Assembly (NCBI GenBank): GCA_017504795.1
Contig: JAFVQM010000006.1
Coordinates: 1-39,670 of the forward strand
Direction of reading: 5' to 3'
Origin: Clostridia bacterium
Lineage (GTDB): Bacteria > Bacillota > Clostridia > Christensenellales > Borkfalkiaceae
DNA: 39,670 nt
Of this stretch, positions 1 through 39,670 are shown piece by piece. The notes beneath the pieces were generated by a model, which saw nothing but the letters and a program-made list of their open reading frames with translations, made no database searches and was not told where the DNA came from. Positions within the stretch are counted from its first letter, which is position 1; every line of letters starts with the position of its first letter. A program made the translations under genes and the position numbers.

Positions 1-24
1 TCACTCGTTGCCGAGGAGTTTTAA
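1..24 (+). CDS. C-terminal tail of an upstream gene (partial)
   Basis: The first 24 bases read in frame 1 as SLVAEEF followed by TAA. The GAGGAG that serves as ribosome-binding site for the next gene lies inside this tail, which is the usual tight packing of a bacterial operon. Seven residues are too few to identify a protein. In many Firmicutes the gene before dtd is relA, but nothing visible here confirms that. Confidence 0.3.
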   Translation, partial: SLVAEEF

Positions 25-26
25 CT

Positions 27-464
27 ATGAAAGCGGTTGTTCAAAGAGTGAAAGAAACTTCTCTTAAAGTTGACGGTAAGTTGATATCCGAGATACCTTT
101 TGGGCTTATAGTTTATTTTGGCGTAAAGAAAGGTGACGATAGGGATAAAGCCGATTATCTTGCTAAAAAAATAGCAAATTTAAGAGTTTTTGAAGACGAA
201 AACGGTAAAATGAACAAATCGGTACTCGACGTTGGCGGTGAAATTTTAAGCGTTTCACAGTTTACGTTGTATGCGGGCGTTTCTCACGGGAATAGGCCGG
301 GGTTTTCCGATGCTGAAGTTCCTTCCTTAGCAAGCCCTATATACGATTACTTTTGCGATAAACTAAGTGAGCAAGGCGTACCCGTTAAAAAGGGAATATT
401 CGGTGCGGATATGAAAATTTTACAACTGTGCGACGGGCCCGTAACCATAATTTACGAGATATAA
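27..464 (+). CDS. dtd: D-aminoacyl-tRNA deacylase (DTD)
   Basis: This enzyme hydrolyses D-amino acids, and mischarged glycine, from tRNA in the cytoplasm, so it proofreads chirality in translation. The 145-residue length is normal for the family. The two signature motifs are present: SQFTLY at residues 77-82 and the Gly-Pro motif in DGPVTI at 136-141, which together form the active site across the dimer. The family's GNRP segment follows SQFTLY. The start is supported by GAGGAG about 7 bases upstream. One base separates the stop from the next gene, so the two are probably co-transcribed. No promoter is visible because the operon begins before the window. Confidence 0.95.
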   Translation: MKAVVQRVKETSLKVDGKLISEIPFGLIVYFGVKKGDDRDKADYLAKKIANLRVFEDENGKMNKSVLDVGGEILSVSQFTLYAGVSHGNRPGFSDAEVPSLASPIYDYFCDKLSEQGVPVKKGIFGADMKILQLCDGPVTIIYEI

Positions 465-465
465 T

Positions 466-1137
466 ATGCAAAATTTGATTAAACAAAATTTAATATCGTT
501 GGGCGCTGATTTAGTTGGGTTTTCAAAACTCGACAGTAGCCCTATTTTAGACCAGCCAAACCTAGTTTACGCGATAACCGTTGCCGTAAAACTGCCTGAC
601 GCGGTGCTAAAAACTATTATGGAGCGCCCGTCACAACAGTATTTTCACGAATATCGCACGGCAAACGCGCTACTTGATAGAATTACCTTTCTAGGTGCAA
701 GGCTAATAGAAAATAATGGATATAGCGCATTTCCGATAGCCGCGTCACAATCAACTAGTGACGATAAAAGTTCGTATAAGGCTATATTTCCACACAAAAC
801 GGGCGCTTTGCTATCGGGGCTTGGTTTTATAGGTAAAAGCGGGCTTTTTATATCTACTAAATTCGGTAGCAAAATAAGGCTTGCAACTATTTTAACGGAT
901 ATGCCACTTAATCCAGAACTTCCTATAATAAAAAACGGCTGTGGTGACTGCAAAGAGTGTGAAAGGGCTTGCCCAGGCGGTGCGATTAGCGGAATTCCTT
1001 ACGAAATAGGTATGAAAAGAGATGATTTTTTCTCGGCTGAAAAGTGCAGTAGAAATATGAAAAACTACAAAGACGTTGGGCGTGGCGCAGTGTGTGGAAT
1101 TTGTATAAAAGTATGCCCGTATAACCGCCTAAAATAG
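466..1137 (+). CDS. Short QueG-like double [4Fe-4S] protein
   Basis: The protein resembles epoxyqueuosine reductase (QueG), a cobalamin-dependent enzyme for the last step of queuosine synthesis. Two ferredoxin-type cysteine clusters are visible: C159-C162-C165-C169 (CxxCxxCxxxCP) and C194 with C210-C213-C217. A GLGFIGKSGLFI segment ahead of them matches the QueG core. At 223 residues it is well short of classical QueG (about 310-380) and lacks the C-terminal HEAT-like part. Short forms like this are common in Clostridia and are often labelled simply 4Fe-4S binding protein. Whether it reduces epoxyqueuosine or another substrate cannot be decided here. It ends in TAG, which matters for interpreting the hemW stop at 39580. 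It starts one base after dtd. Confidence 0.75.
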   Translation: MQNLIKQNLISLGADLVGFSKLDSSPILDQPNLVYAITVAVKLPDAVLKTIMERPSQQYFHEYRTANALLDRITFLGARLIENNGYSAFPIAASQSTSDDKSSYKAIFPHKTGALLSGLGFIGKSGLFISTKFGSKIRLATILTDMPLNPELPIIKNGCGDCKECERACPGGAISGIPYEIGMKRDDFFSAEKCSRNMKNYKDVGRGAVCGICIKVCPYNRLK

Positions 1138-1148
1138 CCGTAAAAAGT

Positions 1149-1177
1149 TTGACAAATAAGTTATATTATAGTATAGT
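1149..1177 (+). promoter_or_regulatory. Sigma-A promoter for the cmk-like/lysS pair
   Basis: TTGACA at 1149-1154 and TATAGT at 1172-1177 are separated by exactly 17 bases. The site lies in the 67-base gap before the cytidylate-kinase-like gene, giving a leader of roughly 20 bases. Confidence 0.75.
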
Positions 1178-1204
1178 TATTAAAAAGTTACGAAAGTTAG
1201 TGTT

Positions 1205-1756
1205 ATGAAAGATTATAAAATTTCCCTCGCCGGCGATTTGGGTAGCGGTAAAACTACCGTCGGCGAGATTTTAAGTAAAAAGTACAACTTAAAAAAAGTT
1301 TCTATCGGTCAAATTTTAAAGGAGATGGCTCAGGCGCAGGGTATGACGGTTGCTGAGTTCAACACCTATATGGAAACTCACCCCGAGTACGATAATTTGG
1401 TTGACGATAAACTTAAAAGTTATGAAAATATTAGCGGTAATTTCCTTTTTGACTCGCGCATGGCTTGGCATTTTGTTCCGTCTGGCTATTCGGTTTATAT
1501 GAAGGTTGACGTGGAGACCGCCGCGCTTAGAATTATGAACGCTCACCGCGAAAACGAGCAGTATCCTGACGTTTCGGTTGCGGTAGATAAACTTACAAAA
1601 AGGCGTCAAAGTGAACTTTTAAGATACAATTCACTGTACGGCGTTGACATATCCGATATGTCAAATTACGATTTGGTGGTCGACACTAGCGGTAAATCGC
1701 CCGAAGAAGTTGCGTCTATTATAATTGAAAATTTTGAAATTTGGTTAAACAACTAA
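1205..1756 (+). CDS. Cytidylate kinase-like P-loop protein
   Basis: A P-loop nucleoside-monophosphate kinase fold is suggested by GDLGSGKTT at residues 10-18, followed by a segment resembling the NMP-binding region (VSIGQILKEMAQ). Residues 73-86 (FLFDSRMAWHF) fit the conserved core of the cytidylate-kinase-like family. The 183-residue length fits archaeal-type CMP kinases and the Cmk-like proteins of Clostridia. The probable reaction is phosphate transfer from ATP to a nucleotide, but the substrate is inferred only from the family. The ribosome-binding site is weak. The stop codon forms part of the AAGGAG used by lysS, so the two genes form one transcript. Confidence 0.7.
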   Translation: MKDYKISLAGDLGSGKTTVGEILSKKYNLKKVSIGQILKEMAQAQGMTVAEFNTYMETHPEYDNLVDDKLKSYENISGNFLFDSRMAWHFVPSGYSVYMKVDVETAALRIMNAHRENEQYPDVSVAVDKLTKRRQSELLRYNSLYGVDISDMSNYDLVVDTSGKSPEEVASIIIENFEIWLNN

Positions 1757-1768
1757 GGAGTATATACA

Positions 1769-3337
1769 ATGCATTGGGCTCATAAATTAGCAGAAGAAGT
1801 TATTAAAAGAAACCCTAACAAAGAAGAATACGTTTGCGCGGCGGGAATAAGCCCGTCGGGTAGCGTTCATATCGGTAATTTCCGCGATATAGCAACTAGT
1901 TATTACGTTGTTAAAGCGCTTAGAAAAATGGGTAAAAAAGCAAGATTACTCTTTTCGTGGGACGAGTTTGATAGGCTTAGAAAAGTTCCTTCAAACGTAG
2001 CGCCGATATGTCTTGACTTTGATAAGTATTTGGGTATGCCTTACGCTCTTATTCCAGACCCTTACAAAACTCACGGCAGTTACGCTGAGCACAACGAAAA
2101 GGAGTTTGAAGAGTCGCTTGAAGAGTTAGGAATTGACGTAGACTTCCGCTATCAAGCAAAAAAATATATGAATGGCGACTACGTTGACGGGATTATTAAC
2201 GCCATTAAAAAGCGCAAAGAAATTTACGACGTTTTAATGGAATATAAAACCCAAGATAGCGACGAAGGCGAGCGTGAAAATTACTATCCGCTTAACGTAT
2301 ACTGTCAAGACTGTGGCAAAGACACCACTAAGGTTATCTCAGGAAGTGACGACGGGGAAGAAATCACTTACACTTGTAAGTGCGGTGCTACTCATACCGT
2401 TAAGGTTAGAGAGTATCATATGATTAAACTCGTTTGGAAGGTTGACTGGCCTATGCGTTGGGGTTACGAAGGCGTTGACTTTGAGCCGGGCGGAATTGAC
2501 CACGCTGCCGCAAGCGGTAGTTTCGTTGTTGCAAGCGATATCGCTAGAAAAGTTTTAGGGGTTGAGCCTCCGCTTTTCCAAGGCTACGGCTGGCTTTCTA
2601 TTGCAGGGCTTGGCGATATGCACTCGTCAACGGGTAACAACATCACTCCTGCAACCGTAATGAAGGTTTACGAACCTGACATGATTCGTTGGCTCTTTGC
2701 TAAATACGAACCCAAAGCAGGTTTCAGTTTCAATTTTGACGATACTATTATCCGCCATTATTCAGAGTTCGACAAGGGCTTAGAAGCCTATAAAAACGGC
2801 GAGGCGGACGAGTATAACGAGTGGGTTTACGACCTTGCTATGCTTGACGGGAATAAAACCCGTTCAAAAGTACCTTTCGGCGTGCTTTCATCAGTTGCAA
2901 CGATAGTTGACTTTAACCCCGTTGCCGTTAAAGAAATTTTAGCAAAAGTAGGCGTTGAGTTTAGCGATAACGACAAAGTTAGACTTGAAAGAGTTAAAAA
3001 CTGGATTACCGTTCATCAACCGGGCAAACTCTACAAGTTATTAAAGGCTAAAAACCAAGAGTTTTACGACACGATTTCCGATGAAGAAAAGGTAGCCGTT
3101 AAAAAACTTTACGAATACGTAACGACTAGCGAAGTTATCGGCGAAAAGGACGTTCAGCAGTACCTTTACTCGCTTATTAACGACGTAAATCTTACTAAAA
3201 AAGAAAATATGCAACGCCAACAAAGATTCTTCAAAGTGTTCTATAACCTTTTATTCGGTACCGATATGGGCCCGAGATTATATCTCTTCCTTGCGGCAAT
3301 CGATAAAAAAGAATACGCAGAACTCTTAAACTTCTAA
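1769..3337 (+). CDS. lysS: Lysyl-tRNA synthetase, class I
   Basis: This enzyme charges tRNA-Lys with lysine. It is the class I (Rossmann-fold) form typical of Archaea and some bacteria, not the class II form of E. coli. The HIGH-type signature HIGN is at residues 34-37 within GISPSGSVHIGNF. A Cys-rich zinc-like segment (YCQDCGK, then CKCG) lies near residues 179-205, and the family sequence WKVDWPMRW follows. The KMSKS position reads DMHSST at 283-288, so the usual first lysine is Asp and the fifth position is Thr. Length (522 residues) is normal. AAGGAG at 1755-1760 fixes the start, 8 bases upstream. A strong hairpin terminator follows directly. Confidence 0.93.
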   Translation: MHWAHKLAEEVIKRNPNKEEYVCAAGISPSGSVHIGNFRDIATSYYVVKALRKMGKKARLLFSWDEFDRLRKVPSNVAPICLDFDKYLGMPYALIPDPYKTHGSYAEHNEKEFEESLEELGIDVDFRYQAKKYMNGDYVDGIINAIKKRKEIYDVLMEYKTQDSDEGERENYYPLNVYCQDCGKDTTKVISGSDDGEEITYTCKCGATHTVKVREYHMIKLVWKVDWPMRWGYEGVDFEPGGIDHAAASGSFVVASDIARKVLGVEPPLFQGYGWLSIAGLGDMHSSTGNNITPATVMKVYEPDMIRWLFAKYEPKAGFSFNFDDTIIRHYSEFDKGLEAYKNGEADEYNEWVYDLAMLDGNKTRSKVPFGVLSSVATIVDFNPVAVKEILAKVGVEFSDNDKVRLERVKNWITVHQPGKLYKLLKAKNQEFYDTISDEEKVAVKKLYEYVTTSEVIGEKDVQQYLYSLINDVNLTKKENMQRQQRFFKVFYNLLFGTDMGPRLYLFLAAIDKKEYAELLNF

Positions 3338-3344
3338 AAAAATA

Positions 3345-3373
3345 AAATCTCCGATAAAATCGGAGATTTTTTT
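3345..3373. terminator. Bidirectional intrinsic terminator
   Basis: AAATCTCCGAT (3345-3355) and its exact reverse complement (3359-3369) form an 11-bp stem with an AAA loop. A T-run follows on the plus strand and an A-rich run precedes it. It ends lysS on the plus strand and can also end the convergent glycosyltransferase gene on the minus strand. Confidence 0.9.
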
Positions 3374-3374
3374 A

Positions 3375-4457
3375 TTATTTTTTGTTGTTGTGGGGGAATA
3401 CCCAAACCGTTTGAACTCTAAAACTTATTATTGCCAAAACAACGTCAACTATAAGTTTGAAAAATACGGGTGATATATTAAATACGTTTAGATAAGTCGT
3501 AATCAAAGTGGTGGCGGTTAAAAGGAAAATCCAAAGCGTGTAATACCTAACTATCGTAGATTTTCCCTTGCCGTTAAATACGAACTTGCAGTTGATAAAG
3601 TAATTTACTATCGAAGATAGTATTCTCGACGTTACGGCAGACAGTAGAAGTTTGGTTTCTTCTACGAGCCCTGCGTAAGCAAGGTAAATACAAAGCGAAT
3701 ATATGCCGAATTCCACCGCGGTTGAAAGTATTACGCCGATAAGGTAAAAGTTAACGTTTTTAAGGAGAACCCCCCAAACTTTAACGCTATCGGATATAGT
3801 CTTGAAGTGGGAACGCCTTTCAACGTCGTCAGGCTTTTCTTCGTAAATAGTATCGATAGGAATTTCCTTAAACTCAACATTTTGCTTAAATAAAACGATA
3901 AGCATATTCATTTCGTACTCAAAGCGGTTTCCTGAAATTGCAAGCATTTTGTCAATCATATCGTAAGAAAACGCCCTAAGCCCCGTTTGGGTATCGGTTA
4001 CTTTTAACCCGTATAATAGGCTAAACATACGCCTAGTGTTAACGTTGCCAAATCGCGAGCGTTTAGGAACGTTAGGGGCGGAAAAGTCACGCGCGCCTAA
4101 AATTAAACAGTTTCTATTCTCGCTTGAAGATTTATAAAGGCGCAAAACGTCCTTTACCGAGTGTTGCCCGTCACAATCAGCAGTTACTATAACCGTGTTT
4201 TCGTTATAATTTTCCTTTATATAAGAAAAAGCGTGCTTTAAGGCGTAGCCTTTGCCGTGATTTTCACCGTATTCTAATACGGTAACACCGCTTATTTCCT
4301 TTGCTTTATCGAAAACTTCTTGATATTTAGTTGAAGACCCGTCATTTACCACAATTACGTTATCCGCACCGCCACTTATTAACTCTTTAAGATAGTCAAT
4401 AAACTTCATAGGCGGTTCGTATGCAGGTATTACGACGGCAATTTTTTCATTTTCCAT
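3375..4457 (-). CDS. GT2 glycosyltransferase fused to a GtrA membrane domain
   Basis: Residues 1 to about 225 form a family 2 glycosyltransferase of the dolichol-phosphate-mannose-synthase type: VVIPAYEP at the start, VNDGS, the metal-binding ADCDGQH and the TDTQTGLR motif. Residues about 235-355 hold four hydrophobic segments matching the GtrA family. The likely role is transfer of a sugar from a nucleotide donor to a polyprenyl phosphate and delivery of the lipid-linked sugar across the membrane for wall or teichoic-acid glycosylation. The sugar is unknown. GGTGA precedes the ATG. The lipid kinase gene lies upstream on the same strand, but this gene has a plausible promoter of its own. Confidence 0.88.
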   Translation of the reverse strand: MENEKIAVVIPAYEPPMKFIDYLKELISGGADNVIVVNDGSSTKYQEVFDKAKEISGVTVLEYGENHGKGYALKHAFSYIKENYNENTVIVTADCDGQHSVKDVLRLYKSSSENRNCLILGARDFSAPNVPKRSRFGNVNTRRMFSLLYGLKVTDTQTGLRAFSYDMIDKMLAISGNRFEYEMNMLIVLFKQNVEFKEIPIDTIYEEKPDDVERRSHFKTISDSVKVWGVLLKNVNFYLIGVILSTAVEFGIYSLCIYLAYAGLVEETKLLLSAVTSRILSSIVNYFINCKFVFNGKGKSTIVRYYTLWIFLLTATTLITTYLNVFNISPVFFKLIVDVVLAIISFRVQTVWVFPHNNKK

Positions 4458-4482
4458 AAGTCACCAAATTATACAACGTATA

Positions 4483-4511
4483 ATCTTAAAATTAAGGATA
4501 AATATTGTCAA
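4483..4511 (-). promoter_or_regulatory. Putative promoter for the GT2-GtrA gene
   Basis: On the minus strand TTGACA (plus 4506-4511) is followed after 17 bases by TAAGAT (plus 4483-4488). The -35 is perfect and the -10 matches four of six positions. A small inverted repeat, TTATAC-GTT-GTATAA, lies just downstream. The site is inside the 64-base gap between the two minus-strand genes. Confidence 0.5.
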
Positions 4512-4521
4512 ATAATAAAAT

Positions 4522-5415
4522 TTATTCGGGAATTGCAAAGTTGAGCGTGTTTTTTACTATTTCTATATTAAATTCCTTGCCAAAATACATCTCCCCGTCA
4601 ACACACAAGTCGAACTCTTTATTAGAGTAGAGTTTTATATTTTTGGCTTGCCTATACGTAACTATTTTATCAAATCTCTTGTCTTTTAAGTGAAGCCCCT
4701 TTTCATACGCTTTTATAAGGCGAACAAGCGTAAATACTGAAACGGGTTTAACAAGGCAAACTTCGATAAGCCCGTCGTCAATCTTATAGTTTGGAGCGCA
4801 GTTGTATTTACCGCCCGCGTAACCACCGTTTGCAAACGTCGACAACAGCAACCTTCCGTCAGGATTGATAAGTTCGCCGTCAACTTCCACGAAAACGTTG
4901 TGCTTCATACCCCTAAAAAGCGCGTCTATAATACCGCGAGTATAGGGGTTTTTGGACTTGCCTTTTAATGAGTTTGCAACCTTGCACACGTGCGCTTCTA
5001 AGCCAACGTTTATAACGTTTAGCGAGTATACGCCGTTAACTTTAATAAGGTCAACAAGGTGATTTTTTGCGTGAAAGAGTTTTTCTAAATCTAAAAACTT
5101 ATCTTTTCCGCCGATAGATTTAACGAAATCGTTACCACTACCGCACGGATAGCAGGTAATACTTGCATTTTTATTTCCAACTATGCCGTTTACTACTTCG
5201 CCGAGCGTACCATCACCCCCGCAAGAGTAAAACCTAATTTCGTCACCGCTATGAGACGTAGCAAATTCTTTTGAAAATTCGGTAGCGTCCTTTATACTAG
5301 ACGTTACGTACACGGTAATATCGTGTAAGTCTTTATACTTTTGTAAATTTTTAGATAGTACGTTAAATGAATTTTCAAATCCAGCCACAGGATTTATAAC
5401 GAATACGTGTTTCAT
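4522..5415 (-). CDS. Diacylglycerol kinase-family lipid kinase (YegS/DgkB type)
   Basis: The nucleotide-binding signature GGDGT is at residues 66-70, preceded by INPVAG at 7-12, and PCGSGNDF follows near residue 90. These define the DAGK catalytic family of soluble lipid kinases. The enzyme probably uses ATP to phosphorylate diacylglycerol or a related lipid at the membrane face, recycling lipid released during teichoic-acid or lipid turnover. Length (297 residues) is typical for DgkB/YegS/BmrU. AAGGTGA lies about 4 bases upstream of the ATG. I could not find a convincing minus-strand promoter upstream. Its neighbour, a polyprenyl-type glycosyltransferase, supports an envelope role. Confidence 0.9.
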   Translation of the reverse strand: MKHVFVINPVAGFENSFNVLSKNLQKYKDLHDITVYVTSSIKDATEFSKEFATSHSGDEIRFYSCGGDGTLGEVVNGIVGNKNASITCYPCGSGNDFVKSIGGKDKFLDLEKLFHAKNHLVDLIKVNGVYSLNVINVGLEAHVCKVANSLKGKSKNPYTRGIIDALFRGMKHNVFVEVDGELINPDGRLLLSTFANGGYAGGKYNCAPNYKIDDGLIEVCLVKPVSVFTLVRLIKAYEKGLHLKDKRFDKIVTYRQAKNIKLYSNKEFDLCVDGEMYFGKEFNIEIVKNTLNFAIPE

Positions 5416-5614
5416 TTGTCACCTTAATTGTAAATATTAACGTAAAAGATATATAAATTTTACCATATTATTAAAAAATAATCAATAATTAGAAAAATTT
5501 AATTGTGAAAGATGGATAAAATTTCAAAAACCCCTTTTATTTATCTAAAATTTATAGTATAATTTAATTGAAATTTAAGTAGAAATTTTTTTTAATTTTT
5601 TTTACAAAAAAGCA

Positions 5615-5643
5615 TTGACAAATCAAATCGAGCATATTATAAT
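5615..5643 (+). promoter_or_regulatory. Consensus sigma-A promoter for perR-like/rbr
   Basis: TTGACA at 5615-5620 and TATAAT at 5638-5643 both match consensus perfectly with a 17-base spacer. The rest of the gap from 5416 to 5614 is very AT-rich with long T-runs, and nothing else in it could be supported. Confidence 0.85.
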
Positions 5644-5666
5644 AATGATAGTGATAATCATTATTA
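5641..5666 (+). promoter_or_regulatory. Fur/PerR-type operator overlapping the -10 box
   Basis: TGATAAT-C-ATTATTA at 5652-5666 matches the 7-1-7 Fur box with one mismatch. The 19 bases at 5647-5665 agree with the classical GATAATGATAATCATTATC box at 17 positions. A wider dyad (AATAATGAT at 5641-5649, ATCATTATT at 5657-5665) also covers the -10. Bound protein would block RNA polymerase, which suggests negative autoregulation by the adjacent gene product. Confidence 0.8.
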
Positions 5667-5681
5667 CTTTTAGGAGATTTG

Positions 5682-6044
5682 ATGAGTAAGCAAAGAGAGA
5701 TTGTGTTAAACGCAGTTTTATCAAGTTGTGATCATCCTACGGCTGAAACGGTGCTACTTCGTAGCAAGGCGGAAATGCCTTCTATAAATTTAGCAACGGT
5801 ATATCGCAACCTTAACGCGCTTGTAAAAGACGGGCTTATTAAAAAAGTGGTGGCGGACGGGGGCGATAGGTTTGATAAAACGCTAAAAAATCACGCACAT
5901 TTTCAATGTAGGGTATGCGGTTCGGTGTCGGACGCTATTGGGTTTGACTTCAAGGCGTTAGAAGGCTTAACTGCTAACGGGCTAGTTGAGAGTGTTGACG
6001 TGTCTATTAAGGGCGTTTGCCCAAACTGTACGGTTACTAATTAA
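5682..6044 (+). CDS. perR: PerR/Fur-family metal-dependent regulator
   Basis: This is a Fur-superfamily repressor. The DNA-binding helix SINLATVYRNLNAL is at residues 34-47. Metal-site residues H71 and H73 lie in NHAHF, with RFD (Asp65) just ahead. The structural zinc site is C76-C79 with C113-C116. The Asp in RFD, the pairing with rubrerythrin and the adjacent operator favour a PerR-like peroxide sensor, but a Fur or Zur role is not excluded. ATG at 5682 is chosen because AGGAG at 5672-5676 sits 5 bases before it. A TTG one codon upstream is too close to that site. Length is 120 residues, slightly short for the family. Confidence 0.82.
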   Translation: MSKQREIVLNAVLSSCDHPTAETVLLRSKAEMPSINLATVYRNLNALVKDGLIKKVVADGGDRFDKTLKNHAHFQCRVCGSVSDAIGFDFKALEGLTANGLVESVDVSIKGVCPNCTVTN

Positions 6045-6087
6045 GTAAAACTTAAAAAAATATAAAAAATTTTCAAGGAGAAACATT

Positions 6088-6621
6088 ATGGAACTTAAAG
6101 GTACTAAAACCGAAATGAATTTAAGAGAGGCTTTTGCTGGTGAAAGCCAAGCGCGTAACAAATACACTTATTTTGCAAGTGTTGCAAAGAAAGAAGGTTA
6201 CGAACAAATTGCTGAAATTTTCTTAAAAACAGCAGACAATGAAAAAGAACACGCTAAACTTTGGTTTAAGCATCTTGGTGAACTTGGTAGCACTGCTGAA
6301 AACTTAATTTCCGCTGCTGCTGGTGAACACGGTGAGTGGACTGAAATGTATAAAAGAATGGCAGAAGATGCTGATGCGGAAGGTTTCAAGGCACTTGCAG
6401 CACAATTTAGAATGGTTGCTAAAATTGAAAAGTCGCACGAAGATAGATATCTTGCACTTCTTGCTAACGTAAAGGACGAAAAGGTTTTTGCAAAAGAAGA
6501 AGAAACTGTTTGGGAATGCAGAAACTGTGGTCACATACATACCGGTAGCAAGGCGTTAGAAGTTTGCCCCGTATGCGCTCATCCTAAGGCATACTTTGAA
6601 GTTAGAAAGGAAAACTACTAA
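6088..6621 (+). CDS. rbr: Rubrerythrin (peroxide reductase)
   Basis: Rubrerythrin reduces hydrogen peroxide to water in the cytoplasm of anaerobes with electrons from a rubredoxin or NADH-dependent reductase. The N-terminal ferritin-like di-iron domain shows Glu19 (AGESQA), the ExxH pair E52-H55, and a second ExxH in [10 protein letters not shown]. The C-terminal rubredoxin domain has its four iron ligands at C144, C147, C160 and C163. Length (177 residues) is typical, with no truncation. AAGGAG lies just upstream. It follows the perR-like gene by 43 bases and precedes a strong terminator, so the two form one unit probably induced when peroxide inactivates the repressor. Confidence 0.96.
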
Positions 6622-6629
6622 AATTTGTA

Positions 6630-6658
6630 ACACCCGAACGGCGTTCGGGTGTTTTTTT
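6630..6658 (+). terminator. Intrinsic terminator after rubrerythrin
   Basis: ACACCCGAAC (6630-6639) pairs exactly with GTTCGGGTGT (6643-6652) around a 3-base loop, followed by a seven-base T-run. Confidence 0.92.
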
Positions 6659-6686
6659 ACTAAAAAACCTTAAAAACGGGGTAAAA

Positions 6687-7580
6687 ATGAAAGGGTTTAT
6701 CGTAAAAAACGCCTATTTTAAGTCGGATAGCGTTGATTATCAAGTAAATAGAATTAAAGAAGAACTTGAACTTTTAGGTGCTAAGATAGACGTTGTGCGT
6801 AACGCTTACGGCGTTTATTTAAGTGAGGATTGCGAAGTCGTTTCAAATTACAAAGGTTACGATTTTTGCATCTTTTTAGACAAAGACAAGTATCTTGGCG
6901 AGATGTTAAAAAAGCAAGGGCTAAAAGTTTTTAACGACTATCGCGCAATTGAAGACTGTGACGATAAAATGAAAACCTATCTAAGGCTATCGGGTAGTAA
7001 AATTAAAATACCTAAAACGATTTCAGCACCGCTTTGCTTTACCGAAGGCGCTAAATTATCTAGCGAAAGTGCAGACGAAATTATTAAAATTTTAGGGCTA
7101 CCGCTCGTACTTAAAAAGAGTTTTAGTTCGCTAGGTAAAGGCGTTTATCTTATAAAAGATAAAAACGAACTTATAAATACCGTTAACGAAAACCCGTTCG
7201 AGCCTAAAATTTATCAAGAGTTTATATCTTCTAGTTACGGGAAAGACGTTAGAATTATCTGCATAGGTAAGAAGTATTTTTCGGCAATGCTAAGGTATTC
7301 TGACAGTGATTTTCGCTCAAATTCCGCGCTTGGTGGTAAGGCTAAACCGTACGCGCCTAGCAAGGAGTTTATCGAAGTTTCAGAAGAAATTGCTAGAATT
7401 TTAGACCTTGATTATATGGGTGTCGACTTAATGATAGGAAGTAGCGGTGAGCCGATACTTTGTGAAGTTAATTCTAACGCCTTCTTTACCACGATGGAAA
7501 AGGTTTGTGGGGTAAACGTTGCAAAAGCGTACGCTATGCACGTAGTAAATACGGTCAAAGGAGATAGTTATGATTATTGA
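6687..7580 (+). CDS. ATP-grasp ligase, RimK/LysX-like
   Basis: The protein has the ATP-grasp layout. An N-terminal pre-ATP-grasp domain covers about residues 1-90. KIPKTISAP precedes the ATP-grasp fold, GLPLVLKKSFSSLGKGVYL forms the ATP-binding loop, and LCEVNSNAFF near residue 258 carries the Mg-binding Glu and Asn of RimK-type enzymes. Such ligases join a carboxylate to an amine through an acyl-phosphate, for example adding glutamate to a protein or cofactor. The substrate is unknown. It starts 29 bases after the rubrerythrin terminator with GGGG as a weak ribosome-binding site. No promoter is visible, so read-through or an unrecognised promoter is needed. Its end overlaps the next gene by 11 bases. 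Confidence 0.8.
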   Translation: MKGFIVKNAYFKSDSVDYQVNRIKEELELLGAKIDVVRNAYGVYLSEDCEVVSNYKGYDFCIFLDKDKYLGEMLKKQGLKVFNDYRAIEDCDDKMKTYLRLSGSKIKIPKTISAPLCFTEGAKLSSESADEIIKILGLPLVLKKSFSSLGKGVYLIKDKNELINTVNENPFEPKIYQEFISSSYGKDVRIICIGKKYFSAMLRYSDSDFRSNSALGGKAKPYAPSKEFIEVSEEIARILDLDYMGVDLMIGSSGEPILCEVNSNAFFTTMEKVCGVNVAKAYAMHVVNTVKGDSYDY

Positions 7581-8019
7581 TAAAATTTCAAATCTTAGTA
7601 GATACTCTTACGTTCCGGGTGTTTCTAAGGTAATAGATTATTTAAGTTCGACTGACGTTTTGTCGCTTGAAGTAGGCAAATACGATTTAGGGGACGAGTG
7701 TTTCGTTAGAGTTTTCGACTACGTAACCCACGAAGAACCCGAAGAAGTTTTGCTTGAAGCGCATAGAAATTATCTCGATCTTCAATTAGTTATAAAGGGA
7801 AAAGAAACTTTTTTAACTCAGGCGATAGAACTCGGTGAAGAAAAAGTTCCTTACAATAAGGATAAAGACGTAGAGTTTTTCACTGCGGGTTATCACAACG
7901 TTATAGGACTTGAAACGGGCGATTTTGCAATCGTTTTTCCGAACGACCTTCACGTAGGCAATATAAATGCCGACGGGGAAGAACAAGTTAAAAAACTCGT
8001 TTTCAAACTCAAAATCTAA
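7570..8019 (+). CDS. YhcH/YjgK/YiaL family protein
   Basis: The 149-residue protein matches the YhcH/YjgK/YiaL (DUF386) family, a small cupin-like fold related to the EbgC beta subunit. Visible family features are the N-terminal MIIDKISNLSRY, the central EAHRNYLDLQLVIKG and the C-terminal FPNDLHVGN, which supplies metal-type His and Asp residues. Members are linked to sugar and sialic-acid catabolism, possibly as anomerases or isomerases, but no sugar genes are adjacent here. The ATG lies inside the last codons of the ATP-grasp gene with AAAGGAG just upstream, so the two are translationally coupled. Confidence 0.85.
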   Translation: MIIDKISNLSRYSYVPGVSKVIDYLSSTDVLSLEVGKYDLGDECFVRVFDYVTHEEPEEVLLEAHRNYLDLQLVIKGKETFLTQAIELGEEKVPYNKDKDVEFFTAGYHNVIGLETGDFAIVFPNDLHVGNINADGEEQVKKLVFKLKI

Positions 8020-8020
8020 A

Positions 8021-8812
8021 ATGAAAGAGCAAAAGGTTAAAAACAGCGGTAAAATATCACGTAAAAAGCAGATAATAAACTTAATAATCGTGTGTTTAGC
8101 GCTAGTTATATCCTACGCGCTCAACGTATATACGAGTTCGTTTCAGCAGGCAAACGTAAAACTGTTATCGCTTTTATTTTATTCGGCACTCGGTTTTATA
8201 GCGTTTTATATACTGTATTACGTCGTTTATTTCATAACGCTAATACGCTATAACAAAAGGCGTAAAAAAATTGCAAACTCTATTATCTCGTGTGACGATA
8301 ACGTTGCTGAAATTTTTGCAGGCAACAAACACCGCTTTAACTATGATAAAAAGATACCGCTTAACGATAATTTAACCGCTTATTTAGACGGGGTTTTGAA
8401 GGTGGTTAAAGAAATTGCAGACGGGTATAGTTTAGGAAAAAACGAGTATTATTATCTAAACTTTACCGTGTACGACGCTATAAAAATAGTTGGTGACGCA
8501 ATTGACGGCATAGATATTAAAATATCCCCGATATTTAGATTTTTAAGGGCGGAAGATAGACCGCTTAAAGTGGTTGAAAAACTTTTAATTTCCGCGCTTG
8601 AAGAAGAAAAAAAGGAAGAAAAACCAAAATCTGCTTTTGCAAAAACCTTGATTGACACCGCCAAAAAAGCAGGGGTATCGCTTATAAAAACTCCGCTTGA
8701 AAACGCGCTTAACGACCTAACCGTATTTGTAGGTTACGAGGCGTTTAAGGTTTACGGCAGTAGTTCTAAAAAGGGGTATTTGCCACCTTCTAAGGAGGTG
8801 CAAAATGGCTGA
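8021..8812 (+). CDS. Unknown two-helix membrane protein
   Basis: I do not recognise this family. From ATG 8021 (263 residues) a basic N-terminus leads into two hydrophobic helices at about residues 17-37 and 46-75. A basic stretch (RYNKRRKK) follows, then a soluble domain of about 185 residues with a YYYLNFT motif near 147-153, a Glu/Lys-rich linker near 190-200 and a C-terminal helix ending VGYEAFKVYG. The basic loop suggests a cytoplasmic soluble domain. An alternative start at 7967 is rejected because it would overlap the previous gene by 53 bases, whereas 8021 is 2 bases after its stop. No clear ribosome-binding site precedes 8021. It overlaps the next gene by 8 bases. Confidence 0.65.
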   Translation: MKEQKVKNSGKISRKKQIINLIIVCLALVISYALNVYTSSFQQANVKLLSLLFYSALGFIAFYILYYVVYFITLIRYNKRRKKIANSIISCDDNVAEIFAGNKHRFNYDKKIPLNDNLTAYLDGVLKVVKEIADGYSLGKNEYYYLNFTVYDAIKIVGDAIDGIDIKISPIFRFLRAEDRPLKVVEKLLISALEEEKKEEKPKSAFAKTLIDTAKKAGVSLIKTPLENALNDLTVFVGYEAFKVYGSSSKKGYLPPSKEVQNG

Positions 8813-9578
8813 CTTTTTGTCTTCGTTATCAAGCGTAATTAACGTTTTGTTTATCGTTTCGGCAATTGCGTTCGGCGTGTCGCTTGCGGTAAAAACTTTG
8901 CTTATACAAACGGTTAAAAAAATCAATAAAGAAAGTTCTAAAAACTTTGATAAAATAAGCGATTTTGAAATAAAGTCTAATTGCGAAAACGCGATAAACG
9001 ACCTTGTTGTTAGATACGTAAATCACACGCAACAAGTTCAAAAAATTACTAGCGATATTAAGAAGAATAAAGTTAGAAAATTTTTGAAACTCAAAGAGTA
9101 TAAAGTAGACGTTCAAACCGATAACTTAAAAGATATTTTTCTATCATTGTTTAGAGACGTTTCGTATAAAGTAGACGGCAAAGGCGGATATCTCAACTTT
9201 TCTAAAAACGAACTTTTTTCTATGATACGCGAACTTTTAGATAGGGTTGAAAAGATACTTGACTCGTCTAAGGTTATATGGCTTAAAACGATTAAGATTT
9301 CATCTTTCGTAGAAGCCGTTAAAATATACGGTAGCATTGAAAAGTTTACGTCAAAGCCAAGTGTAATACTATTTACGTACGCAGTAAATTTTTGCTTAGC
9401 CGTTTCGAAATTTTTCTCGCCGATAGGCGCAACTAAAAAACTTGCGAGCACGGTTCTTAACGATAGTTTCTCGTCAATACTTGCAACGACCGTTATCTCG
9501 GTAGTTGGCAAAGAGTGGGCAGTGCTGTGTTACGAAAAAGAACTATCTAGACAAGTTGAAACCAAAAAAGTAGCGTAA
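8805..9578 (+). CDS. Unknown membrane protein, possible paralogue of its neighbour
   Basis: Not recognised. The 257 residues begin with a hydrophobic helix (about 11-33), then a basic, charged soluble region, and further weakly hydrophobic stretches near 183-205 and 228-245. It shares with the preceding protein a GYLNFS motif (about residues 125-130), a following amphipathic helix and a C-terminal VGKEWAVLCY-like end, which suggests tandem duplication and divergence. AAGGAGG immediately precedes the ATG, which lies within the end of the upstream gene. Coupled translation suggests the two proteins form a complex. A strong new promoter follows, so this is the last gene of its unit. Confidence 0.65.
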   Translation: MADFLSSLSSVINVLFIVSAIAFGVSLAVKTLLIQTVKKINKESSKNFDKISDFEIKSNCENAINDLVVRYVNHTQQVQKITSDIKKNKVRKFLKLKEYKVDVQTDNLKDIFLSLFRDVSYKVDGKGGYLNFSKNELFSMIRELLDRVEKILDSSKVIWLKTIKISSFVEAVKIYGSIEKFTSKPSVILFTYAVNFCLAVSKFFSPIGATKKLASTVLNDSFSSILATTVISVVGKEWAVLCYEKELSRQVETKKVA

Positions 9579-9617
9579 TAGTTAATAAAATAACAATGAA
9601 ATAATTTATAAAACGTA

Positions 9618-9646
9618 TTTACAAAGTAAATAGTTTGTGTTATAAT
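9618..9646 (+). promoter_or_regulatory. Extended -10 promoter for the pfl operon
   Basis: TTTACA at 9618-9623, a 17-base spacer, and TATAAT at 9641-9646 preceded by TGT (extended -10). It lies in the 104-base gap before pflA and probably drives pflA, the thioredoxin-like gene, pflB and the glycyl-radical subunit together. Confidence 0.82.
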
Positions 9647-9682
9647 GCTACGTGGTAATAAACTTTTGCTAGTGGGAGAGTT

Positions 9683-10411
9683 ATGGTAGGTAAAATTCAC
9701 TCTGTTTTTTCGGGCGGTACGGTTGACGGGCCTGGGATACGTTTCGTCGTATTTATGCAAGGTTGCCCGCTTAGATGTAAATACTGCCACAACCCCGATA
9801 GTTGGAAGGTTGGCGCGGGCGAAGAAAGGTCGGTATACGACCTAGTTTCTGAAATAGTTAGATATAAAAACTATTACGGTCAAAAAGGTGGCGTTACCGT
9901 ATCGGGTGGCGAACCGCTACTTCAAATAGATTTTGTAACGGAACTATTAAAGGAAGTTAAATCTCGCGGAATAAATACCGCGGTAGATACGTCTGGCTTT
10001 ACTTTTAATCTTAGCGATAGCGAATCGGTTAAAAAACACGAGATATTAGACGAGTTCGTTGACCTTTATTTATTAGATATAAAACATATCGACGATGAAT
10101 CGCACAAGTCTTTAACGGGTGTTCACAATCAAAACACCTTAAACTACGCCAAGTGGTTATCTAGTAGGGGTAAGCGTATTTGGATAAGGCACGTTTTAGT
10201 TCCAGGGCTTACCGACGATGACGAGAGTTTATCAAAACTTTCAGAATTTATAAAGACGATAAACGTTGAAAAGATAGAAGTTTTGCCGTATCATACGATG
10301 GGTGAAGTCAAATACCAAAATTTAGGAATAGATTATCCGCTTAAAGGTGTTGAGCCACCTAGCAAAGAAGTTATTGAAAAGGCAAAGCGCATTTTAGGAG
10401 TTATCAAGTGA
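9683..10411 (+). CDS. pflA: Pyruvate formate-lyase activating enzyme
   Basis: This radical SAM enzyme uses S-adenosylmethionine and a [4Fe-4S] cluster to abstract hydrogen from a glycine of pyruvate formate-lyase, creating the glycyl radical. The CxxxCxxC cluster motif is at C28, C32 and C35 (GCPLRCKYCHNPD). VTVSGGEPLLQ is the SAM-contact GGE motif, and GTVDGPGIR near the N-terminus is characteristic of PflA. Length (242 residues) is normal. GGGAGAG precedes the ATG. Its TGA overlaps the GTG start of the next gene. Here its target glycine is in a separate small protein (Gly52 of the 12842 gene) rather than in the large chain. Confidence 0.95.
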   Translation: MVGKIHSVFSGGTVDGPGIRFVVFMQGCPLRCKYCHNPDSWKVGAGEERSVYDLVSEIVRYKNYYGQKGGVTVSGGEPLLQIDFVTELLKEVKSRGINTAVDTSGFTFNLSDSESVKKHEILDEFVDLYLLDIKHIDDESHKSLTGVHNQNTLNYAKWLSSRGKRIWIRHVLVPGLTDDDESLSKLSEFIKTINVEKIEVLPYHTMGEVKYQNLGIDYPLKGVEPPSKEVIEKAKRILGVIK

Positions 10412-10731
10412 TAAACGACCAAAATTATAAAGAAAAATTAAAAGGTATGCAAGTTGTTGAAGTTAGTGGCGAATCTTGCGCTAACTGTTTAACGCTTATG
10501 CCTATGCTATTTGAAGTTGTAAAAGCAAGACCCAATTTGGAACTTATTCATATCGAGGCAAGCGAGTCGACTAAGGGTTTTTTAGAAGAATACTTAGTTG
10601 ACAGAGTGCCCACCGTTTTACTGTTAGACGACGGTAAGGTTTTTGCAAGGGCGGTAGGTTTTCAACCGCAAGAGATTTTCGAACTTTGGATAGACGCGAT
10701 GATTGAAGACTACTTAAAGACAAAAAACTAA
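10408..10731 (+). CDS. Thioredoxin-like protein within the pfl operon
   Basis: The 107-residue protein has a thioredoxin fold signature: a CANC active site (C24-C27) and the cis-proline loop as RVPTVLLL near residue 70, followed by a glycine-containing strand. It is probably a cytoplasmic thiol-disulfide oxidoreductase, although the CANC centre differs from the usual CGPC. It begins with GTG at 10408, overlapping the pflA stop by 4 bases, with TAGGAG at 10395-10400 seven bases upstream. Its place between activase and lyase is unusual. It might keep cluster or active-site cysteines reduced, but that is inference from position only. Confidence 0.82.
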   Translation: MINDQNYKEKLKGMQVVEVSGESCANCLTLMPMLFEVVKARPNLELIHIEASESTKGFLEEYLVDRVPTVLLLDDGKVFARAVGFQPQEIFELWIDAMIEDYLKTKN

Positions 10732-10780
10732 TCAATTAGGCTAAATGCCATCAAATAAATTTACATTAAGGAGTACATTT

Positions 10781-12814
10781 ATGGAACAGTATAAAGGCTG
10801 GGAGGGTTTTATACCCGGTAAATGGAGTAACGACGAAATCAACGTTAGAGACTTCATTCAAAAAAACTACACGCCGTATGAAGGAGACGATTCTTTCCTT
10901 GCTCCGGCGACTGACGCTACTAAGAAACTTTGGGAAGAAGTATTAGTTCTTTTCAAGAAAGAAAGAGATAACGGTGGCGTACTTGATGCGGACACTAAGA
11001 TTGTATCAACTTTAACTAGTCACGCACCCGGTTACATTGACAAAGATCTTGAAAAAATCGTAGGCGTTCAAACTGACGCTCCGCTTAAACGTTCACTTCA
11101 ACCGTTCGGTGGTATCAAAATGGCAAGCCAAGCGCTTGAAATGTACGGTTATAAAATTGACGAAGGCGTAAACGAAACGTTTACCAAATACAGAAAGACT
11201 CATAATGACGGTGTTTTTGACGCGTACACTCCCGAAATGAGAGCGGCTCGTTCTTCGCACATTTTAACAGGTCTTCCCGATACTTATGGTAGAGGTAGAA
11301 TTATAGGCGACTATCGTAGAGTAGCGCTTTACGGTATTGACTATCTTATCGTTAAAAAAGAAGAAGACAAAGCACTCATTTGTGGGGAAATGACTCCTGA
11401 TAAAATTAGAGATAGAGAAGAAATTGCCGAGCAAATTAAGGCGCTTAAAGGTCTTAAAGCGATGGCTCAATCTTACGGCTACGATATCAGTAAGCCTGCA
11501 ACTACCGCACAAGAAGCAATTCAAGCGGTATACTTTGGTTACTTAGGCGCAGTTAAAGATCAAAACGGCGCTGCAATGAGTATCGGTAGAACTTCAACCT
11601 TTATTGACATTTATATTGAAAGAGATATTAAAAAGGGTATTCTTACCGAAACCGAAGCGCAAGAACTTATGGATCACTTCGTAATGAAACTTCGTATGGT
11701 AAGATTTATGAGAATTCAATCTTACAACGAACTTTTCTCGGGCGATCCTACTTGGGTTACCGAAGCAATCGGCGGTATGGGTGTTGACGGTAGGTCGCTT
11801 GTAACCAAGAACTCTTTCCGTGTTCTTCACACTCTCGTAAACTTAGGTCCTGCACCTGAACCCAACCTTACCGTTTTATGGTCTAAAAATCTTCCTGCAA
11901 ACTTCAAAAAGTTCTGCGCTAAGATTTCTATTCAAACTTCTTCAATTCAATACGAGTCTGACGATCTTATGCGTCCTGAAATGGGTGACGACTATTCTAT
12001 CGCATGTTGCGTATCTTGTATGAAAACTGGTAAAGATATGCAGTTCTTTGGCGCACGTGCTAACCTTGCTAAGTGCTTGCTTTATGCAATCAACGGCGGT
12101 AAGGACGAAATGATGAAGGATAAAGTTACCGGCAAACCTATGCAAGTTGGTCCTAAATATCAAGCAATTACGTCTGACGACGCGCTCGACTTTAACGAAG
12201 TTATGGAAAAGTACGACGATATGATGACTTGGCTTGCCGGCGTTTACGTTAACGCTCTTAACCTTATCCACTACATGCACGACAAATACGCTTACGAAGC
12301 AATTGAAATGGCTCTTCACGATACCAAAGTTAGAAGATTCTTCGCAACGGGTGTTGCAGGTCTTTCGTGCGTGGCTGACTCGCTTTCAGCAATTAAGTAC
12401 GCTAAGGTTTACCCGATTAGAAGTGAAGACGGTATCGTAACCGATTTCAGAATTGAAGGCGACTTCCCCAAATACGGCAATAACGACGATAGGGTTGACA
12501 GTTTAGCAGTTGATCTCGTTAAACGCTTTATGAACAAAATTAGAACTCACTTCACGTACAGAGAGTCAGTTCCCACTATGAGTATTTTAACTATTACTTC
12601 AAACGTAGTTTACGGTAAGAAGACGGGTAACACTCCTGACGGTAGAAGAGCAGGCGAACCCCTTGCACCGGGTGCAAACCCCATGCACGGTAGAGATTCG
12701 CACGGTGCACTTGCATCACTTGAATCAGTAGCAAAACTTCCATACGAATATTCGAGAGACGGTATTTCGAATACTTTCTCGATTACCCCTGCATCTCTCG
12801 GCAAGGAAGACTAA
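10781..12814 (+). CDS. pflB: Pyruvate formate-lyase catalytic chain, lacking the glycyl-radical domain
   Basis: Pyruvate formate-lyase converts pyruvate and CoA to acetyl-CoA and formate in anaerobic fermentation. The catalytic Cys-Cys pair is C409-C410 in IACCVSCM, followed by [12 protein letters not shown] as in E. coli PflB. The chain ends at residue 677 just after [16 protein letters not shown], where a normal enzyme (about 740-760 residues) continues into the glycyl-radical domain. That domain is encoded by the next gene, and together the two total 754 residues. The start is ATG 10781, with AAGGAG at 10768-10773. An in-frame ATG at 10745 lacks a site and adds residues the family does not have. 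A third cysteine (C413) follows the pair. Confidence 0.95.
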
Positions 12815-12828
12815 AATATAATATAAAT

Positions 12829-12834
12829 AGGAGG
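12829..12834 (+). promoter_or_regulatory. Strong ribosome-binding site between the two halves of PFL
   Basis: AGGAGG at 12829-12834, with 7 bases to ATG 12842, lies in a 27-base spacer that keeps the same reading frame but contains TAA at 12812-12814 and again at 12824-12826. It shows that the glycyl-radical domain is initiated independently. Confidence 0.9.
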
Positions 12835-12841
12835 ATATTTT

Positions 12842-13075
12842 ATGTCACAACAAGTAGAAAATTTAGTTAATATGTTAGACGCGTACTGCGCTGACGGTGG
12901 CCACCACTTGAACGTTAACGTTTTCAATAGAGAAACGCTTTTAGACGCTCAAAAACACCCTGAAAAATACCCTCAACTCACTATCAGAGTTTCGGGTTAT
13001 GCTGTAAACTTTATTAAACTTACCAAAGAACAGCAAGACGACGTTATTTCACGTACAATTCACGAATCGTTATAA
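12842..13075 (+). CDS. Stand-alone glycyl-radical domain of PFL (GrcA-like)
   Basis: The 77 residues match the C-terminal domain of PflB almost end to end: [33 protein letters not shown] with the radical glycine at position 52, and [18 protein letters not shown]. It corresponds to the last ~75 residues of E. coli PflB and to the autonomous cofactor YfiD/GrcA, but lacks the N-terminal extension of YfiD. The inferred role is to insert into the catalytic chain of the preceding gene after activation by PflA, giving a two-chain enzyme. It has its own AGGAGG and is followed by a terminator, so it is the last gene of the operon. It could be called grcA by function, but here it replaces the domain rather than serving as a spare. 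Confidence 0.93.
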
Positions 13076-13080
13076 TACGG

Positions 13081-13122
13081 TAAAAGGCGTTGGATATCAA
13101 CGCCTTTTATTCTTGTTTTTTT
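13081..13122 (+). terminator. Intrinsic terminator of the pfl operon
   Basis: TAAAAGGCGTTG (13081-13092) pairs with CAACGCCTTTTA (13098-13109) around a 5-base loop. TTCTTG and a T-run to 13122 follow. The next gene's ATG begins at 13123, directly on the T-run. Confidence 0.88.
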
Positions 13123-13866
13123 ATGAAAATTACTATTATTAGACACGCCGAACCAGACTATAAGAATAGAACTCTAACCAAAAAGGGTTTTTACGAGGCG
13201 GAACTTTTAGGAAAATACTTAAAAGACTTTAAGATTGACGCTATGTATTCTTCACCGCTCCCGCGCGCGAGATACACGGCGGACGCTATCGTAAAATATA
13301 ATCAACTAAAAACGTATAAGGTTTTTGACTATATGCGCGAATTTGATTCTCGCATAGATTTGCCGTATACTAAAAATCATTTACTTTGGGATTTACGCCC
13401 AACGTTTTTAGAAAGCAACCTAGATTTATACGATAGGGATAAATGGACGGATAACGCCGTTATAAACGATAAGGTTAAAGACCATTATCAAACGATAAAG
13501 TCTGAGTTTTCCGCTTTAATTGAAAGCCACGGCTACAAGAAAAACGGCGTTTGTTTCGACGTAATAAATGCTAATCACGACAATATCGTTATAACTTGCC
13601 ACTTTGGGCTTGAATGTTTTTTACTTTCGGAATTACTTAATATTGCTCCGTCGGCATTACTTAATCACACGTGCGCTCAACCTAGTTCTGTAACTACGGT
13701 AGTTACCGAAGAAAGAACGAAAGGAAAAGCAATTTTTAGAATGCTTTCGTTCGGCAGTATCGAACACTTGATATTATCTAATGAAAAACCGTCGTTTATG
13801 GCTAGGTTTGACGAAGTTTACGGCGATGGCGACGGTAAATTTGACGAGGACGACTACGATGAATAA
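13123..13866 (+). CDS. Histidine phosphatase (phosphoglycerate-mutase-like) family protein
   Basis: The N-terminus ITIIRHAEPD carries the RHxE motif with phospho-accepting His8, followed by TKKGFYEAELLGKYL and SSPLPRARYTADAI, typical of the family. A second active-site His is likely in ITCHFG near residue 163. The substrate is unknown. At 247 residues it is longer than minimal members, and a Tyr/Asp-rich insert lies between the two halves. The C-terminus is strongly acidic (GDGDGKFDEDDYDE). ATG 13123 is chosen because it begins the family motif. An upstream in-frame ATG at 13090 lies inside the terminator hairpin. No ribosome-binding site is visible before 13123, which is odd. It overlaps the next gene by 8 bases. 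Confidence 0.8.
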   Translation: MKITIIRHAEPDYKNRTLTKKGFYEAELLGKYLKDFKIDAMYSSPLPRARYTADAIVKYNQLKTYKVFDYMREFDSRIDLPYTKNHLLWDLRPTFLESNLDLYDRDKWTDNAVINDKVKDHYQTIKSEFSALIESHGYKKNGVCFDVINANHDNIVITCHFGLECFLLSELLNIAPSALLNHTCAQPSSVTTVVTEERTKGKAIFRMLSFGSIEHLILSNEKPSFMARFDEVYGDGDGKFDEDDYDE

Positions 13867-14629
13867 ACTAGGTATCAACTTTGAAAACGTTTTATCTATC
13901 AAAGACGAGTTAAATATCACCGTTCTTGACGCGCTTAAAAAATTGAAATCTATGGGCATTTCGTCGCTTGACGTTAAGTTTGAAAGACTAACGGGCGAAA
14001 ACTCGTATATGAAAGAAATTATAGCGTCGGGTATAGGGATAGGCTCGGTTTTCTCTTTTTGCGCGCTCTATGAAAAAGATAATCTTCAAAAAGCGCTTTC
14101 TATGGTAGATTTGTGCGCCGAGTATAAGATTAAAGAAATTATGCTTCTTACCGATATTTTGAAAGGCGGATATTCGACTGAGCAAATTTTTAACCTTAAA
14201 CAAAATTTAAGGCGAATAGTCAAGTATGCTGAAAATTTTGGCGTTAGTATAGGTGTTGAAAACGTTGGTAACCCCGATTACCCTATAAAAACTGCCAAGC
14301 AAACGCTAGATTTCCTAAAATCGGTTAAAGGTTTGCACCTTATATTTGACGGTGGTAATTACTATATGGTAGGGGAAGACGTTCTTGAATCGTCAAAACT
14401 ATTAGCCCCTTACGTTCAAAGATATCACCTTAAAGACTACGTTCCTTTTGACAACGGATATAAAGCCGTAGCCGTGGGTGACGGTAACAGTTCGTGTAAG
14501 CAAGCGTTTGACGTTTTGAAAGAATTTTACCCCAAAATTCCGCTAGTTATAGAGTTTCCTTTCAAGGATACGGGTATATTTAGCGCGGTAGAAAAGTCTT
14601 GTATGTACGTTTTAACGGAGATTTTATAA
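13859..14629 (+). CDS. TIM-barrel sugar phosphate isomerase/epimerase-like protein
   Basis: The 256-residue protein fits the xylose-isomerase-like TIM-barrel (AP endonuclease 2/IolE) superfamily: alternating strands and helices, VSIGVENVG in the middle, HLIFDGGNYYMVG, and YHLKDYV followed by AVGDGN, where metal-binding Glu, Asp and His residues of this superfamily occur. The reaction is probably isomerisation or epimerisation of a sugar or sugar phosphate, with the substrate unknown. ATG 13859 overlaps the end of the phosphatase gene (ATGAATAA), with GAGGA upstream inside that gene. An earlier ATG at 13781 is rejected because it would give a basic, unrelated N-terminus. Its stop overlaps the next start by one base. 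Confidence 0.75.
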   Translation: MNKLGINFENVLSIKDELNITVLDALKKLKSMGISSLDVKFERLTGENSYMKEIIASGIGIGSVFSFCALYEKDNLQKALSMVDLCAEYKIKEIMLLTDILKGGYSTEQIFNLKQNLRRIVKYAENFGVSIGVENVGNPDYPIKTAKQTLDFLKSVKGLHLIFDGGNYYMVGEDVLESSKLLAPYVQRYHLKDYVPFDNGYKAVAVGDGNSSCKQAFDVLKEFYPKIPLVIEFPFKDTGIFSAVEKSCMYVLTEIL

Positions 14630-15132
14630 TGGCAACGATAGATAGTAACGTAAAATATTTAGAAACGGCGCTTGAAGAGTTTGCGCCGGTAGTGTTAGAT
14701 TACGGCAAAGATAAAGTAGTAGGCTTTCCTAACGAAAGCGGTAGTAGTGACCTTATTATTTTCGTTAAAAAAGACGAAATGATTATGACTTTTGGTTTTC
14801 AAAACGCTCACTTTGCAGGTGACGATTGCAAATCGTGTGCCGAGCACACTAAAAAATACTTAAATAGCGAGTATGCGTCAGTTGAGTTTTTTAAGGAAGA
14901 AAAGGACCTTTTCGGTGGTTCTAGACCAACTGATACTGTCAAGTTAGATACTGTCGATGGCATAGTTAATTGCTATGCACTTGGAAACGAAAAGGCGAGT
15001 GAAGGGCTTTATAAGTTCTTAAAAGAAAACGGCGAAATTACCGTTAGAGCAGTAACTTACGACAATAAAGTAAACTGCGTATCAAAAGTGAAATTCGACG
15101 GTAAAGATTTCGTAGTAACGGTGGTGAGATAA
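14629..15132 (+). CDS. Protein of unknown function, 167 residues
   Basis: Not recognised. The sequence is soluble, with no signal peptide or membrane segment. Strand-rich segments (DLIIFVKKDEMIMTFGF; EITVRAVTYDNKVNCVSKVKF) suggest an alpha/beta or beta-sandwich fold. A CKSCAEH segment near residue 65 could bind metal or be redox active, but a single CxxC is weak evidence. ATG 14629 shares one base with the previous stop (TAATG), with ACGGAG upstream, and its stop overlaps the following ATG in the same way. It is therefore translated from a tightly coupled mRNA with the TIM-barrel and DUF554 genes, and may serve the same unknown pathway. Confidence 0.7.
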   Translation: MATIDSNVKYLETALEEFAPVVLDYGKDKVVGFPNESGSSDLIIFVKKDEMIMTFGFQNAHFAGDDCKSCAEHTKKYLNSEYASVEFFKEEKDLFGGSRPTDTVKLDTVDGIVNCYALGNEKASEGLYKFLKENGEITVRAVTYDNKVNCVSKVKFDGKDFVVTVVR

Positions 15133-15821
15133 TGCTTGGCGTTTTAGTTAACACGTTAGCGATAGTAGTGTGTTCTCTACTTGGGTTACTTTGCAAAAAA
15201 CTAGTAACGGAAAAGATTGAAACGGTAGTTATGCAAGGTCTTGGCGTATGCGTGTTTTTAATCGGCGTTATCGACGCGATAAACCCCGTACCCGGAACGG
15301 CTGGGATTCTAGTTATAATTTTGAGTTTTACTATCGGTGGTTTTATAGGAACTTTGCTCAATATCGATAAAGGTTTTGATAAAGTAGGCGAGTTGTTACA
15401 AAAAACCTTTAACAAAAACGGTAACGACAATAAATTTTCAGAAGGTTTTACCCAAGCAACTATGGTTTTTTGCATAGGCGCTATGGTAATATACGGAAGT
15501 ATCCAGTCAGGTCTTGGCGATCCAAAAACTCTATACGTAAAAGCCGTGCTTGACGGCACCGTTGCATTACTTTTAACCGTAAAATTTGGTATAGGCGTTA
15601 TATTTTCAGCAATACCAGTACTAGTAATTCAAGGCGCTTTTGCCTTACTTTCTAGCCTTATAGGTCCGTTTTTAATGGAACAAGTACTGTTTAGACAAGA
15701 ACTTTCCGCAATAGGTGGAGTGTTCGTTATGATGATAGGTATAAACCTACTTGGCATAAAGAAATTAAACGTTGCAAATATGCTACCTGCAATACTTGGT
15801 GCGTGTTACTTTTTGTTTTAA
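15132..15821 (+). CDS. DUF554 family membrane protein
   Basis: The 229-residue protein is almost entirely hydrophobic, with about six or seven membrane helices, and matches the DUF554 (YdfK/YqgA) family. Family features seen are the N-terminal LGVLVNTLAIVVCSLLGLL, the LSFTIGGFIGTLLNID segment and the ATMVFCIGAMVIYGSIQSGL motif in the second half. Function is unknown for the family as a whole, and transport of a small solute is often guessed. It overlaps the preceding gene by one base. The next gene has its own promoter beginning within the last codons of this one. Confidence 0.85.
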   Translation: MLGVLVNTLAIVVCSLLGLLCKKLVTEKIETVVMQGLGVCVFLIGVIDAINPVPGTAGILVIILSFTIGGFIGTLLNIDKGFDKVGELLQKTFNKNGNDNKFSEGFTQATMVFCIGAMVIYGSIQSGLGDPKTLYVKAVLDGTVALLLTVKFGIGVIFSAIPVLVIQGAFALLSSLIGPFLMEQVLFRQELSAIGGVFVMMIGINLLGIKKLNVANMLPAILGACYFLF

Positions 15822-15847
15822 CAAATAAAAGTTTAGTTGCGTATAAT
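15818..15847 (+). promoter_or_regulatory. Promoter placing the dipeptidase ATG at the transcription start
   Basis: TTAACA at 15818-15823, an 18-base spacer and a perfect TATAAT at 15842-15847. The ATG of the next gene begins after only 5 more bases (15853), which is where transcription should start. Confidence 0.65.
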
Positions 15848-15852
15848 TTACT

Positions 15853-16635
15853 ATGAGATTTTTTGATTTACATAATGACTTTCCAACTAAAATTGATGAT
15901 TTTAGTTCACTAAGCATTGATACAAGCGTTGAAATTATAGGCGCGGTATATAGCGGTAATAGAACGTTTGACGAGGCAATTTCAATTGCTAAACGCGTAA
16001 AAGACTACGGCAAAAACCTTTATTTGGGGTTTGAAAATATCGGATATAAAGATTTAGACGTTGAAAAAATTATTGAATTAAAACCCAAATACGTATCATT
16101 AACCTATAACGGTGAAAATGATTTAGGTTACGGTTGTGATTACGATTTACCCCTTAAAAGTTACGGGAAAAGTGTTGCAAAATTTCTAAGCGATAACGGT
16201 ATTGTAATTGACGTGGCGCACGCGTCAGAAAAGACCGCGTTTTCGGTACTAGATATATCTAATAAGGTAATTTGTTCACACACTGCGCTAGGTTGCGTTC
16301 ATCAGCATAAGCGAAACGTTTCAAACGAACTAATTAGAGAAATAGTTAATCGTGGCGGTATAATAGGCGTAACGCTAGTTCAAGCGTTTCTAAGTGAAAA
16401 CGGCGCTACTTTATTAGATTTATATAAGCATATTGATACTTTCGTTTGTAGTTTTGGCGTTAACTCTCTTTCAATCGGTACTGATTTTTACGGTGCTAAG
16501 TATATGGCGGGGGATATTAAAGACTATAACGGGTTTGAAGCCCTTAAAAACCTTCTTGAAAGTAAAGGTTACACTGCTAGCGACGTTGATAAAATTTTTT
16601 ATCTAAATGCAAAAAATTATTACAGCGGTGTATAA
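15853..16635 (+). CDS. Membrane dipeptidase-like protein (peptidase family M19)
   Basis: The sequence has the M19 (renal dipeptidase) zinc-hydrolase pattern: DLHND at residues 5-9 (HxD ligands), YVSLTYNGENDLGYG, VIDVAHAS, a later SHTALGCVHQHKRNV with metal or active-site His residues, and LSIGTDFYG. It probably hydrolyses dipeptides, perhaps with D-amino-acid residues, in the cytoplasm, since no signal peptide is seen. At 260 residues it is shorter than typical members (310-400) but no core motif is missing. There is no ribosome-binding site, and the -10 box ends 5 bases before the ATG, so the mRNA is probably leaderless. It is a single-gene unit closed by a terminator. Confidence 0.85.
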   Translation: MRFFDLHNDFPTKIDDFSSLSIDTSVEIIGAVYSGNRTFDEAISIAKRVKDYGKNLYLGFENIGYKDLDVEKIIELKPKYVSLTYNGENDLGYGCDYDLPLKSYGKSVAKFLSDNGIVIDVAHASEKTAFSVLDISNKVICSHTALGCVHQHKRNVSNELIREIVNRGGIIGVTLVQAFLSENGATLLDLYKHIDTFVCSFGVNSLSIGTDFYGAKYMAGDIKDYNGFEALKNLLESKGYTASDVDKIFYLNAKNYYSGV

Positions 16636-16649
16636 AATTAAGATAAAAG

Positions 16650-16681
16650 CAAAAGCATTTTATTTGCTTTTGTTTTTTTTT
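16650..16681 (+). terminator. Intrinsic terminator after the dipeptidase gene
   Basis: CAAAAGCA (16650-16657) pairs with TGCTTTTG (16665-16672), extended outward by A-T pairs, with a 7-base loop and a T-run of about nine bases. Confidence 0.8.
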
Positions 16682-16724
16682 GCTAAAAAATAGAAAAAAT
16701 GACATAAAAAACTATTCTTTCCTA

Positions 16725-16753
16725 TTGAAAAATCTCAAATATTATATTAAAAT
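16725..16753 (+). promoter_or_regulatory. Promoter of the glycogen operon
   Basis: TTGAAA at 16725-16730, a 17-base spacer and TAAAAT at 16748-16753. A TATAAT overlaps at 16753-16758 but lacks a suitably spaced -35. AGGAG at 16762-16766 serves glgB. Confidence 0.65.
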
Positions 16754-16775
16754 ATAATAAAAGGAGAAAACCCGT

Positions 16776-18644
16776 ATGAAAAACGATTTACCTTGCTATT
16801 TATTCCATCAAGGCACGAATTACAGCGCGTTCGATTTTTTGGGTGCGCATTTTGCCCTTTCTAAGGAAAATAAAAAAGGCGTTGTTTTTAGGGTTTGGGC
16901 TCCTAATGCAAAAAGCGTTTCGGTAGTAGGCGATTTTAATAACTGGGATAAAACCGCGTGTGTTATGAATAAGATAAGTGACGGGGTTTACGAAGGTTTT
17001 GTTGAAAACGTGCGCGAGTACGATTCGTATAAATATGCTATAACTACTAGTAGCGATAAAATTATTTTCAAGGCAGACCCTTATGCGTTTCACTCTGAAA
17101 CTCCGCCGAGCACCGCGTCAAAGGTGTATGAACTAGACGGGTTTGAGTGGAGTGATGACGAGTATTTTACAACTCTTAAAAATAAAAATCACTTATCGTC
17201 GCCTATGAACGTTTACGAAGTAAATTTAGCGTCTTGGAAAAGAAAAGACGGCGGGGGTTATTACACTTATTGCGATTTAGAAAAAGAACTCGTTCCCTAC
17301 GTTAAAGAAATGGGATACACTCACGTTGAGTTTATGCCCGTTTCGGAATATCCTTTCGACGGATCGTGGGGGTATCAAGTAACGGGGTATTATTCTATAA
17401 CTTCTAGGTTTGGTACGCCTAAACAATTTATGTCGCTAATAAACGCCTTCCACAGTGAAGGTATAGGCGTTTTAGTTGATTGGGTTCCAGCGCATTTTCC
17501 GAAAGACGAGCACGGTCTTTTCGAGTTTGACGGTAAGCCACTTTACGAATATCAAGGAAAGGACCGTCAAGAGAACGAAGTTTGGGGCACTAGGTATTTT
17601 GACGTTGGTAGAAACGAAGTTCAAAGTTTTTTAATATCAAACGCCAACTTTTTGTTTCAAAAATTCCACGTGGACGGGCTTAGGGTAGACGCGGTTGCCG
17701 CCATGCTTTATCTTGACTACGATAAAAAGCCGGGCGAGTGGGTGCCAAACGCCTACGGCGAGAATAAAAACTTAGAGGCAATAGCGTTCTTTCATAAACT
17801 CAATAAAGAAATTTTCGGTAGATATCCTTACGCTTTGATGATAGCCGAAGAATCTACTGCAAATATAAAGATAACGGGCCCTGTACACGAGGGTGGTTTA
17901 GGTTTTAACTTTAAGTGGAATATGGGTTGGATGAACGATACCTTATCGTATATGTCAACCGATCCGCTATTTAGAAAATACCACCACAATAAACTCACGT
18001 TTTCGCTAACGTATGCGTTTTCTGAAAATTATATACTACCTATTTCGCACGACGAAGTCGTTCACGGCAAAAAATCACTTCTTGACAGAATGCCAGGGCG
18101 TTACGAAGATAAGTTTGCGGGTAATCGTGCGTTTTTAGGCTATATGATGGCGCACCCCGGTAAAAAACTTACCTTTATGGGTGAGGAGTACGGGCAGTTC
18201 AAGGAGTGGGACTACAAAGAGGGGTTAGAGTTTTTCTTAACCGACTACTCAATGCACCAAAAACTGCAAACCTTTTATAAAGAACTTAACCATTTTTATA
18301 AAACTACGCCGTCACTATACCTATTAGATAACGGGTGGGACGGGTTTGAGTGGATAGACGCGGACTTGTCCGATAAAAACTTATACTCGTTTATTAGAAA
18401 GGACGGAAAGGGAAATAACTTAGTCGTCGTTATCAATTTAAGCGGTAGTGACGACGTTGAGTACTTTCTAAAACTTCCCGAAGGGAAATATAAAGTTTCG
18501 TTTAATTCCGACCTTGTAAAGTACGGCGGTAGCGGTAAGTTTAGAAATAAAGTATTCAAAAGTGTAAAGCGTAGGAACAAAGAGAGTGGCTTTACGGTAA
18601 AATTACCCAAACTCTCGTTTATATATCTTGAAAAAATATCATAG
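16776..18644 (+). CDS. glgB: 1,4-alpha-glucan branching enzyme
   Basis: This enzyme cuts alpha-1,4 glucan chains and rejoins them as alpha-1,6 branches in glycogen. An N-terminal CBM48 domain (about residues 25-125, with VVGDFNNWD) precedes the GH13 barrel. The nucleophile is D305 in [15 protein letters not shown], the acid is E358 in MIAEEST, and the third acid is in [14 protein letters not shown], all characteristic of branching enzymes. A C-terminal beta domain ends the protein. The 622-residue length fits the family without the extra N1 module. It is the first gene of the operon, 11 bases before glgC. Confidence 0.96.
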
Positions 18645-18655
18645 GGGGATATTTT

Positions 18656-19840
18656 ATGATTTACAAAAAGAAGTGTATGGCAATGTTACTTGCAGGCGGT
18701 CAAGGTAGTAGGCTTTACGCCTTAACTAGCAAAATCGCAAAGCCTGCCGTATCGTTTGGCGGTAAGTATAGAATTATTGACTTTCCGCTCTCAAACTGCG
18801 TAAACTCGGGCATTGATACGGTTGGCGTATTAACTCAATACCAACCGCTATTACTCAACGAGTATATCGGCAACGGTCAACCGTGGGATTTAGATAGAAA
18901 CTTCGGCGGTGTACATATACTTTCACCCTATCAAGCAAAAGAAGGTTCAGAGTGGTTCAAGGGCACTGCAAACGCGATATATCAAAACCTTTATTTTATA
19001 AAGAGATATAACCCTGAGCACGTTTTAATACTTTCGGGCGACCACATTTATAAAATGGACTATTCTAAAATGTTACAGCGCCACATAGAAACCAACGCTG
19101 ACTGTACTATCGCAGCGCTTAAAGTTCCTATGAGCGAAGCGTCGCGCTTTGGTATATTAAACGTTAACGAAAACGGCGAGATTTACGAGTTTGAAGAAAA
19201 GCCTAAAAAACCTAAGTCGGACTTGGCGTCGATGGGCATATATATCTTCAAGGCGGAAAAACTTTACAAATACCTTGAAGAAGACGAAAAGTTAGAAGGC
19301 AGTAGAAACGACTTTGGTGGGGACGTGTTGCCACGTATGTTATCGCTTGGCGAAAAGATGATGAGTTACGAGTTTTCAGGATACTGGAAAGACGTTGGTA
19401 CGATATCTTCTTTATACGACGCGAATATGGACCTTCTCGGCGACACGCCAAACTTCCAAGTGGACGAAAAGTCGTGGATAATTCGTTCTAGAAACCCGAT
19501 AGCGCCACCGCATTACGTAAGCGATAAGGCAAGGGTAGTAAATAGCGCGATAGTATCTGGTTGTGAAATTGCTGGAACGGTAGAAAACTCCGTGCTTTCT
19601 CACCACGTTGAAATCGAAGAAGGCGCGATTGTAAAAAACAGTATTTTATTTGCGGGTGTTAAAATTTGCAAAAACGCCGTCGTTGAAAACGCAATTATTG
19701 CAGAATACGCAGTCGTTGAAGAGGGTGCTACCGTCGGCGCAATAACTGACGATAAAAAAATCACCGTACTTGGCGGTGGTTACACGGTTAAAAAAGGCTC
19801 GAAAATAGAAGCGGGCGAAATCGTTGAAGGAACTTTATAA
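18656..19840 (+). CDS. glgC: Glucose-1-phosphate adenylyltransferase, catalytic subunit
   Basis: GlgC makes ADP-glucose from ATP and glucose-1-phosphate, the committed step of bacterial glycogen synthesis. The nucleotidyltransferase core shows [16 protein letters not shown] (the pyrophosphorylase loop), [32 protein letters not shown] and FEEKPKKP. The C-terminal third has hexapeptide-repeat character (left-handed beta-helix). Length (394 residues) is typical. An AGGGGGA ribosome-binding site overlaps the end of glgB. It is paired with glgD, as in Firmicutes where the two form a heterotetramer. Confidence 0.97.
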
Positions 19841-19851
19841 GGGGGTAGAAT

Positions 19852-20964
19852 ATGAACGCGTTAGGATTAGTATTTTCAAATATACACGACAATAACGTTC
19901 CTGAACTCACTCAGGAAAGAACTATGGGTTCAATTCCCTTTTTAGGTAGATATCGCCTTATCGACTTTGCGCTTTCAAACCTTGTAAACTCGGGCGTAGC
20001 AAAAGTGGGGCTTATAACTAAAAGTAACTACCAGTCGCTTATGGACCACGTTGGTTCGGGTAAGGACTGGGACTTGGCGCGCCGTCGCGGTGGTTTACAT
20101 ATACTTCCGCCTTTCGGTCTTAAAGACAACGTTTTATACAGCACTCGTTTAGAAGCGCTTAGGGGTGCAAAAAACTTCCTTGCTCGTTCTGACGAAGAGT
20201 ACGTTGTTATGACCGATTGCGACAACGTTTGCGTAATGAATTTTGATAAAATTTTAACCGAACACAAGGCAAAAAACGCGGATATTACGCTAGTTTACGT
20301 TAAAAAGGACGCGAACGACGTCAAAGACGTTTTGAGTAAAATGATAGTGTCTACCGCCGATAACGGCAGGGTTACTGATATATCTTTTGCTCCGAGAGTT
20401 CAAGGCGAAATAAACTTATACACCAACGTTTGCATACTTAAAAGAACGCTACTTCAAACCCTTATTGCCGACGCTTTCTCGCACGGCTACAATCATTTTG
20501 GGAAAGACGTTTTAGTTAGAAACGTAAATTCGCTTAGAATTTTCGCACACGAGCACAAAGGTTATTTTGTTGCGCTTAATTCGCTTCAAAGTTATTATAA
20601 AGAATCGCTTAAATTCCTTGATAAAAGCGTTCGTGACGAAATATTTAAGAAAGTTGATGTCTACACCAAGGTTAAAGATAGCGCGCCAACTCGTTACGGA
20701 GCAAGCGCAGTAGTTAAAAACTCGCTTATTGCCGACGGTTGCGTGATAGAAGGCACGGTAGAAAACTCTATAATCTTCCGTGGCGTTAAAATAGGTAGGG
20801 GCACGGTAGTTAAAAACTCTATCTTAATGCAAGGCACTATTACGGGCGAAAACGTTTCGCTAAACTCAATAGTGGCGGATAAAAACGTAGTTATCAAAGA
20901 TAGGCGCGTATTATCGGCTTGCGAATCGCTACCGTTTTACATTAGTAAAAACATTATAGTTTAG
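19852..20964 (+). CDS. glgD: ADP-glucose pyrophosphorylase regulatory subunit
   Basis: GlgD is the non-catalytic paralogue of GlgC found in Firmicutes, where it modulates the activity of the GlgC/GlgD complex. The fold is conserved (RYRLIDFALSNLVNSGV, VMTDCDNV), but the GGxGxRL pyrophosphorylase loop is missing: the N-terminus reads LGLVFSNIHDNN instead. The 370 residues end in hexapeptide repeats (VIEGTVENSIIFRGVKIGRG). AGGGGG precedes the ATG, 11 bases after glgC. It ends in TAG. An 86-base gap with a hairpin separates it from glgA. Confidence 0.95.
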   Translation: MNALGLVFSNIHDNNVPELTQERTMGSIPFLGRYRLIDFALSNLVNSGVAKVGLITKSNYQSLMDHVGSGKDWDLARRRGGLHILPPFGLKDNVLYSTRLEALRGAKNFLARSDEEYVVMTDCDNVCVMNFDKILTEHKAKNADITLVYVKKDANDVKDVLSKMIVSTADNGRVTDISFAPRVQGEINLYTNVCILKRTLLQTLIADAFSHGYNHFGKDVLVRNVNSLRIFAHEHKGYFVALNSLQSYYKESLKFLDKSVRDEIFKKVDVYTKVKDSAPTRYGASAVVKNSLIADGCVIEGTVENSIIFRGVKIGRGTVVKNSILMQGTITGENVSLNSIVADKNVVIKDRRVLSACESLPFYISKNIIV

Positions 20965-21001
20965 TCCTTGATTAGGGCTTTAACAAATATTAAAAAGATT
21001 A

Positions 21002-21037
21002 GCAAGTCAAATAAAGGTTATGATTATTTTTACTTGC
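21002..21037 (+). repeat. Imperfect hairpin in the glgD-glgA gap
   Basis: GCAAGT-C-AAATAA (21002-21014) can pair with TTATTT-TT-ACTTGC (21024-21037) around a 9-base loop, leaving an internal bulge. No T-run follows, so it is not a standard terminator. It ends about 2 bases before the AAGGAG of glgA and might affect mRNA stability or initiation. Confidence 0.5.
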
Positions 21038-21050
21038 CTAAGGAGTTAAA

Positions 21051-22517
21051 ATGAAAAAGTCTACGAGTAAAACTGTTAAAATTCAAAAGAAAAAGAGTGT
21101 TTTGTTCGTTGCTAGCGAAGCAAACCCCTTTGTTGGGACGGGCGGTCTTGCCGACGTTATAGGTTCACTTCCAAAAGCGCTTGCAAAAGGCAAGAAGTAC
21201 GACGTTAGGGTGGTAGTTCCACTATATAAAGACTTTGCTTTTTCCAAAGACGAACTTACGTTTTTAGGTAGTTTTAACGTTGAACTTTCTTGGAGAAATC
21301 AATACTGCGGTGTGTACGAATATAACTTAGAAGGTGTAAAATTCTACTTTTTAGATAACGAATATTATTTTCTTCGCGACGGTTTGTACGGCTTTTACGA
21401 CGACGGCGAGCGATTTGCGTTTTTCTCAAAAGCGTCGTTATCTCTTATGAGATTTTTAGATTTTTATCCGGACGTTTTGCACGCACACGACTGGCAGTCG
21501 GCGTTAGCGGTAATATATCTTAAAACCCTTTATCGCTACGACTACGGCTATGATAAAATTAAAACGGTATTTACTATTCACAATATCGAATATCAAGGAA
21601 AATACGGTAAAGACGTTTTAGGTGACGTTTTTGGGCTTAGTGACGAGTATTATTCTTCGCTCGAATACGACAACTCTGTAAACTTACTTAAAGGCGCTAT
21701 GGTTTATTCGGATATCGTTTCAACCGTTAGCCCAACGTACGCTAGCGAAATAAAGTACGACTATTTTTCTCACGGGCTATCCCCGATTGTGTCTTCCGTT
21801 TCGCATAAAACCGTTGGTATTTTGAACGGAATTGACCAAAAACTATATAATTCCGCGCTAGATAAACACCTATTTTCTAACTATGATGAAACCGATTTAA
21901 GCGGTAAAAAAGTATGTAAGAAAGAACTTCAAAAAATGTTAGGACTTCCCGAAAAAGAAGACGTTCCCGTTATTGCAATGATAACTAGGTTGGTCGGGCA
22001 CAAAGGGGTAGACCTTCTAAAATGCGTTGTTGACGATTTGCTTTCTGAAAACGTTCAACTAGTAATACTTGGTAAAGGCGAAAAGCAGTACGAAGAATTT
22101 TTCAAAAAAGTTCAAGACGAATACTCGTCTAAATGCAGGGCGGTTATTGCATACAATAAGGACTTATCGTCAAAAATTTATTCGGGGGCGGATATTTTTT
22201 TGATGCCGTCTAAATCTGAACCGTGTGGTCTTTCGCAAATGATAGCGTGTAGATACGGCACGATTCCCGTAGTTAGAAAAACGGGCGGTCTAGCCGATAG
22301 TATTACACCCTATAACGTAGACAGAAAGGGCGGTAACGGGTTTAGATTTGATACCTACAACGCTCACGAAATGCTTTACGTTTTGAAAGATGCAATATAT
22401 ACCTACGGTGATAAAGAAGTTTGGAATAAACTAATATCTTGTGCTATGACGACTGATTTTTCTTGGAATAAATCGGCAAAAGAATACGAAAAACTATATA
22501 AAAATTTAATTGACTAA
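21051..22517 (+). CDS. glgA: Glycogen synthase (ADP-glucose dependent, GT5)
   Basis: GlgA transfers glucose from ADP-glucose to the growing alpha-1,4 glucan. The GT5 features are SEANPFVGTGGLADVIGSLP at the N-terminus, DVLHAHDWQSAL, TIHNIEYQGKYG, GILNGID, and the C-terminal catalytic PSKSEPCGLSQMIACRYGTIPVVRKTGGLADS. In the N-terminal ADP-glucose loop the usual lysine of KTGGL is replaced by Gly29 (VGTGGL). A basic extension of about 15 residues (MKKSTSKTVKIQKKK) precedes the normal start. AAGGAG supports ATG 21051. Length (488 residues) is normal. Confidence 0.95.
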   Translation: MKKSTSKTVKIQKKKSVLFVASEANPFVGTGGLADVIGSLPKALAKGKKYDVRVVVPLYKDFAFSKDELTFLGSFNVELSWRNQYCGVYEYNLEGVKFYFLDNEYYFLRDGLYGFYDDGERFAFFSKASLSLMRFLDFYPDVLHAHDWQSALAVIYLKTLYRYDYGYDKIKTVFTIHNIEYQGKYGKDVLGDVFGLSDEYYSSLEYDNSVNLLKGAMVYSDIVSTVSPTYASEIKYDYFSHGLSPIVSSVSHKTVGILNGIDQKLYNSALDKHLFSNYDETDLSGKKVCKKELQKMLGLPEKEDVPVIAMITRLVGHKGVDLLKCVVDDLLSENVQLVILGKGEKQYEEFFKKVQDEYSSKCRAVIAYNKDLSSKIYSGADIFLMPSKSEPCGLSQMIACRYGTIPVVRKTGGLADSITPYNVDRKGGNGFRFDTYNAHEMLYVLKDAIYTYGDKEVWNKLISCAMTTDFSWNKSAKEYEKLYKNLID

Positions 22518-22525
22518 GGAGATTT

Positions 22526-24958
22526 ATGATTACGGCTAAAATGACGGTAAAAGACGCTGAAACCTTACTTTCAGGCAAACTTTCAAGATATTTCGGCGTT
22601 ACTTTTCAAGAGGCAACCGAAGAGCAAATGTATAAGGCGGTTGCAATGTCTGTAAGGGATATTTTGCTTGAAAAGAGAAAGAACTACAACTACAAAGTTA
22701 AAGAGGCAAAAGGCAAAAGAGTATACTACCTTTGTATGGAATTTTTGCTTGGTAGAACGCTCAAAAACAGCGTTTATAACCTAGGACTTGAAGAAACTTT
22801 TGAAAGCATTTTATCTTCAAAGGGCTTTTCGCTTGAAAACCTATACGAACTCGAACCCGACGCTGGGCTTGGCAACGGCGGTTTAGGTAGGCTTGCCGCT
22901 TGTTTTATGGACGGGCTTGCCTCGTGTGACTATCCCGCAATGGGTTATTCAATCCGCTACGAATACGGGCTATTTAAGCAAAAAATAGTAGACGGTTGGC
23001 AAATGGAACTTCCCGACGTTTGGCTCCCCGGTGGCGAAGTTTGGCTTACCCAACGCCTTGATAAGACTTTTAAGGTAAAGTTTGACGGTAAAGTCGTTGA
23101 AACTTGGACGGAAAACGGTATGAAAGCGGAATTATACGATTGCGTTGAAGTTGAAGCCGTTCCTTACGATATGATGATATCGGGTAAAGATAGCGAAGCC
23201 GTTTCAGTTTTAAGGTTGTGGGCTGCACGCGCTGGGCATAAGTTCGATATGAACTCCTTTTCAGAAGGCAATTATATGCAAAGTATGAAAGAAAACAGCG
23301 AAGCGGAACTTATAAGTAAGGTTTTATATCCTTCGGATAACCATTTTGAAGGTAAGTCGTTAAGGCTTAAACAACAGTATTTCTTAGTTTCTGCTTCACT
23401 TCAAAACATACTTTCCGACCATATGTCTCGTTACGGCACGCTTGACAATCTTCACGAAAAGGCGGCAATTCACATAAACGATACTCACCCCGCGCTTTGC
23501 GTACCTGAACTTATGCGCCTTTTGATGGACGAATACGGTTACACTTGGGATACCGCTTGGTATATGGTAACTAACACCGTAGCGTACACCAACCATACCG
23601 TTATGCCCGAGGCACTTGAAAAGTGGAGTGAAGACCTTATCGAAAGAAGATTGCCTAGAATTCACTCGATAATTAAAGAAATTAACCAACGCTTTTGCGG
23701 TGAAATGTGGAATTTATTCCCAGGCGACTGGAACAAGATTGAAAGAATGTCCATTTTAAGTCACGGTCAAGTTAGAATGGCTAACTTATCGGTAGTGGCG
23801 TCGCACAAGGTAAACGGCGTTTCGGCGCTTCATAGTGACATTATAAAAAACAGTATTTTCAAAGATTTTTATTCGGTAACGCCTAATAAGTTCACTAACG
23901 TTACTAACGGTATCGCGCATAGAAGATGGCTTTGCCAGTCTAATAAAGAACTATCGTCGCTAATTACCGACCTTATAGGCGACGGATTTATTAAAGATGC
24001 AAGCGAACTTGAAAAGTTAAACGCCTTTACTAGCGATAAAGCGGTGCTTAAAAAACTTGGCGAAATTAAAAAGATTAAAAAAGAGCAGTTTGCAAACTAC
24101 GTTTCAAAGAAAAAGGGTATAATAATTAACCCCGAAACGCTTTTTGACGTTCATGCAAAGCGCCTTCATGAATATAAGCGCCAACTCCTTAATGCTATGA
24201 ACGTTATATCTATATATAACGACTTGCAAGAAAACCCCGACCTTCCTATCCTTCCTAAAACGTTTATCTTTGCGGCAAAGGCTGCGCCTGGATATTATTT
24301 TGCTAAGCAAATTATCAAACTTATTTGTTATTTGAGCGAAGATATCAACAAAAATCCTAACCCCAAAATTAGAGAGAAGTTAAAAGTTGTTTATCTTGAA
24401 GACTACAACGTAACTCTCGCTGAAAAACTTATGCCGTCTGCGGAAGTTTCCGAGCAAATTTCAACCGCGGGTAAAGAGGCGAGCGGAACGGGCAATATGA
24501 AGTTTATGATAAACGGTGCTTTAACGCTTGGCACGCTTGACGGTGCTAACGTTGAAATGAGCGAGGCGGTTGGCAGAGATAATATTTTCATTTTCGGTTT
24601 AGAAACCGAAGAAGTCAACGCGCTTTGGAAATCGGGCTATAATTCTAGCGAATTCTATAATAATAACTTAAAACTTCAAAAGGTAATAGAGTCACTTAAA
24701 CGCGGATATAACGGCGAAAGTTTTTCAATGATTGCAGATTATTTGTTAACTAGTAACCCCGTTGCTGACCCGTATATGTGCATGGCGGACTTTAACGACT
24801 ACCAAATGGCTCGCCATAACCTAGAAGAAGTTTACAAAGATAAAATGCTTTGGGCTAAAAAATCACTTATCAATATTGCAAGTGCAGGTAGATTTGCGGC
24901 GGATAGGGCGATTAGAGAATACGCTGACAATATTTGGAACTTAAAAGTAATAAAGTAA
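22526..24958 (+). CDS. glgP: Glycogen phosphorylase
   Basis: This PLP-dependent GT35 enzyme releases glucose-1-phosphate from glycogen chain ends with inorganic phosphate. Conserved features are LEPDAGLGNGGLGRLAACFMDG, NDTHPAL, HAKRLHEYKRQLLN and EASGTGNMKFMINGALTLGTLDGANVE, whose lysine (GNMKF) holds pyridoxal phosphate. Length (810 residues) is normal for bacterial GlgP. AAGGAG precedes the ATG, 8 bases after glgA. Having synthesis and breakdown in one operon implies control at the enzyme level, for example through GlgD. Confidence 0.97.
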   Translation: MITAKMTVKDAETLLSGKLSRYFGVTFQEATEEQMYKAVAMSVRDILLEKRKNYNYKVKEAKGKRVYYLCMEFLLGRTLKNSVYNLGLEETFESILSSKGFSLENLYELEPDAGLGNGGLGRLAACFMDGLASCDYPAMGYSIRYEYGLFKQKIVDGWQMELPDVWLPGGEVWLTQRLDKTFKVKFDGKVVETWTENGMKAELYDCVEVEAVPYDMMISGKDSEAVSVLRLWAARAGHKFDMNSFSEGNYMQSMKENSEAELISKVLYPSDNHFEGKSLRLKQQYFLVSASLQNILSDHMSRYGTLDNLHEKAAIHINDTHPALCVPELMRLLMDEYGYTWDTAWYMVTNTVAYTNHTVMPEALEKWSEDLIERRLPRIHSIIKEINQRFCGEMWNLFPGDWNKIERMSILSHGQVRMANLSVVASHKVNGVSALHSDIIKNSIFKDFYSVTPNKFTNVTNGIAHRRWLCQSNKELSSLITDLIGDGFIKDASELEKLNAFTSDKAVLKKLGEIKKIKKEQFANYVSKKKGIIINPETLFDVHAKRLHEYKRQLLNAMNVISIYNDLQENPDLPILPKTFIFAAKAAPGYYFAKQIIKLICYLSEDINKNPNPKIREKLKVVYLEDYNVTLAEKLMPSAEVSEQISTAGKEASGTGNMKFMINGALTLGTLDGANVEMSEAVGRDNIFIFGLETEEVNALWKSGYNSSEFYNNNLKLQKVIESLKRGYNGESFSMIADYLLTSNPVADPYMCMADFNDYQMARHNLEEVYKDKMLWAKKSLINIASAGRFAADRAIREYADNIWNLKVIK

Positions 24959-24959
24959 A

Positions 24960-26741
24960 ATGGCTTTTTTATACAATCCGCTTTGTAAAACTTATAATAA
25001 AAAAGGCGGAACGATAAAAGTAGGCGAGTCACTTACCATTACGGTTAAAACGGACTACGCCTACTCAAACTTAATACTAAAAAGCGATAAAGACAGCGAA
25101 ACAGCCGTTTACCCTATGAGTGGTGTAGACGGCGAGTTTTCAGTTACCTTAAAAAACTTAAAAAAGGGGCTTTATTTTTACCACTTTGAAAGTGGTGGAA
25201 AAATATTCGGTAAAGGCGATAATCTAGACGCGAAGTTAGATAGTGATAGTTATCAACTTATCGTTTACGACCGTAATTACACCGTTCCCGCATGGCTTAA
25301 AGGCGGTTTTATATATCAAATTTTTCCAGACAGATTTTGTAAGGGTAAAGATATTAAAATTAGCGGAAAAATAATGCGTAAGTGGGGCGAAGAGCCTTAC
25401 TATTTGCCAGATGCTGACGGTAAAATTAAAAATAACGACTTTTTTGGTGGCAACTTTAAGGGGATCGAGAAAAAACTGCCGTACCTTAAAAATTTGGGCG
25501 TTACGGCAATTTATCTAAACCCGATAGCACTATCTTACTCAAACCACCGCTACGACACGGCAGATTATTTGACGATTGATCCACTTTTGGGTGGCGAAAA
25601 AGACCTTGTATCACTGATAAAAAAAGCCCACGATTACGGTATAAAACTAATTTTCGACGGGGTTTATAACCACACGGGTGACGATAGCGTTTACTTTAAT
25701 AAATATAATACTTTTGATAGCGTTGGCGCGTATCAAAGTAAAAATTCTAAATACTACACTTGGTACACCTTTCAAAAATATCCAAATAAGTATACTTCGT
25801 GGTGGGGAATAAACGTACTTCCAACCATAAACAAAAACTCAAAAGAGTTCGAAGATTTTATACTTAATAAGGTTTTACCTTATTATTTTAACTTAGGGTT
25901 TGACGGAATTCGGCTCGACGTTGTTGACGAGATTCCCACACCTTTTGTTAAAAAGATTAGAAAAGTAGTTAAAAAACTTAACGCAAACGCGGTAATTATA
26001 GGCGAAGTTTGGGAAGACGCTACGAATAAAATTGCCTACGGCAATCGCCGTGAATACTTTTTGGGTAACGAACTTGACTCGGTTATGAATTACCCCTTAA
26101 AAAGCGCTATTATCAACGCGCTCACACAAGGTGACGTAAACGGTTTAATTACTACCATTAAAGAGCAGGTTAACAACTATCCTAAACCAGCGCTGTCCGT
26201 ACTTATGAATATACTTGGCACGCACGATACTGCTAGAATTTTAACGGTTCTATCAGGCGTGGATATTCCAAGTGATAGGGAAAGCGCGTCAAAACTAACG
26301 CTTACTAAAACCCAAAAAGCGATTGCGGAAGAAAGGCTACTTTGCGCATACACAATACTTTTTACGCTTTACGGCGTTCCTACCGTATATTACGGTGACG
26401 AAGTTTTGCTAAGCGGTGCAAAAGACCCTTTTAATAGAAGGTGTATGGACTTTTCTCTCCCCAAAGGAAAAGTTTATAATCTCATTAAAAAACTATCTAA
26501 AATTCGCAAGGAAAACCCCGTATTTTCGCAAGGTGAAACCGTTGTTGATAACTTACAAAACGGAGTTTTACGATACAAGCGAACGCTTGGCGACGAAGAG
26601 ATAGATGTAATAGTAAATTTATCTAATTACGAGTACGACGTTACGTTAAGCGGGTACGACGAATTACTCACTAACACTAAAAAGAAAGAGTATACTTTGA
26701 AAAAATATAAAGCACTTATACTTAAACGGAGAATTTTATGA
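24960..26741 (+). CDS. GH13 alpha-amylase family glycoside hydrolase
   Basis: An N-terminal beta domain of about 110 residues (CBM34-like, ending FGKGDNLDAKL) precedes a GH13 barrel. The catalytic residues are D320 in GIRLDVVDE, E349 in IIGEVWED and the Asp of LGTHDTARIL. FIYQIFPDRFCKG is typical of neopullulanase, cyclomaltodextrinase and related enzymes. No signal peptide is seen, so it is intracellular, probably trimming or debranching limit dextrins left by GlgP. Exact specificity (alpha-1,4 or alpha-1,6) cannot be read from sequence. It starts one base after glgP without a clear ribosome-binding site and overlaps tex by four bases (ATGA). Confidence 0.88.
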   Translation: MAFLYNPLCKTYNKKGGTIKVGESLTITVKTDYAYSNLILKSDKDSETAVYPMSGVDGEFSVTLKNLKKGLYFYHFESGGKIFGKGDNLDAKLDSDSYQLIVYDRNYTVPAWLKGGFIYQIFPDRFCKGKDIKISGKIMRKWGEEPYYLPDADGKIKNNDFFGGNFKGIEKKLPYLKNLGVTAIYLNPIALSYSNHRYDTADYLTIDPLLGGEKDLVSLIKKAHDYGIKLIFDGVYNHTGDDSVYFNKYNTFDSVGAYQSKNSKYYTWYTFQKYPNKYTSWWGINVLPTINKNSKEFEDFILNKVLPYYFNLGFDGIRLDVVDEIPTPFVKKIRKVVKKLNANAVIIGEVWEDATNKIAYGNRREYFLGNELDSVMNYPLKSAIINALTQGDVNGLITTIKEQVNNYPKPALSVLMNILGTHDTARILTVLSGVDIPSDRESASKLTLTKTQKAIAEERLLCAYTILFTLYGVPTVYYGDEVLLSGAKDPFNRRCMDFSLPKGKVYNLIKKLSKIRKENPVFSQGETVVDNLQNGVLRYKRTLGDEEIDVIVNLSNYEYDVTLSGYDELLTNTKKKEYTLKKYKALILKRRIL

Positions 26742-28906
26742 ACGTTAACGAAAAAATAATGCAGGAATTTTCACTTACCAAAGAGCACGCTGATAATATA
26801 ATCTCTTTATTAGACGACGGCAACACCGTACCGTTTATTGCAAGATACCGTAAAGAACTAACGGGGCATATTGACGACCAAGTGCTTAGAAGTCTTCTCG
26901 ATAGGTTAAACTACCTTAGAAACCTTGAAAAGAGAAAGCAAGAAATAGAAAAGTCTATAACCGAGCAGGGCAAGATGACTGACGAAATTGCCTTAGCCCT
27001 TGAAAACGCTGAGACTATGACCGAAGCCGAAGATATTTATAGACCTTTCAAGCAAAAAAAGAAAACTCGCGCTACGATTGCTATTGCAAAAGGGTTATCT
27101 CCGCTTGCGGACGTTATTTTAGAGCAAAACCCAAACGGCGCACCGCTTGAAGAACTAGCAAAAGAGTATATCAATTTAGATCTTGGCGTTGAAACGGTAA
27201 AGGACGCGATTTCTGGCGCAAGTGACATAATAGCCGAGAAAATTAGTGACGACGCGGATATTAGAAAAGCCCTTCGTAAAATATTTTTACGCCTTGGCGT
27301 TTTATCTTCTAGTTATCAAAAAGACGCTACCGAAAAGGATAAAACGGGCGTTTACGAAACGTATAAAGAATTTTCCGAGCCTATCGGTCAATTAAAATCG
27401 CATAGGGTATTAGCCGTTAATCGTGGCGAGAAAGAAGACGTGTTAAAGGTTAAACTCGAAATACCCGAAGTAGTTGCTTTTAATACCGTGAAAAAGGCTG
27501 TTGTCAAAGGTGAAAGCCCTTATAAAGAAACGTTGGTTTTATCGTGTGAAGATGCGTATAAACGCCTTATAGAGCCTTCAATTGAAAGAGAAATTAGAAA
27601 TTTACTCACTGAAAACGCGCAGGAAAAAGCAATACAAACCTTTGAGTGTAATTTGCGCCCACTTTTGATGCAAGCGCCCTTAAAAGGCAAGGTTGTAATG
27701 GGTTTTGACCCCGGCGTTAGAACGGGTTGTAAAATTGCCGTCGTTGACGAAACGGGTAAAGTTCTTGGTAAAACCGTTGTGTATCCAACGCTTGGCGGAG
27801 ATAAGCGTATTCAAGATGCAAAAGTTGAACTTAAAAAGTTTATCGACGCGTTTAATGTAGACGTTATCGCAATAGGTAACGGCACGGCATCGAAAGAGTC
27901 TGAAATCTTTATTGCCGACCTTATTAAAGACTATAAAGGTAAAGTTTCGTATATAGTGGTAAGCGAGGCGGGTGCGTCCGTGTACTCAGCGTCTGAACTC
28001 GGAGCAAAGGAATTCCCTACCTTTGACGTTTCCGAGCGCTCAGCCGTTTCAATAGCAAGAAGATTGCAAGATCCCCTTGCCGAACTTATTAAAATAGACC
28101 CAAAATCAATAGGCGTAGGGCAGTATCAACACGATATGCCCGTTGCTAGGCTTGACGAAGTTTTGGGCGGTACGGTTGAAGACTGCGTAAACTCGGTTGG
28201 CGTTGACCTTAATACGGCAAGCGCGTCGCTACTATCGTACGTTTCAGGCTTAAATAAATCGATAGCGCAAAACGTTATCGAATACCGTGATAAAAACGGT
28301 AAGTTCGTAACGAGAGCGGAACTTTTGAAAGTTAAAAAATTAGGCGAAAAAGCGTATACTCAATGCGCTGGTTTCTTGCGAATTTCAGGCGGTAGCAATA
28401 TCTTAGATAATACGGCGGTTCACCCAGAGTCCTACGAAGGCGCTGAAAAACTTCTTAAAATCTTCGGCTATACCGACGAAGACGTTAAGAACAATAAACT
28501 CGGTAGTTTATCCGATAAAATTAAAGCGTACGGCGTTCAAAAATTATCAAAAGAGTGTGGGCTTGGTGAAGATACCGTGATAGACGTTTCCGAAGAACTT
28601 ATGAAACCCGGGCGTGACGTTAGAGATAGTTTACCCGCACCCGTTTTAAGGTCTGACATTTTATCGCTTTCCGACCTTAAAGAAGGTATGATAATATCCG
28701 GCGTTGTAAGAAACGTTACCGATTTTGGCGCTTTCGTTGATATCGGCGTTCATCAAGACGGGTTGGTTCACATTTCAGAACTATCAGACACTTTCGTTAA
28801 AAATCCACAGTCGGTTGTTACGGTAGGTCAATCCGTTCAAGTAAGAGTAAAGGGCATTGACACTAAGAAAAATAGAATTTCACTTTCAATGCGCGGAATT
28901 AAATAA
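26738..28906 (+). CDS. tex: Tex-family RNA-binding protein
   Basis: Tex is a conserved cytoplasmic nucleic-acid-binding protein linked to transcription. Its order of domains is visible: an N-terminal helical region (VPFIARYRKELTGHIDD), a YqgF/RNase-H-like domain (GFDPGVRTGCKIAVVDE), a helix-hairpin-helix region (VGVDLNTASASLLSYVSGL) and a C-terminal S1 domain (IISGVVRNVTDFGAFVDIGVHQDGLVHISEL). Length (722 residues) is typical. It overlaps the GH13 gene (ATGA) with GGAGA upstream, so it is the last gene of the glycogen transcript, although its function is general. Confidence 0.96.
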   Translation: MNVNEKIMQEFSLTKEHADNIISLLDDGNTVPFIARYRKELTGHIDDQVLRSLLDRLNYLRNLEKRKQEIEKSITEQGKMTDEIALALENAETMTEAEDIYRPFKQKKKTRATIAIAKGLSPLADVILEQNPNGAPLEELAKEYINLDLGVETVKDAISGASDIIAEKISDDADIRKALRKIFLRLGVLSSSYQKDATEKDKTGVYETYKEFSEPIGQLKSHRVLAVNRGEKEDVLKVKLEIPEVVAFNTVKKAVVKGESPYKETLVLSCEDAYKRLIEPSIEREIRNLLTENAQEKAIQTFECNLRPLLMQAPLKGKVVMGFDPGVRTGCKIAVVDETGKVLGKTVVYPTLGGDKRIQDAKVELKKFIDAFNVDVIAIGNGTASKESEIFIADLIKDYKGKVSYIVVSEAGASVYSASELGAKEFPTFDVSERSAVSIARRLQDPLAELIKIDPKSIGVGQYQHDMPVARLDEVLGGTVEDCVNSVGVDLNTASASLLSYVSGLNKSIAQNVIEYRDKNGKFVTRAELLKVKKLGEKAYTQCAGFLRISGGSNILDNTAVHPESYEGAEKLLKIFGYTDEDVKNNKLGSLSDKIKAYGVQKLSKECGLGEDTVIDVSEELMKPGRDVRDSLPAPVLRSDILSLSDLKEGMIISGVVRNVTDFGAFVDIGVHQDGLVHISELSDTFVKNPQSVVTVGQSVQVRVKGIDTKKNRISLSMRGIK

Positions 28907-28936
28907 TAGGCAACTGCATAATATTTGTTAAATGCA

Positions 28937-28965
28937 TTGACAAAATTATCGCTAATTGCTATAAT
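28937..28965 (+). promoter_or_regulatory. Consensus extended -10 promoter for acpP
   Basis: TTGACA at 28937-28942, a 17-base spacer and TATAAT at 28960-28965 preceded by TGC. Every element matches consensus, as expected for a highly expressed gene. Confidence 0.9.
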
Positions 28966-28992
28966 AATTAAAAAAACCAAGGAGAATTAAAA

Positions 28993-29220
28993 ATGTCCAC
29001 TTTTGAAAAAGTTAAAAGTATGTTAGTTGAAAAATTAGGCGTTGCCGAAGATAAGGTTACTTTGGAAAGCGAAATTATTAAAGACTTAGGCGCTGACTCG
29101 CTTGATCTTGTAGAAATGCTTTTATCCTTAGAAGAAAATTTCGGCGTTACCGTATCTGACGAGCAAACTGAGTCAATCGTTACGGTAAAAGACATCGTTG
29201 ATATTATCGACAACAAGTAA
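28993..29220 (+). CDS. acpP: Acyl carrier protein
   Basis: ACP carries growing fatty acids on a 4'-phosphopantetheine arm. The attachment serine is S36 in GADSLDLVEM. The 75-residue length, acidic composition and DSL motif are diagnostic. It is followed by a terminator and driven by a consensus promoter, so it is a single-gene unit. No other fatty-acid synthesis genes are in the window. AAGGAG precedes the ATG. Confidence 0.97.
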   Translation: MSTFEKVKSMLVEKLGVAEDKVTLESEIIKDLGADSLDLVEMLLSLEENFGVTVSDEQTESIVTVKDIVDIIDNK

Positions 29221-29237
29221 TTTCAAATGATAAATTG

Positions 29238-29267
29238 CCCCACGGAATTATCCGTGGGGTTTTGCTT
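29238..29267 (+). terminator. Intrinsic terminator after acpP
   Basis: CCCCACGGA (29238-29246) pairs with TCCGTGGGG (29251-29259) around ATTA, followed by TTTTGCTTT. Confidence 0.82.
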
Positions 29268-29288
29268 TACTTGTTTTTTATATTTTTT

Positions 29289-29311
29289 ACGGTTAATTTA
29301 TAATTAACCGT
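29289..29311. promoter_or_regulatory. Palindrome upstream of the ftsK promoter, possible operator
   Basis: ACGGTTAAT (29289-29297) and ATTAACCGT (29303-29311) are perfect inverted arms around TTATA. The right arm ends on the first base of the -35 hexamer. No T-run follows on the plus strand, so it is more likely a protein-binding site than a terminator. Confidence 0.5.
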
Positions 29312-29339
29312 TGCCAAAACGCGCGCGTTATGTTATACT
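29311..29339 (+). promoter_or_regulatory. Promoter placing the ftsK ATG at the transcription start
   Basis: TTGCCA at 29311-29316, a 17-base spacer and TATACT at 29334-29339 preceded by TGT. The ATG of ftsK is 6 bases downstream of the -10, so the transcript is expected to lack a leader. Confidence 0.72.
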
Positions 29340-29345
29340 AAGCCT

Positions 29346-32147
29346 ATGAAAAGTGGTATTAAAGGAAAACAAAACCCCGATAAGTTTTTTACGGTAGAAT
29401 TTTTTGGAGTGACGGTGATTATCTCGTCATTCCTTTTGCTCGTGTGTTTACTTTTCGGCAACAGCGTTTTATTTGAGATAGGCGGTGAAGTTCAAGCCTT
29501 TGTTTTAGGGCTTTTCGGCTACCTATCGTATCCTTTACTTATAACTTTAATATTCGTCGGTTTTATTATGTTACTTGGTAAAAAACCGAGTGAAAAGCGT
29601 TCTAAAAAACCGCTATTTTACACTTTGGCGGTAATACTTTTATTTACGTCGCTACTAACCGTGTTGACCAACCAAACCATACCGACAGACTTAAATTCCT
29701 ATCTCTCCTACGCGTTTGAAGGCGCAAGGGGTGGGCTTGAATCGGCGGTGGCAGGCGGTGCGCTTTTATCAATCGTTACTTACTTCGCGGTAAAATATTT
29801 AACCTACGTAGGCAGTATCGTTTTATTTATTGCCTTGATAGTTGGGGTATTGTTCTTTGCGTATAAGTCGCATAAGGCAACGGCAATAGTTAATAAAGAG
29901 TTAAAAATTGCCGAAATCAACGCCAAAGCACAGGCGGATGCTATGGTTGAAGTAAATAGGCAAAACGCACCTATATATCCGCAATACCAACAACCAAATT
30001 ATTCTCAACCGCAAAATCAAGGCGGATATCAACCGCAAAGCGGTTACGATAGGCCTTATCAAAACGCTCAACAGTACCAACAAAACGGCTACGGCGTATA
30101 CAATAACTACGGCTCGCAAACTCAAAACGGATACGAAAGGCAGGAACTTTACGGCAACCAAAACCAAAGTTATCAAGAGCCTACTTTTATAGACCGTGAA
30201 AAGCACGAAAAGAGTATGGAGATATTGTACGGCAATAACCCGACCACTTATTCTAGTGAGTACAGCCGTTCTTTTGAAAATAGCGGTATGCGAGTAGAGA
30301 TGGAAAGGCCGTCTTCTCCCACGCCGAGTGACGGGATTATTTCAAATCCTATACAAAAAGAAGAAGTCGTTAAGGACTATACGCTTGACGATAGTTTTTC
30401 ATTTAATTACACAAAGCCTAGTGACGACGAAGAGATTGAAGTTTCGGTTGACGAGATTGAAAGTAATGGCGTTTCGTATGAAGAAAAGGCTGAAAGCCCG
30501 ATAACCGATTTTCTTAAAAACTTAACTGAAAGTCAAAAAGTTCAACAGCCAAAAGCAGTTGAGCCTATTAAAACTGAGAGCGAAGAAATTCCCGTAGTCG
30601 TTGAAGAAGATAATAGTGAGTACGCTAAAAAACTCATTGAAAATATGCCTATCAACTACAAGTATACCAAACCGCCCGTTTCACTTTTTAAGACGGTTGA
30701 CAATACTCAAAACAACTACGAATTTGAACTTTTTAAGGCGGAAACAAAGGCGAAAATTTTAACCACCTTAAAAACTTTTGGAGTTGATACGGATATCCCG
30801 CGCGTGTTCAAAGGCCCTGCGGTTACTAGATTTGATATAGCAATCCCGCCGGACGTTCCTATGAGCAAGGTAACGAAACTTCAAAGCGACCTTAATTTAA
30901 GAATCGCCGCTAAAAGCGCTATAAGGATGATAGCGCCCGTGCCTAATACGTCTTACGTTGGTATTGAAGTTCCCAACAAAGAGCCCGACAGCGTTAGTAT
31001 TAAAGATATCATAGTGTCTGACGAGTTTATCAACACCAAACCTTTCTCACTAGTGTTTGCTTTGGGGAAGGACGTTATAGGTAACCCCGTCTCGCTAGAT
31101 ATTGCCGATATGCCACACCTTTTAGTTACGGGTACTACGGGTTCTGGTAAGAGCGTATGCTTAAACACCTTAATAATTAGTTTAATATCAAAATACGGGC
31201 CTGACGAGTTAAGATTTGTAATTGTAGACCCTAAACGCGTTGACTTAGAGCCTTTCAAAGATATTCCGCATATGATGTTCGGCGAAATTATTGAAGACGT
31301 TCCTATGACGAATTCAATGCTCACTTGGGCTGTTGAAGAAATGGAGTCAAGGTATCGCGAACTTGCTAGATCGCGTTCTAAAAATATTAAAGACTACAAC
31401 TTAAAAGCAAAGGCAAACGGTCAAAAAATTATGCCTAGAATAGTTATTTTGATGGACGAGTTTGCCGATATTATGATGCAAGATAAAAAGGGCGTTGCAG
31501 TAAAAGTTTGCTTAATTGCCCAAAAGGCGCGTGCAGCGGGTATCCACTTAGTTCTTGCCGCGCAAAGACCGTCGGTTGACGTTATCGAAGGACCTATAAA
31601 GTCAAACCTTCCGTCGCGTATAGTGTTCCGCGCCGCATCAATGCCTGATTCGGTTGTTAGTTTAGGCGAGCCGGGCGCTGAAAAACTCTTAGGTAGGGGC
31701 GACTGCTTGTATAAAACCAACGGTATGCTTAACGTAGAGCGCGTTATGGGCGCGTACGTGTCTGACGACGAGATGTACGCCGTTATCGACTACGTTAGCG
31801 AGCATAACGATAAGTATTACGACTATAATAACTGGGCTAAAATCGAGGCGCGCGTTAACCAAATTTCGCAAACTGCGGAAGGTGGAGTTTCATCTAGCGG
31901 TGGCGGAGAAGAGCAAGGCGAAGGCGGAATAGATCCTATCTATATAAAAGCAATGCGCGTAGGGTATAGTTTTGGCGGGCTTTCAGCATCTTTCTTGCAA
32001 AGAAAACTTGCAGTAGGTTTCCCACGGGCGGGTAAGATTATTGACTGGCTTACCGATAACGGATACATTACCCCCAACGCCGTATCGGGCAAGCGCCAAA
32101 TGGTTATGACCAAAGAAAGTTTTGAAGAAAAATTCGGGGCTGAATAA
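29346..32147 (+). CDS. ftsK: FtsK/SpoIIIE DNA translocase
   Basis: This ATP-driven motor pumps chromosomal DNA through the division septum. Four or five membrane helices lie in residues 20-180. A Gln/Asn/Tyr-rich linker covers about 205-285 and an acidic linker reaches about residue 430. The motor follows, with Walker A GTTGSGKS at 596-603 (K602) and Walker B ILMDEFADIM. The C-terminal gamma domain (YIKAMRVGYSFGGLSASFLQRKLAVGFPRAGKIID) is the winged helix that reads polar DNA signals. Length (933 residues) is within the family range. ATG 29346 has no ribosome-binding site and directly follows the -10 box. Its stop shares a base with the rimO start. Confidence 0.95.
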   Translation: MKSGIKGKQNPDKFFTVEFFGVTVIISSFLLLVCLLFGNSVLFEIGGEVQAFVLGLFGYLSYPLLITLIFVGFIMLLGKKPSEKRSKKPLFYTLAVILLFTSLLTVLTNQTIPTDLNSYLSYAFEGARGGLESAVAGGALLSIVTYFAVKYLTYVGSIVLFIALIVGVLFFAYKSHKATAIVNKELKIAEINAKAQADAMVEVNRQNAPIYPQYQQPNYSQPQNQGGYQPQSGYDRPYQNAQQYQQNGYGVYNNYGSQTQNGYERQELYGNQNQSYQEPTFIDREKHEKSMEILYGNNPTTYSSEYSRSFENSGMRVEMERPSSPTPSDGIISNPIQKEEVVKDYTLDDSFSFNYTKPSDDEEIEVSVDEIESNGVSYEEKAESPITDFLKNLTESQKVQQPKAVEPIKTESEEIPVVVEEDNSEYAKKLIENMPINYKYTKPPVSLFKTVDNTQNNYEFELFKAETKAKILTTLKTFGVDTDIPRVFKGPAVTRFDIAIPPDVPMSKVTKLQSDLNLRIAAKSAIRMIAPVPNTSYVGIEVPNKEPDSVSIKDIIVSDEFINTKPFSLVFALGKDVIGNPVSLDIADMPHLLVTGTTGSGKSVCLNTLIISLISKYGPDELRFVIVDPKRVDLEPFKDIPHMMFGEIIEDVPMTNSMLTWAVEEMESRYRELARSRSKNIKDYNLKAKANGQKIMPRIVILMDEFADIMMQDKKGVAVKVCLIAQKARAAGIHLVLAAQRPSVDVIEGPIKSNLPSRIVFRAASMPDSVVSLGEPGAEKLLGRGDCLYKTNGMLNVERVMGAYVSDDEMYAVIDYVSEHNDKYYDYNNWAKIEARVNQISQTAEGGVSSSGGGEEQGEGGIDPIYIKAMRVGYSFGGLSASFLQRKLAVGFPRAGKIIDWLTDNGYITPNAVSGKRQMVMTKESFEEKFGAE

Positions 32148-33481
32148 TGTTAAAAAATAAAAAAATAGGTCTTATTTCGCTTGGGTGCGACAAAAATAGG
32201 GTTGACTCTGAAAGGGCGCTTGCACTCATTAGCGATAAGGCTATACTTACAAACGATATAAACGAGGCAAACGTAGTAGTTATTAACACTTGCGCCTTTT
32301 TAGAAAGTGCTAGAAAAGAAGCGATAGAAACCGTTTTTGAAGTTGACGCTTTAAGGGGTAACGGCAACCTTGAAAAAATAGTTTTAACGGGTTGCTTACC
32401 ACAAAAATTCGTAAATGATATGTTTGACGAGTTTTTGGAAGTTGACGTGTTTTTAGGCTTTTTAGATTACGACTTGCTTTTTGATGCGCTTGAACTATCT
32501 TATCAAAATAAGCGTGTAAATTTCGTTGGAAAAAATAATAAAGTTACAATAAATAATAGAATACTGACAACCCCTTGTCACTATTCTTACCTTAAAATAG
32601 CAGACGGGTGCAACAATAAATGTACGTATTGTTTAATCCCCAAGATAAGGGGCAGGTACGTTTCCACCCCGATAGAAGAACTTATTAGCGAAGTTAAATC
32701 TCTTGGCGAGATGGACGAGATAATACTCGTTGCGCAAGACGTAACGCGTTACGGCGAAGACTTGTACGGGGAGAGAAAGTTAGTCTCTTTAATTAAAGAA
32801 CTTTCTAAACTCGACACCGTTCACGGCATACGCTTGTTATACTGTTATCCCGACGTGTTTGACGACGAGTTGATTGAAGAAATAGCATCAAACGATAAAG
32901 TTATTAAATACGTTGATATTCCGCTACAACACTCTGAAAACGCGGTACTTAAACGCATGAATAGGCGTGGCACGCGCGAAAGTTATCTAAACCTTATTGA
33001 AAAACTTAAAAATAAGGTAAACGGCATAGCAATTCGCACCACGTTTATAGCGGGCTTTCCGGGCGAGAGCGAAGAAGATTTCTTTGGGCTTATCGACTTT
33101 ATTAAAACGGCAAAATTTTCAAACGTTGGTTTCTTTGCGTATTCTAGGGAAGAAGATACGCCGGCGTATAAACTTCCTAACCAAATAGATGAAGAAGTTA
33201 AACTTGAAAGAGTTGAGCGCTTATATGAAGTTCAGCGCGAAATTTCCGCTAGCATATTAAAAAACTACGTAGGCAAAACTATTTCCGTGATATGCGACGG
33301 GATTGACTATGAAAAACAGTCTTTTTACGGTAGGGCGTACTTTCAAGCCCCCGAAGTTGACGGAAAGGTTTACTTTACTTATGACGGAACTATCAGTCAA
33401 GGCGAGCGTTATAGCGTTTTGATTGATAGGGTTGACGATTACGATTTATACGGGAGAGTAGCAGATGAATTTACCGAATAA
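32147..33481 (+). CDS. rimO: Ribosomal protein S12 methylthiotransferase
   Basis: RimO is a radical SAM methylthiotransferase that modifies an aspartate of ribosomal protein S12. The N-terminal UPF0004 domain supplies cluster cysteines in SLGCDKNRVDSE (C14), NTCAFL and LTGCLPQK. The radical SAM CxxxCxxC is in ADGCNNKCTYCLIPKIRGRY, and a TRAM domain ends the protein. LGCDKNRVDSE and VDIPLQH favour RimO over MiaB. Length (444 residues) is normal. The start overlaps the ftsK stop by one base (TAATG), and its end overlaps pgsA by 17 bases. Confidence 0.94.
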   Translation: MLKNKKIGLISLGCDKNRVDSERALALISDKAILTNDINEANVVVINTCAFLESARKEAIETVFEVDALRGNGNLEKIVLTGCLPQKFVNDMFDEFLEVDVFLGFLDYDLLFDALELSYQNKRVNFVGKNNKVTINNRILTTPCHYSYLKIADGCNNKCTYCLIPKIRGRYVSTPIEELISEVKSLGEMDEIILVAQDVTRYGEDLYGERKLVSLIKELSKLDTVHGIRLLYCYPDVFDDELIEEIASNDKVIKYVDIPLQHSENAVLKRMNRRGTRESYLNLIEKLKNKVNGIAIRTTFIAGFPGESEEDFFGLIDFIKTAKFSNVGFFAYSREEDTPAYKLPNQIDEEVKLERVERLYEVQREISASILKNYVGKTISVICDGIDYEKQSFYGRAYFQAPEVDGKVYFTYDGTISQGERYSVLIDRVDDYDLYGRVADEFTE

Positions 33482-34034
33482 ACTTTCACTTATACGAATT
33501 ATATTAGTTCCTGTTATGGTGGCTATATTTTATATGTCGTTTATACCGTACAACTACTTAATTACGGCAATAATATTTTTAGTAGCCGCATTTACCGATT
33601 TTTTAGACGGGTATATTGCAAGAAAGTATAACTTAGTTACCGATTTAGGTAAGTTTTTAGACCCGATTGCCGATAAAATTCTAGTTATCGGCGCGTTTAT
33701 AATAATGCTTACCGCACCTTGCATATTAGCAGGAAATTTTGGTTATACTTTTTATCAACTTGCAGGCGGTATAGGTGTAACTATTATCGTTGCGCGTGAA
33801 CTTATAGTATCCGTTCTTAGAATGCTTGCCGCTGGAAAGGGCAAGGTTTTAGCGGCTGAAAAAAGCGGTAAAATTAAAACATTGGTAACCGATTTTGCAA
33901 TATTTATATTGTTTTTATCGGCGGAATTTTCTGTTTTATATATAGCGGGTATCGTTTTATATATAATTTCGGTAATTTTAACCGTGTATTCGGGTACGTA
34001 TTACGTAGTTAAAAATAGGGAAGTATTCAAATGA
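33465..34034 (+). CDS. pgsA: CDP-diacylglycerol-glycerol-3-phosphate 3-phosphatidyltransferase
   Basis: PgsA makes phosphatidylglycerol phosphate, the first committed step to phosphatidylglycerol, in the membrane. The CDP-alcohol phosphotransferase motif is complete: DFLDGYIARKYNLVTDLGKFLDPIAD (DGxxARxxxxxTxxGxxxDxxxD). Several membrane helices cover the 189 residues, the usual length. The ATG lies within the last codons of rimO with GGGAG upstream, so translation is coupled. The stop overlaps the next ATG by four bases. The rimO-pgsA-cinA-recA order is common in Firmicutes. Confidence 0.95.
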   Translation: MNLPNKLSLIRIILVPVMVAIFYMSFIPYNYLITAIIFLVAAFTDFLDGYIARKYNLVTDLGKFLDPIADKILVIGAFIIMLTAPCILAGNFGYTFYQLAGGIGVTIIVARELIVSVLRMLAAGKGKVLAAEKSGKIKTLVTDFAIFILFLSAEFSVLYIAGIVLYIISVILTVYSGTYYVVKNREVFK

Positions 34035-34729
34035 TACCCTTAAAAACTTTCAAACTGTTCGGTGTAAACGGCGTAGAACTTGAAAAGTATTTACGAAAAA
34101 GTGAAGTACCGTACACGCTGTCAAGTAGCGGTAACGATTATTTGTTAAATTTAGATTTTTCTACGCTAAATGAGAGCGTTGCCGATGGTAAATTAAAAGA
34201 TTTTATTTCAAAATATAAAAGCCACGTTTACGCGGAGTCAAACGTTACCTTAAAACAGCAACTAATTAAAATTTTAACGGTTAGAAAGGCTAAAATTTCA
34301 GTAGCCGAATCGTTTACGGGCGGTGGGCTTTCTAGCGAGATAACGTCAGTATCAGGTGCAAGTAAGGTGTTTTATGAAGGCGTAGTTGCGTACTCGCCCG
34401 ACTCAAAGCATAATAGGCTTGGCGTTCCGTACGAGATACTAGATAATTTTCACCCCGTATCTAGCCAAGTTGCTAGCGAGATGGTAAAAGGGCTTTTATC
34501 TGGCGGAGATACTAATTTTGCAATTTCAACAACTGGTATAGCAGGCCCTAAAAGTGACGATTCGGGGTTTCCCGTTGGGCTTTGTTATATAGGGGTTGGT
34601 AGCCCGTCTAAAATTACAGTTTACAAGCATAAATTTTCAGGCACTAGGGAAGAAATTACCCATCTTGGCATACAAACTGCGCTTTTTCACGCGGTTATGG
34701 CGCTAAGAAAGGGCGATTTCGACGTTTAA
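34031..34729 (+). CDS. CinA-like protein lacking the N-terminal MoaB-like domain
   Basis: The C-terminal half (about residues 75-232) matches the CinA C-terminal/PncC nicotinamide-nucleotide amidase domain: VAESFTGGGLSSEITSVSGASKVFYEGVVAYS, KHNRLGVPYEIL, and FAISTTGIAGPKSDDSGFPVGLCYIGV. Residues 1-74 resemble the middle domain of full-length CinA (KTFKLFGVNGVELEKYL). The N-terminal MoaB-like (COG1058, nucleotide pyrophosphatase) domain of about 170 residues is absent: at 232 residues this is about 180 shorter than typical CinA, and the ATG overlaps pgsA, leaving no room for it. The usual ESCTGG reads ESFTGG. It lies directly upstream of recA, as is usual. Confidence 0.88.
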   Translation: MIPLKTFKLFGVNGVELEKYLRKSEVPYTLSSSGNDYLLNLDFSTLNESVADGKLKDFISKYKSHVYAESNVTLKQQLIKILTVRKAKISVAESFTGGGLSSEITSVSGASKVFYEGVVAYSPDSKHNRLGVPYEILDNFHPVSSQVASEMVKGLLSGGDTNFAISTTGIAGPKSDDSGFPVGLCYIGVGSPSKITVYKHKFSGTREEITHLGIQTALFHAVMALRKGDFDV

Positions 34730-34756
34730 TAAAGAATTATAAAAGGTGGATATACT

Positions 34757-35758
34757 ATGGAAGCAAAACAAAAAGCATTAGAACAAGTACTCGGTCAAAT
34801 TGAAAAGCAGTACGGTAAAGGCGCAATTATGAAACTTGGCGCTGGCTCGGCGGACCTTAATTTAGAAGTTATTCCTACGGGCTGTATCGCGCTTGACTTA
34901 GCGCTCGGCGTTGGCGGTGTTCCGCGCGGAAGAATAGTTGAAATTTACGGGCCTGAATCTTCGGGTAAAACTACCGTTGCTCTTCACGTTATTGCCGAAA
35001 CGCAAAAAAAGGGTGGAATCGCCGCGTTTATTGACGCGGAGCACGCGTTAGATCCGTCTTACGCTGCAAAACTTGGCGTTAATTTAGAAGACCTTTACGT
35101 TTCGCAACCCGACACGGGCGAACAAGCGCTTGATATTACTGAAAGTTTAGTAAAGAGCGGTGCGGTTGACGTTATCGTTATAGACTCGGTTGCCGCGCTT
35201 ACTCCAAAGGCTGAAATTGAAGGGGAAATGGGCGATAGTCACGTTGGTTTACAAGCAAGGCTTATGTCACAAGCGCTTAGAAAACTTACGGGCATCACTA
35301 ATAAAAGTAAAACGTGCGTTGTGTTTATCAACCAACTTCGCGAAAAAGTAGGCGTAATGTTTGGTAACCCCGAAACTACACCGGGCGGTAAAGCACTTAA
35401 ATTCTACGCATCAGTTAGAATTGACGTAAGAAAGGCAGACGCGCTCAAAGATAGTGACGGTATGTTCGGTAACAGAACGAAAGCCAAAATCGTTAAAAAC
35501 AAACTTGCTCCACCGTTCAAAACCGCTGAGTTCGATATTATCTACGGGCACGGTATTTCGCAAGAAGGTTGTTTAGTTGACCTTGGTGTTGAGTACGGTG
35601 TAATGGAAAAGTCGGGCGCATGGTTTAGTTACAACGGCGACAAGGTTGCCCAAGGTAGAGAAAAGGCGAAAGATTATCTTACCCAAAACCCTGAAATTAT
35701 GGCGGAAATTGAAGAAAAAATTCGCTTAGCGCATAAAGAAAAATTTGAAAACAAATAA
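34757..35758 (+). CDS. recA: Recombinase A
   Basis: RecA coats single-stranded DNA and catalyses strand exchange, and triggers the SOS response. Walker A is GPESSGKTT at residues 65-73. The central [20 protein letters not shown] and DNA-binding loop regions ([23 protein letters not shown]) are intact. Length (333 residues) is on the short side, because the acidic C-terminal tail of longer RecAs is reduced to a short basic and acidic end. AAGGTGG lies upstream. It is 27 bases after cinA with no separate promoter visible, and no LexA-type box was noticed in that gap. Confidence 0.98.
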
Positions 35759-35779
35759 TAATTTTATACAAAGGAAAAT

Positions 35780-36556
35780 ATGTCTGACTTAAACCATATA
35801 TTATATACTTCGATTTCGCTAATTTTAACTACCGTTGCAATGGTGTTTTTAAGTAAAAAACAACTAAGCGATAAAACTAAAACCTTAATCTTAAAAATTT
35901 CGGCGCTACTTACCGTAATTATACATTTTAGTAGTTTGTACGTTGATTATTTTTCTGGGAACGAGCCTAACGTAGAGCAGTCAATGTTACTTCCGCTATA
36001 TCCTTGTAACGTTGCTATGTGGCTACTTTTAATAGTTGCTTTTTATAAAAAGAAAGAAGGTAAACTCTTTGAATTTTTGGCAATGGCTACCTTTTATTTA
36101 GGGGTTTTTGGCGGAATTATAGGTATCACCTTTAACGAAATTTATATAAATAACCCAAATCTTCTCGACTGGGGCGTATTAAAGGGGCTACTTAGCCACT
36201 CAACTATGCTATTTGGCTGTATCTACCTTTTAGTTGGCGGTTACGTAAAAATCGGCGTTTCTAATATGCTTAACGTACTTCTTGGCTTAATTTTACTAGT
36301 AGTTGACGGGGCGGTAATTATTCTTTTACACTATATATTCGGGCTTGACCTTCCTAACTCTATGTACCTACTTAGAATTCCGTTTGAGTCAATGCCGTGG
36401 CTTAACGTTGTAACTATCGGTCTTATTGCAATGGCAATTATCTTTATTGCAACCGCGCTTTACGAACAGTTTGCCCTTAAAAAAGAAGATAGGTGGTACA
36501 CCAAATTAAAAGCGTTTATAAATAGCAAAAAATCAAACAAAAAAAGCGAAGTTTAA
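35780..36556 (+). CDS. YwaF/TMEM164-like integral membrane protein
   Basis: The 258-residue protein has about seven membrane helices and matches the YwaF/TMEM164 family (TIGR02206). Family features are LPLYPCNVAMWLL in the third helix region, GVFGGIIGITF, and LKGLLSHSTMLFGCIYLL with a conserved His. Some members are proposed acyltransferases, but the bacterial function is not established. AAAGGA lies upstream. It ends the ftsK transcript, and its stop codon lies in the loop of the terminator hairpin. Confidence 0.82.
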   Translation: MSDLNHILYTSISLILTTVAMVFLSKKQLSDKTKTLILKISALLTVIIHFSSLYVDYFSGNEPNVEQSMLLPLYPCNVAMWLLLIVAFYKKKEGKLFEFLAMATFYLGVFGGIIGITFNEIYINNPNLLDWGVLKGLLSHSTMLFGCIYLLVGGYVKIGVSNMLNVLLGLILLVVDGAVIILLHYIFGLDLPNSMYLLRIPFESMPWLNVVTIGLIAMAIIFIATALYEQFALKKEDRWYTKLKAFINSKKSNKKSEV

Positions 36557-36567
36557 CTTCGCTTTTT
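36541..36567. terminator. Bidirectional terminator between convergent genes
   Basis: AAAAAGCGAAG (36541-36551) pairs exactly with CTTCGCTTTTT (36557-36567). The loop TTTAA contains the stop codon of the plus-strand gene. A- and T-runs on both sides allow it to serve the convergent phosphodiesterase gene too. Confidence 0.9.
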
Positions 36568-36574
36568 TAATTTA

Positions 36575-37321
36575 TTAAAACTTCTTTTCGCCGAAGTTAG
36601 TTAGGGTAGGAACGGTCTTTTCAAAAATGATATTTTTTGCGTATTTTTCGGCAATTTTTAAGTCTTCTTCCGTCTTTACAGTCCAAGTGATTATATTGTA
36701 TTTTTTAATCGTTTTATAGTTGATAGGTAGGTCCTTTACTCTAACTGATAAAAAGTTAAACGGAACGTACAACTTAAACGCGAAAACGTTCATAAGTTTA
36801 GATACGATTTTGGGTGCAATTTTGCTAGGCTCTCTCGTGCATAAAACGCCAACTGTAAAGTTAGGGCGAAGTACGCTCACCCTTTTAACAATATTAGGGT
36901 TAAAACTTTGCACGGCAAATAAACCGCTATACCCGTCAAGTTCTTTAACGAGTAGTTCTTCAATTCCCTTTCTTTTTTGGTGTTTAACTTCAATAAGTAA
37001 AGGCGTTCTTCCGTTTACGAAAGATAAAAACTCAGAAAAAGTCATAATAGGGTATTCTTTTCCCATAGGGCGAAGTGATTTTAACTCGTCATAAGTTGTT
37101 TCTCTAATATCTTTATCAACACCGCAAACTCTTAAAAGATTATCGTCGTGATAAACTACTAAAACGTTATCTAGCGTCATTTGCACGTCCATCTCGATAG
37201 CGTAGCCGAGTTCTATTGCCCTTTTAAAAGCGGGTTGGGTGTTTTCAGGAAAGTTTTCGTCAAAAAGCCCTCTATGTGTTATAGGCTTATTAAGTAACCA
37301 AGATATATCTGTTTTTCTCAT
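36575..37321 (-). CDS. Glycerophosphodiester phosphodiesterase (GDPD)
   Basis: GDPD enzymes cleave glycerophosphodiesters to glycerol-3-phosphate and an alcohol. Visible motifs are ITHRGLFDENFPENTQPAF (catalytic HR and metal Glu), YAIEMDVQMTLDNVLVVYHDDNL (metal-binding ExD and catalytic HD) and LLIEVKHQ. There is no signal peptide, so it is probably cytoplasmic. The start is taken as the ATG at 37319-37321, with AAGAGG at a proper distance upstream on the minus strand. An in-frame ATG 16 codons earlier (37369) would add an unrelated stretch. Length from the chosen start is 248 residues, typical. Confidence 0.9.
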   Translation of the reverse strand: MRKTDISWLLNKPITHRGLFDENFPENTQPAFKRAIELGYAIEMDVQMTLDNVLVVYHDDNLLRVCGVDKDIRETTYDELKSLRPMGKEYPIMTFSEFLSFVNGRTPLLIEVKHQKRKGIEELLVKELDGYSGLFAVQSFNPNIVKRVSVLRPNFTVGVLCTREPSKIAPKIVSKLMNVFAFKLYVPFNFLSVRVKDLPINYKTIKKYNIITWTVKTEEDLKIAEKYAKNIIFEKTVPTLTNFGEKKF

Positions 37322-37373
37322 TTTAATAACCTCTTGAAATATTTTAACATTTATTTGTAAAATTTGCAATTAG

Positions 37374-37402
37374 TTGACTTGAAAAATTGTTATAATTATA
37401 GT
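37374..37402 (+). promoter_or_regulatory. Promoter of lepA-hemW
   Basis: TTGACT at 37374-37379, a 17-base spacer and TATAGT at 37397-37402. Two further TATAAT hexamers (37402-37407 and 37413-37418) follow and one precedes (37391-37396), but their -35 spacing is wrong. The leader is about 45 bases, with AAAGGA before lepA. Confidence 0.65.
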
Positions 37403-37418
37403 ATAATCATACTATAAT
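37395..37418. promoter_or_regulatory. Perfect dyad over the lepA -10 region
   Basis: ATTATAGTAT (37395-37404) and ATACTATAAT (37409-37418) are exact inverted arms around AATC. The dyad covers the -10 box and presents TATAAT on both strands. It could be an operator or a divergent promoter for lepA and the phosphodiesterase gene. Confidence 0.55.
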
Positions 37419-37454
37419 CGACAAATATGTAGTTTTTTCTAAAAAAGGATAAAT

Positions 37455-39272
37455 ATGCCCAAAACCGTTAAAGAAAATTTAAGAAATTTTTGTATAATCG
37501 CTCATATTGACCACGGTAAGTCAACGCTTGCAGACCGCCTTATCGAAATGACGGGGCAGGTTGCCGAGCGCGATATGGCAGACCAAATTCTTGACTCTAT
37601 GGCGTTAGAGCGCGAGCGTGGTATTACTATAAAACTTACCCCCGTTAGAATGCTATATAAAGCAAAAGACGGTAACGAATACGTTTTCAACCTTATCGAT
37701 ACCCCCGGTCACGTTGACTTTACCTACGAAGTTTCGCGTTCACTCAAAGCGTGTGAAGGTGCAATACTTATAGTTGACGCGTCACAAGGAATTCAAGCGC
37801 AAACTCTTGCAAACGTTTATTTAGCGCTTGATAGCAACCTTGAAATTATGCCGGTTATAAATAAAATTGACCTTCCGTCGGCTGACCCTATTGCGGCGGG
37901 TAAAGAGATAGAAGACGTTATCGGGCTTGACGGGTCTAACGCGCCTAAAATTTCTGCAAAAACGGGCGTTAATATCGAAGAGGTTTTAGAGAGAATAGTT
38001 ACTGAAATTCCCGCGCCCCAAGGTGATGACGACGCGCCCTTAAAAGCCTTAATTTTCGATAGTTACTACGATAATTTCAAGGGCGTAATACTATTTGTTA
38101 GAATAATGGACGGTAGCGTGAGCCCCGGCACTAAAATAAAAACTTTTATGTCGGACAAGACGTTTGACGTTGTTGAAGTTGGTACTTTCAACCCAGAATT
38201 AAGACCAAAAGCAAGTTTAACTTCTGGCGAAGTTGGGTATATTGCAGCGTCGATAAAATCAATATCGGATATTGAAGTTGGCGATACTGTTTTTGACGTT
38301 AATAATCCAACTGCCGAGCCACTTCCAGGCTATAAAAAGGCGCAACCCGTGGTGTTTAGCGGTGTTTATCCGCTTGACGGGTCTAAGTTTAACGACTTAA
38401 AAGAAGCGCTGTTAAAACTTAAACTTAACGACGCGTCCTTAACCTTTGAACCCGATAACTCCACCGCCTTAGGCTTTGGGTTTAGATGTGGCTTTTTAGG
38501 TCTACTTCATATGGAAATTATTCAAGAACGCTTAGAAAGAGAGTTTGGGCTTGATATAATTACGACTGCGCCGTCGGTATCCTATATCGTTCATAAGACG
38601 GACGGGGAGATTATAACCGTTGAAAACCCAACTAAACTTCCGCCCGTTGTTGAGATTGAGTATATGGAAGAGCCCGTTATCAAGGCAAGTATTTATTCGC
38701 CACCAGATTACGTTGGCGCTATAATGGAACTTTGCCAAGAAAAGCGTTGCGTTTTTGAAGATATGGTGTATATTGACAGTAAGCGCGTAAAACTCAACTA
38801 TGAACTTCCACTTAACGAGATTGTGTTCGACTTTTTCGACGGGTTAAAGTCAAGAACTAGGGGATACGCGTCTTTTGACTATGAAGTTTCGGGCTATAAG
38901 CGTTCGGAACTTGTAAAACTTGACTTAATGCTCAACGGCGAGATTTGTGACGCGCTTTCTATTATCGTTCACAAAGATAAAGCATACCAAAGGGGTAGAG
39001 CGATAGCCGAGAAGTTAAAAGAAGTTATTCCAAGGCAAATGTTTGAAATACCCGTTCAAGCGGCGGTGGGTGGTAAAATTATCGCGCGTGAAACGGTTAA
39101 AGCGCTCAGGAAGGACGTTTTGGCAAAATGTTACGGCGGTGATATAACCCGTAAAAAGAAACTTTTAGAAAAACAAAAAGAAGGTAAAAAGAAGATGCGT
39201 AAACTCGGTAGCGTAGAAATACCGAGCGAGGCGTTTATGTCTATACTTAAAATAGATTCAAGCGATAAATAG
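37455..39272 (+). CDS. lepA: Elongation factor 4 (LepA)
   Basis: LepA is a ribosome-associated GTPase related to EF-G that affects initiation and elongation. GTPase motifs are visible: G1 [10 protein letters not shown]2 in RERGITIK, G3 DTPGHVDF and G4 NKIDLP. The LepA-specific C-terminal domain is present ([22 protein letters not shown], then KAYQRGR and [22 protein letters not shown]). Length (605 residues) is standard. It ends in TAG, seven bases before hemW, and that TAG forms part of the hemW ribosome-binding site. Confidence 0.97.
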
Positions 39273-39279
39273 GAGTATT

Positions 39280-39670
39280 ATGGCAGGAATATATATTCAC
39301 GTTCCGTTTTGCAAGCAAAAATGCAGTTATTGTGACTTTGCGTCTTTCCCAAAAGAAATAGGCAAAGCCGAAGTTTATTTTGCTTGCTTATATAAGGAAT
39401 TAAAGGGCAGAAGCGTAGCCCTTAAAGACAAAACTTTTGATACTATTTATTTTGGCGGTGGTACGCCTAGTTTTGTCGAACCTAAATATATATACGGCGC
39501 GCTTAAACAAATATATTCTTGCTTTAACGTTTCTAAAAACGCTGAAATCACGCTAGAAGTAAACCCTGGCACTATTGACTAGAAAAAATTAAAAGTTTAT
39601 AAAAACGCCGGTATAAATAGGTTTATTATTGGTTTGCAAACGGAAAACGACGATACCTTATACAAAATAA
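39280..39670 (+). pseudogene. hemW: HemW-like radical SAM protein, interrupted by in-frame TAG and cut by the window end
   Basis: The gene begins with AGGAG seven bases after lepA and encodes GIYIHVPFCKQKCSYCDF, the CxxxCxxC of HemW, a heme chaperone formerly called oxygen-independent coproporphyrinogen oxidase-like. YFGGGTPS and ITLEVNPGTID follow as in the family. Codon 101 (39580-39582) is TAG. The same frame then continues KKLKVYKNAGINRFIIGLQT and further, the expected HemW sequence, to the end of the window. One base change from AAG, GAG or CAG would explain the stop. TAG ends lepA, glgD and the QueG-like gene normally, so general reassignment is unlikely. It may be a nonsense mutation, a read error or a recoding event. 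Confidence 0.75.

Follow-up and report, generated by a model that had tools for sequence, protein, structure and literature searches.

The window, that is, the whole stretch of 39,670 nt from a Clostridia bacterium that was analysed (contig JAFVQM010000006.1), carries a gene cluster in which pyruvate formate-lyase (PFL) is encoded by two consecutive genes, a large chain with the catalytic cysteines and a small chain with the glycyl-radical loop (Table 1). The thioredoxin-fold gene of the cluster overlaps pflA by 4 bases and stands between pflA and pflB. The large chain is read from the ATG at 10781 to a TAA at 12812–12814 and ends in SLGKED; an alternative upstream ATG at 10745 would give a chain of 689 aa, but the start at 10781 is preferred because AAGGAG lies just before it.

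Table 1. Features of the PFL cluster and of related loci. Positions are those of the window unless a locus handle precedes them.
Feature	Coordinates	Strand	Basis or remark
Promoter-like site TTTACA-17-TATAAT, TG preceding the second hexamer	9618..9646	+	Upstream of pflA; consensus scan, 11/12 positions
pflA, radical-SAM PFL-activating enzyme, 242 aa	9683..10411	+	TIGR02493, 307.6 bits (cut-off 231.75)
Thioredoxin-fold protein, 107 aa, Cys-Ala-Asn-Cys	10408..10731	+	PF00085, 32.5 bits (cut-off 23.5)
PFL large chain, 677 aa, C409–C410	10781..12814	+	TIGR01255, 1078.2 bits (cut-off 994.2)
Spacer, 27 bases; in-frame TAA at 12824–12826; AGGAGG 7 bases before the next ATG	12815..12841	+	Sequence
Glycyl-radical small chain (GrcA3), 77 aa, Gly52	12842..13075	+	NF038360, 160.2–161.2 bits (cut-off 158)
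Terminator-like hairpin, 15 pairs, then T run	13079..13111	+	Consensus scan; directly 3′ of the small gene
GlgB	16776–18644		
Glycogen phosphorylase	22526–24958		
Debranching-type enzyme	24960–26741		
Unlinked small genes adjoining a Crp/FNR-family gene	L100 3112–4228; L127 3161–4222; L075, L082, L084 and L103 about 3200–4234		

Between positions 9500 and 13200, 9 promoter-like sites were found against 7.9 expected by shuffling, so that only place and score favour the site upstream of pflA. Terminator-like sites in the same interval number 2 against 3.2 expected, and the hairpin behind the small gene is favoured by the length of its stem and by its place. A consensus scan of the spacer revealed no terminator-like site between the two PFL genes. 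Given a promoter-like site before pflA, a hairpin after the small gene and no terminator-like site between these genes, joint transcription of the cluster from pflA to the small gene is likely, as far as predicted signals can indicate.

The PFL model TIGR01255 is covered by the large chain at positions 2–662 of 744 and by the small chain at positions 665–744; read across both chains the match scores 1174.5 bits, and the pair covers the model end to end. The large chain exceeds the cut-off of this model by itself and has the adjacent catalytic cysteines of a PFL, yet the glycyl-radical loop is absent from it and is encoded by the next gene; nor is there a tail past LGKED. In the small chain Gly52 lies within RVSGYAV, and the N-terminal ~15 residues are a PFL-derived segment. 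Canonical Escherichia coli PflB is one chain whereas the PFL of the window is two, with 66 % identity over the joined chains (494/744) and the same cysteine pair and glycine. In mature E. coli numbering, C409–C410 correspond to C418–C419 and Gly52 to G734, and the break maps after D678. The original prediction, a split PflB with a separate 77-residue glycyl-radical gene preceded by AGGAGG, is thus confirmed from the sequence and the TIGR01255 matches. It had also placed two in-frame TAA codons in the spacer; both exist, but one is the stop of the large chain and only the other lies inside the spacer.

Several neighbouring genes may be recorded. About 3 kb before pflA (window 5679–6618) lies a pair for defence against peroxide and oxygen: a gene for a Fur-family regulator (PF01475) and, behind it, one for rubrerythrin (PF02915). 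Two adjoining genes of 281 and 257 aa, without NCBIfam or Pfam match, lie just before the putative pflA promoter (window 7967–9578), and glycogen genes are found downstream of the PFL cluster (window 16776–28906).

Recurrence of the break in relatives

A free-standing small gene is present in 15 of 61 near genomes. Eight of these 15 carriers are members of this genus, which is represented by nine genomes; in the ninth, G002, all that was found is a fragment of the large chain where a contig ends. Across the wider class the small gene stands free in at least 23 of 391 genomes. The 15 near carriers and the 23 listed from the wider class, 2 of them shared, make up a set of 36 genomes, this genome included. 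A search of relatives for PflB chains cut at this point and followed by the small gene had been proposed as a check, and the upstream PflB ends at the common break in 36/36 loci of this set with a free-standing small gene.

A species-level scan, with one genome per species, used the small protein as query, and its list therefore says nothing on how common the split is. Among the matches listed are 80 loci, in which the small domain is free-standing in 78 and fused in 2. The 78 comprise 65 located downstream of a truncated PflB and 13 standing alone; a recount of the linked loci with another, simpler motif gave 59. Carriers include Ruminococcus albus KH2T6 and R. bicirculans 80/3, many Lachnospiraceae and Oscillospiraceae metagenome-assembled genomes (MAGs), and MAGs of Erysipelotrichaceae and Gastranaerophilales. 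Collinsella aerofaciens (Actinomycetota), found separately, has a pflB and grcA3 pair in its RefSeq annotation. In a search of the class of the Gastranaerophilales, GrcA3 was found in 3 of 77 genomes and is thus uncommon there.

In all seven within-genus comparisons, changes in the small gene are almost confined to silent sites, with dN of 0.014–0.084 and dS of 0.76–1.23 in six comparisons (saturated in the seventh). The small gene is under purifying selection.

The in-frame spacer of the window and the draft state of the assembly, in 39 contigs, would suit a mistake in sequencing or assembly, or a recent pseudogene. However, the common break recurs throughout the 36-genome set and in the 65 linked species-level loci, the small gene has its own ribosome-binding site and is under selection, the gaps of relatives fall in all three frames, and a PDB chain (below) is cut at the same place. 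This reading is refuted by the conservation, and its probability is close to nil; the original claim that a sequencing error does not explain the gap holds, since the same break recurs in relatives.

Alternatively, programmed read-through or frameshifting might yield a fused enzyme, and in the window, as in some relatives, the two genes are indeed read in one frame. Over 102 linked pairs, however, the gaps from stop to next start are spread over the three frames (30, 40 and 32), with only 30 pairs in frame; they range from −38 to 479 bases, and the genes overlap in 2 pairs. Gaps in all three frames, together with the two overlaps, imply that read-through is not the general mechanism. Some genomes also encode the small chain in an unlinked gene, and read-through is considered highly improbable. 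An Rfam search on ten sources gave no match at gathering score; the spacers of the loci from those sources thus hold no RNA element of a known family.

Matches were also seen under other labels. A phage-labelled record of 4.8 kb (MT838895.1; hits H1 and H49) encodes a large and a small chain ~250 bases apart, and is probably a bacterial contig. Among 1,539 phage-record matches, many phages encode a protein matching the small chain, and some of these are annotated as glycyl radical cofactor.

Large-chain forms and phylogeny

The 103 split large chains occur in two forms. As in the window, 26 end no more than six residues past the LG motif, and the other 77 continue into a tail. A (V/I)F-x-G-(D/E)-(L/I)-like motif is present in 70 of the 77 tailed chains; the tail has alternating hydrophobic residues and somewhat resembles the first strand of the glycyl domain (HLNVNV). 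The median gap from a tailed chain to the small gene is 243 bases.

Both forms have a counterpart in the PDB. 38LA, of 687 aa, and 38LB, of 739 aa, are both entered as ‘Formate acetyltransferase’ and are large chains that lack the glycyl domain; LGKED is the very end of 38LA, and 38LB continues into a tail. The large chain of the window matches 38LA with 1111 bits, to the last residue of 38LA, and by sequence is cut after LGK(E/D)D as in the two PDB chains. 38LA could be an engineered cut. In the tree it is placed at the base of the window's group, with 38LB beside Collinsella. No small-subunit-like chain was found in the PDB. The literature searched, subscription papers being outside its scope, yielded no description of a split PFL, of GrcA3 or of 38LA and 38LB. 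The depositors of both entries were probably aware of a two-chain system, and the split is partly known already, through the GrcA3 family at NCBI and the large chains in the PDB.

An IQ-TREE phylogeny of 89 chains places all 54 split chains in one clade of 63, with 9 fused chains inside it (support 99/96). Six changes between the split and fused states are needed on this tree, and its starred branches force at least four. A FastTree phylogeny of 145 chains agrees with it (88 split, 9 fused). When 38LA, 38LB and L189 are added, the fused chains L149, L150 and L168 leave the clade, which then holds 46 split chains, 6 fused chains and the 2 PDB chains (support 95). One origin of the split followed by several re-fusions is possible on these trees. 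In L123 (1901–4225), located inside the split clade, PFL and glycyl domain are joined via an extra linker of ~40 residues, and given this longer linker the locus looks like a re-fusion.

The PFL chains of L085, labelled a proteobacterium, and L109, labelled Muribaculaceae, group with those of Gastranaerophilales; these labels may be wrong.

Subunit or spare part

In anaerobic sugar metabolism PFL has a central place, and oxygen cleaves its polypeptide at the glycine that bears the radical. The known means of recovery, YfiD, is that of a facultative organism. The small gene might likewise be an autonomous spare part of the E. coli GrcA/YfiD type, with the real PFL intact elsewhere. The NCBI family NF038360, which the small chain matches end to end at more than 158 bits, bears the name ‘autonomous glycyl radical cofactor GrcA3’, which suggests a replacement part for a PFL that is itself intact; additionally, two split genomes, G311 and G414, also have an intact PFL. 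In the window and in the loci examined, however, the PflB is without a glycyl domain, and the PflB next to the small gene carries no glycine that could be lost. Nor does the small chain reach GrcA/YfiD (TIGR04365), for which it scores 97.6 bits against a cut-off of 170; the alignment starts only at position 62 of that model, and the N-terminal ~60 residues typical of YfiD are absent. For GrcA2 (NF008341) it scores 104.0 bits against a cut-off of 145.

An intact enzyme is also scarce among carriers. A check for a full-length PFL elsewhere in this genome found no other PFL-like gene in the assembly, which is 83.6 % complete. When TIGR01255 was run over the 36-genome set and G002, an intact canonical PFL was found in only 2 of the 36, G311 and G414, and none was found in 18 species-level genomes examined; many carriers are incomplete MAGs, on which these counts of absence depend. 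Two candidates were rejected: the sole full-span TIGR01255 match in the 18 genomes is another split pair, with a TAG in it, and a glycyl-radical match on contig C28 of this genome is a class III ribonucleotide reductase (NF006732, 804 bits, cut-off 657). Pyruvate:ferredoxin oxidoreductase is represented in this genome only by a 21-bit fragment; an E1_dh match (pyruvate dehydrogenase type) lies elsewhere in it, so that PFL is probably not the sole route to acetyl-CoA. With the split conserved and 34 of the 36 split genomes without an intact canonical PFL, a spare part is very unlikely, and the proposal of a permanent subunit in place of a spare domain is supported. The automatic label ‘autonomous cofactor’ probably misnames an essential subunit.

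The gene pair thus very probably represents a conserved, permanently two-chain pyruvate formate-lyase, its docking, radical installation and activity being predicted. The large chain provides the active-site cysteine pair and the 5′ nine-tenths of the enzyme, and the small chain the glycine on which the radical would form. This small chain is predicted to dock where the C-terminal loop of an ordinary PFL lies, perhaps helped by its ~15 PFL-derived residues. The PflA encoded in the cluster would then install the radical on Gly52, after which the pair should act as an ordinary PFL.

A close known system is E. coli YfiD/GrcA (PDB 6owr), in which a separate glycyl-radical chain likewise completes a PFL without its glycine, the enzyme there having been cleaved by oxygen. 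The enzyme that YfiD serves is otherwise intact, however, and the N-terminal half of YfiD is disordered, whereas the PFL described here is cut from birth. The small chain aligns with YfiD only from residue 16, its first ~15 residues being missing in YfiD. According to one study, E. coli PFL cut at residue 695 (tPFL, 1–695) is catalytically normal with YfiD once activated, but YfiD binding to tPFL is below detection by ITC and activation is 32-fold less (PMC8683613). In the natural pair the break comes 17 residues earlier than the engineered end of tPFL, and the weakness of tPFL indicates that a split does not work automatically.

Second small genes and a possible exchange of subunits

A second small gene was found in 14 of the 18 species-level genomes, which are not a fair sample, 13 having been chosen for an unlinked small gene. 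In 12 of these 13, the genome also encodes, at another site, a truncated PflB that has a small gene next to it; in the remaining one, G451, no large chain was found. The genomes of L076 and L079, added to the 12, make up the 14 with two small genes. None is listed for the 36-genome set in the TIGR01255 search, and none was found in this genome (assembly 83.6 % complete).

A Crp/FNR-family gene adjoins the stand-alone small gene in 6 of 13 loci, divergently in L075, L082, L084 and L103 and in the same direction in L100 and L127. Each of the six Crp/FNR genes encodes four or more cysteines, some of them closely clustered. Neighbours scanned in the other 7 loci are a symporter, a chemotaxis receptor, SpoIIIAA, an LCP transferase and DUF2161, or gave no match. 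The palindrome GTAACnnnnGTTAC is located 75–105 bases before the ATG in 3 of the 13 unlinked loci (L100, L127 and L135). It occurs in only 4 of 202 loci, the fourth (L119) having it just before a pflB, and in none of 200 shuffles of L127. Published work gives GTAACnnnnGTTAC as the consensus for HcpR2 of anaerobes (PMC1274295), which suggests an HcpR-like box, that is, a candidate site. The neighbour in L100 and L127, considered as a hybrid cluster protein, is a Cpn60-family protein upstream of the small gene, and consequently the box alone, not the neighbour, points to HcpR.

These unlinked second small genes of some lineages and the example of YfiD in E. coli make repair through subunit exchange plausible by analogy. 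A separate small protein could let the cell replace only the part damaged by oxygen. With less assurance than for the two-chain enzyme itself, it may be supposed that the small chain is the only part lost to oxygen (or nitric oxide) and that a fresh one takes its place; the second, unlinked small gene of some lineages, under stress-type control, may be the replacement supply.

The pair might instead be a working two-chain PFL whose split has to do not with repair but with stoichiometry, regulation or assembly. The break could hold PflB inactive until the small chain is made, the median gap of the tailed chains leaves room for separate control, and this genome has one small gene only. Second copies that are unlinked and located near redox-type regulators fit replacement better, and a split serving such other ends is a serious possibility that falls somewhat short of an even chance.

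A fuller version of the exchange proposal can be put forward only tentatively: a consumable radical subunit, with a large chain that is kept, a small chain that is swapped, a supply gene that several gut lineages would keep under iron-sulfur-type Crp/FNR or HcpR-like control, and a tail that acts as placeholder strand. The conserved tail might, as a guess, keep the docking site open or recognise the small chain, in the way that residues 696–733 of the cleaved E. coli enzyme serve YfiD. As the cut-from-birth enzyme is present in cultured gut bacteria (Ruminococcus albus, R. bicirculans and Collinsella aerofaciens), the exchange idea is directly testable.

Other palindromes were seen by eye: Fur/PerR-like ones in L092, L121 and L126, and another that the five Gastranaerophilales loci have in common.
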